Source: Nitrososphaerota archaeon
GTDB taxonomy: Archaea; Thermoproteota; Nitrososphaeria; Nitrososphaerales; UBA183
Reading direction: 5' to 3'
DNA: 39,469 bases
NCBI GenBank assembly: GCA_027886865.1
Contig: JAPCJR010000019.1
Span: 1-39,469 of the forward strand
Of this stretch, positions 1 to 39,469 are shown piece after piece. The number at the start of each line of letters is the position of its first letter. The stretch's first letter is position 1. The translations under genes were made by a program, and so were the position numbers. The notes under the pieces are model-generated. The model saw nothing but the letters and a program-made list of their open reading frames with translations, searched no databases and was not told the DNA's origin.

Positions 1-17
1 GGATATATGACGAGAAG

Positions 18-386
18 ATGAGGAAAATGATGCTGCAGGCGGCCTCGGGCCACCCTTCGATCGTGAAGCTGACCACCTCAGATTTTGACAGCTATGTCAA
101 TGGCGGCAAGCCTGTCTTCGTTGACTTTTGGGCCGTCTGGTGTGGTCCGTGCAGGGCCATGGAACCGGTCGTCGAGAGGCTCGCAGCCAAGTACGCCGGG
201 AAAGTGGTGTTCGGAAAGCTGAACGTAGACGAAGAGTCTACGTTGGCCACACGATACGACGTCCAGTCCATCCCGACCTTCATGATTTTCAAGGATGGCA
301 GGCCTATTGACGCTGTCATCGGTGCGGTCGGGGAACCCATGCTCGATAGACTGATACAGAAATCAGCTGGCTCCACAAGCGCCTAG
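18..386 (+). CDS. trxA: Thioredoxin
   Basis: Small thiol-disulfide oxidoreductase of the cytoplasm, 122 aa. The redox centre WCGPC is at residues 41-45 within FWAVWCGPC, the cis-proline loop (SIPTFMIF) follows about 45 residues later, and the length is typical of a single thioredoxin domain with a short N-terminal extension. The ATG at 18 forms an ATGA overlap with a TGA at 19-21 that closes the reading frame entering from the window edge, so an upstream gene probably ends there and the two may be cotranscribed. Methionines at residues 4 and 5 are alternative starts. Its reductase and targets are not visible here. Confidence 0.93.
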   Translation: MRKMMLQAASGHPSIVKLTTSDFDSYVNGGKPVFVDFWAVWCGPCRAMEPVVERLAAKYAGKVVFGKLNVDEESTLATRYDVQSIPTFMIFKDGRPIDAVIGAVGEPMLDRLIQKSAGSTSA

Positions 387-388
387 GA

Positions 389-1141
389 TCATACCCTCGT
401 ACCGTCCAGAAGGAAGATGTCGGCATCCTTGGCATCGACGGCGCCAGAGGACAGGACCGGTCCGAAGTCGAAGCCTCCCTTTGCGTTTATCGCCTGGCCT
501 CCGACGAGGTTGTTGAAGGGCGGCATGACAATCAGCTCTCCTTCGCCTTTGACTCCTGTGGGATGGCCCGCCTTGCGTAGCAACTCAGCGATCTCGTAGC
601 CCGCGAAGAGCCATACGGCTTCCTTGCTCCTGGCACCGAACCTGTCTCTCATCTCGTACCTGAAATGGGAGTGTCCGATCACCATTCTCCCGCAGGAGAT
701 CACCTCCTGGGACGGCCACGAATGCCCATGAGTGACGCCTACCTTCTCGTCGGAACCTATCACGATGCCCGTGGAGGCGTGCAGCTTGACCCTACTGGGG
801 AGTAGCGTCTTTAGGCCGCCGTCGTGGTTGCCGGGGACCACCTCAACGGCCGCAAACACGTCGAGAAGCGTGTCGAAGAACCAAGGAATGACGTTCCAGT
901 CTATGTCCTCTACCTTCCCGATGGAGTGCTTGACGTCTCCCAAGACCACTATCCTGTTCGCGCGGTACTTCTCTGCGAGCAAGTTCAGGCGGTCCATGAT
1001 CTTGGTCGAGTATGGAGGAATCCTGAAGCCCTTCGCCGCCATCTCCTTCTCGAGGCCCAGGTGGAGGTCGGAGACTAGGATGGTGCACTCTTCTCCTTCT
1101 TTGAAGATTAGGGCTGCTTCTCCGGGGACTACCTTCAGCAA
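389..1141 (-). CDS. Calcineurin-like metallophosphoesterase
   Basis: Two-metal phosphoesterase of the archaeal MJ0037-like group, 250 aa. The metal-binding motifs appear in order: DLHLG (25-29), GDVKH (68-72), GNHD (104-107), the THGH block (137-140) and GHSH (156-159). The substrate cannot be read from sequence; relatives are called phosphohydrolases or DNA/RNA phosphodiesterases and some are linked to Lhr-type helicases, one of which lies about 10 kb away here. The start is TTG; a TATA-like element on the minus strand centred near 1170 is about 29 nt upstream, consistent with a leaderless message. It is convergent with the thioredoxin gene, with only 2 bases between the stops. Confidence 0.88.
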   Translation of the reverse strand: MLKVVPGEAALIFKEGEECTILVSDLHLGLEKEMAAKGFRIPPYSTKIMDRLNLLAEKYRANRIVVLGDVKHSIGKVEDIDWNVIPWFFDTLLDVFAAVEVVPGNHDGGLKTLLPSRVKLHASTGIVIGSDEKVGVTHGHSWPSQEVISCGRMVIGHSHFRYEMRDRFGARSKEAVWLFAGYEIAELLRKAGHPTGVKGEGELIVMPPFNNLVGGQAINAKGGFDFGPVLSSGAVDAKDADIFLLDGTRV

Positions 1142-1278
1142 GGCTTAGTCCTAGCTCGCGGAGGGACTAATTACCATTGCACTTCTTCGGGGAGTGGATC
1201 GAGTGTAATCGAAGGTCTTATCTCGGGGCCAGCAATCTGATATCGCATACGAACCGAGAGGCATCGGTCGGACGCAAG
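1142..1278. other. Spacer with two potential stem structures
   Basis: No convincing protein gene. The minus-strand TATA-like element GGTAATTAGTC (1165-1175) serves the phosphoesterase. Two inverted repeats are visible: ATTGCACT (1176-1183) against AGTGTAAT (1202-1209), with one wobble pair, and ATCTCGGGG (1220-1228) against CCCCGAGAT (1282-1290), a perfect 9-bp pair whose right arm lies in the last codons of the next gene. A small inner stem (ACCGA/TCGGT on the minus strand) sits inside the second. This may be a 3' end structure or a small RNA; I see no box C/D, box ACA or tRNA signature. Confidence 0.4.
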
Positions 1279-1941
1279 CTACCCCGAGATTAGCGGGAAT
1301 ATCTCGTGCCTGATGAACGACTTGAAATCCGGAAGGTCGACCCGGCTGAAGGAGGTCACGATGCAACTTCGTGTGAGTCCTATCGTGTATGCCTGACGCC
1401 TCGATTGGAAGACTATGTACCACAGCTGCCCGTGAGTAAGGTAGTCGGTATAGAGCGTGGTGTTCCCTAACGCCTCACCGTAAAGGGACAGCTTCGTAAT
1501 GTTGGGCAGGTCGACTCCGTCGTAGAATATCACCTTCGTGTTGTCGAAGTTCTCCTCATGGAATCGTTGGAGCACCTCAGGCTGGATCCTTGCTTCGACG
1601 ATCTGTCCGAGGCTCATGAAGAGCGCCTTGCTCATCTCGTTGGCGACGCTGTTCGCCCTGCTCTTCTTCTCGAAGACCGTGAGGAAGAGATTCTTGCCGA
1701 AGAGCTCGAACGAGAAGGGAGCCTGATAGGTCCTAGTCATCGGGATTGATTTTCCTCGCTGATTGACCGTGAATACCGTGTCGAACGAGAAGGTGCCTTC
1801 AAGCGACTCCTTGGAGATGGTCATGTCTGAAATCTCCGAGACCAGGTTGAAGCTCTGATCTTCGACGCTCATCTCCTGCTCGAGCTTGAAGCTCTTCAAT
1901 TTCGTTGCGAGCAGAGGCAGGTTGTTCTCCTCCTTCACCAT
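1279..1941 (-). CDS. Uncharacterised protein divergent from the SMC operon
   Basis: I do not recognise the family. With the ATG at 1941 the product is 220 aa; a GTG at 1986 would add 15 hydrophobic residues and is considered less likely. The sequence alternates short beta-like segments with charged helices and has no signal peptide, Cys cluster or Walker motif. The C-terminal third (DLPNITKLSLYGEAL, then LWYIVFQSRR) looks like a compact beta sheet domain. A weak minus-strand TATA-like stretch lies near 1987-1993. It faces away from the SMC-kleisin-KITE operon across a short spacer, so a shared regulatory region is possible; a functional link is only inferred from position. Confidence 0.7.
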   Translation of the reverse strand: MVKEENNLPLLATKLKSFKLEQEMSVEDQSFNLVSEISDMTISKESLEGTFSFDTVFTVNQRGKSIPMTRTYQAPFSFELFGKNLFLTVFEKKSRANSVANEMSKALFMSLGQIVEARIQPEVLQRFHEENFDNTKVIFYDGVDLPNITKLSLYGEALGNTTLYTDYLTHGQLWYIVFQSRRQAYTIGLTRSCIVTSFSRVDLPDFKSFIRHEIFPLISG

Positions 1942-2032
1942 GAATATCTTCGCTGCTAGGACCAAGACGCATAGCGGAAATATCACTAAGGTAAAAGTTA
2001 ATCGCGCTTTTCAGCTTCGGACACCGCAGCCC

Positions 2033-2039
2033 TAAAATA
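2033..2039 (+). promoter_or_regulatory. TATA box of the SMC operon
   Basis: TAAAATA centred about 31 nt before the TTG at 2067, so the message would begin only a few bases before the start codon. A GGAGGT at 2044-2049 lies too far upstream (17 nt) to be a normal Shine-Dalgarno site for this start. Confidence 0.5.
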
Positions 2040-2066
2040 CCTTGGAGGTTTTCCCTTTCCAGAATC

Positions 2067-4085
2067 TTGTCGAAGCCTCTGGGAGAGCTTTCGCTCCGCG
2101 AGAAGACATACTCTCCTCCGATAAAAGAGATAATCCTAGAGAACTTTATGAGCTACGAATACGCGAGAATACCATTCAGGGAGGGTCTGAACCTTGTGGT
2201 CGGTCCCAACGGGGCCGGCAAATCGTCTATCCTTCTGGCCATATCCGTTGCCTTCGGCCAGGCATACACCGAGAGGTCCAGGAAGCTGAGCGACCTCATC
2301 CGTCGCGGTAAGGAGATAGCGCGTGTATCTCTCATCTTTGATAACAGGGAGAGGAAGGGGACTCGGCCAATTCCCTACTCAAAGTCAGACACCTTCATGC
2401 TTTCGCGCTATCTTCGCAAGGACGGTTCATACTGGTATGAGGCGGACTATCGAGAGATAGACAAGAGCGAAGTGGTAAGGCTCCTGAGGGAGTTCGGCAT
2501 CAACCCGGACAATCTCCTGATAATCATGCACCAGGGGATGATCGAGGAGCTCGGTGCCATCTCTGCGCAACAGAGACTCACGATGGTGGAGGAGGCGGTA
2601 GGGTTCAGAGAGTACAGGGAGAGGATATTTCAGTCAGAGAACGACCTCAAGGCCCTCACCAGCGAAGAAGGTTCCCTTGTCCAGCTCATCGACAACGCTA
2701 ACCAGACCATCGAATACTGGAAGCAGGTCTACGAGCGATATCTCGAGAAGAAGAATCTCCAAGAGCACCGGGCCCTGCTCGAGAGGGAACTCCTCTGGGC
2801 GCAGGAGGGCAAGCTCTCCAAGTCGTTGCGTTCGGTCCGCGAGAAGCTTACCAACAAGCAGGAGAGCCTGGACGACCTCCAGGACCAGCAGAAACGGTCG
2901 GGGACCGAGTCCGAGATGCTGCACAAGTCGCTGCTTGGGAGACAGGTGGAGCTCAGCAAGCTCTACGGGGCGGTCGTCCGAGCGGAGAAGGAGCGGGCGA
3001 CCGACGATGGTGCCAAGCGGGCGATGGAGAACCTCCGGGACGAGCTCGAGAGCCTGCGAGAAGACCTTGCAACTCTCACTTCAGGTCTCGACCAGAAGAA
3101 GATGAAGCACATCCAAGAGGTCCTGGATTTTTCTTCTCAAAAGTCCAAGCGCGAGTCTGAGGAAGCCTCACGGAAGAAGACTGAGCTGGATCGGGAGGTG
3201 TCGTCACTACAGGCGGAGTTGGGCGGCGTCGAAGATTCGATCAAACGGACCACCGAGGAGTACATCTCTCAGAGGGTGAAGTTCGAGGTGCTCGGCTATC
3301 GCATCAAGCTCACAGAGTCCGAGATAAGGGAGCTGGAACGGTCGGAGAAGGAGGCTGTCGCAGAACTGGAAGCGCTGAAGAGCGACCTGGAGAGGGCGGG
3401 CGAGAGATTGGTCACGGAAAGGCAACCCTACGAGGTCTCGGAGGAGATGAAGTTAGTCTCGGCCCAACTGCAGAAGCTGCAGGACCTCCCGGAGGACGCA
3501 GAACGGATTTACAAGGATTACATCGGAAACATAGAGGGCCTGAAGGATAAGCTGACGCAGCTTCAGGAGAACAGGACGCTGATACTGCGCGAGCTCGAAG
3601 ACCGCAAGAAGGCATGGAGGTCTTCCGTCGAAGGACTCATCGAAGAGATTACTCCTGTGTATCAACATGTCCTTTCCACCGTAGGGGCGCTGGGTGCCAT
3701 ACGCCTCGAAGAAGGGAGTGGCATCGAGGAGACCGGCCTGCAGTTGCTCGTAGGCTACAAGGGCGCGCCTCCAGCCGTTCTGGACCCGTACACACAGAGC
3801 GGGGGCGAAAGGTCTGTAGCGCTCGTTGCGTTCATACTCTCGCTGCAGAGCAGGATAATCTCTCCCCTCAGAGCCATGGACGAGTTCGATATCCACATGG
3901 ACCCGAGGAACAGAGAGGCGATATTCAAGATGATACTCGCTCAGTCTAGGGCCAATCAGACATCCCAGAACATCGTCATCACGCCCTCGATCATATCTGT
4001 CATCGACCGGTCAGCACATGTCATAACCGTGCAGTCGGTCCACGGGGCCTCTGAGGTGAAGGAGTTTGCCGGAAAAGCAAGATAA
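2067..4085 (+). CDS. Compact SMC-family ATPase, Smc5/6-like head
   Basis: DNA-associated ABC ATPase of the SMC/Rad50 superfamily, 672 aa against roughly 1100-1200 for normal SMCs. N-terminal head: Walker A GPNGAGKS at 46-53, Q-loop region IIMHQGM near 153-158. A coiled coil runs from about 215 to 520. C-terminal head: signature SGGER at 578-582, Walker B PLRAMDE at 600-606, D-loop MD at 611-612, then NIVITPS at 635-641. The DEFDIHMD segment and the TP where most SMC proteins carry a His-containing switch resemble Smc5/Smc6 heads rather than Smc1-4 or bacterial SMC. There is no Cys pair for a Rad50 zinc hook and no obvious globular hinge. The kleisin gene overlaps its 3' end by 20 bases. Start is TTG, fitting a near-leaderless promoter. 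Family assignment is solid; the Smc5/6 affinity is my reading by eye. Confidence 0.85.
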   Translation: MSKPLGELSLREKTYSPPIKEIILENFMSYEYARIPFREGLNLVVGPNGAGKSSILLAISVAFGQAYTERSRKLSDLIRRGKEIARVSLIFDNRERKGTRPIPYSKSDTFMLSRYLRKDGSYWYEADYREIDKSEVVRLLREFGINPDNLLIIMHQGMIEELGAISAQQRLTMVEEAVGFREYRERIFQSENDLKALTSEEGSLVQLIDNANQTIEYWKQVYERYLEKKNLQEHRALLERELLWAQEGKLSKSLRSVREKLTNKQESLDDLQDQQKRSGTESEMLHKSLLGRQVELSKLYGAVVRAEKERATDDGAKRAMENLRDELESLREDLATLTSGLDQKKMKHIQEVLDFSSQKSKRESEEASRKKTELDREVSSLQAELGGVEDSIKRTTEEYISQRVKFEVLGYRIKLTESEIRELERSEKEAVAELEALKSDLERAGERLVTERQPYEVSEEMKLVSAQLQKLQDLPEDAERIYKDYIGNIEGLKDKLTQLQENRTLILRELEDRKKAWRSSVEGLIEEITPVYQHVLSTVGALGAIRLEEGSGIEETGLQLLVGYKGAPPAVLDPYTQSGGERSVALVAFILSLQSRIISPLRAMDEFDIHMDPRNREAIFKMILAQSRANQTSQNIVITPSIISVIDRSAHVITVQSVHGASEVKEFAGKAR

Positions 4086-4824
4086 GAAGCTGGAGGACAT
4101 TCTCCGGCTGATAGAGCTCTGCCGGAGCGTTCAATCGTCCAGCGTCGACCCGTTTCAGGTAAACATCAGGGAGAAGCTGCTGACGCTCAAGAAGCACCTG
4201 CCTGAATGGAATCTCATAGACGTCATGCTGATGGACTCCGAGGCCATGCAGCAGCTCGTGGGCATAGTCAAGCTGCAAGACCAATGGATAAAGCACAGAG
4301 CGTCGTCGCTCTACATAGACCCGCTCCTCCTCGAGCTGAAGATCAGGCTGCTCTCCCGTGAGGACCTCGCCAACAGCTTCGCAAAGTGCTGGCATCCGAT
4401 TGCCCAGGTGGACCAGCTCACTGCGAGAGGACTCGAGAAGGCGTTCATCTATTGGCGAGACCTGGTGCCTATGTCTGAACGGTTCAAGAACGAGTTTGGG
4501 AACTACGGGACAACCCCGGTCCAGATGGACTTCGAGGAGCTCCAGTCTCTGAACATCTTCACAAAGGAACAGTTCGAGACAAGGCTCAATACGCTAAACG
4601 ACGAGCTTGTCCAGAAAGCTGGTGACGGCGAGATCGACTACCGGTCATTCATAGAGGCTGAGACATTCGAGGAGAAGGCGGTCCGAGCCTACCTAGTGGC
4701 ATTCATCGTGACAGAGGGAAGGGCGAACGTAAGGACGGACCCGCTCACAGAGAAGATATTCATCTCCTCTGTGGTCGGACAGGCAGGTCCTGAAACAAAG
4801 TCGGTGGCGATAGAGATCATATGA
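4066..4824 (+). CDS. Kleisin-like subunit (ScpA/Nse4 role)
   Basis: Predicted 252-aa kleisin that would bridge the heads of the upstream SMC protein. Residues 26-95 (SVDPFQVNIRE, then a helical bundle ending IDPLLLELKIRLL) match the layout of archaeal ScpA N-terminal domains, in which an I-D-P-W-x-V-D-I segment is followed by helices that bind the SMC neck. Residues 187-235 (helix FEEKAVRAYLVAFIVTEGRA, then a short wing ending IFIS) resemble the C-terminal winged helix of kleisins that contacts an SMC cap. The middle part is the expected site for KITE binding. It overlaps the SMC gene by 20 bases and the next gene by an ATGA. Start is TTG. The identity is inferred from pattern and context, not a database match. 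Confidence 0.68.
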   Translation: MPEKQDKKLEDILRLIELCRSVQSSSVDPFQVNIREKLLTLKKHLPEWNLIDVMLMDSEAMQQLVGIVKLQDQWIKHRASSLYIDPLLLELKIRLLSREDLANSFAKCWHPIAQVDQLTARGLEKAFIYWRDLVPMSERFKNEFGNYGTTPVQMDFEELQSLNIFTKEQFETRLNTLNDELVQKAGDGEIDYRSFIEAETFEEKAVRAYLVAFIVTEGRANVRTDPLTEKIFISSVVGQAGPETKSVAIEII

Positions 4825-5375
4825 GCACAGATGATGGGGAGAGAGCGCTACTGGAGAGGAAGATGAGGAAGGCGCTGCAGATACTGATATTGCAGAGGGG
4901 AAGAAACCCAGGCGTCAAAGGCTGGGAGATGAAGAGGCACCTGGGTAAGGACTACAGGACAATCCTTCAGGTCCTCTCTACCGACTTAAAGTCGTTGGGT
5001 CTTGAGGTCCACGAAGTCCCAGGGATCGAGGGGACCGACGACTCCATCAGGTTCCTGCTCCGGTTCCGGGACTCGCCGACCCTCAGCGAGGCCGAGACTG
5101 CGGGTTTCCGGATAGACGACCTGGCTGTTCTGGCCGCCTCTATCGCCCTGGTGAACTCCAAGCAGGGCAGGATCGGTCGGAAGGAGCTGGAGAGCTTCCT
5201 GAGAGAGAAGTTCCCCAGATGGAGGGTCGACTATTCTCTGGACCGCTTCATCAAGAGGGGATACCTCGACCAGGACGACAAGGCGCTGTTGCGGATAGGG
5301 TGGCGGACGAGGGCGGAGGTGGACGAGAAGTCGCTGATGACCATCATCCTTGCCAGAGACACCGCACAGAAATGA
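4821..5375 (+). CDS. KITE subunit, Nse3/MAGE-like tandem winged helix
   Basis: 184 aa, two winged-helix units. The first (about 15-82) runs from KALQILILQ through VKGWEMKRHL and the YRTILQVLSTDLKSLGLEV segment; the second (about 97-178) runs from DDLAVLAASIAL to the end. The second resembles the MAGE/Nse3 domain: a hydrophobic helix before the gap, a KELESFLREK helix, then DRFIKRGYLD (compare the LI..FV..KYL pattern of MAGE), and IGWRTRAEVDEKSLM (compare WGPRA..E.SKMKVL). KITE proteins (ScpB, MukE, Nse1, Nse3) bind the middle of kleisins, which is what this position in the operon predicts. ATGA overlap with the kleisin gene. No nuclease subunit like Wadjet JetD follows. The winged-helix reading is fairly firm, the Nse3 link moderate. 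Confidence 0.65.
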   Translation: MSTDDGERALLERKMRKALQILILQRGRNPGVKGWEMKRHLGKDYRTILQVLSTDLKSLGLEVHEVPGIEGTDDSIRFLLRFRDSPTLSEAETAGFRIDDLAVLAASIALVNSKQGRIGRKELESFLREKFPRWRVDYSLDRFIKRGYLDQDDKALLRIGWRTRAEVDEKSLMTIILARDTAQK

Positions 5376-5388
5376 GGTCACCTATCAT

Positions 5389-5396
5389 CTTAAATC
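5389..5396 (+). promoter_or_regulatory. TATA box of the glutamate synthase genes
   Basis: CTTAAATC centred at 5393, 26 nt before a GTG at 5419. This spacing predicts a message starting at the GTG itself and argues against the TTG at 5350, which lies inside the KITE gene and upstream of the promoter. Confidence 0.6.
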
Positions 5397-5418
5397 TGAC
5401 CCGGGGGGACCTGAAGTA

Positions 5419-7767
5419 GTGTCACGAGTCGACAATCTGAGCAGAGGTCGCACCATAGAGGTTGCCACCTATCTGCCCATCCCACCTGCAAGGTCCCGGG
5501 AGTTCTGGACCAAGTGGAAGATTCAACACATCAGGCAGATGGCCACTACAGGCCTCGCAACCCTAGAACCGGTAATTCCTGAGGCTGAACGCACCCAGCG
5601 GGTCCTGGACAAGCTTTACCTCAAGGATCAGCGCTCTACGTTCGAGGGCACGAAGCGAACGACGAGCATGCCCCTGTTTCCTGGCTCTTCGGTCGAGCTC
5701 TCCTCACCGCTATACCTGGGCGACATGTCATTCGGTGCCCTATCCGGCATCCCCAATATAGCGATCGCTAGGGCTGCAGACGAGACGAAAGTCCTGGCGG
5801 GCACGGGCGAAGGGGGCCTCCTGAAAGAAGTCGGCGAATGTTCAAGGATAACTGTCCAGTGGGCCTCGGCGCGCTTCGGAGTTACAATATCATCCCTCCT
5901 GAAGGGAGAAGCTGTAGTGATCAAGATTGGCCAGGGCGCCAAGCCTGGGATAGGGGGCCACCTTCCCGGGGTGAAGGTCACTGAACCCATATCAGAAACA
6001 AGGAAGATTCCAATAGGCAAGGATGCCATCTCGCCCGCTCCCCACCATGACATCTACTCGATTGAGGACCTCGGCCAGAGGATACTCGGACTGAAGGAAG
6101 CTACAAAGAAGCCGATCTTCGTGAAAGTGGGGGCGACGAACTACATCCCCTACATCGCGTCGGGGATAGCGAGGATGGGAGCAGCTGGGATAATCATCGA
6201 TGGAGCGGGGGCAGGGACAGGAGCCGCCCCCTCCGTCGTCAAGGACAACGTCGGAATTCCCATCGAGCTAGCGACGGCTTCAGTGGATTCCATACTGAAG
6301 AAGGAGGGGTTTAGGGACCGCTTCACTGTCATAGCCGCCGGCAGGGTGAGCACTCCTGAAGACTCGCTCAAGCTGATGGCCCTCGGGGCCGACATGACGA
6401 GCCTCGGCACGGCGACCCTCATGGCCCTGGGATGCCTCATGGTCCACAAATGCCACATAGGCTACTGCCCGGCCGTCCTGACGAACAAGATCGCGCCGAA
6501 TCAGGTCAGGTCGCTCTCTCTGCAACAGTCGATCAAGTGGCTCGTCAACCTCATCAACGGCTGGACGGAAGAGATGCAGGTATTGATGGAGAAAGTCGGC
6601 GTTACGGACATCATGGATCTCAGGGGAAGGAGAGATCTCCTGTACTACCGTTCCCTGAACGAGGAGACGGCGTCCATACTCGGTTTCGAGAAGGCCGCTC
6701 CCAGCGGACGGACGGACGTAAGAAAGCGAGCTCTCCCGCCGCAAGGGCAGAAGCTTTGGCCTCCACATCGAGTGGGTATCCTCAGGGACATGGCCGGCAC
6801 CACAGGCAAGTATCCCGCCGAGTCGGAGATCTCCAGCATGGGAACGAACAGCCCCCCCTTCATCCAGGACCCGGTCCGCCTCACGGATTGGCTCGTCTCG
6901 GACGGAGCGCAGGTGACAAGGCCGAGCATAGACCCTTACAGGGAAGAGATTGAGATTTCGAGCTACATCGGAGGGGCTGACCTAAGGTTATCCTCCCCCT
7001 TCTTCTTCACCCGTCTCCCGCCCAACACCCCGGAGAGCGTCATCGTGATGTTTGCACGGGCGGCGAACGCGATGGGACTCTTACTAGATACCGACAGATC
7101 TACCGGTGCTACGCTCGAACCTTTCAAGGAGAGGATCATCTCCGACATCGAGGACGGGTTCAGCTCGGGTATTCGCTCAGTCCGCCTCGGGTGGTACCTG
7201 GCCGACCCCACGCGCGGCTCCCTGGTGAAGAGCCTGGCCGGCGGGGCCCCGATGCTGCTGCGTTCGCCGAGCGCGTGGGACGCCATCGCAACCATAATGA
7301 GAAACATCGCCGCCATGGACATCTTCTCAGGAATCATCCTCGACGAAGACGAGGCGGGTTCGGATATGCAGGTGGAGGCGGCCGTTTCACTCCTGGACCG
7401 TGAGCTCAAGCACCACGGGCTGAGGGGGAAGCTGAACGTTATCGCCGAGAGCAACGGGATACGCGGTTCGGATGACATCTTCAAGACGGTGGCGCTCGGC
7501 GCGGACTGCGTAGGGTTCGGGAAGGCTGCTTTGCTCGCGATCGGTGTCGAGGAGGACGACCGGGAGATCATACTCGACGCCAGGGCCTCACAAAGGCTGG
7601 AGAATTTCGTGGCCGCTACGCAGAAGGACATCAAGTTGCTGGCTGGCGCGGCCGGAATCAGCAACATCAACTCGACGCTCACCGGCAACAGAGAGCTGCT
7701 CAGGTCGATCGACATGGAGCCTTCATCTAGGATAGAGCTCGGCGTCAAACCAGCGGGGGGTGCTTGA
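5419..7767 (+). CDS. gltB: Glutamate synthase, FMN/Fe-S synthase subunit with duplicated barrel
   Basis: Archaeal-type glutamate synthase domain-2 protein, which reduces 2-oxoglutarate plus ammonia to glutamate on FMN. From GTG 5419 it is 782 aa. First half: barrel with GEGG, SPAPHHDIYSIEDLGQ, DGAGAGTGAAP, VIAAGRVSTPEDSLKLMALGAD and the 3Fe-4S ligands in CLMVHKCHIGYC (nucleotides about 6433-6468). The second half repeats the same order of elements (FARAANAM, GIILDEDEAG, VIAESNGIRGSDDIFKTVALGAD, then ISNINSTLTGNRELL) but lacks the Cys cluster, so it looks like a degenerate second copy. The amidotransferase and GXGXG parts are in the next gene. No GltD-like electron-donor subunit is nearby. Alternative start TTG 5350 (805 aa). 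Confidence 0.85.
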   Translation: MSRVDNLSRGRTIEVATYLPIPPARSREFWTKWKIQHIRQMATTGLATLEPVIPEAERTQRVLDKLYLKDQRSTFEGTKRTTSMPLFPGSSVELSSPLYLGDMSFGALSGIPNIAIARAADETKVLAGTGEGGLLKEVGECSRITVQWASARFGVTISSLLKGEAVVIKIGQGAKPGIGGHLPGVKVTEPISETRKIPIGKDAISPAPHHDIYSIEDLGQRILGLKEATKKPIFVKVGATNYIPYIASGIARMGAAGIIIDGAGAGTGAAPSVVKDNVGIPIELATASVDSILKKEGFRDRFTVIAAGRVSTPEDSLKLMALGADMTSLGTATLMALGCLMVHKCHIGYCPAVLTNKIAPNQVRSLSLQQSIKWLVNLINGWTEEMQVLMEKVGVTDIMDLRGRRDLLYYRSLNEETASILGFEKAAPSGRTDVRKRALPPQGQKLWPPHRVGILRDMAGTTGKYPAESEISSMGTNSPPFIQDPVRLTDWLVSDGAQVTRPSIDPYREEIEISSYIGGADLRLSSPFFFTRLPPNTPESVIVMFARAANAMGLLLDTDRSTGATLEPFKERIISDIEDGFSSGIRSVRLGWYLADPTRGSLVKSLAGGAPMLLRSPSAWDAIATIMRNIAAMDIFSGIILDEDEAGSDMQVEAAVSLLDRELKHHGLRGKLNVIAESNGIRGSDDIFKTVALGADCVGFGKAALLAIGVEEDDREIILDARASQRLENFVAATQKDIKLLAGAAGISNINSTLTGNRELLRSIDMEPSSRIELGVKPAGGA

Positions 7768-7769
7768 GC

Positions 7770-9920
7770 ATGAAGCTAGACAACATAGCCTTCGACCGGC
7801 GGTTCGGTCAGCCGGTTGTGAAGGATGGATGCGGAGTGTTCGGCATCTTGCGGAAGGTCGACGCGCCCCTGATCTCGAACAGTATGGCCGTCAACGGGAT
7901 ATCCTGCATCAAGTATCGAGGGAGTGACCTCGGAGCGGGCTACGCTGCTTTCAGGACATTGAACGAACCCGGCAGTGCTCCCTATAAGCTTCAGGCTTTC
8001 GTCACGGGGGAGAAGGTCGCCGAACAGATAACGTCATTGTTCGAGGAACAAGTCGGCGTTGTGGAGAGCCAGAGCTTGCGTATTGTTGACCCGCGAAGGA
8101 GGGAACTTTCCGTCTGGGAGGCGACCGTCCGTGCGCGCGGAGCAGACGCCGATACGAGGGTGGAGAACGCTGTGGACTCTGTCAACACTTCTCTCTTCAC
8201 TGACAGCTTCGAGGGACGCATCTTCTCCTACGGACGGTATCTCGCAGTCTACAAGGAGGTGGGGTATCCGGACGAGGTGGCCAAAATGTGGGGCCTCGAA
8301 GGAGACAAGGGAGTCGCCGATATGTGGATCGCGCACACGAGGCAGCCCACCAACTCGCCCGGTTCACTTCCAATCTGGTCACATCCCTTCGCCTCGATGA
8401 ACACCGCCATAGTGCACAACGGAGACATCAGCTCCTATGGCTCCAACATGGAGCTTCTCAACTCGTGGGGCATCAGGAGCCACGTGGGGACCGACAGCGA
8501 GGTCATCGCCAAACTGCTAGACCACTTGATCAGAATCGAAGGGCTGACCATACGTGAAGCGGCGACTGTGCTGACGAATCCCTTCGAACGAAACATCTCT
8601 CAGGAGATGAGGTCGCTCCTATACCGCTATAGAGGAGCGAGGCTAGATGGCCCGTTCGCGGTCGTGGCTGGTTATGCTGACGGCAAGGACACTTATCTCA
8701 TCGCGCTCACCGATAGGTCGAAGTTCCGCCCGCTGCTCTTCGGCGAGGATGAGAATTACTACTATGTGGCCAGCGAGGAGAACCAGATTAGAAACCAGTC
8801 CAGGCGCGCCAAGATTTGGACTCCTGAACCCGGGGCCTTCTTCATCGCCTCCCTGCGGGACGGACTGATGGAGACCGGGACGGAGAGAAGCCTGGACACC
8901 CAGAACGCCGCCCTCGGAAACGGACCAAGACTGCCGGAACTCCCCGGATTCGTCCGGATAGACGCGACGGGGAAGGAGTTCAAAGAGATCAACGAGGCGA
9001 TTTCAAGTGCCTATTCAGGCAGGGCACCAGGCGTGGTGGTCGAGAACTGCACCGGACAAAGGTATCTGGGGATAGGCGTCTCGACGCGTTCCGATGGCCG
9101 TTCCGAGCCATTCAGAATCGTCGTCACGGGCTTCCCTGGTAACTGCCTTGCGAACCTGAACGATGGCGCTTCATTCGAGGTCCACGGGAACGCGGCCGAC
9201 GACCTCGCCGACACCATGCATGCAGGCTCCATCGCCATCCATGGGAACTGCAGGGATGTTGCCGGGCAGGCCATACAGGGAGGTACGATCTTCGTTCGTG
9301 GGACGGTCGGGAACAGAGCAGCGATTCAGATGAGGGAGTATACCAAAGAACGACCATTTCTCATAGTCGGGGAGACGGCCGACGACTATCTTGGCGAATA
9401 CATGGCAGGTGGTGTGGTAATGGTGCTAAACCTCTCGGATTCGAAGAAGCCCGCGAGGAACTACATAGGGACTGGGATGGTAGGAGGGAGGATCTACATA
9501 CGGGGAAGGGTCAAGGAGGAACAGGTGGGTCTGATACCTCAACGTGAGGACGTGCTGCGCTATCTTCGCGCACAAACACTCGATGGGAGCCTCTCAAAGG
9601 AGACCTATGATCTCATATCCCGCGCAGACTATCCGAGCCTACAGCTACTCTCGAAGACGCTTCCGGACCCCATCATGATTAGGATTCTGACGATATTCTT
9701 CGCCACCAAGTACACTAAACCCTTGGTGGTCGAGTCCCGAAAGCTGGACGAGCAAGACCTTGCGGTGGTCGGGGAGAGGCTCAGGCAGTTCTTCAAGACA
9801 TTCTCGCTCCCACACGAGACGCTCGAAAGCGTCCTGGCTTCGGAGTTTACGGTCATAAAGACTAAGGACGAAAAGGTCGAGCTGCACGTTCCGCCCCAAG
9901 AGGCGCCAATCGAGGAGTAG
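7770..9920 (+). CDS. Glutamate synthase amidotransferase fused to GXGXG domain
   Basis: 716 aa from the ATG at 7770, which follows a G-rich ribosome-binding stretch; a TTG at 7764 overlapping the upstream stop is possible. The N-terminal class II glutamine amidotransferase carries its candidate nucleophile Cys at residue 21 (KDGCGVFG), preceded by a short extension that would have to be removed or tolerated, plus AHTRQPTNSPGS and VHNGDISSYGSN, typical of this fold. The C-terminal region (about 425-570) is the beta-helical GXGXG domain of GltB (VHGNAADDLADTM, IHGNCRDVAGQAI, YMAGGVVMVL, GTGMVGGRIYIRG). It should supply ammonia to the FMN subunit encoded just upstream. In many archaea these two parts are separate genes; here they are fused and the synthase domain is split off. 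Confidence 0.85.
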   Translation: MKLDNIAFDRRFGQPVVKDGCGVFGILRKVDAPLISNSMAVNGISCIKYRGSDLGAGYAAFRTLNEPGSAPYKLQAFVTGEKVAEQITSLFEEQVGVVESQSLRIVDPRRRELSVWEATVRARGADADTRVENAVDSVNTSLFTDSFEGRIFSYGRYLAVYKEVGYPDEVAKMWGLEGDKGVADMWIAHTRQPTNSPGSLPIWSHPFASMNTAIVHNGDISSYGSNMELLNSWGIRSHVGTDSEVIAKLLDHLIRIEGLTIREAATVLTNPFERNISQEMRSLLYRYRGARLDGPFAVVAGYADGKDTYLIALTDRSKFRPLLFGEDENYYYVASEENQIRNQSRRAKIWTPEPGAFFIASLRDGLMETGTERSLDTQNAALGNGPRLPELPGFVRIDATGKEFKEINEAISSAYSGRAPGVVVENCTGQRYLGIGVSTRSDGRSEPFRIVVTGFPGNCLANLNDGASFEVHGNAADDLADTMHAGSIAIHGNCRDVAGQAIQGGTIFVRGTVGNRAAIQMREYTKERPFLIVGETADDYLGEYMAGGVVMVLNLSDSKKPARNYIGTGMVGGRIYIRGRVKEEQVGLIPQREDVLRYLRAQTLDGSLSKETYDLISRADYPSLQLLSKTLPDPIMIRILTIFFATKYTKPLVVESRKLDEQDLAVVGERLRQFFKTFSLPHETLESVLASEFTVIKTKDEKVELHVPPQEAPIEE

Positions 9921-9928
9921 ATGGAAAG

Positions 9929-10846
9929 ATGCCGGAGAAGACTTCAGACATCTGGTGGCTTTTCTCTAGACAGACCGTGAGCGTCACCACAAGGGAGAGC
10001 GTCCTGAACGCCGCAATCCTCATGAAGAACAGGAATTTCAGGCATCTTCCGGTTCTTGCTGAATCGGGAAAGATACTGGGGATTCTCTCGGTACAAGATA
10101 TCATCGACTCGCTCAACCTTACTCTGCAGGCAACCACCTCGGCCGAGGACATCAAGAACTCCCTCGAGATACCCATTGAGCGGATAATGACAGGTCAGCC
10201 CGTGGCAGTCGAGCCGGGGGACGGCTTGAAGGAGGCGATCAAGAAGTTCACGTTCTATAACGTGGGGGCGCTCCCCGTCGTCAGCATGACGGGGGTGGTC
10301 GAGGGGATAATCACGCTCCGCGATCTCGTCAGCCTTATGGGTACGAGTTCGACTCCCCTGAACGTTCAGGTCTCGGAGATAATGAGCACGAACGTCACCA
10401 CGGTGGACCCCGGTTCATCCTTGGCGGAGGCAGTGAGGCTGATGTCAGAGCGGCGAGTTAGAAGGCTTCCTGTAATAGCGCCCGGCGAAGCCCTGATGGG
10501 CGTGCTGACTAACAAGGACGTGTTGAGACACACAGTAAGGATCGTCGGGGATGGCTCCAACAGGTCGGGATTCGACCGGCGGGTCTCCGAGTCGATGACC
10601 GCTGACGTGATCACCATCGGCAGCGAGGAGGACGTGCGGGTGGCGGCGAATCAGATGACCACCTTCGGTGTCGGTGGACTTGTGGTTAATGACCTCCCGA
10701 GCGGCAAGATAGCCCTCGTGACTGAGAGGGATCTAGTCAGGTCGCTCTCTTCGAAGAGAGGGATAGATTTCTTAGTGAACTCGATGCAGTACGAACTCGA
10801 AGCGGAGGACGCCATGTCAAGGGTCCGCTCTTACGCGCCGCACTGA
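9929..10846 (+). CDS. Protein with four CBS domains
   Basis: 305 aa made almost entirely of two Bateman modules. Four CBS repeats are visible, each with a V-T-V/D-P start and a G-V/I-L/I-T-x-x-D end: about 17-65 (ILGILSVQDII), 87-134 (VVEGIITLRDLV), 152-200 (LMGVLTNKDVL) and 219-266 (IALVTERDLV). Such proteins sense adenine nucleotides or S-adenosylmethionine and regulate a partner. No other domain is attached, so the partner is unknown. It starts 8 bases after the glutamate synthase stop, with GAGGAG at 9912-9917 as ribosome-binding site, so it is probably cotranscribed and may couple that enzyme to energy state (inference). Confidence 0.88.
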   Translation: MPEKTSDIWWLFSRQTVSVTTRESVLNAAILMKNRNFRHLPVLAESGKILGILSVQDIIDSLNLTLQATTSAEDIKNSLEIPIERIMTGQPVAVEPGDGLKEAIKKFTFYNVGALPVVSMTGVVEGIITLRDLVSLMGTSSTPLNVQVSEIMSTNVTTVDPGSSLAEAVRLMSERRVRRLPVIAPGEALMGVLTNKDVLRHTVRIVGDGSNRSGFDRRVSESMTADVITIGSEEDVRVAANQMTTFGVGGLVVNDLPSGKIALVTERDLVRSLSSKRGIDFLVNSMQYELEAEDAMSRVRSYAPH

Positions 10847-10851
10847 GAAAC

Positions 10852-13713
10852 TCAGGAGGCGAAGTAGCGCCTCTTCAGCGCCTCTCTCTCGCCTTCGATC
10901 ACATAGTCGACTATGTCCCCTCCTTCCTTGGCCTTCTTGGTGAGCAGGCTGGCGACCTCAGCGAGCCTAATGCCCCTGCCCGCCATGAGGACGAGCGCGT
11001 CAGACCCGAACTCATTGACGACCCTGGAAGACCTACGGAGCGTCTCTATCACCTTCATGTTCTTGCCACGCAGCTCCGACCTGCTCCTAGCCTTCAACGA
11101 CAAGCTGAATATCGTCTCGTACGACTCGGTCGAATATGCCACGGTGTCGTTGCCGCAACGGGGACACTTGGCCGGCTGTATCCCTCCGACCCTCTTCAAC
11201 TCGATGTAGTCCCAGCAGTTGGTGCAGCAAGCCACCAAGAAACTGTCCATCACGCGCGCTTCGGTGGATTGCCTGATTATCGCCCGGAGCCTCTCAGGAG
11301 AGACGATTTCCCCTCGCCTGCTGACCTCTTCCACCCCTATCCTCGCAAGAGGGCTAATGCCCTCGGGCTCTATGATCTCCAAACCCACTTCCTTCTGCCT
11401 GATCTTCGCGAGCACGCCGCGTGCCGCCTCGACGTCGAAGTCGTCATGGAAAATGACGCTGATTGCCTCTTCGTAGACGGGAGTGCCCCTGAGCGCCTCC
11501 ATCAGCCCCGATATGGAGATGCTCGCGTAGTCCGCAGTCTTTGCAATCGCGCCGCACTTCTTGCCGACATGGATCAACCTGCGCTTGAATATCCCCGACC
11601 TCTCGACGGCGTTCCTCGCCAGCTCTCCCAGGTCCTTGTCCGGCAGGCCCTCCAGCGTCGTCTTGACAAGCGCAGGAGAGGCGTCCACCTCGAGTATGAT
11701 TCGGTAAGGGTCCTGGTGGACCGCCACCGATTGCCCTAGCCGCTCGGAGATGAGATGCGCCACCACGCGCGCGAGCACCCTGTTCACCTTGTGGCCAAAA
11801 GAGGACTGGATTATGACGTACCTGTCCCATCTCTCGATCGTGATGAGCTTGTCAGAAGGGATGGGAATCCCCTGGGAGTGCTGCTCCAGCACTTCCTTGA
11901 GCGACTCCGTCGCCGCTGCTCGGTCTATAGGATATCTGCCGCAGAGTTGTTCAATGTAACTCTCAGCCCGAGATTGTGCGGCGCTTTCGGCATACTCTCG
12001 CCTGATCGCTCCCACCTCGACGGCGACGTCGAGCGGAACGGGTATCTCGTCTCCCACCCAGCTCGGAACGGCGCCCGTTGGGTCCTCCTCGGGCGCGACA
12101 TAGACGCGGTTCTCATATATCTCGAGTATCTTCCAGCATCTTCCAGCCTCCACGAACTTGATGCCGACCTGTCCGTACTCAGAGACGAACGCCTCGTCCA
12201 GCACCCCCACGGGTTTGTCGCCCTCGCCGATCACGATGTACTGCTTTTCATCCGGAATCATGGAGAGGTTCTCGAAGTAATATTCGAATAGAGGCTTGAA
12301 GTCCCGCGCCCTCTTGACGATGTTATCGCTCTCCGTGAACTGCAACAGCTTCGGGTACCTGTCTCTCATGTAGTTGAGCAGGTTCTTCAGCGACTCTACG
12401 CTGAGGGTCGAGTACGGATATGCGCTCCTGATGAGGCTGTACATATCCTCGAGCTTCCATGAATTAGTCTCGACGAGCAGTCCGGCTATCTGATGGATCG
12501 CCGCGTCGCTCGCGTTCTTGAACGGAATCAAAGGTTCCAGCTCGCCCAAGAGCGACCTCCTGCAAAGGACCATCGCCTCGAGTGTGTCATCGGAGTCCTG
12601 CGTGATTACGAGGCCCTTGGACGTCTGTCCTATCCGGTGCCCGCTTCTACCCACCCTCTGTATCAGCCGCGAGACCTGTCTCGGCGAGTTGTACTGGATC
12701 ACATAATCCAGGAACCCTATATCGATTCCCAACTCCAGGCTGCTGGTCGCTATCACCCCCGATAGCTTGCCCTCCCTTAGGTTGCCCTCCACGGCCTCTC
12801 TGGTCGCTCGGGACAGCGAGCTGTGATGTATCCCGATGGGAAGCTTGGAGTCCCAGACCCGGAACCTGTTGGCGAGGGCCTCCGCCTCGCTCCGCGTGTT
12901 GGTGAAGATGAGGACCGACCTGTACTTCTCGACCACCTCTCGGATCAGCCTGAGCCGCGCCGCGACCTCTGGGAACGTGAATATGGTCTCAGCGAATATC
13001 TTGTCGTCTGCCGTCGGTTCGGGCCTCGTCACCTGCAGCTCGAGGCTCTTCTCCACGGGTACCCGCACGACCTCGCATTCGGACCCCTGCCCCACAAGAT
13101 ACTTGGCGATTGTCTCCGGCGAGCCTACTGTCGCCGATAGCCCGATTATCTGGAAGTTCTTTCCGACTATCCTCTTTAGCCTCTCGAGCGCGAGTGAGAG
13201 CTGGCTGCCCCTCTTGTCCTCGGCGAGTTCATGCACCTCGTCGACGACCAGCCAGCGGAGCGCGGTCAGGCTCTCCCTGATTCGCCGTCCCGTCAGCATG
13301 GCCTGCAACGTCTCCGGCGTCGTGATCAAGATGTCGGGAGGCGCCATGCTCTGCCCTGCCCTCTCGGCGCTAGTGGTATCGCCGTGCCTCACTCCGAGCC
13401 GCACGTCGAACCTTTTGCACCACCATTTCATCCTCTCCAGCATGTCCCTGTTCAGAGCCCTCAGCGGAGTGATGTAGAGTAGCTTGATCCCCTTGGTCCT
13501 GGCCAGTTCGTTCCTGATCATGGTGTCTAGTATGGGGAGGAACGCAGCCTCGGTCTTCCCTGTGCCGGTTGGCGCCATCAGGAGCGCGTTTCTTCCGGCC
13601 ATGACGATGGGAACGAGTTTCATCTGCGGGTCCGTCGGTGAGACGAAACCCCTCTCCTCCAGCGCCTTGTTCAGGGGCGGGGAGAACAACTGAAAGACGC
13701 TGGCTTCGGTCAC
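10852..13713 (-). CDS. lhr: Lhr-type superfamily 2 helicase
   Basis: ATP-dependent 3'-5' DNA/RNA helicase of the archaeal Lhr-core family, 953 aa, with roles in DNA repair and recombination. Motifs in order: Q-motif region (FVSPTDPQMKLVPIV), Walker A APTGTGKTE at 47-55, DEVHEL (motif II), GLSATVG (motif III), ATSSLELGIDIG (motif V), IQRVGRSGHRIGQ (motif VI). A winged helix and a long Lhr-specific C-terminal part follow, ending with a zinc ribbon (CCTNC, then CPRC, in the region around residues 830-860). GTG start. It is convergent with the CBS gene (5-base gap) and lies downstream of ilvD on the same strand with a 57-base spacer. Confidence 0.93.
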   Translation of the reverse strand: MTEASVFQLFSPPLNKALEERGFVSPTDPQMKLVPIVMAGRNALLMAPTGTGKTEAAFLPILDTMIRNELARTKGIKLLYITPLRALNRDMLERMKWWCKRFDVRLGVRHGDTTSAERAGQSMAPPDILITTPETLQAMLTGRRIRESLTALRWLVVDEVHELAEDKRGSQLSLALERLKRIVGKNFQIIGLSATVGSPETIAKYLVGQGSECEVVRVPVEKSLELQVTRPEPTADDKIFAETIFTFPEVAARLRLIREVVEKYRSVLIFTNTRSEAEALANRFRVWDSKLPIGIHHSSLSRATREAVEGNLREGKLSGVIATSSLELGIDIGFLDYVIQYNSPRQVSRLIQRVGRSGHRIGQTSKGLVITQDSDDTLEAMVLCRRSLLGELEPLIPFKNASDAAIHQIAGLLVETNSWKLEDMYSLIRSAYPYSTLSVESLKNLLNYMRDRYPKLLQFTESDNIVKRARDFKPLFEYYFENLSMIPDEKQYIVIGEGDKPVGVLDEAFVSEYGQVGIKFVEAGRCWKILEIYENRVYVAPEEDPTGAVPSWVGDEIPVPLDVAVEVGAIRREYAESAAQSRAESYIEQLCGRYPIDRAAATESLKEVLEQHSQGIPIPSDKLITIERWDRYVIIQSSFGHKVNRVLARVVAHLISERLGQSVAVHQDPYRIILEVDASPALVKTTLEGLPDKDLGELARNAVERSGIFKRRLIHVGKKCGAIAKTADYASISISGLMEALRGTPVYEEAISVIFHDDFDVEAARGVLAKIRQKEVGLEIIEPEGISPLARIGVEEVSRRGEIVSPERLRAIIRQSTEARVMDSFLVACCTNCWDYIELKRVGGIQPAKCPRCGNDTVAYSTESYETIFSLSLKARSRSELRGKNMKVIETLRRSSRVVNEFGSDALVLMAGRGIRLAEVASLLTKKAKEGGDIVDYVIEGEREALKRRYFAS

Positions 13714-13770
13714 CTAGGAAACACTCGAACTAGGCTCCGCGCCTACCTTCACATAATGTTGGCGGTGCGG

Positions 13771-15450
13771 TTAGTCGGTCCCGTCGACCAGGCACATCGC
13801 TCCCTTTGAGGCCGAACCGACCAGCTTGGCGTACTTTGCGAACACCCCGTGGGTGTACTTGGGCGGCGGGGCCTTCCAGGCACTACGCCTAGCATCCAAC
13901 TCCGAGCCTGGCACCTCAAGGGTCATCGTCCGTTTGTCGATGTCGATTGCGATGATGTCGCCCTCCTTCACCAGGGCTATCGGTCCGCCCACCATCGCCT
14001 CCGGCGACGTGTGGCCGATCATGAACCCATGTGATGCTCCGGAGAACCTCCCGTCAGTTATGAGCGCCACGGAGCCCTTCAAGCCCTGCCCGACTATCGC
14101 TGCCGTGACTGCTAGCATCTCCCGCATGCCGGGTCCTCCCTTCGGTCCCTCATAGCGGACTATCACGACATCCCCGGGGGATATCCTCTTCGCCACAATC
14201 GCGTGGTATGCGTCCTCCTCTTTGTCGAACACCCTAGCAGGTCCTCTGTGGGTGGTCTTTGATGCTCCCGTGGTCTTCACTACGGCCCCGTCGGGGGCGA
14301 GATTGCCGCGCATTATGGCAAAGCCTCCCGTCTTTCTGACAGGATTGCTCATGCTGTGGATTACGTCCTGCCCGACAGGATATGTCACTCCCTCGAGGCG
14401 TTCGCTCATAGCCTCGCCGGTTACCATCCTCACGTTGCCATGCAGGAGGCCTGCGTCTTGGAGCAGCTTCAGCACCACGGGCACGCCTCCGACCCTGGCG
14501 ACGTCAGCCATTACGTACTTGCCCGCCGGCTTCAAGTCTGCGAGCTCGGGGACCCCCGCACCCATCCTCTCGATGTCCTCGAGGTCGAGCTTCACGCCCG
14601 CTTCGTAGGAGATGGCAAGCATGTGCAGCACTGCGTTGGTCGACCCTCCCATGGCTGCGACGACGGCGATTGCGTTCTCGAAGGCTTCCCGGGTGAGAAT
14701 ATCCCTCGGTCTGATATTCGAGTGAAGCACCTTCATCACGGCGCGGCCCGTGTCGTACGCCAGCTGCATCCTGAGTTCGCTCGGCGCGACTGGTGCAGCA
14801 CAGTTGGGCACGGTCAGACCCAGCGCCTCTATGGCCGACGACATGGTGTTAGCGGTGAACATGCCACCGCAAGCCCCATAGGTCGGGCAGGCGACGCACT
14901 CTAAGTCGTGCAGCTGCTGCACGGTCATGGTCCCCCTGGACACGGCACCCGCAGCCTCGAAGACATCCTGGATTGTCACGTCCTTCCCGTTGAACTCGCC
15001 CGGCGGGATGCTGCCGCCGTAGAGGTATATGCTGGGCAGGTTGACGCGCGCCATCGCCATGACCGAAGCCGGCTGGGTCTTGTCGCAACCTCCTATGGTC
15101 ACGAGGCCGTCGAACTGATACCCCACCGCTCCCAGCTCTATCGAGTCAGCGATTACCTCCCTGCTGATCAGCGACGCCTTCATCCCTTCGTGCCCCATCG
15201 CCATGGCATCGTTGACGGCGATCGTGTTGAACTCAAGAGGGGTGCCCCCGGCGTCGCGGACTCCCTGCTTCACCTTGTTAGCCACCTCGCGCAGGTTAAA
15301 GTTGCACGGCTGAGCCTCGACCCACGTGTTTGCAATTCCGATTATCGGGCGCTCCAGGTCATCATCCGTGAGACCAATCGCCCTTAGCATGGCCCGCTGC
15401 GGCGCCCGTTCGATTCCAGCAGTCAGTCGGTTTTGCACGGTTCCAGACAT
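13771..15450 (-). CDS. ilvD: Dihydroxy-acid dehydratase
   Basis: Fourth step of valine, isoleucine and leucine synthesis: dehydration of 2,3-dihydroxy-3-methylbutanoate and its methylpentanoate homologue to the 2-oxo acids. 559 aa, normal length. Iron-sulfur ligand motifs [16 protein letters not shown] and [16 protein letters not shown] are all present, as is the C-terminal [19 protein letters not shown] block. ATG at 15450; minus-strand TATA box CTTATAAAC (15482-15490) about 35 nt upstream gives a leader of about 10 nt. It is divergent from ilvC. Confidence 0.97.
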
Positions 15451-15554
15451 TCGAATCTGGCCGCGTTCCGGAAATTCGCGGTTTATAAGCGAAGTGCGGC
15501 AAAGCTGCCTATGCTTATATTGGCCGGGCCGGCGAACGGGGGGTCGAACGAATA
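15451..15554. promoter_or_regulatory. Divergent promoter region ilvD / ilvC
   Basis: Two TATA boxes about 30 bases apart face outward: CTTATAAAC on the minus strand (15482-15490) for ilvD and GCTTATAT on the plus strand (15513-15520) for ilvC. Predicted leaders are 10-12 nt, too short for an RNA leader like that of ilvB. The self-complementary TTCCGGAA at 15467-15474 lies downstream of the ilvD TATA box, close to its predicted transcription start, and could be an operator half-site. Confidence 0.55.
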
Positions 15555-16556
15555 ATGGTCAGAATTTGGCATGATGAACAGCTGAGCTTGGCCCCTCTCA
15601 AAGGAGAGACCATCGCTGTGCTTGGATATGGTATACAGGGAGCCGCGCAGGCTAGCAACATGAGGGACTCCGGTCTCAAGACGATCGTCGGCCTGCGAGA
15701 GGGCGGCAAGAGCTGGAACAAGGCGAAGAAGGACGGGCACAAGGTCATGACGGTCGCCGAGGCAGTGAAGAAGGCCGACATCATCCATGTGCTGGTGCCT
15801 GATATGCAACAGGCGAGCGTGTACAAGAAAGAGATAGCGCCCAACCTGCAGAAGGGCGCTGCCCTTTCGTTCTCCCACGGCGCAGCTATTCACTGGAAGT
15901 GGATCGTGCCCCCGAAGACAGCGGACGTTATCATGCTGGCCCCAAAGGCCCCCGGACAGAGAGTCCGTGAGCTCTACCTGCAGAACTTCGGTACGCCGGC
16001 GCTCGTTGCCGTCGAGAAAGATTACTCTGGGAAGGCTTGGGACCGCGTCCTCGGAATCGCAAAGGGCACGGGCTGCTCCAGGGCGGGCATCTTGGAGACG
16101 ACCTTCAGGGAAGAGGTGGAGACCGACTGGTTCGGCGAACAGGTGGACCTGTGCGGCGGCTCAGAGAACATGATCAAGAACGCATTCGAGGTGCTGGTCG
16201 AGGCCGGCTACAGTCCTGAAGGCGCATACTTCGAGTGCCTTCACGAGCTCAAGCTAATAGTCGACCTCATACAGAGATATGGGATAGCCGGAATGTACAG
16301 GCGGGTCAGCGAGACCGCCCGCTACGGAGGCCTGACGAGGGGCAAGCGCGCGATCGACCAGCACGCGAAGAGCGAGATGAAGAAGGTCCTGAAGGAGATC
16401 CAGGATGGAACCTTCGCGAAGGAATGGGTAACGTCCTACGAGAAGGAGGGCGAGAAGGCATTTGGGAAATACATGTCGGAACTGGACGCGCACCAGATCG
16501 AGAAGGTCGGAAAGAAGCTCAGGGCGATAATGTGGCCCGGCGAGCAGATAACCTGA
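15555..16556 (+). CDS. ilvC: Ketol-acid reductoisomerase
   Basis: NAD(P)H-dependent isomerisation and reduction of acetolactate and acetohydroxybutyrate, the step before IlvD. 333 aa, class I (short) form. The Rossmann motif [17 protein letters not shown] is at about residues 25-41; the next loop, [10 protein letters not shown], carries an Arg and Ser of the type that selects NADPH. The all-alpha C-terminal domain holds the Mg-binding segments [20 protein letters not shown] and the helix containing [16 protein letters not shown] start with a TATA box 35-42 nt upstream. Confidence 0.97.
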
Positions 16557-16605
16557 GTCGTCGCCAGAACGATTTATTAGTGACGCAGCACCAAAGGCCC
16601 CCGAC

Positions 16606-16836
16606 ATGATATCCGCTTGCGTGTTGATTCGGGCGGAGCGCGGAAAGTTCGACGAAGTGGCCAGAAACCTGAAGCAGATTCCGGAAGTGAAGAACGCGTT
16701 CTCGGTCCTCGGCCGATATGACATAGTAGCTGACATCGAGGCCCCTAACAGCAAGCGCCTCGCTCACGCGATTCTCAAGACAAACAGGCTCTCCGGAGTC
16801 GTGTTCACGGAGACGCTCCCAGAGGTAGAGGGGTAG
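16606..16836 (+). CDS. Stand-alone Lrp/AsnC RAM domain protein (first copy)
   Basis: 76-aa effector-binding (RAM/AsnC C-terminal) domain without a DNA-binding part. The pattern is ISACVLIRAERGKFDEVA, IPEVKNAFSVLGRYDIVADIEA, then a helix and FTETL, the usual beta-alpha-beta-beta-alpha-beta order in which the central G-x-Y-D motif lines the amino-acid pocket. Small archaeal RAM proteins modulate full-length Lrp regulators or enzymes. TATA-like GATTTATTAG (16571-16580) is about 30 nt before the ATG, so it has its own near-leaderless promoter. A second copy follows after 5 bases. Its place behind ilvC suggests sensing of branched-chain amino acids; this is inference. Confidence 0.85.
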   Translation: MISACVLIRAERGKFDEVARNLKQIPEVKNAFSVLGRYDIVADIEAPNSKRLAHAILKTNRLSGVVFTETLPEVEG

Positions 16837-16841
16837 AGACC

Positions 16842-17069
16842 TTGAAACTCAACGCGTGCATCCTCCTGAAGACCGTCCCCCTCCAGACCGATGCCGTCCT
16901 GAGCAATGTAAGGTCGCTCAAGGGCGTCAGGAAGGCCTTCGTGGCGTACGGAAGATACGACATGATAGCATTCGCGGAGGCCGCAGGATATCCCGAGATC
17001 CGGAAGCTCACCGGAGAGATAAACTCGATGCAGGGAGTGCGCAGTACCGAGACGCTCGTCGAAGCCTGA
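16842..17069 (+). CDS. Stand-alone Lrp/AsnC RAM domain protein (second copy)
   Basis: 75 aa, same fold and layout as the preceding gene: LNACILLKTVPLQTDAVL, VRSLKGVRKAFVAYGRYDMIAFAEA, then a helix and VRSTETL. The central GRYDM matches GRYDI of the first copy, so the pair arose by duplication, but overall identity looks modest. TTG start with GAGGGG at 16827-16832 as a likely ribosome-binding site. RAM domains dimerise through their sheets, so the two products could form a heterodimer. Convergent with the E2 gene, 2 bases apart. Confidence 0.83.
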   Translation: MKLNACILLKTVPLQTDAVLSNVRSLKGVRKAFVAYGRYDMIAFAEAAGYPEIRKLTGEINSMQGVRSTETLVEA

Positions 17070-17071
17070 GG

Positions 17072-18262
17072 CTAAAGGATCTCGGAGAGAAGCTTCTTTG
17101 GGTCCTGAATCGTATCTATGATCTTGTTCATGAACCTGGCTGCATACGCGCCGTCGATCACTCGGTGGTCGAAGCTCAGAGAAAGATACATCATGTCCCT
17201 CGTCTCTATCCTCCCGTCTCTAACCACCGGCCGCTTCGTTATCTTGTGGATGCCGAGTATAGCCACTTCGGGATAGTTCACTATCGGGGTCGCGAAGAGG
17301 CCACCCACCGAGCCCAGGTTGGTGATCGTGAAAGTGGAACCGTGCACCTCCTCCAGCCCCAGTTCCCCGGACCTGGCTTTGGCGACCAGCCTCTCGATCT
17401 CCGCCGAGAGCTCGAAGATATCCTTCCGGTCTGCATCCCTGACCACTGGTACAAGGAGCCCCTGTTCCGTATCCGCGGCTACGCCGAGGTTGTAGTCCTT
17501 CTTCAGGACTATCTCTCCGGTCTTCTCATCTAGGCTCGAATTGACATAGAGGAATTCCTTCAGGGCCGGGACCACCGCCTTGATTATGAGTGGGAGGAAG
17601 GTCAGCTTCACGCCTCTCTTCTCTGCGCTACCCTTGAACGCCTCCCTCAAGAGAACCAGCTCAGTTACATCCGCCTCATCGACATGAGTGACCTGAGCGA
17701 TAGTGTGGATGGACTTTGCCATCCTCTCCGCGGTCGTCTTCCTCACGCCCCTCAGGGGGACCCTCTCTTCATTTGACGCGTGCGTGCCGGCGGCACCGGG
17801 TTGTCCCAACCTCTTGACGTCTTCGTCTGTGACCCTACCGTTCGGACCGGTCCCTTTCACCTGAGCGATGTCGACGCCCAGCTCTCGCGCGAGCCTCCGG
17901 GTGGCGGGGGGAGCCAGGACGCTGTCGCCTAGACTCTGAGTCTGCACGGTCCTGACCTGACCCTGGGGCGAAGGCATCTGTGCCTTCGGCTCCACCGGGA
18001 CTGGAGGCGGCGCGGAACCAGCTGCAACTTCGATTACGAGAATCGCCTGACCGACCTTCACCACTTCACCCTCCTTGACGAGAGTCCTTGCTATTGTGCC
18101 GTTCCTCGGTGACGGAATCTGGACGTTGACCTTGTCCGTCATGACCTCGACGAGCGACTGGTCCTCCTTCACCGTCTCTCCCTCTTTGACGAGCCACTTG
18201 AGGATCTCACCCTCCGCCACACCTTCGCCGATGTCAGGAAGCTTGAATTCGTACTGGACCAA
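17072..18262 (-). CDS. 2-Oxoacid dehydrogenase E2 (dihydrolipoyl acyltransferase)
   Basis: Core subunit that carries acyl groups on lipoate and transfers them to CoA, 396 aa. Lipoyl domain 1-80 with the modified Lys 44 in VMTDKVNV; peripheral subunit-binding domain about 119-151 (ATRRLARELGVDIAQVKGTGPNGRVTDEDV); catalytic domain from about 165 with the active-site HRVIDG at 366-371. A single lipoyl domain joined by a Pro/Gln-rich linker, as in branched-chain complexes. TTG start, 6 bases after the E1beta stop. Third of the three complex genes on this strand; E3 (lpd) lies about 11 kb away at 29584. Confidence 0.95.
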   Translation of the reverse strand: MVQYEFKLPDIGEGVAEGEILKWLVKEGETVKEDQSLVEVMTDKVNVQIPSPRNGTIARTLVKEGEVVKVGQAILVIEVAAGSAPPPVPVEPKAQMPSPQGQVRTVQTQSLGDSVLAPPATRRLARELGVDIAQVKGTGPNGRVTDEDVKRLGQPGAAGTHASNEERVPLRGVRKTTAERMAKSIHTIAQVTHVDEADVTELVLLREAFKGSAEKRGVKLTFLPLIIKAVVPALKEFLYVNSSLDEKTGEIVLKKDYNLGVAADTEQGLLVPVVRDADRKDIFELSAEIERLVAKARSGELGLEEVHGSTFTITNLGSVGGLFATPIVNYPEVAILGIHKITKRPVVRDGRIETRDMMYLSLSFDHRVIDGAYAARFMNKIIDTIQDPKKLLSEIL

Positions 18263-18268
18263 GGCCGC

Positions 18269-19243
18269 TCAGTAACTCGAGGCCTTTCTTAGAGCCCTAA
18301 GTATTCTTTCTGGTGAGGGTAGATACATGCTCTCCAGGGCGTATGGGAACGGGGTGTCGTACCCAGCCACCCTCATTATCGGCGCCTTCAGTGAGTCCAC
18401 TGCTCTTTCGCTTATCTGGGCAGAGATCTCGGCTCCGAAACCGGCTATCTTCGTAGCCTCGTGCGCGATTACCACGCGACCCGTCTTCTTGACCGAATCG
18501 ATTATCGTCTCGATGTCGAAGGGCAAGAGGGATCTCAGGTCGATGAGCTCGATGCTCAAGTTCTCCTTGGCCGCGAGCGGGAGGGCTTCCTTGCAGGTCT
18601 GGACCATCGGTCCCCAGCTGATCAGGGTGATGTCCTTGCCCTCCTGGACCACCTTCGCCTTCCCGATGGGAATGAGATACTCCTCGTCCGGGACTTCTTC
18701 CTTGATGGTCCTATAGAGCCGCTTCGGCTCGAGGAATATCACCGGGTCGGGCGACCTGATCGCCGATAGAAGGAGCCCCTTCGTGTCGTAGGGTGACGAG
18801 GGCGTCACCACCGTCAGTCCCGGAGTGTGGATGAAGTATGCCTCCGTGCTCTGTGAGTGATAGTGACCTCCCTTCACTCCCCCTCCGTAGGGCGCGCGGA
18901 TTACCACGTGAGCCGGATATTGACCTCCTGATCTGTATCTCAGCTTCGCCAGTTCGCTGACTATCTGGTTGAAGGCCGGATAGATGAAATCCATGAACTG
19001 TATCTCTGCCACGGGCATGAGGCCGTACAGGGACATCCCGATCGCCATCCCGACGATCCCGTCCTCAGACAAGGGTGTGTCGAGCACGCGCTCGGCGCCG
19101 AACTCGTCTAGTAAGCCTTCGGTCGCCCTGAATACCCCACCGTCCCTCCCCACGTCTTCGCCCAGCACGATCATGTTCCCGTTGCGGCGCATCTCGTCTC
19201 GCAGGGTCCGGTTGACCGTCTGGACGATATTCCGGACCGGCAA
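18269..19243 (-). CDS. Branched-chain-type 2-oxoacid dehydrogenase E1 beta
   Basis: 324-aa beta subunit of the thiamine-diphosphate decarboxylase. Typical blocks: GEDVGRDGGVFRATEGL, LDTPLSEDGIVGMAIG, EIQFMDFIYPAFNQIVSE, GGGVKGGHYHSQSTEAYFIH and FLEPKRLYR. The HYHSQS..AYF..TPG segment and KGLLLSAI..PDPVIFLEPK are closer to branched-chain 2-oxoacid dehydrogenase beta subunits than to pyruvate dehydrogenase, as far as I can judge by eye. TTG start placed directly after the TAG of E1alpha with no spacer, indicating translational coupling. Confidence 0.93.
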   Translation of the reverse strand: MPVRNIVQTVNRTLRDEMRRNGNMIVLGEDVGRDGGVFRATEGLLDEFGAERVLDTPLSEDGIVGMAIGMSLYGLMPVAEIQFMDFIYPAFNQIVSELAKLRYRSGGQYPAHVVIRAPYGGGVKGGHYHSQSTEAYFIHTPGLTVVTPSSPYDTKGLLLSAIRSPDPVIFLEPKRLYRTIKEEVPDEEYLIPIGKAKVVQEGKDITLISWGPMVQTCKEALPLAAKENLSIELIDLRSLLPFDIETIIDSVKKTGRVVIAHEATKIAGFGAEISAQISERAVDSLKAPIMRVAGYDTPFPYALESMYLPSPERILRALRKASSY

Positions 19244-20311
19244 CTAGCTCCTCTCCCTCATCAACTCGTCCGCCTCTTCCTTGATGTGCCACGGCATCTC
19301 GGCGTAGACGTCCGTGAACATCGAGTAAGGGGTAGGCGGAGGGACCTTCTCGCTCTCTTTTATCGTTCTCACCAATTCGCCGTCCACCTCTTCCTGCAGA
19401 TTCCGGTCATCCTGCTCAGTAAGGAGCCCCTTCTTCGTCAGGTACCGCCGGAACCGGATTATCGGGTCTCTTGTCTTCCAGAGTTCTAACTCCTCGGAGC
19501 TCCTGTATTTGGTTGGGTCATCGGATGAAGAGTGACCTCCCATCCTGTACGTGACCGCCTCTATCAGCGTGGGACCTCCACCGGACCGAGCCTTGTCGAC
19601 CGCCGCTTTGGTCGCCTTGTAGACCGCGAGTATGTCGTTACCGTCCACCAGGACTCCCTCGAACCCGTAGGCCTCAGCCTTGACGGCTATGTTCTCGCTG
19701 GCGGTCTGGCGCCTCACCGGCAGCGATATGGCGTACTGGTTGTTCTGACACAGAAACACGAGCGGGACCTTGAAGACTCCCGCGAAGTTCATCGCTGAGT
19801 GGAACTCTCCCTGGGACGTGGCGCCGTCGCCGAAACTGGTCATGCAGATTGCGTTGTCCTTCTTGAACTTCGCAGCGTAGGCCGTGCCCACCGCCTGCGA
19901 AAGGCGACACCCGACCGGGCTCGATACGCTGACCAGATTCCAGTCCCTGTAGCCCCAATGGACTCCCATCTGCCTACCCTTGTTCGGGTCGTCTGCGTTG
20001 GCCATGAGCTGGTCGACCAGCGACTTGAGGGGGACCCCTCTGGTCAGGCATGCGCCAGGGTCTCTATACGATTCGTACACCCAGTCGTTCCTGTTCAGGG
20101 CGAACGCGCTCCCGATCTGCGTGGCCTCCTCACCGGTCGACTCGATGAAGAATCCGATCCTGCCCTGCCTCTGGAGGAGGAGCATCCTCTCGTTGAATCG
20201 CCTGACGAGAAGCATCTCTCTGTACATCTTTTTGAGGTCTTCGTCGCGGAGTTTAGGCTCTAGCTTGGAGTCATACTCGCCATCGGCCCTGACGACCTGT
20301 AGCATCTCCAT
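19244..20311 (-). CDS. Branched-chain-type 2-oxoacid dehydrogenase E1 alpha
   Basis: 355-aa alpha subunit that binds thiamine diphosphate: the GDG...NN motif runs from FGDGATSQGEF (160-170) to CQNNQYAIS (188-196). The phosphorylation-loop region reads YRMGGHSSSDDPTKYR, the SDD-x-x-x-YR form found in branched-chain E1alpha, rather than the YRGHSMSDP form of pyruvate dehydrogenase. Likely substrates are the 2-oxo acids of Val, Leu and Ile, though archaeal complexes of this type can be broad. ATG start. Upstream lies lipA on the same strand with a 56-base gap containing a small inverted repeat. Confidence 0.93.
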   Translation of the reverse strand: MEMLQVVRADGEYDSKLEPKLRDEDLKKMYREMLLVRRFNERMLLLQRQGRIGFFIESTGEEATQIGSAFALNRNDWVYESYRDPGACLTRGVPLKSLVDQLMANADDPNKGRQMGVHWGYRDWNLVSVSSPVGCRLSQAVGTAYAAKFKKDNAICMTSFGDGATSQGEFHSAMNFAGVFKVPLVFLCQNNQYAISLPVRRQTASENIAVKAEAYGFEGVLVDGNDILAVYKATKAAVDKARSGGGPTLIEAVTYRMGGHSSSDDPTKYRSSEELELWKTRDPIIRFRRYLTKKGLLTEQDDRNLQEEVDGELVRTIKESEKVPPPTPYSMFTDVYAEMPWHIKEEADELMRERS

Positions 20312-20327
20312 TGCTATTCTTTTACCA

Positions 20328-20350
20328 TGAGAGAAGTCCGTTTCCTCTCA
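20328..20350 (-). repeat. Short inverted repeat between lipA and E1 alpha
   Basis: TGAGAG (20328-20333) and CTCTCA (20345-20350) are perfect complements around an 11-base loop, 17 bases upstream of the E1alpha start. It could be an RNA hairpin in the lipA-E1alpha message or an operator; six base pairs is weak evidence. Confidence 0.3.
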
Positions 20351-20367
20351 GATAAGACTTTCCAAAA

Positions 20368-21264
20368 TCAGGACGGAGGTTCGTTGATTGTTCCCGGACT
20401 CCTCACGATGGACCTGACGAAAAACTCGCCTGCTCTGTAGCTGCTCCTCACCAGCGGACCGGACGCTACGTACTTGAAGCCCAGTTCCTCTCCCATCTTT
20501 CTGTATGCCTCAAAGCTCTCAGGCCTGACGTATTCCTTGACCGGAAGGTGCCTTGAAGAAGGCCTTAGGTACTGCCCCACCGTGAGGAAATCGACGCCGG
20601 CGTCCCTCAGATGCAGCATGGCGAGCCTGACCTCCTCTTCCTGCTCGCCCAAGCCCACCATAATCGAGGACTTTGTGAACATCCTCCGGTCAAGCTTCTT
20701 AATGCTCCTGAGTACCGAGAGAGACTGCCAGTAAGTAGCCCTGGGATCTCTGACCTTCTCAGTCAGAAAGAGGGTGGTCTCGATGTTGTGCGCGATAACG
20801 TCAGGCCGTGCCTGAACGACCTTCCTTATCGATTCAAGGTCGTTCTGGAAGTCCGGAATCAACACTTCCACCATCATGCCGGGGCTCGTCTCTCTGATCT
20901 TGGTGATGGTCCTTGCGAAATGGGATGCCCCGCCGTCCGCGACGTCATCCCTGTCAACCGACGTCAGCACGACGTAGTTCAGGTCCATCTGCGACAGGGC
21001 GAAAGCAACGTTGTCGGGCTCGAGTTCATCCAGAGCGGCCTTCGGCTTGCCGGGAGTGACCATGCAGAACCTGCAGGCTCGGGAGCACATGTCGCCCATG
21101 AGCATCAGAGTGGCGGTGCCGCCGCCCCAGCATTCCCCTACGTTGGGGCAGTGTGCCTCCTCGCAGACCGTATGGAGGTTGAGGCCGGCGAAGAGCTCCT
21201 TGAGCCTCAGGTAGTTCTCCCCCTCGCTGGGGAGAACCGTCAGCCACTCGGGTTTTCTTTCCAA
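20368..21264 (-). CDS. lipA: Lipoyl synthase
   Basis: Radical SAM enzyme that inserts two sulfurs into protein-bound octanoyl groups, making lipoate on E2. 298 aa. The auxiliary cluster motif C-x4-C-x5-C is CEEAHCPNVGEC and the radical SAM motif C-x3-C-x2-C is CSRACRFC, both near the N-terminus; the C-terminal R-S-S-Y-R-A-G motif that supplies the serine ligand is present. TTG start 12 bases after the HTH regulator stop, so the regulator, lipA and the E1/E2 genes are likely one operon. Together with lipB (30990) it completes endogenous lipoylation. Confidence 0.96.
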   Translation of the reverse strand: MERKPEWLTVLPSEGENYLRLKELFAGLNLHTVCEEAHCPNVGECWGGGTATLMLMGDMCSRACRFCMVTPGKPKAALDELEPDNVAFALSQMDLNYVVLTSVDRDDVADGGASHFARTITKIRETSPGMMVEVLIPDFQNDLESIRKVVQARPDVIAHNIETTLFLTEKVRDPRATYWQSLSVLRSIKKLDRRMFTKSSIMVGLGEQEEEVRLAMLHLRDAGVDFLTVGQYLRPSSRHLPVKEYVRPESFEAYRKMGEELGFKYVASGPLVRSSYRAGEFFVRSIVRSPGTINEPPS

Positions 21265-21276
21265 GTCCGCGTTTCC

Positions 21277-21699
21277 TTATACTGCCGCTCTGGGCTTTAT
21301 GTGGCTGCTCTCTATAGAGAGACCACCCACACACGCATAGCATCCGTCTGTCTTGAACTCGGGGTCGAGGTCTTCGTGGAGCTTGCACATCACATGGTTG
21401 AACCTGATGTAGTCACAAACCTCGGTCATCATCCTCAGCGCTTCCCTCTGATCGGGCTTCTCCGAGGAGAGCACTTCGGCGACCTGGTCAGCCGCCTTGG
21501 CAAGGTTCGGGTCCACCTCGAGGTTTAGCATGGTCCCGCGCGCCTTCCTAGCGTAGTTGCTGACTGACGCCTGCGTCACTCCTAGCCTCATGGCCACCTC
21601 TTGCTGGGTCAGGTCGTAATTCTCGGTGAGCCTCTTCGACACCATCGCCCGAAAAGCTGGGAGGGCGCTCTTCGAAATTATCTCGTAAGGATTGATCAA
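21277..21699 (-). CDS. HTH transcriptional regulator with C-terminal cysteines
   Basis: 140 aa from a TTG at 21699. Helix-turn-helix at about 30-51 (LTQQEVAMRLGVTQASVSNYAR), preceded by the NPYEIISKSALPAFRAM segment usual at the N-terminus of this archaeal family (COG2522-like). Cysteines at about 95, 105, 120 and 123 may bind metal or an Fe-S cluster. An ATG at 21726 would add 9 residues, but it abuts the TATA box CTTAAATATA (21727-21736, minus strand), which places the transcript start near 21705; the TTG is therefore preferred. It is divergent from the ilvB leader and heads the lipA-E1-E2 operon, so it is a good candidate to regulate both sides. Confidence 0.82.
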   Translation of the reverse strand: MINPYEIISKSALPAFRAMVSKRLTENYDLTQQEVAMRLGVTQASVSNYARKARGTMLNLEVDPNLAKAADQVAEVLSSEKPDQREALRMMTEVCDYIRFNHVMCKLHEDLDPEFKTDGCYACVGGLSIESSHIKPRAAV

Positions 21700-21726
21700 A
21701 GCACTCTGCCCTCGATATAACGCCAT

Positions 21727-21736
21727 TATATTTAAG
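21727..21736 (-). promoter_or_regulatory. TATA box of the HTH regulator / lipA operon
   Basis: CTTAAATATA on the minus strand, centred near 21731; 26 nt downstream is about 21705, 6 bases before the TTG at 21699. Confidence 0.6.
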
Positions 21737-21779
21737 TCTACTCGGGGCAGAGATTCGGCGGTTATTGCAATCTGCCAAG

Positions 21780-21788
21780 TTTTAAATA
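21780..21788 (+). promoter_or_regulatory. TATA box of the ilvB leader and ilv-leu operon
   Basis: TTTTAAATA centred at 21784; the predicted transcription start (about 21810) is 2-3 bases before the ATG of the leader ORF at 21813, making the leader peptide practically leaderless and the first thing translated on the ilv-leu message. The preceding bases are not obviously BRE-like beyond an AAG at 21777-21779. Confidence 0.6.
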
Positions 21789-21810
21789 GAAGAAAAGATA
21801 GGTTGAGAGG

Positions 21811-21910
21811 TCATGCAAGGAAACAACGCTATCGCCACCGCCGTTTTTCAACAACTAGCGTTGATTGTTTTAGTCTAAATTTCCTCGCAGACGTAGCTCA
21901 TGCGAGGAAA
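21811..21910 (+). repeat. Near-perfect 13-base direct repeat in the ilvB leader
   Basis: TCATGCAAGGAAA at 21811-21823 and TCATGCGAGGAAA at 21898-21910 differ in one base. The first copy contains the leader ORF start codon; the second is the right arm of the hairpin. The left arm (21880-21889) is the inverted copy, so TGCRAGGAAA occurs three times in 100 bases. It may be an RNA switch or a set of operator sites. Confidence 0.65.
21813..21878 (+). CDS. Putative leader peptide of the ilv-leu operon
   Basis: A 21-codon ORF beginning ATG CAA GGA AAC AAC and ending CTA GCG TTG ATT GTT TTA GTC TAA. The last seven residues are LALIVLV: six of seven are Leu, Ile or Val, the three end products of the operon that follows. 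Leu is encoded by CTA, TTG and TTA, codons that look uncommon in the neighbouring genes, which prefer CTC and CTG. The TAA overlaps the first base pairs of a perfect 13-bp inverted repeat. This is the arrangement of bacterial ilv attenuator leaders such as IvbL. That the ORF is translated and regulatory is inference; it is also possible that a short AT-rich spacer encodes hydrophobic residues by chance. Confidence 0.5.
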   Translation: MQGNNAIATAVFQQLALIVLV

Positions 21911-21913
21911 TTT
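21877..21913 (+). promoter_or_regulatory. Perfect 13-bp inverted repeat (hairpin) before ilvB
   Basis: AAATTTCCTCGCA (21877-21889) and TGCGAGGAAATTT (21901-21913) are exact complements around an 11-base loop. The hairpin begins at the stop codon of the leader ORF and ends 5 bases before GGTGA (21918-21922), a candidate ribosome-binding site for ilvB. No U-tract follows, so it is not an ordinary terminator. A ribosome held at the final Leu/Ile/Val codons would cover the left arm and keep the hairpin open. As DNA it could equally be the operator of a dimeric regulator, with the divergent HTH protein the obvious candidate. Confidence 0.7.
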
Positions 21914-21934
21914 GATTGGTGAATAGTGGTTACA

Positions 21935-23653
21935 ATGACTGAAAAAATGTCCGGTGCCCGGGCTATCGTAGAGGCCCTTGAAAGGGAGAAGGTAGAGTAC
22001 ATCTTCGGCATGCCTGGAGGAGCCAGTCTGCCCCTGTATGACGCGCTCTGGGACTCGAAGATCAAACACGTGCTGGTGAGGCACGAACAGATAGGCGCGC
22101 ACATGGCCGACGCATACGGAAGAGTGTCCAGACGTGCAGGCGTCTGCACGGCGACGTCGGGACCAGGAGCGACGAACCTCGTGACCGGCATAGCGACGGC
22201 CTTCGCCGATTCCTCGCCCGTGGTTGCCATCACCGGCCAGGTCCCCAAGGTCATGACCGGCAAGAACGGATTCCAGGAGACGGACGTCGTCGGTCTGCTC
22301 ACGCCGATCACCAAGTACACGCTACAACCTCTTTCTGCAGCGGAGATTCCTTCAGCGATCAAGAAAGGGTTCTACATCGCCCAGACGGGGCGCCCCGGAC
22401 CCGTGCTTATCGACGTGCCGAAGGACGTCCAGCAGGAGGAGGTCGAGATTACCTTCCCCGAATCGATCCAGATCAGGGGTTATCGCTCCAGCTATCCGGT
22501 CGACAGACAGGACATCGAGCGCGCCGCGGACATGCTGGCCAGGGCCGAAAGGCCGGTCCTCTTTGGAGGGGGAGGGATTCGAATCGCGGACGCGTCTCTG
22601 AAGTTCACGGCGATAGCGGAGCTCCTCATGGCTCCCGTGATAACCACGCTCCAGGGAAAGGGAACCTTCCCGGAAGACCATCCACTCTCAGTCGGACCCA
22701 TAGGCATGCACGGACGTGCAGAGGCCAACAAGATCGTCCAGGAGTGCGACCTACTGCTCGCAGTAGGCGTAAGGTTCTCGGACCGTTCCACAGGCACATT
22801 CCACGAATTCGCTCCGGAAGCCAAGATAATACACATAGACGCCGACCCCACGGAGTTCAACAAGAACAAGCTGGTGGACCTCTCAATCCTCGGTGACGCC
22901 AACGAGGTGCTCGCCCTGCTCTACGACGCGCTCGTCAGAAGGCTCATCAGGAAGGACGAGAACAACGCGTGGCTGAAACATCTCAACCAGGTGCGCGAAG
23001 AGCTCAAGGGTATACCGGCCTACAAGGACTCGTACGCGGAGCTTTCCGGGCCGAAGATCGTCAAGATGATGAGGAGCATCCTTCCTCCGGAATCGATACT
23101 CACGACGGGGGTCGGAAGGCACCAGATGTGGTGCGAGATACACTACAAGGTCCTGCGCCCAAGGACGTGGATCACCTCCACCGGGTTGGGCACGATGGGG
23201 TTCGGTCTGCCGGCGGCGCTCGGCGCCAAGTTCGCGGCACCAGACGTGCCCGTGGTCGACTTCGACGGCGACGGGAGCTTCGTCATGACTGAGCAGGCCC
23301 TCGCCACCGCGGTTGAAGAGAAGCTTCCCGTTGTCTCGGTAATCGTCAACGACAGGAGCCTTGGGATGGTGGAGCAGTGGCAGCGGCTCATGTACAACAG
23401 GCGGTTCATCGGCATAAGGTTCCAGAACATACCTGACTTTGTCAAGCTTGCCCAGGCGTATGGGGTGCAGGGCAGGACAGTAGGCTCCCTCCAGGAGTTC
23501 GGGAACGCCCTCAAGGAGGGCCTGAAGAGTGACTCGCCCTCGGTGGTCGAGGTCCCGGTCTCTCACGAAGAGGACGTGTTCCCGTTCATGCCCCCCGGAA
23601 AGGGAGTCAAAGACACGGTCTACGGAACGTCAAAGGAGATGGCTGTCTTTTGA
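21935..23653 (+). CDS. ilvB: Acetolactate synthase, catalytic subunit
   Basis: Thiamine-diphosphate and FAD enzyme that joins pyruvate with pyruvate or 2-oxobutyrate, the first common step to Val/Leu and Ile. 572 aa from ATG 21935; a GTG at 21926 would add three residues and an ATG at 21947 would remove four. The catalytic Glu is in RHEQIGAHMADAYGR; the thiamine motif GDGS...N runs in DFDGDGSFVMTEQ to VNDRSLGMVEQWQ; the FAD region is IGPIGMHGRAEAN. First enzyme gene of ilvB-ilvN-leuA-leuC-leuD-leuB-ilvE; preceded by the leader ORF and hairpin, so the whole operon may be under their control. Confidence 0.96.
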   Translation: MTEKMSGARAIVEALEREKVEYIFGMPGGASLPLYDALWDSKIKHVLVRHEQIGAHMADAYGRVSRRAGVCTATSGPGATNLVTGIATAFADSSPVVAITGQVPKVMTGKNGFQETDVVGLLTPITKYTLQPLSAAEIPSAIKKGFYIAQTGRPGPVLIDVPKDVQQEEVEITFPESIQIRGYRSSYPVDRQDIERAADMLARAERPVLFGGGGIRIADASLKFTAIAELLMAPVITTLQGKGTFPEDHPLSVGPIGMHGRAEANKIVQECDLLLAVGVRFSDRSTGTFHEFAPEAKIIHIDADPTEFNKNKLVDLSILGDANEVLALLYDALVRRLIRKDENNAWLKHLNQVREELKGIPAYKDSYAELSGPKIVKMMRSILPPESILTTGVGRHQMWCEIHYKVLRPRTWITSTGLGTMGFGLPAALGAKFAAPDVPVVDFDGDGSFVMTEQALATAVEEKLPVVSVIVNDRSLGMVEQWQRLMYNRRFIGIRFQNIPDFVKLAQAYGVQGRTVGSLQEFGNALKEGLKSDSPSVVEVPVSHEEDVFPFMPPGKGVKDTVYGTSKEMAVF

Positions 23654-24126
23654 CTGTCGCAAAAGTACTCTCTGCGCTGGTTGAGAACAAGCCAGGCGCG
23701 TTGTTCAGAGTGATTCACGTCGTGCGGCTGATGCGCCTCAATATCGAAGGGATGACCTTGGGCGTCACGAACGGAGGGGAGGACTGCAGGATCACGATCA
23801 CTCTCGACGGGGACGAGGCGGCGGTAGAGCACGTCGCCAGACAGCTCGTGAAGGTCATAGACGTCCTCGAGGCGCACACATACAGCCCCGAGCAGATTAC
23901 GGCGAGGGAGCTCGCCCTGGTAAGGATTAACACCGACAAGATGTCCCTGACGGACATACAGAAGATGAAGTCGAGCCGCATCGTCGACTCCTCCCCTCAC
24001 TCGGTGGTCGTCGAGATAGTCGGCAGCGCGAGTGAGATAGACGACTTCGTGGCCGGCCTGAAGACGTCCGTCCTAGATATAGCAAGGACGGGAGTGGCGG
24101 CACTTCCCAAGGAGATTTCAGCATGA
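23650..24126 (+). CDS. ilvN: Acetolactate synthase, regulatory subunit
   Basis: 158-aa small subunit that activates IlvB and confers valine feedback inhibition. N-terminal ACT domain (VLSALVENKPGALFRVIHVVRLMRLNIEGMTLGV) followed by the ALS C-terminal domain containing ELALVRINTD and HSVVVEIVGSASEIDDFVAGL. TTG start overlapping the ilvB stop (TTGA), hence translationally coupled. Confidence 0.95.
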   Translation: MTVAKVLSALVENKPGALFRVIHVVRLMRLNIEGMTLGVTNGGEDCRITITLDGDEAAVEHVARQLVKVIDVLEAHTYSPEQITARELALVRINTDKMSLTDIQKMKSSRIVDSSPHSVVVEIVGSASEIDDFVAGLKTSVLDIARTGVAALPKEISA

Positions 24127-25682
24127 GCAACAGGATGGTCCGCGTCTTCGACACAACACTCCGAGATGGGGAGCAGACACCCGGAGTCTCGCTCACTCCA
24201 AATGAGAAGCTGGAGATAGCGAAGGCTCTCGACCGACTGGGCGTCGATGTGATTGAGGCGGGTTTTCCGATAACCTCGAAGGGAGAGCAGGAAGGTATCC
24301 GCGCGATTTGCAAGGCGGGTCTTCGAGCTGAGGTTTGCGGCCTGGCTCGAGCCGAGAAGGTCGACATTGACACGGCCATCGATTGCGGGATAAACGGGAT
24401 CCATGTCTTCCTCTCCTCCTCAGACATCCACCTGGAGCACCAGTTCCATATCACAAGGAGCCAGATGCTGGAAAAGTCCGCCAGCGCCGTGAAGTATGCG
24501 AAGAGCTTCGGCATCAGGGTGGAGTTCTCGGCCATGGATGCCACGAGGACCGACATCGAATTCTTCAAGCAGGTCGTGAAGGCGGTCTCGGACGCGGGCG
24601 CAGACCGATTCGACATCCCTGACACCGTCGGTATTGCGACGCCTCAGCGGATTGAGGAGTACGTCAAGGCGGCGAGGTCTGTATCCGACATAATGATCAG
24701 CATGCACTGTCACAACGACTACGGGTTGGCTGTTGCGAACAGCTTCGCTGGGGTGATGGCCGGTGCTGATCAGGCCCACGTGACGATCAACGGAATTGGA
24801 GAAAGGTCAGGCAATACCTCGCTGGAGGAATTCGTGATGGGCTGCCGCAATCTCTATGGGCTGCGCACGAACATCAACTATCAGTTGCTCTATGAGACGT
24901 CGCGCTTGGTAAACAAGCTGACGGGCGTGCCCATTCAGCCCAACAAGGCGATAATCGGGGAGAATGCCTTCGGCCACGAGTCCGGCATACACACCCAGGG
25001 AGTGCTTAGCAATCCGTCAACCTACGAACCATTCGACCCCTCCATGGTAGGCAGGACCAGATGGCTACAGGCGGGGAAACACGCCGGCCGCCACGGAGTC
25101 TCAGCGCAGCTTCGAGGAATGGGACTCAAGCCGAAGGAGGAAAGCCTGAGGCTTATCGTTGACAAGGTCAAGGAGATGGGAGACAAGGGCGCGACCGTCA
25201 CCGACTCCGACCTCTACCAGATCGCTGTGCAGATAATGGGCGGAGGCAATGCCGAGAAGAACGAACTGGTCGAGCTTGAAGGCCTAGAAGTTGTGACCGG
25301 GATCAAGAGGCTTCCGACTGCAACGGTGAAACTGCTCGTGAGAGGACATCTCTACGAGGCGACAGAGGTGGGATCGGGCGCGGTGGACGCAGCCGTAAAC
25401 GCCATCCAGAAGATTTTCAGCAATATCGAGACTGTCAGACTGAAGGAATATCGTCTGGAAGCTCTCACGGGCGATTCGGGGGCGGTTGCCGACGTGACCG
25501 TAAAGGTCGAGGATGACAGCGGCAATGAGGCCTCGGGGAGAGGGATGAAGAGGGACATTGTCGTCGCAAGTGTGGAGGCCATAGTGGCGGGAACCAACGC
25601 CCTCCTCGCCAAGAAACTGGAATCCTCGGGGTCCAGGCCTGCCCCAGCGGAGACCGCCGCGGGAGCAATCGAGGGGATATAG
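24123..25682 (+). CDS. leuA: 2-Isopropylmalate synthase family (LeuA; citramalate synthase possible)
   Basis: 519-aa DRE-TIM metallolyase that condenses acetyl-CoA with a 2-oxo acid. The catalytic DTTLRDGEQTPG is at about 10-21, the metal-binding HCHNDYG is in the TIM barrel, and the NGIGERSGNTSLEE and GHESGIHTQGVL blocks follow. The C-terminal regulatory domain (about 390-500) is the LeuA dimer type. Placement directly before leuC, leuD and leuB supports isopropylmalate synthase; a citramalate synthase acting in isoleucine synthesis by the pyruvate route would look very similar, and LeuCDB would serve both. No ilvA is seen in this window. ATGA overlap with ilvN. Confidence 0.9.
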   Translation: MSNRMVRVFDTTLRDGEQTPGVSLTPNEKLEIAKALDRLGVDVIEAGFPITSKGEQEGIRAICKAGLRAEVCGLARAEKVDIDTAIDCGINGIHVFLSSSDIHLEHQFHITRSQMLEKSASAVKYAKSFGIRVEFSAMDATRTDIEFFKQVVKAVSDAGADRFDIPDTVGIATPQRIEEYVKAARSVSDIMISMHCHNDYGLAVANSFAGVMAGADQAHVTINGIGERSGNTSLEEFVMGCRNLYGLRTNINYQLLYETSRLVNKLTGVPIQPNKAIIGENAFGHESGIHTQGVLSNPSTYEPFDPSMVGRTRWLQAGKHAGRHGVSAQLRGMGLKPKEESLRLIVDKVKEMGDKGATVTDSDLYQIAVQIMGGGNAEKNELVELEGLEVVTGIKRLPTATVKLLVRGHLYEATEVGSGAVDAAVNAIQKIFSNIETVRLKEYRLEALTGDSGAVADVTVKVEDDSGNEASGRGMKRDIVVASVEAIVAGTNALLAKKLESSGSRPAPAETAAGAIEGI

Positions 25683-25684
25683 AG

Positions 25685-27001
25685 ATGGGCTCCACGATAA
25701 CTGAGAAGATTGTGTCGCGGGCGGTCGCGAGGAAGGTCAGCGCCGGAGAGTTGATCGACGCGCTACCCGTGGACAAACTCTATTTCAACGAGGTCATTGG
25801 GCCGCCGGCAATCCTTAACTTCCAGAAGGACTTCGCCGACGTGTTCCAGGACGCTGGGAAGCGGATGAAGGTATTCGACCCCATGAGGGTCGCGTTCATG
25901 CCAGACCACACGGTCCCCTCGTGCTCGATAATGGTGAGCAGCGGGATCAAGTTGATGGCCAACTTCGCCAAGGATCAGGGAATCACGATGTACAAGGAGG
26001 GCGACGGCATAGAACACACCATAGCCTCTGAGGAAGGTTTCGTGCTGCCGGGCGAGATAGCGGTTGCCACCGACTCGCACACCTGTACGCAGGGCGCACT
26101 CGGTTCGCTCGCATTCGGAATCGGGACCACCGAAGCGGAGAACCTCCTTGCGACGGGAGAGCTCTACTCCTTCACCGTCCCCGAGACAATCAAGTTCCAG
26201 GTCGATGGGAAGCTGCGGCACGGCGTATACGCGAAGGACCTCGTCCTCCACGTCCTCGGGCTGATGGGCGAAGGCGGTTGCTCCAAGCGCATCGCCGAGT
26301 ATTCGGGCTCGACGTTCGATACCATGGAGATGGACGGCAGGTTCACCGTCTGCAACCTCTCCGTTGAGATGAGCGCGAGGACGGCGATAGTGAACCCGGA
26401 CGCTACGACGATGTCCTACGTAGAAGCGGCCCTCCATGGGCGAGGGGCGACTCTTACGCCGGAGCAGTCGGGTGCCATCGCGAGGAGCGACGGCGACGCT
26501 ACGTACTCGCAGGTCGTAAAGGTAGACGCCTCCAAGGTCGAGCCGACGGTCTCTCTTCCGCATTCACCTGCGAACGCAAAGCCAGTCAGCGAGGTCAGCG
26601 ACCCAATCAACGTGGTATTCCTCGGCTCGTGCGCGAACGCGCGCAGGAGCGACCTGGTGGTCGCGGCGAAGATACTCAAGGGCAGAAAGGTCCATCGCGA
26701 CACGAACCTGGTGGTCATCCCGGCTAGCAGGAAGGTCTACAATTGGGCGATGTCAAATGGTATCCTGAACACGATAGCAGAGAGCGGTGCGAACATCGAA
26801 TCATCAAACTGCGGCCCCTGTTTCGGCAAACACATGGGCATCCTCGCCCCCGGAGACAGGTGCCTCAGTACCAGCAACCGGAATTACAAGGGTAGGATGG
26901 GGTCTCCCGAGGCGTTCATCTATCTAGGGTCGCCCGCGACCGCTGCGGCCACGGCGGTGGAGGGAAGGATTGCCGACCCGCGCAAGTACCTGGGTGAATG
27001 A
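25685..27001 (+). CDS. leuC: 3-Isopropylmalate dehydratase, large subunit
   Basis: Aconitase-family subunit holding the 4Fe-4S cluster, which with LeuD isomerises isopropylmalate (and citramalate derivatives if present). 438 aa. The cluster ligands are Cys 316 in FLGSCANARRSD and Cys 376/379 in SSNCGPCFGKHMG; the DSHT motif is in VATDSHTCTQGALG. The usual GSCTNGR reads GSCANAR here and CLGGHMG reads CFGKHMG, mild deviations that could reflect a divergent clade. ATG start two bases after the leuA stop. Confidence 0.92.
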   Translation: MGSTITEKIVSRAVARKVSAGELIDALPVDKLYFNEVIGPPAILNFQKDFADVFQDAGKRMKVFDPMRVAFMPDHTVPSCSIMVSSGIKLMANFAKDQGITMYKEGDGIEHTIASEEGFVLPGEIAVATDSHTCTQGALGSLAFGIGTTEAENLLATGELYSFTVPETIKFQVDGKLRHGVYAKDLVLHVLGLMGEGGCSKRIAEYSGSTFDTMEMDGRFTVCNLSVEMSARTAIVNPDATTMSYVEAALHGRGATLTPEQSGAIARSDGDATYSQVVKVDASKVEPTVSLPHSPANAKPVSEVSDPINVVFLGSCANARRSDLVVAAKILKGRKVHRDTNLVVIPASRKVYNWAMSNGILNTIAESGANIESSNCGPCFGKHMGILAPGDRCLSTSNRNYKGRMGSPEAFIYLGSPATAAATAVEGRIADPRKYLGE

Positions 27002-27528
27002 ATGATTTGAAACTCAGGGGCAAGGTTGCAAAGAAGTACGGCGACGACATCAATACCGATTACATAATCCCGGCGTATCTGCTGCAGGAGAGCTGGGACA
27101 AGCAGTTCTTCGCCGACCACGCTTTCGAGTATTACGACCCGTCGTTCAAGACGGCGTGCCGCTCGAACAAGGAGAGCATCGTCGTCGCGGCCAACAATTT
27201 CGGCTGCGGCAGTTCGAGGGAGCAGGCCGTCTACGCCGTCAAGTACAACAATGTAGTGGCCGTGGTGGCGCAGTCGTTCCCGGACATATTCTACAGGAAC
27301 TGCCTCAACAACGCCCTCCTCCCGATACAAGTCGGTGACACTAGCAAGATCGAGACCGGCGACGAACTGCTCATAGACCTCGAGTCGCGCATCCTCAAGA
27401 ACCTCACGCGCGGAGAAGAATACGCGATAGCGGCGACCGACTCGGCCATCGACCAAATGAAGAAGGGCGGGTTCCTCGGCCACGTCAGGGAGCGGCTCAG
27501 AGAGCAGCTCACCACTCAGACCAGGTAG
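26998..27528 (+). CDS. leuD: 3-Isopropylmalate dehydratase, small subunit
   Basis: 176-aa swivelling domain partner of LeuC. It opens with KLRGKVAKKYGDDINTDYIIPAYLL and carries the NNFGCGSSREQAVYAVK substrate-binding motif, followed by AQSFPDIFYRNCLNNALLPI. ATG overlaps the leuC stop, giving coupled translation. The loop that separates leucine-type from lysine-type dehydratases cannot be assigned by eye. Confidence 0.94.
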   Translation: MNDLKLRGKVAKKYGDDINTDYIIPAYLLQESWDKQFFADHAFEYYDPSFKTACRSNKESIVVAANNFGCGSSREQAVYAVKYNNVVAVVAQSFPDIFYRNCLNNALLPIQVGDTSKIETGDELLIDLESRILKNLTRGEEYAIAATDSAIDQMKKGGFLGHVRERLREQLTTQTR

Positions 27529-27548
27529 GTCTAGGTGACGAAGCCAAT

Positions 27549-28571
27549 TTGACAACATACACTATCGCACTGCTTGAAGGGGACGGGATAGGTCCAGAGA
27601 TCTCGGCCGCATCCATCAAGGTTCTGGAGGCGCTGAAAGGCCGGTTCGGCATCGCCTTCGAGGTCAGAAAGACCCCGGCGGGAGACAGATGCAAGGCCAA
27701 AACAGGAGACGCTCTGCCGGACTCCTCTATCTCGATCATCAAGGACTCGGACGCGGGCTTCAAGGCCCCTGTGGGCGACACAGCGGCGGAGACGATCGTC
27801 CGGCTGAGGCAGATGCTCAACCTCTATGCAAACATCAGGCCGTCGAAGTCGTTACCTCACGTGCCTTCGCTGAAGCCTGGAATCGATTTCGTTATAGTAA
27901 GGGAGAACACCGAGGACCTCTACAAGGGAATGGAGTTCGAGTTCGATGGAGGAGTGATAGCCCTAAAGACGACGACCCGATATGCGTCAGCCAGAATCGC
28001 CGCCTACGCGTTCGAGCTAGCCGAGCAGAGACGGACTAAGGACGTCATCGCGGTGCACAAGTCCAACGTGATGCGGAAGAGCGACGGCCTCTTCTCTCAG
28101 GTCTGTAGAGAGGTCTCCGGACAGCATCCTGGTGTATCGTTCAGCGAGATGCTCGTAGATGCGGCGGCCATGAACCTGATTCGGATGCCCGAGCGATTTG
28201 ACGTCATCGTAACGACCAACATGTATGGCGACATCCTCTCCGACGAGGCGGCACAGCTGGTCGGAGGCCTGGGGGTAGCCCCGTCGGCCAACATCGGGGA
28301 AGACTTCGCGATCTTCGAGCCCGTCCATGGCGCTGCGCCCGACATCGCGGGGAGGGGACAGGCCAACCCGATCGCGATGGTCCTGACGAGTTGTATGATG
28401 CTGGAATGGCTGTCCAAGACGCGCCGAGACGCCACCTGCGCCTTGGCGGCGGCTACGATACGCGAGGCTGTCAACAGGACGCTCGAGTCGGGGATAAAGA
28501 CACCCGACCTCGGCGGCGCCAGCACGACCGTGGAAGTGGGCGCGGTCATCGCGAAGCTAGTCGCCTCGTGA
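27549..28571 (+). CDS. leuB: 3-Isopropylmalate dehydrogenase family
   Basis: 340-aa NAD-dependent beta-decarboxylating dehydrogenase; third leucine-specific step. Substrate loop IRPSKSLPHVPS, then DFVIVRENTEDLYKGMEF, catalytic Lys in VHKSNVMRKSDG, and the metal-binding TTNMYGDILSDEAAQLVGGLG followed by EPVHGAAPDIAGRGQANPIA. The RENTEDLYKG form is shared with homoisocitrate and isocitrate dehydrogenases, so specificity rests on the neighbouring leuACD genes. TTG start 20 bases after the leuD stop. Confidence 0.9.
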   Translation: MTTYTIALLEGDGIGPEISAASIKVLEALKGRFGIAFEVRKTPAGDRCKAKTGDALPDSSISIIKDSDAGFKAPVGDTAAETIVRLRQMLNLYANIRPSKSLPHVPSLKPGIDFVIVRENTEDLYKGMEFEFDGGVIALKTTTRYASARIAAYAFELAEQRRTKDVIAVHKSNVMRKSDGLFSQVCREVSGQHPGVSFSEMLVDAAAMNLIRMPERFDVIVTTNMYGDILSDEAAQLVGGLGVAPSANIGEDFAIFEPVHGAAPDIAGRGQANPIAMVLTSCMMLEWLSKTRRDATCALAAATIREAVNRTLESGIKTPDLGGASTTVEVGAVIAKLVAS

Positions 28572-28578
28572 GCGATGC

Positions 28579-28586
28579 GTAAATAA
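28579..28586 (+). promoter_or_regulatory. TATA box before ilvE
   Basis: GTAAATAA centred near 28583, which would start a transcript at about 28609, 9-12 nt before the ilvE start codon. ilvE may therefore have its own promoter besides read-through from leuB. Confidence 0.45.
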
Positions 28587-28617
28587 CCTCGAGAAATGGA
28601 GAACAACGTGATAGCAA

Positions 28618-29532
28618 TTGGTGCCCACTAAGAGAATCTGGTTCGACGGGAAGTTCGTCAATTGGGACGATGCCAAGATTCACGTACTTACACACGCGCT
28701 TCACTACGGGTATGCCCTCTTCGAGGGTATCCGGTGCAACTCCACCCCCGAAGGCCCTGCGATCTTCAGACTGAATGAGCACATCGATCGGCTCTTCGAC
28801 GGCGCAAGAGTCTACAAGATGCGCCTTCCGTACACGAAGGAGCAGTTGATCGGTGCATGTCTCGACCTCGTGAAAGAGAACGACCTGAAGGAATGCTACG
28901 TGAGACCGATCGTGTTCAGCGCGCAGGGTGAGATGGGAGTCAATCCGCTGAAGAACCCCGTGATGGGCGCCATTGGATGTTGGGAGTGGGGAGCGTATCT
29001 CGGCGAAGAAGGGATGGAGAAGGGAATCCGATGCACGGTCTCAAGTTGGGCGCGAATAGACTCAAGGATTCTCCCACCTCAGGCAAAATGTTCTGCAAAC
29101 TACGCCAACTCCATACTCGCGAAGACCGACGCGTTGGCGGCGGGATACGACGAGGCTATCCTGCTCACGCTCGAGGGCTACGTGGCCGAGGGTTCCGGTG
29201 AGAACATCTTCCGCGTGAAGAACGGCGAGGTCTACACGCCGACCATGGAGTCCGGCATACTCGGAGGCATAACGCGGGCATCGGTGATCCAGATAGCGAG
29301 GGACAACGGCATCGTGGTGCACGAGGAGGACTTCACGAGGGAGGGGCTCTTCACGGCTGACGAACTATTCTTCAGCGGGACGGCAGCCAACGTGACGCCC
29401 ATTCGCGAGGTGGACGGCAGAAGCATAGGCAGCGGCCAGTTCCCCGTGACAAAGAAGATTCAGCAGGTCTACCTCGACGCCATACACGGAAGGGTCGAGA
29501 AGTACAGGCCATGGCTCTCGTATGTCCGCTGA
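28618..29532 (+). CDS. ilvE: Branched-chain amino acid aminotransferase
   Basis: 304-aa PLP enzyme (fold type IV) that transfers amino groups between glutamate and the branched 2-oxo acids, the last step of Val/Leu/Ile synthesis and the first of their breakdown by the nearby dehydrogenase. HALHYGYALFEGIRCN near the N-terminus, the PLP lysine in PQAKCSANYANSILAK, and EGYVAEGSGENIFRVKNGEVYTP. Start is TTG 28618 or the adjacent GTG 28621. It sits between the synthesis operon and lpd, which suits a shared role. Confidence 0.95.
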   Translation: MVPTKRIWFDGKFVNWDDAKIHVLTHALHYGYALFEGIRCNSTPEGPAIFRLNEHIDRLFDGARVYKMRLPYTKEQLIGACLDLVKENDLKECYVRPIVFSAQGEMGVNPLKNPVMGAIGCWEWGAYLGEEGMEKGIRCTVSSWARIDSRILPPQAKCSANYANSILAKTDALAAGYDEAILLTLEGYVAEGSGENIFRVKNGEVYTPTMESGILGGITRASVIQIARDNGIVVHEEDFTREGLFTADELFFSGTAANVTPIREVDGRSIGSGQFPVTKKIQQVYLDAIHGRVEKYRPWLSYVR

Positions 29533-29555
29533 GCTTCGGCCGAGCCTTGAGGAAT

Positions 29556-29563
29556 GTTTAAGG
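29556..29563 (+). promoter_or_regulatory. TATA box of lpd-lipB
   Basis: GTTTAAGG centred 24-25 nt before the ATG at 29584, predicting a leaderless message. An ATG at 29554 overlaps this element and is rejected as the start. Confidence 0.6.
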
Positions 29564-29583
29564 GGATTGCGCGCCTCCGGCCG

Positions 29584-30993
29584 ATGAGTGCCGTGCAGAG
29601 AGAAACTGACCTTGTAGTCATCGGGGGCGGCCCAGGCGGCTATGTTTGCGCGATCCGGGCGTCCCAGCTCGGGGTCAAGACGATCCTCGTCGAGAAGGCC
29701 AGGCTGGGCGGTGAGTGCCTAATCGCGGGCTGCATCCCATCCAAGTCCCTCATCTCGGTGGCAAAGGCATACGACAAGGTGCGGGAGGGAGCAAGGTTCG
29801 GGATCCACGCTACCGGGCTGAGCATCGACGTCGCAGCGCTCCAATCCTGGAAGGCGGGGGTCGTGACGGCTCTGGAGACCGGGGTCGCGACCCTCTTGAG
29901 GGGGAACAAGGTAGAGGTGGTCAAAGGCGTAGCGGAGATGATCGGCCCGAACAGGGTGGCCGTTAGGACCGAGGCGGGGATGGAGGAGATTCAGGCCAAG
30001 AACGTGGTCATTGCAACGGGTTCAAGCTCGATTCAGCTACCCGGCCTCGAGTTCGACGGAAGCCTTGTGGTAAGTTCCAGAGAGGCTCTCGAACTGAAGA
30101 CGCTCCCCAAGAGGATGCTCATAGTCGGAGGAGGTTACATCGGTCTGGAGATTGCCTGCATGTACCAGCGCCTGGGCAGCCAGGTTGTAGTAGTCGAGCT
30201 GATGGACCAGCTCCTGCCGGGGACCGAGCCTGACCTTGTCCGTTACGTCCAGAAGAGCCTGGAGAGGAGGGGTGCGACGATTCACCTAAAGTCGAAGGTG
30301 ACGTCCATCGAGAAACGTCCTGAGGGCGTGAAGGCAAAGGTGGAGACACCGACGGGACAGGTGGAGGTCGAAGCCGACTTACTCCTCGTCAGCGTAGGCA
30401 GGAGGCCCATAACGGCAGGGCTGAGCCTCGAGAAGATCGGCGTAGAGCTCGACGCCAAGGGATTCATCAAGACGGACGCGCGCATGGAGACCAACGTCAA
30501 GGGAGTATACGCCATAGGCGACGTTAGAGGGATGCCGCTGCTCGCGCACAAGGCTCAGAAGGAGGGAATCGTCGCGGCGGAGTCCATCGGAGGCCTTCCA
30601 ACAGTGGCGGACTGGAAGACGATACCGTGGGCGATATTCACAGACCCGGAGATCTCAGGCGTCGGCTTCACCGAGAAGCAGGCGGTTGAGGCGGGGATTC
30701 AGGTCAAAAAGTCTAGGTTCCCGTTCGCCGCTCTTGGACGGGCGATCGCAGCGGGTGAGACGGAGGGGTTCGTGAGGATAATCTCTGACGCGCAAACTCG
30801 CGTGGTCCTCGGTGTCCAGATAGTCGGTCCGGAGGCCTCTGACCTGATAAGCGAAGCAGCGCTCGCTGTGGAGATGGGAGCCACGCTCGAAGACCTGGCC
30901 CTGACGATACATCCGCATCCGACTCTCCCGGAGGCCCTGATGGAGGCAGCTGAATCAGGGGCGGGGCGACCCATCCATCAGTTGAGAGCATGA
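29584..30993 (+). CDS. lpd: Dihydrolipoamide dehydrogenase (E3)
   Basis: FAD/NAD disulfide oxidoreductase that reoxidises lipoate on E2; 469 aa from ATG 29584. FAD motif GGGPGGYVCAIRASQLG, redox-active pair in GGECLIAGCIPSKSL, NAD motif IVGGGYIGLEIACMYQRLG, second FAD motif YAIGDVRGMPLLAHKAQKEG, and the C-terminal catalytic HPHPTLPEALMEAA. With the E1 and E2 genes on the opposite strand this completes the branched-chain 2-oxoacid dehydrogenase. Overlaps lipB by an ATGA. Confidence 0.96.
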   Translation: MSAVQRETDLVVIGGGPGGYVCAIRASQLGVKTILVEKARLGGECLIAGCIPSKSLISVAKAYDKVREGARFGIHATGLSIDVAALQSWKAGVVTALETGVATLLRGNKVEVVKGVAEMIGPNRVAVRTEAGMEEIQAKNVVIATGSSSIQLPGLEFDGSLVVSSREALELKTLPKRMLIVGGGYIGLEIACMYQRLGSQVVVVELMDQLLPGTEPDLVRYVQKSLERRGATIHLKSKVTSIEKRPEGVKAKVETPTGQVEVEADLLLVSVGRRPITAGLSLEKIGVELDAKGFIKTDARMETNVKGVYAIGDVRGMPLLAHKAQKEGIVAAESIGGLPTVADWKTIPWAIFTDPEISGVGFTEKQAVEAGIQVKKSRFPFAALGRAIAAGETEGFVRIISDAQTRVVLGVQIVGPEASDLISEAALAVEMGATLEDLALTIHPHPTLPEALMEAAESGAGRPIHQLRA

Positions 30994-31661
30994 GCATAAC
31001 GCTGCTGGACCTCGGACGAAGGCAGTACGCCGAGGTCTGGGACCTCCAGAGGCGGCTGGTCGAGGAGAGGTCTTCGGGGTTAGCCCAGGACACGCTCATA
31101 CTCGTAGAGCACGACCACGTAATCACGCTGGGCAGGAAGACAACCGACGAGAACTTCAGGCCGCAGGACGTCCCGGTCTTCCAGGTAGAGCGCGGAGGCG
31201 ACGCCACGTACCATGGCCCCGGTCAGCTGGTCGGCTACCCAATAATCAAGATGGACCCCCCTGACGTTAGGAGGTTCGTAAGGTCTCTGGAGGAGGTCCT
31301 CATCCGCACAACCAGTTCCTTCTCGATCCCCGCGGAAAGGAAGGAGGGTCACCCCGGCGTCTGGGTGGGTGAGAAGAAGCTCGCTTCCATAGGAGTCGCG
31401 GTGACCAACTGGGTAACCTATCACGGGTTCGCGCTCAACGTCAACACAGACATGAGCTACTTCCACCTGATCAAGCCGTGCGGCCTCGACCCGGAGACGA
31501 TGACATCGATGCGGGTCCTCCTCGGCGGGCCAGTGGAGTTCGAAGCGGTCAAGGTCCAGGTCAAGAGAGATTTCGCCGATGTCTTCGGGGTGGCACTCGT
31601 CGAAGCACAGATACCGGTCAGCGGCACCCTTCGGTCCACTGGCACGGCAAAGATTAAGTAG
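30990..31661 (+). CDS. lipB: Octanoyl transferase
   Basis: 223-aa enzyme that moves octanoyl groups from acyl carrier protein, or another donor, to the lipoyl domain of E2, upstream of LipA. Motifs: VEHDHVITLGRKT, RGGDATYHGPGQLVGYPII (68-86), catalytic Lys 130 in GEKKLASIG and catalytic Cys 164 in IKPCGLDPE. Typical bacterial-type LipB rather than LplA ligase. What acyl carrier an archaeon would use is open. ATGA overlap with lpd. Confidence 0.95.
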   Translation: MSITLLDLGRRQYAEVWDLQRRLVEERSSGLAQDTLILVEHDHVITLGRKTTDENFRPQDVPVFQVERGGDATYHGPGQLVGYPIIKMDPPDVRRFVRSLEEVLIRTTSSFSIPAERKEGHPGVWVGEKKLASIGVAVTNWVTYHGFALNVNTDMSYFHLIKPCGLDPETMTSMRVLLGGPVEFEAVKVQVKRDFADVFGVALVEAQIPVSGTLRSTGTAKIK

Positions 31662-31663
31662 CA

Positions 31664-33262
31664 TTGCGGGTCCAAAAGTTTTCCTTGACCACGCAGGCTC
31701 CTAAGATTACGTACGTAACGCTCTTCGCCGACGAAAGTATCCACCCCAAGTATGAGGCTGCGATAAAGAAGTTCTCCAAGTCGCTGGGCAAGCACTACCA
31801 AATGCACATCGGGGAAGAGAATGTGAGTTCCAAGGACGGTGAGTTCGCAGTGCGGAGTCCGATAGACACTTCGATCGTAGTCGGTTACTTCCCTGTGGGG
31901 GACAAGAGGCACGCCAAGGCGGCTCTCGACGCCGCGAGCAAGGCGTTCCCGGCTTGGAGTTCGACCCCATGGAAACAGCGAGTCAAGATTCTCCTCAAGA
32001 CCGCCGACGTCATGGACGAGAGGAAGTTTGAGATAGCATCAGCGATAACATACGAGGTAGGCAAGATCAGGACAGAGGCTCTCGCCGAGGTCTGGGAGGC
32101 CATCGATGCCATCCGCGTCTTCGCGAATTCCATGGATGAGAACGACGGATACATCAAGAAGATGGGACCGGGAGGACCCGGCGAAGACTGCAGGATGGTG
32201 ATGAAGCCCTATGGCGTCTGGCCCGTGGTCTCTCCGTTCAATTTCCCATTCATGCTGGCAAACGGCATGGCCAGCGGGGCGCTGATAACCGGCAACACCG
32301 TCATCCTCAAGCCGACGAGCGCCGCGCCTCTGACCGGACTCATGCTCTACGACGCGTATCGAGACGGCGGCGTGCCCGCGGGGGCAGTGAATTTCGTGAC
32401 CGGCCCGGGCTCGAACTACGAGAAGGAGTTCACCCGAGACGCGCGCGTCGGCGGCATAGCGTTCACGGGCTCGATGAGCGTGGGCCTCAGGCTCTACCAT
32501 GAGTTCGAGCACAGCCAACCCTGCATCAAGCCGGTGGTGATGGAGTTGGGAAGCAAGAACCCGGTCATCATAACGGCCAAGGCCGATATTGGCAAAGCCG
32601 TAGAGGGCGTCGTAAGAGCTGCGTACGGGTACTCCGGACAGAAATGCAGCGCGGCCTCTCGCGTATACGTGCAGCGCTCTATCAAGAAGGAGTTCCTGCT
32701 CGCTTTGAAGGCACGAGCGAAGAAGATCCAGGTGACCGACCCGCGGACCAGGGATGCGTTCATGGGACCCGTAATCAACGAGGCTGCGGTCGCCACCTTC
32801 AAAGATGCAGTCAAGAGCGCCGAGAAGAAGGGGAAGATCCTCTTCGGCGGTAAGGTTCTCACCAAAGGGCAGTTCGGGAAGGGTTACTATGTCGAGCCAA
32901 CGGCGGCCATCGACCTACCGAGCAAGCATAGGTTGTTCAAAGAGGAACTGTTTGTTCCCTTTATCGTCGTAGACGAGTTCAAGACCCTTGACGAGGCGCT
33001 GAAAAAGGCGAACGACACGAATTACGGTCTGACGGCGGGCATATTCAGCGAGGACCCTGAGGAGGTTCAGAAGTTCCTCGACCAGATCCAGTTCGGCGTA
33101 GTCTATGCCAACAGGAAGGGCGGCGCCACGACGGGCGCATGGCCGGGTGCTCAAACCTTCGTGGGCTGGAACGCCAGCGGCGCCACCGGGAAGGGAATCG
33201 GTGGCCCTAGTTACCTACTCTCATATCTGAGAGAGCAGTCTCAGACCGTGGTCAAGGGGTAA
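31664..33262 (+). CDS. Aldehyde dehydrogenase, glutamate-semialdehyde (P5C) dehydrogenase type
   Basis: 532-aa NAD(P)-dependent aldehyde dehydrogenase. General base Glu in VVMELGSKNPVII, catalytic Cys in AYGYSGQKCSAASRVY, cofactor region WPVVSPFNFPFML and GSMSVGLRL. The C-terminal ANRKGGATTGAWPGAQTFVGWNASGATGKGIGGPSYL resembles PruA/RocA 1-pyrroline-5-carboxylate dehydrogenases, which finish proline breakdown to glutamate; no proline dehydrogenase is in the window, so other semialdehydes are possible. TTG 31664 is 2 bases after the lipB stop; a TATA-like GATTAAGTAG (31652-31661) would better fit a leaderless start at TTG 31685, seven residues in. Confidence 0.85.
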   Translation: MRVQKFSLTTQAPKITYVTLFADESIHPKYEAAIKKFSKSLGKHYQMHIGEENVSSKDGEFAVRSPIDTSIVVGYFPVGDKRHAKAALDAASKAFPAWSSTPWKQRVKILLKTADVMDERKFEIASAITYEVGKIRTEALAEVWEAIDAIRVFANSMDENDGYIKKMGPGGPGEDCRMVMKPYGVWPVVSPFNFPFMLANGMASGALITGNTVILKPTSAAPLTGLMLYDAYRDGGVPAGAVNFVTGPGSNYEKEFTRDARVGGIAFTGSMSVGLRLYHEFEHSQPCIKPVVMELGSKNPVIITAKADIGKAVEGVVRAAYGYSGQKCSAASRVYVQRSIKKEFLLALKARAKKIQVTDPRTRDAFMGPVINEAAVATFKDAVKSAEKKGKILFGGKVLTKGQFGKGYYVEPTAAIDLPSKHRLFKEELFVPFIVVDEFKTLDEALKKANDTNYGLTAGIFSEDPEEVQKFLDQIQFGVVYANRKGGATTGAWPGAQTFVGWNASGATGKGIGGPSYLLSYLREQSQTVVKG

Positions 33263-33265
33263 AGG

Positions 33266-33637
33266 TCACTCAGCATCGGCTCTTCGAGTGAAGAGGCCAT
33301 AGAACAGCGCTCCTATGAGGATGCCTCCAAGTATCGGGAGGAATAGAAGCCCGAGCGAGGTCCCGCTATCGGTCGACAGAGCGCTTACAGAAGAGATTGA
33401 GGGTCCGGTCGTGGGTGGCAAGGCTGCCTCCGTAGTTGCCTGCCCCGTTGGTGCCGTCGTAACTTGACTCCCGGCAGGAGTCGACAGACCAGAGCCGGAC
33501 GGGGTCACAACGGGCGTGGCTGGACGGACCAGGTCTATGTGAGACGCTGCTGGGCCGAGAAGACTGGCGCCGGCCACGAACATCAGGGCGATGAGCAGAC
33601 CCGCTGATGCCCCGACCACGAATCCTCTCTCCTTCAT
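33266..33637 (-). CDS. Small secreted or membrane protein with Pro/Thr/Ser-rich linker
   Basis: 123 aa, family not recognised. One N-terminal hydrophobic helix (about 6-27, after MKERG) acts as signal anchor; residues 38-90 are rich in Pro, Thr, Ser, Gly and Ala with no charged clusters, a likely extracytoplasmic and possibly O-glycosylated stalk; a second helix (about 93-115) ends in TRRADAE, placing the C-terminus in the cytoplasm. TATA-like AGAATTAAGT (33661-33670, minus strand) is 28 nt before the ATG, so it appears leaderless. Convergent with the aldehyde dehydrogenase gene. No catalytic motif is visible. Confidence 0.7.
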   Translation of the reverse strand: MKERGFVVGASAGLLIALMFVAGASLLGPAASHIDLVRPATPVVTPSGSGLSTPAGSQVTTAPTGQATTEAALPPTTGPSISSVSALSTDSGTSLGLLFLPILGGILIGALFYGLFTRRADAE

Positions 33638-33675
33638 GATGTATGCTCCGGGCCCTCTCTACTTAATTCTAACAT

Positions 33676-34104
33676 CTAGAACGGCTTCCTCCGCCACACT
33701 TTTGCTAGTTCGTACCAGAAGACCGCCGCGGCGCCAAGCGTGCCGATCAGTGCGTAGACGTCAAGCGAGCTGAGGTTCGACAGGAAATAGGCGACTGCAA
33801 TCGTGGTGAAGAAGACCGCGTAGAAACCCACTCTTGGCAGACTGAACCTCCCTACGTTCACGAACGCCTGCATTATTCCCGGGTCGACCTTTTTGGCGAT
33901 GACATAGTTTCCCAGCTGATCCTGCTCTACGACGCCCAACCTGACAAGCTTCTCCACATGATGGAATGCCACGCTCGGGCTGGAGAACCCAAGCTCCCTC
34001 TGGACCTCCCTTATGCCGACCGATTTTCCCTGCCTCAGCATGTACATGTAGACCTTGAGAGTCTTGCCTCGCAGTTCATACTCGATCTTCTCCCTGTCCG
34101 CCAT
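33676..34104 (-). CDS. Membrane-anchored winged-helix regulator
   Basis: 142 aa. N-terminal winged helix (about 12-70): YMYMLRQGKSVGIREVQRELGFSSPSVAFHHVEKL with the recognition helix near 41-53, then a wing ending NYVIAKK. Residues 90-109 and 114-134 are two transmembrane helices, followed by the positive tail VWRRKPF. It is therefore a one-component regulator tethered to the membrane, a type common in archaea, with targets unknown. Minus-strand TATA-like CCTTTAACC (34135-34143) lies about 35 nt upstream. It precedes the small secreted protein on the same strand, which may be its partner or target. Confidence 0.82.
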   Translation of the reverse strand: MADREKIEYELRGKTLKVYMYMLRQGKSVGIREVQRELGFSSPSVAFHHVEKLVRLGVVEQDQLGNYVIAKKVDPGIMQAFVNVGRFSLPRVGFYAVFFTTIAVAYFLSNLSSLDVYALIGTLGAAAVFWYELAKVWRRKPF

Positions 34105-34225
34105 GTACGGGTCGGGCTAACCCTAGTGTAAGACGGTTAAAGGTGCTTTTAAGCGGACGAAAACAACCGCAAACAAGGTTCGCAGGAAGTGGATAGTTCT
34201 GACCATCGCAGGTAGGAGGCTGGCC
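34105..34225. promoter_or_regulatory. Divergent promoter region, winged helix / SPOUT gene
   Basis: Adjacent TATA boxes face outward: CCTTTAACC on the minus strand (34135-34143) and CTTTTAAGC on the plus strand (34146-34154). The SPOUT message would have a leader of about 50 nt with a good Shine-Dalgarno GGAGG at 34215-34219, 6 bases before the ATG; this is one of the few clear leadered starts in the window. Confidence 0.5.
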
Positions 34226-35032
34226 ATGGCCTTCCCCGACACTGTGCTTGAGGAGCACGAATCGCTCAGAGACAAGACCATGAAGATAGGGCAGATAGCG
34301 AGGGCGTGCTCGGTCTACGGGGTCGACTCGGTCCAGATATTCCGGGACCCTCGCGGGAGGGGCGAATCGAGCCTCATCCGTCACGTGCTTGAATACGTCG
34401 AGACTCCGCAGTACCTGAGGCGGCGCCTCTTTCCTCTAGACGACGCGCTGAAGTTTGCAGGATTGCTCCCGCCGCTCAGGATTCCCTCTCACAGGCCGAA
34501 GGTCCCCCTCGCGAGGGTCTCTCCCGGGGAGCTGCGCGAAGGTGTGGTCCTCACCGACGGCGGGACCGTAGACGTGGGTCTGGACTCGCCTGTTACGTTG
34601 AAGCATAAGCTCGGGGGGAACAGACGGGTGACGGTCAAGATAGTCTCCGTCGCTCCCTTGACGGGCGTGGTGGTCGACCGGTCAGAGGCAACGGAGTATT
34701 GGGGGTACACCGTCGAAGTCCGCAGCGTGGAAGAGGTCATAGGTGACGGAAGGTTCGGCTTGAAAGTCGCGACCTCCAGACTCGGCGACCCCCTCGCCGG
34801 TTGTCTTCCGCAGCTCCGCGATGAGTTCGACCGTTCCAAAGGCGTGATGGCAATCTTCGGTTCGCCTTCCAGGGGTCTCTTTGACATGGTGAAGAACCTC
34901 CGGCAGAAGGTAAGGTTCGTCGTGAACCTGTACCCTGAGCAAAAAGCGGTCACGGTCAGAACGGAGGAAGCGATGGGCTCCGCGCTCTACCTGCTGGAAA
35001 TACTCAGCGTTCTAAAGAATACGAAAGTTTAA
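34226..35032 (+). CDS. SPOUT-superfamily RNA methyltransferase (MTH1/C9orf114 type)
   Basis: 268-aa predicted SAM-dependent RNA methyltransferase. It opens with AFPDTVLEEHESLRDKTMKIGQIARACSVYGVDSVQIFRD, typical of the COG2106 family; an OB-like insert (about 100-165) follows; the C-terminal knot region reads GVMAIFGSPSRGLFDM and NLYPEQKAVTVRTEEAMGSALYLLEIL, where the SAM pocket forms. Archaeal members usually lie immediately upstream of the uL3 gene, as here, implying a role in rRNA or ribosome maturation. ATG with GGAGG six bases upstream. The stop overlaps the TATA box of the ribosomal operon. Confidence 0.9.
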   Translation: MAFPDTVLEEHESLRDKTMKIGQIARACSVYGVDSVQIFRDPRGRGESSLIRHVLEYVETPQYLRRRLFPLDDALKFAGLLPPLRIPSHRPKVPLARVSPGELREGVVLTDGGTVDVGLDSPVTLKHKLGGNRRVTVKIVSVAPLTGVVVDRSEATEYWGYTVEVRSVEEVIGDGRFGLKVATSRLGDPLAGCLPQLRDEFDRSKGVMAIFGSPSRGLFDMVKNLRQKVRFVVNLYPEQKAVTVRTEEAMGSALYLLEILSVLKNTKV

Positions 35033-35035
35033 AGG
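35027..35035 (+). promoter_or_regulatory. TATA box of the uL3 ribosomal operon
   Basis: GTTTAAAGG centred at 35031; predicted transcript start near 35056, giving an 18-nt leader that holds the CTAAAG/CTTTAG inverted repeat. It overlaps the stop codon of the upstream gene. Confidence 0.5.
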
Positions 35036-35058
35036 CTAACAGAAAATCGGGGGTAATT

Positions 35059-35072
35059 CTAAAGTGCTTTAG
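35059..35072 (+). repeat. Palindrome CTAAAG-TG-CTTTAG before uL3
   Basis: Perfect 6-bp inverted repeat with a 2-base centre, ending one base before the uL3 TTG start and lying at the predicted 5' end of the mRNA. It could be an operator or a small hairpin controlling initiation, such as feedback by a ribosomal protein; the function is not shown. Confidence 0.35.
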
Positions 35073-35073
35073 C

Positions 35074-36069
35074 TTGGGTCACAGGAAGCATTCCGCACCT
35101 CGAAGGGGCAGCCTTGCATACAGACCAAGAGCGCGCGCTGGTCGTTTCATCCCCTCCGTCCACACATGGCCGAAGGTCGCAACGAACACGCCAACCCTCC
35201 TCGGGTTTCCTGCAGTCAAGGTGGCCACCATGCATAGTATATCGCTCGACGACCGTGAGAAGACTCCGAACTTCGGCAAACCACTCTTCAACCCCACGAG
35301 CGTCTTAGCCGTGCCGGAGACGACTGTGATCGGCCTCAGACTTTACGCACGGGAGAACGGTGCTGAAAAGGCGGTCGGCGAAGTCTACGCAAAGACCCTA
35401 CCCAAGGGGGTCGACAAGAAGACCTCCATGGAGCCAGAGAAGTTCGTCGAGGCCTGGAAGAGTAAGTTTTCAAGTTTATACAGAATCTCGGCGCTCGTCT
35501 CGATAACACCAAGTGACGCTGGCATCTCACAGAAGCGGCCGATAGTCTTCGAAGTCGGCGTCGGAGGAGGAGACATCGCTGGGCAGGTGGATTACGTCAC
35601 GAAGCTCCTCGGGACAGGAGTGAAGTTCTCAGCGATATTCAAGGCGGGTAATTACGTTGACGTTATTGGAATCACTAAGGGCAAGGGCTTCGAGGGCCCG
35701 GTCACCAGGTTCGGAATCAAGCGCAAGCAGCACAAGTCGAGGAAGAGCGTCAGAGCGGTCGGCGTAATCGGCCCGTGGCATCCCGCGGCCGTCATGTACA
35801 CGGTCGCAAGAGCAGGACAGCACGGATTCCACCAGAGAACCGAGACCGGCAAGAGGATCCTTTCGATATCTAACCCGAAGGACGGCCCGATAACGCCGAA
35901 GGGTGGTTTCGAGCACTTCGGAGAGGTCAGCACAGACTATGCCCTCCTCAGGGGGACTGTTCCCGGAAGTAACAGGAGGGTGGTTCTTGTGAGGCACCCT
36001 GTCCGCGCTGTCAAGGGTAAGACGACGCCGGTGCAGGTACTCGAGCTTAGCACAAGGGTAGGTAGATAG
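35074..36069 (+). CDS. rpl3: Large ribosomal subunit protein uL3
   Basis: 331 aa, archaeal length. N-terminal GHRKHSAPRRGSLAYRPR extension contacts the peptidyl-transferase region; GKGFEGPVTRFGIKRKQHKSRKS and GPWHPAAVMYTVARAGQHGFHQRTETGKRI are hallmark blocks. TTG start: no ATG occurs before the conserved N-terminus, so the weak codon is genuine. First gene of uL3-uL4-uL23-uL2-uS19. Confidence 0.98.
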   Translation: MGHRKHSAPRRGSLAYRPRARAGRFIPSVHTWPKVATNTPTLLGFPAVKVATMHSISLDDREKTPNFGKPLFNPTSVLAVPETTVIGLRLYARENGAEKAVGEVYAKTLPKGVDKKTSMEPEKFVEAWKSKFSSLYRISALVSITPSDAGISQKRPIVFEVGVGGGDIAGQVDYVTKLLGTGVKFSAIFKAGNYVDVIGITKGKGFEGPVTRFGIKRKQHKSRKSVRAVGVIGPWHPAAVMYTVARAGQHGFHQRTETGKRILSISNPKDGPITPKGGFEHFGEVSTDYALLRGTVPGSNRRVVLVRHPVRAVKGKTTPVQVLELSTRVGR

Positions 36070-36073
36070 TGGC

Positions 36074-36877
36074 ATGGCCAAGATACTAGACTTGAAGGGC
36101 GAATCTTCTAAAGAAGCGGTCCTCCCGGAGGCTTTCCTCCGCCCGCTGAGGCCCGACGTCATCCATCGCGCTTTCTGGATATTGAGGTCACACGGAATAC
36201 AGTCTTACGGACGCGACCCGGAGGCGGGAGAGAAGACCAGCGCAGAGAGTGGATGGCCGCCCACGGGCAGAGGCATATCGAGGGTTCCCAGGGTCAAGGG
36301 AGAACGCAGCCGAAGGGCAGGGCAGGCGGCGGGAGTCGCGAGCGTTGTGGGAGGGAGACTGGCTCATCCTCCGAGGTCCGAGAAGGCTATCTACAATAAG
36401 ATCAATAAGAAGGAGAAGAGGCTGGCGCTCGAGACGGCAATTGCATTCACTGGTGACGCCGCTGCCGTGGCGTGGAGGGGACACAGGGTCGGAAACCTGG
36501 AATTCCCACTGGTCGTCTCCGACGACATCGAGTCGGTCTCGAAGACCGGCGAACTGAACACCTTCTTTGAGACGGTAGGACTCTCGAACGAGCTCAAACG
36601 CCTTGTCGATGGAGTGAAGAGGCGGTCCGGAAAGTCCAGAATGAGGGGCCGGGCATACAAGGAGCCGATAGGTCCTCTCCTCGTCGTGACCAACGACCGG
36701 GGGATTGGAAGGGCCGCCGAGAGCATTCCTGGTGTGAAGGTGGTAACTATCGACAGTCTGAGTGTGCTCGACCTAGCGCCCGCCGGGGTCGCGGGACGTC
36801 TCACTTTCTGGTCAGAGTCTTCGCTGGATGCGCTGAGGTCGAAGGAAAAGGGAGTTGAGATGAAGGTTGAGGCTTGA
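36074..36877 (+). CDS. rpl4: Large ribosomal subunit protein uL4
   Basis: 267 aa. The internal loop reaching the exit tunnel is present (GRDPEAGEKTSAESGWPPTGRGISRVPRV through RRAGQAAGVASVVGGRLAHPPR), followed by the globular domain ending with TIDSLSVLDLAPAGVAGRLTFW. ATG start 4 bases after the uL3 stop. Confidence 0.97.
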   Translation: MAKILDLKGESSKEAVLPEAFLRPLRPDVIHRAFWILRSHGIQSYGRDPEAGEKTSAESGWPPTGRGISRVPRVKGERSRRAGQAAGVASVVGGRLAHPPRSEKAIYNKINKKEKRLALETAIAFTGDAAAVAWRGHRVGNLEFPLVVSDDIESVSKTGELNTFFETVGLSNELKRLVDGVKRRSGKSRMRGRAYKEPIGPLLVVTNDRGIGRAAESIPGVKVVTIDSLSVLDLAPAGVAGRLTFWSESSLDALRSKEKGVEMKVEA

Positions 36878-37133
36878 AGACGCTCAGAAGGTCGTAATCC
36901 GACCTTATATCACGGAAAGGACGTTCGAGCAGATAGAGCGCGAAAACAAGCTGTGCTTCATCGTCAACGACTCGGCGTCGAAGACACAGATCGCGAGCGC
37001 CGTCGAGGCTCTCTACGAAGTCAACGTGAGAGCCGTGAACACGACGAGGACTCTCATCGGAAAGAAGGCCTTTGTACGCCTGACAGCGGACAACTCGGCA
37101 GCCGAACTCGCGACTAAACTGGGCCTGGTGTAG
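36867..37133 (+). CDS. rpl23: Large ribosomal subunit protein uL23
   Basis: 88 aa, normal archaeal size. VIRPYITERTFEQIERENKLCFIV and AVEALYEVNVRAVNT are typical; uL23 lines the tunnel exit and docks SRP54 and other exit factors. TTG start overlapping the uL4 end by 11 bases, implying translational coupling. Confidence 0.95.
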   Translation: MRLEDAQKVVIRPYITERTFEQIERENKLCFIVNDSASKTQIASAVEALYEVNVRAVNTTRTLIGKKAFVRLTADNSAAELATKLGLV

Positions 37134-37137
37134 TAAC

Positions 37138-37884
37138 TTGGGTAAACGAATTCTACAAAGACGAAGAGGAAAGGGCGGAATGCAGTTCCGCGTCCCTCCG
37201 AAGGGCAAGATCGCGGCCGTCCGGTATCCGAACCTCCGGACCGAGGGTGAGGAGAAGCTGGTGGTCAAGGCTATACTGGACGAGAAGGGACGTTCCGCAC
37301 CGCTCGCTCAGCTCGAGCAGGGAAGCGGCGAGATATCATACATCCCGGCGGTCAGCGGCCTGGTCGTAGGCAGCCATATCGGTCTCGGCCCGAGCGCAGC
37401 ACCCTCGAACGGAAACATACTACCTCTCCTCAGCATCCCTGAGGGTACGAGGATATCAAACATCGAGCTAAGAGTAGGGGACGGCGGGAAGCTAGTTCGC
37501 GCTTCAGGCGGTTCGGCTGTCCTGTTCTCCAAGGGGAACGGAAGGGCAATTCTCAGACTGCCTTCAGGCAAGAGCATCCTTGTGGATGACAAGTGCAGGG
37601 CGTCAATCGGTGAAATCGCCGGCGGAGGCAGGCTCGACAAGCCATTCATGCGCGCGGGCCCCCGACACCACGCGATGAAGGCCCAGGGAAGGATGTACCC
37701 CAGGATGAGAGGCATCGCCATGGCAGTCGTGTACCATCCGTTCGGAGGCGGAAGACACCAGCACCCCGGCAAGTCTACCAGTACCTCGAGGAACGCCCCA
37801 CCCGGAAGAAAGGTAGGGCTTATAGCTCCTAGGAAGACTGGAAGGTCGCGGTTGGCGAGGACGAGCACGGAGGTCAAGAAGTAG
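37138..37884 (+). CDS. rpl2: Large ribosomal subunit protein uL2
   Basis: 248 aa. GKRILQRRRGKGGMQFRVPPKGK at the N-terminus, VGSHIGLGPSAAPSNGNILPLLSIPEGTRI in the core, and VYHPFGGGRHQHPGKSTSTSRNAPPGRKVGLIA, containing the conserved His of the peptidyl-transferase region, at the C-terminus. TTG start 4 bases after the uL23 stop. Confidence 0.98.
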   Translation: MGKRILQRRRGKGGMQFRVPPKGKIAAVRYPNLRTEGEEKLVVKAILDEKGRSAPLAQLEQGSGEISYIPAVSGLVVGSHIGLGPSAAPSNGNILPLLSIPEGTRISNIELRVGDGGKLVRASGGSAVLFSKGNGRAILRLPSGKSILVDDKCRASIGEIAGGGRLDKPFMRAGPRHHAMKAQGRMYPRMRGIAMAVVYHPFGGGRHQHPGKSTSTSRNAPPGRKVGLIAPRKTGRSRLARTSTEVKK

Positions 37885-38280
37885 ATGCCGAAGGAATTCA
37901 GGTACCGCGGTTACACGGTCGACCAGCTCAACTCAATGTCCACCGAGGCCATCCTTCAACTGCTCCCTTCGAGGGCAAGGCGCTCTCTCAACAGAGGGAT
38001 CTCTGACGACAAGAGGAAGCTGCTCGAGGATATCCGGGCTCAGAGGGAAGGGAAGCTCGAGAGCCCGATCAAGACGCATGCCAGAGACATGATAATTCTC
38101 CCGGTGATGGTAGGGGCGAACGTGAGCGTCTATAGCGGGAAGGAATTCGTCGCGCTCGAGGTAAAGCCAGAGATGATCGGTCACTATCTAGGTGAGTATG
38201 TCATAACGAACAAGAAGGTCGTTCACGGCACGCCCGGAATCGGCGCAAGCCGCTCCAGCCTCTACGTCCCTCTCAAGTAA
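37885..38280 (+). CDS. rps19: Small ribosomal subunit protein uS19
   Basis: 131 aa, archaeal form with an N-terminal extension beginning [18 protein letters not shown]. The conserved core is [27 protein letters not shown] and [35 protein letters not shown] immediately after the uL2 stop. The next gene is not uL22, which usually follows, so this is the last ribosomal gene of the block here. Confidence 0.97.
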
Positions 38281-38352
38281 TCGCCTCTCGCTGCTTCGCG
38301 CCGGTCTTAGCCTGCGCTCGGTGACTCGCCGCAACGGTCCCGACCTCCGGGA

Positions 38353-38376
38353 AACTATATCGGTATCGATATAGTT
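38353..38376. promoter_or_regulatory. Perfect 10-bp inverted repeat at the DUF1512 promoter
   Basis: AACTATATCG (38353-38362) and CGATATAGTT (38367-38376) are exact complements around GTAT. The right arm overlaps the TATA box TTATATAG (38375-38382) and covers the BRE position, the usual location of an archaeal repressor operator. It may also act as a hairpin at the end of the ribosomal message. The remaining spacer (38281-38352) shows nothing recognisable. Confidence 0.6.
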
Positions 38377-38382
38377 ATATAG
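38375..38382 (+). promoter_or_regulatory. TATA box of the DUF1512 gene
   Basis: TTATATAG; 26 nt downstream is about 38404, giving a leader of about 11 nt to the TTG at 38415. Confidence 0.55.
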
Positions 38383-38414
38383 GCAACGTTTTCCCTACGG
38401 CCAGTGTTTGCAGG

Positions 38415-39469
38415 TTGTCTAGCAACGTAAGCAGCCTTTTTTCCGGTATCGACCTCAGCAACGTGGTCACTTTCATAACCTACGGTTTCTTTTTCGTGTT
38501 CATACTTTACGGCCAGAGGATTCAGTTCTACGTCGCCGAGCAGAGCGTAACACGGTCTCTCAAGAAGCTCGTCGTAATGAAGGATAACTCAGCGAAGCAG
38601 ACCGTCGACTATTTCTTGACCGCAGGGAAGGCGGCTCAGGGTGCGGCAGACCGTCTGGCGCAGCTCTTCGAGTACGTCACGATTCCGCCGGTGAGCATGG
38701 ACCCTAACGGCCTAGTAGGCAAGCTGGAGCACGTGACGAGGACAGGAGAGGACAGAGTCAGAGGCGAGGTCCAAGCGCTCATAGGGACCGACGACCCGGT
38801 AAAGGTCTCCGTCGGGTCCAACCTGGTCGAGATCTCGAGCGCGCTGAACATAATCCACAAGGTGGTGAGGCACTACTACCTGTCGGCCAAGAAGACGAAC
38901 TCATACATCACGATATTCCAGCTGCAGATGGTGCTTCCGCAGATAATGGAACAAGCGAACGCACTCGCAAAGGCCACCGAGACATTCAAGCTGGCTCAGC
39001 CGATCGGGGACGGAGTCGGTCCGATGCTCGCTGCCAAGTTGATCAATGGAGCCCCGGTCCAGAAGATAGCCAAGGACACCGTGGTCGCAAAGACCGAGTA
39101 TAACGGAAGGACTTTGTATGTTCTCAAGGCGGAAGGCCCGATGGGGTACGTCGGAGAGCCCCACGTCGCGCTTCAGCGCCTGATAGAAGACCAGGGCGTC
39201 TCCCTCAACATGATAATCATGGTGGACGCCGCACAGAAGTTCGAGGGCGAAAAGAGCGGTGAAATTGCACAGGGAGTCGGTGCCGCCATCGGTGGCCTCG
39301 GCGTCGAGAAGTTCGAGATAGAAGAGCTATCCTCGAAGCACAACATCCCGATCTACGCCGTCCTCATCAAGCAGGGCGACGTGGAGACCCTAACGGCGAT
39401 GAGGAAGGACCTCGCCGAGGCGGTCGAGAAGGCGACGGCTATCGTACGGAGAGTCATAGACGAGAGGAC
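38415..39469 (+). CDS. DUF1512 family protein, incomplete at the window end
   Basis: Open from a TTG at 38415 to the window edge (351 codons, no stop). The product begins LSSNVSSLFSGIDLSN, has one transmembrane helix (about 15-33, VVTFITYGFFFVFILYG) and then a cytoplasmic domain that is mostly helical up to about residue 190, including PPVSMDPNGLVGKLEHV, and ends in an alpha/beta part with GPMGYVGEPHVALQRLIED, IIMVDAAQKFEGEKSGEIAQGVGAAIGG and IPIYAVLIKQGD. These blocks match the archaeal DUF1512 family as I recall it; function unknown. The gene has its own promoter with a palindromic operator-like element. Confidence 0.85.
   Translation, partial: MSSNVSSLFSGIDLSNVVTFITYGFFFVFILYGQRIQFYVAEQSVTRSLKKLVVMKDNSAKQTVDYFLTAGKAAQGAADRLAQLFEYVTIPPVSMDPNGLVGKLEHVTRTGEDRVRGEVQALIGTDDPVKVSVGSNLVEISSALNIIHKVVRHYYLSAKKTNSYITIFQLQMVLPQIMEQANALAKATETFKLAQPIGDGVGPMLAAKLINGAPVQKIAKDTVVAKTEYNGRTLYVLKAEGPMGYVGEPHVALQRLIEDQGVSLNMIIMVDAAQKFEGEKSGEIAQGVGAAIGGLGVEKFEIEELSSKHNIPIYAVLIKQGDVETLTAMRKDLAEAVEKATAIVRRVIDER

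Follow-up and report, generated by a model that had tools for sequence, protein, structure and literature searches.

In the genome of a Nitrososphaerota archaeon, a chain of three overlapping genes raises the question whether an archaeal operon can hold a homologue of the core of the eukaryotic Smc5/6 complex, which in our own cells serves to maintain chromosomes. A first-pass annotation had described an SMC-kleisin-KITE operon in this window, i.e., the whole stretch of 39,469 nucleotides that was analysed, and our analyses confirmed the three frames at positions 2067–4085, 4066–4824 and 4821–5375, all on the plus strand. The second gene overlaps the SMC gene by 20 bases, and the third overlaps the second by 4 bases. 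With 672 residues for the SMC (TTG start as listed), 252 for the kleisin and 184 for the KITE, the encoded proteins sum to 1,108 residues. Searches at E ≤ 0.001 gave 4141 homologues of the SMC, a count that includes other SMC-type proteins, 535 of the second gene product and 1242 of the third. The first-pass annotation had also put forward a neighbourhood survey in related archaea, which found the three genes adjacent and in the same order in 57 of 80 related loci. From the homologue counts and the kept gene order it follows that the three frames are more than a chance arrangement. We think it likely that their products, a mini-SMC of the Smc5/6 branch, a kleisin like Nse4 and a KITE like Nse3 and Nse1, form a single archaeal complex that is homologous to the Smc5/6 core. 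By computation, we found each subunit to be homologous, the gene order to be conserved and the presence and absence of the genes to be matched, and neither a hinge nor a zinc hook was detected. We speak of a homologue and not of a full member of the Smc5/6 family because there is one SMC gene, one KITE and no hinge.

Across genomes, the kleisin and the KITE were present in an identical set of 54 out of 121, and the SMC was found in all 54 (SMC matches occurred in 55 of 121). Where a genome gave two SMC matches, the coordinates identified these as two halves of one gene; the system comprises a single SMC gene, which lies in the operon. At loci of the Methanophagales/Methanosarcinales type, neither kleisin nor KITE was found even with HMMER --max, and several of these lie on short contigs that break off shortly past the SMC gene. 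Loss of the pair at these loci was rejected as an explanation, since it is present elsewhere in eight of the nine tested genomes in which it does not adjoin the SMC gene. Three further candidates were also dismissed. The gap in locus L038 holds two non-SMC genes on the opposite strand and no second SMC gene, the 256-residue protein of locus L158 reached only 0.5% against the kleisin profile, and a search of Asgard-type genomes with the kleisin profile only gave matches below E 1 in 2 of 21, both short and not credible.

The mini-SMC ATPase (Pfam SMC_N, 2.4e-35) found its best relatives in the PDB among Smc5 and Smc6, at 109 to 78 bits, with the best canonical SMC at 76. In a tree of 39 head sequences, a set with few eukaryotic rows and long branches from which ASRP, RecN, Smc1, Smc3 and Smc4 were left out, the mini-SMC shared a starred clade (99/96) with an Smc5 sequence and two sequences of Smc6. 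AU tests rejected its grouping with canonical SMCs (p 0.0095) and with Rad50 (p 0.011). Head phylogeny and AU tests thus bear out the affinity to Smc5/6 that had been proposed from the letters, and placement of the head in the Smc5/Smc6 clade is supported at the sequence level. A profile placement in Rad50/SbcC or RecN, named beforehand as evidence against this affinity, was not found; Rad50 was rejected as described, and RecN was absent from the tree.

All head motifs lie on the plus strand and were counted in an alignment of 36 relatives. Walker A, GPNGAGKS at 2202–2225, follows the pattern GPNG[AS]GK in all 36. The ABC signature at 3792–3812 reads TQSGGER as in Smc5 chains, and QSGGE occurs in 33 of 36 relatives. 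The end of Walker B and the next loop, DEFDIHMD at 3879–3902, compares with DEFDVYMD in Smc6; DE[FY][DE]xH[ML]D is found in 36 of 36. Where the region of the switch histidine would be, the protein has ITPS (3978–3989), and ITP is invariant among the 36. The first-pass annotation had read both the DEFDIHMD stretch and ITP in place of the histidine as Smc5/Smc6 features, which holds in part. The proline of ITP/LTP is common to mini-SMC, Smc5 and Smc6 chains, and the DEF...MD stretch is common to mini-SMC and Smc6. Absence of the switch histidine, however, is not diagnostic alone because canonical archaeal SMCs lack it too (ISLRD, ITLRD). The proline and the DEF...MD stretch, rather than the missing histidine, are hence the letters that tell of a putative kinship with Smc5/6.

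For the second gene product (4066–4824, plus strand), the profile of the kleisin gave Nse4/EID3 chains as its four best matches in the PDB, with values of 4e-4 to 1.1e-3. Pfam Nse4_C matched 31 of 48 kleisin relatives, the window's own kleisin alone not being among them, and no ScpA family match was seen in any of the 48. As a control, archaeal ScpA rows matched Nse4_C in 0 of 9 and SMC_ScpA in 7 of 9 cases. Nse4 was also the best Foldseek match of the kleisin model, at low TM-scores and with a poor model (pLDDT 62.4). At the N-terminus (4072–4308, plus strand), this model predicts with low confidence a set of helices closing with a long helix at residues 51–81, which might bind the SMC neck. 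A C-terminal winged helix at 4564–4773 (plus strand), seen in the model and in fold matches, may in turn bind the SMC cap. When this C-terminal domain was compared by fold, SarX scored level with kleisin domains. Families missing from the VIA-align lists were not counted as evidence.

The third gene product (4821–5375, plus strand) is predicted to be a tandem winged-helix protein that resembles Nse3/MAGE and Nse1. In a Foldseek search with its model (pLDDT 85.1), the first seven matches were all MAGE, Nse3 or Nse1 chains. Sequence support for this assignment is thin: Pfam MAGE matched only 4 of 51 KITE relatives, Sec61_beta and TY-Chap3 gave weak matches in 15 and 10, and the KITE profile reached an E of 0.16 against the PDB. 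SMC_ScpB matched none of the 51 and all seven ScpB control rows. Near the C-terminus, the WRTRAEVDEKSL segment (5301–5336, plus strand) carries W[RK]xxxE[VI]D in 50 of 51 relatives and presumably resembles the MAGE/Nse3 signature. The earlier reading of a kleisin-like second and a tandem winged-helix, Nse3-like third gene thus agrees with these comparisons, and neither small protein turned out to belong to an unrelated family without a kleisin or winged-helix fold.

What the first-pass annotation did not contain is that the mini-SMC appears to be without a detectable hinge, the domain by which the two arms are normally connected, or zinc hook. Its coiled-coil arms and tip (W244 to R447; 2796–3407, plus strand) were surveyed for length, proline and CxxC. 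In the 36 relatives, the arm region spans 132–234 residues with 0–4 prolines, and a CxxC hook was found in none of them. In 17 genomes holding a mini-SMC, a hinge profile matched only frames of at least 1,182 residues and no mini-SMC gene. The stripping-down hence goes beyond what the earlier reading had assumed, because the hinge is gone too. Nine of the 17 genomes have a separate hinge-bearing SMC. In the other eight, the hinge profile search found none; these include all three genomes with loci titled Methanophagales or Methanosarcinales and one titled as a Bathyarchaeota chromosome.

Could the operon instead be a shortened canonical SMC-ScpA-ScpB system, an ordinary archaeal condensin with diverged partners and without its former hinge? 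The three-part layout is the same, and the best NCBIfam model for the SMC is the canonical SMC_prok_A (178 bits, cut-off 729), with no Smc5/6 model among the matches listed. Moreover, the kleisin profile aligns with ScpA across the C-terminal domain (76.9%), and the C-terminal domains of ScpA and Scc1 rank high by fold. We nevertheless regard this reading as unlikely, as the AU test rejected the canonical grouping, no ScpA or ScpB family match occurred in 48 and 51 relatives while the controls were positive, the KITE profile reached only 4.2% against ScpB, and nine of the 17 mini-SMC genomes have a separate hinge-bearing SMC. A defence complex of the Wadjet or Mks type is very improbable: the SMC had 75 PADLOC matches, the best 25 of which included no Jet or Mks model, kleisin and KITE matched no PADLOC model, and a nuclease subunit was not recognised in the operon, whose steady neighbourhood and matched occurrence are unlike those of a patchy island. 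Least probable of all is a repair ATPase of the Rad50 or ASRP kind that is encoded next to two small unrelated proteins, a reading which could draw on the short ATPase of similar size, a nearby SbcD-like phosphoesterase and matches of the SMC to the Rad50 and ASRP NCBIfam models at 59–65 bits (ASRP 64.7, cut-off 300), but which faces the AU rejection of Rad50 (ASRP being absent from the tree), the lack of CxxC in 36 of 36 relatives, and neighbours with kleisin and KITE folds and matched occurrence.

We propose that the preferred Smc5/6 core homologue serves genome maintenance as a DNA clamp driven by ATP. Two mini-SMC copies would meet via heads that sandwich ATP, and one kleisin would bridge them unequally, with its N-terminal helix seated on the neck of the first copy and its C-terminal winged helix on the second copy's cap. 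A pair of KITE subunits might hold the kleisin linker and contact DNA, while ATP binding and hydrolysis would close and open a small clamp around it. The far end of the arms may be a plain coiled-coil contact or open. As there is no hinge at this end, a short-range DNA clamp or tether would be expected rather than a loop extruder taking long steps. It would probably act at intermediates of repair or replication, next to a helicase of the Lhr type, with the repair role inferred from the neighbouring genes only. This DEXH helicase (10852–13713, minus strand; PRK13767 7.2e-158, TIGR04121 3.2e-114) occurs in 44 of 80 loci, and an SbcD/PdeM-like phosphoesterase (389–1141, minus strand; TIGR00024 2.1e-23, TIGR04123 1.2e-16) in 32 of 80. 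Both belong to the conserved neighbourhood and score below the cut-offs of the named models. The divergent gene up (1279–1986, minus strand) encodes 235 residues without family match and is an associated neighbour in 44 of 80 loci; a search of the PDB up to E 10 gave no match for its profile, and Pfam gave only scattered and weak ones. The system draws attention to up, a family without a matched model that shares its neighbourhood with an Lhr-type helicase.

With the eukaryotic core of Smc5, Smc6, Nse4, Nse3 and Nse1, the archaeal system shares the SMC head branch, the Nse4-type kleisin C-terminal domain, the predicted MAGE/Nse-type KITE fold and the ITP/LTP and DEF...MD letters. In contrast, eukaryotes have two SMC genes of about 1,100 residues each and a hinge, whereas the archaeal system has one SMC gene of about 670 residues in which no hinge was found, one KITE without a RING, and no recognised Nse2, Nse5 or Nse6 in the operon. 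Archaeal 'SMC5/6-related' SMCs that group with Smc5 and Smc6 were already published by Yoshinaga and Inagaki, and the mini-SMC very likely represents the same proteins or their kin; the sections of PMC9389158 considered here are silent on partners and hinge loss. The canonical archaeal SMC-ScpA(-ScpB) has the same layout of SMC and kleisin, partly with a KITE gene, but differs in its separate head branch, its hinge and its ScpA/ScpB-family partners; SMC-ScpA was reported to be functional without KITE (PMC7055376, in the part considered). The ASRP family (coalescin, Sph) likewise comprises short archaeal SMC-related ATPases. According to the same sections of PMC9389158, however, the vast majority of these have a zinc hook, which the mini-SMC lacks, and their flanking genes show no consensus. 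In the portions of the literature covered by our search, we found no description of archaeal Nse3/Nse4 partners or of hinge-less SMCs.

For the origin of Smc5/6, archaeal relatives of the SMC proteins are in print, and a matching kleisin and KITE from one operon would mean that the entire core descends from a prokaryotic ancestor. We see an even chance that a working Smc-Nse4-Nse3 core in Archaea predates eukaryotes and that a widespread branch of it is hinge-less, apparently the sole SMC complex in some lineages. If so, an SMC-kleisin-KITE complex could act without hinge dimerisation, and its ancestral working part would be the clamp that heads, kleisin and KITE form together. A version of three genes and 1,108 residues would be far easier to purify and to solve structurally than the eukaryotic complex, and, being without a hinge, it would serve as a natural experiment on which of ATP-dependent clamping, DNA entrapment and loop extrusion by SMCs require a closed ring.

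The SMC-family ATPase at 2067-4085 (Pfam SMC_N, 2.4e-35) and the overlapping kleisin (4066-4824) and KITE (4821-5375) genes quite probably encode a complex homologous to the Smc5/6 core. Taken alone, the kleisin and KITE of the window gave no useful Pfam or NCBIfam match. The nearest named matches and loci of all three genes belong to Nitrososphaeria/"Thaumarchaeota" assemblies. The source annotation "structural maintenance of chromosomes protein 5" is attached to some close SMC relatives. Genome contigs were scanned for this ATPase and its relatives, referred to here as mini-SMCs. Among the best 80 of 256 loci, kleisin and KITE genes followed the SMC in 58, and in 57 all three were adjacent, with gaps of -50 to +41 bases; at locus L038, two opposite-strand genes separate SMC and kleisin. 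A sensitive profile search within the 22 loci without a downstream pair found no kleisin or KITE partner. One of these (L028) stops within the SMC gene, and another (L004) shows no match in its 1.2 kb of downstream sequence. The other 20 are titled Methanosarcinales (9), Methanophagales (7), Methanomicrobia (2), Nitrosotalea (L047) and Halobacteria (L065), and several of their contigs stop shortly after the SMC. Despite its title, L047 has an SMC resembling those of Methanophagales- and Methanosarcinales-titled loci, perhaps a sign of a binning error.

Whole-genome searches covered nine of the 22 pairless-locus genomes and that of L068, where the operon is present, and both partners were found in nine of these ten. 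Eight of the nine operon-less genomes carry the pair away from the SMC, with kleisin immediately 5' of KITE. In the window's phylum, KITE and kleisin each occurred in 54 of 121 genomes, the identical 54; a mini-SMC (E <= 1e-80) was found in all of these and, as a 438-residue frame, in one more. By coordinates, the pair lies side by side in 53 of the 54 (the exception being genome G098), and the SMC is apart from it in a few, e.g. G037, G060 and G098. This shared presence and absence, combined with loss of linkage in some lineages, is the strongest indication that the three proteins function together. KITE was also present in 18 of 101 genomes searched around the L074 genome and in 13 of 146 from the phylum of the L052 genome, one of the 13 being a fragment.

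The best solved relatives of the mini-SMC were Smc5 and Smc6 (109 to 78 bits), canonical SMC coming next at 76 bits; the top NCBIfam model was canonical SMC_prok_A, whose 178 bits fall far under its cut-off of 729. Our head tree (39 rows, IQ-TREE, LG+C20 PMSF, Rad50 outgroup), which has long branches, few eukaryotic rows and no Smc1, Smc3, Smc4, RecN or ASRP, united 14 mini-SMCs with one Smc5, two Smc6 and one Asgard-type 996-residue SMC in a starred clade (99/96). Next to branch (99/90) were six second-operon SMCs of Asgard type, and canonical SMCs and Smc2 lay on the opposite side (93/91). Among seven AU tests, placing mini-SMCs with canonical SMC (0.0095), outside all other SMCs (0.010) or with Rad50 (0.011) was rejected, as was grouping the Asgard-type second-operon SMCs with either Smc5/6 (0.032) or mini-SMCs (0.036); mini-SMCs plus Smc5/6 without the 996-residue protein was not rejected (0.236). 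Our tree fits the published one, which unites Smc5 and Smc6 with an archaeal "SMC5/6-related" SMC in a single clade with support 100/0.99 (PMC9389158). An archaeal SMC of this kind is already known. In the literature searched, we found no account of its hinge loss or of its kleisin and KITE partners; a preprint of 2024 (van Hooff and others), reportedly on the prokaryotic roots of SMC complexes, may already describe partners.

The 36 mini-SMC relatives measure 587-683 residues, and the canonical archaeal SMC frames examined 1,182-1,380. Between W244 and R447, both invariant and bounding the coiled-coil arms and tip, lie 132-234 residues of variable length with 0-4 prolines, and CxxC occurred in none of the 36. 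Since the Pfam hinge model spans 116 positions, at least the shortest mini-SMC has no room for a hinge plus two arms. This model was absent from the full match list of the window SMC, nor did it figure among the 25 most frequent of the 139 families matched by the 36 relatives. Across 17 mini-SMC genomes it matched in nine, only in frames of at least 1,182 residues. No hinge-bearing SMC was found in the other eight, some of the genomes being incomplete. Three of the eight bear Methanosarcinales or Methanophagales titles (L052, L061, L066); the others are the genomes of L072 (Methanomethylicota), of L073 (Bathyarchaeota, with a record titled as a chromosome) and of L074, L007 and L014.

In the Asgard-type set of 21 Ras-rich genomes, the mini-SMC search reached at best 135 bits, nowhere near true mini-SMC scores; two 676-residue frames matched weakly, and no mini-SMC-type kleisin was found. 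Besides a canonical SMC operon (L141-L144), genomes of this type have a second operon (L131-L140), made up of a 355-438-residue gene (AAA match in L132), an SMC of about 1,120-1,160 residues, and kleisin-like and KITE-like genes. The longer SMC of ten Asgard-type loci (1,071-1,161 residues) is followed in nine by a 214-238-residue gene and then in seven, in the same direction, by one of 170-175 residues. Two further genomes (L158:1046-5863, L159:338-5152) carry a row of four genes for proteins of 996, 256, 201 and 151 residues, possibly a fuller archaeal Smc5/6-like operon. The 996-residue SMC has ITPS and IDEFTQKLD and stands beside Smc6 on a long branch of our tree (97/79), the 201-residue protein bears a weak likeness to KITE (49.6% to its profile), and the last has paired cysteines. 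All these Asgard-type loci lie outside the window and serve as leads. L074 is titled Hodarchaeaceae, an Asgard family, yet its genome lacks a Ras-family match and its SMC aligns closely with Hadesarchaea-titled L071, so the title is doubtful; were it right, the mini complex would be present in an Asgard genome.

Among the best 80 of 256 loci, the family of the divergent gene "up" (1279-1986, -) lies near the mini-SMC in 44, an SbcD/PdeM-like phosphoesterase (389..1141, - in the window) in 32 and an Lhr-type helicase (10852..13713, -) in 44, the latter two together in 28. Family "up" has invariant residues all along its length, and searches of Pfam, NCBIfam and PDB gave it no useful match. At L049 and L059 three genes, Lhr, "up" and phosphoesterase, follow one another head to tail at a distance of some kilobases from the SMC, which suggests that they form a separate unit. 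The nearest named families include the helicase and the nuclease of the "ligase-associated DNA damage response"; every one of these matches is under cut-off. In the window (5350-9920, +), and otherwise only in its closest relatives, KITE and Lhr are separated by two large genes whose glutamate-synthase-type parts are laid out differently from the standard large subunit; the second gene has amidotransferase-like and formylmethanofuran-dehydrogenase-C-like parts as well. By best family match, 13771-33262 is ordinary metabolism (dihydroxy-acid dehydratase, 2-oxoacid dehydrogenase E2 and E3, acetolactate synthase, aldehyde dehydrogenase, isopropylmalate synthase and isomerase); no tRNA was found in the window.

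We looked in the archaeal complex for the two SMCs and the hinge of Smc5/6, found neither, and therefore do not class it as an Smc5/6 member. Neck, cap and linker contacts are described for Smc5/6 (PMC7297730), and the archaeal complex may make corresponding ones. A hinge-less assembly of two heads with a single kleisin and two KITEs would be expected to form an ATP-gated DNA clamp. That it clamps without long-range extrusion is plausible, with considerable room for doubt, and a role in repair, proposed solely because of the gene neighbourhood, might or might not apply in about equal measure.
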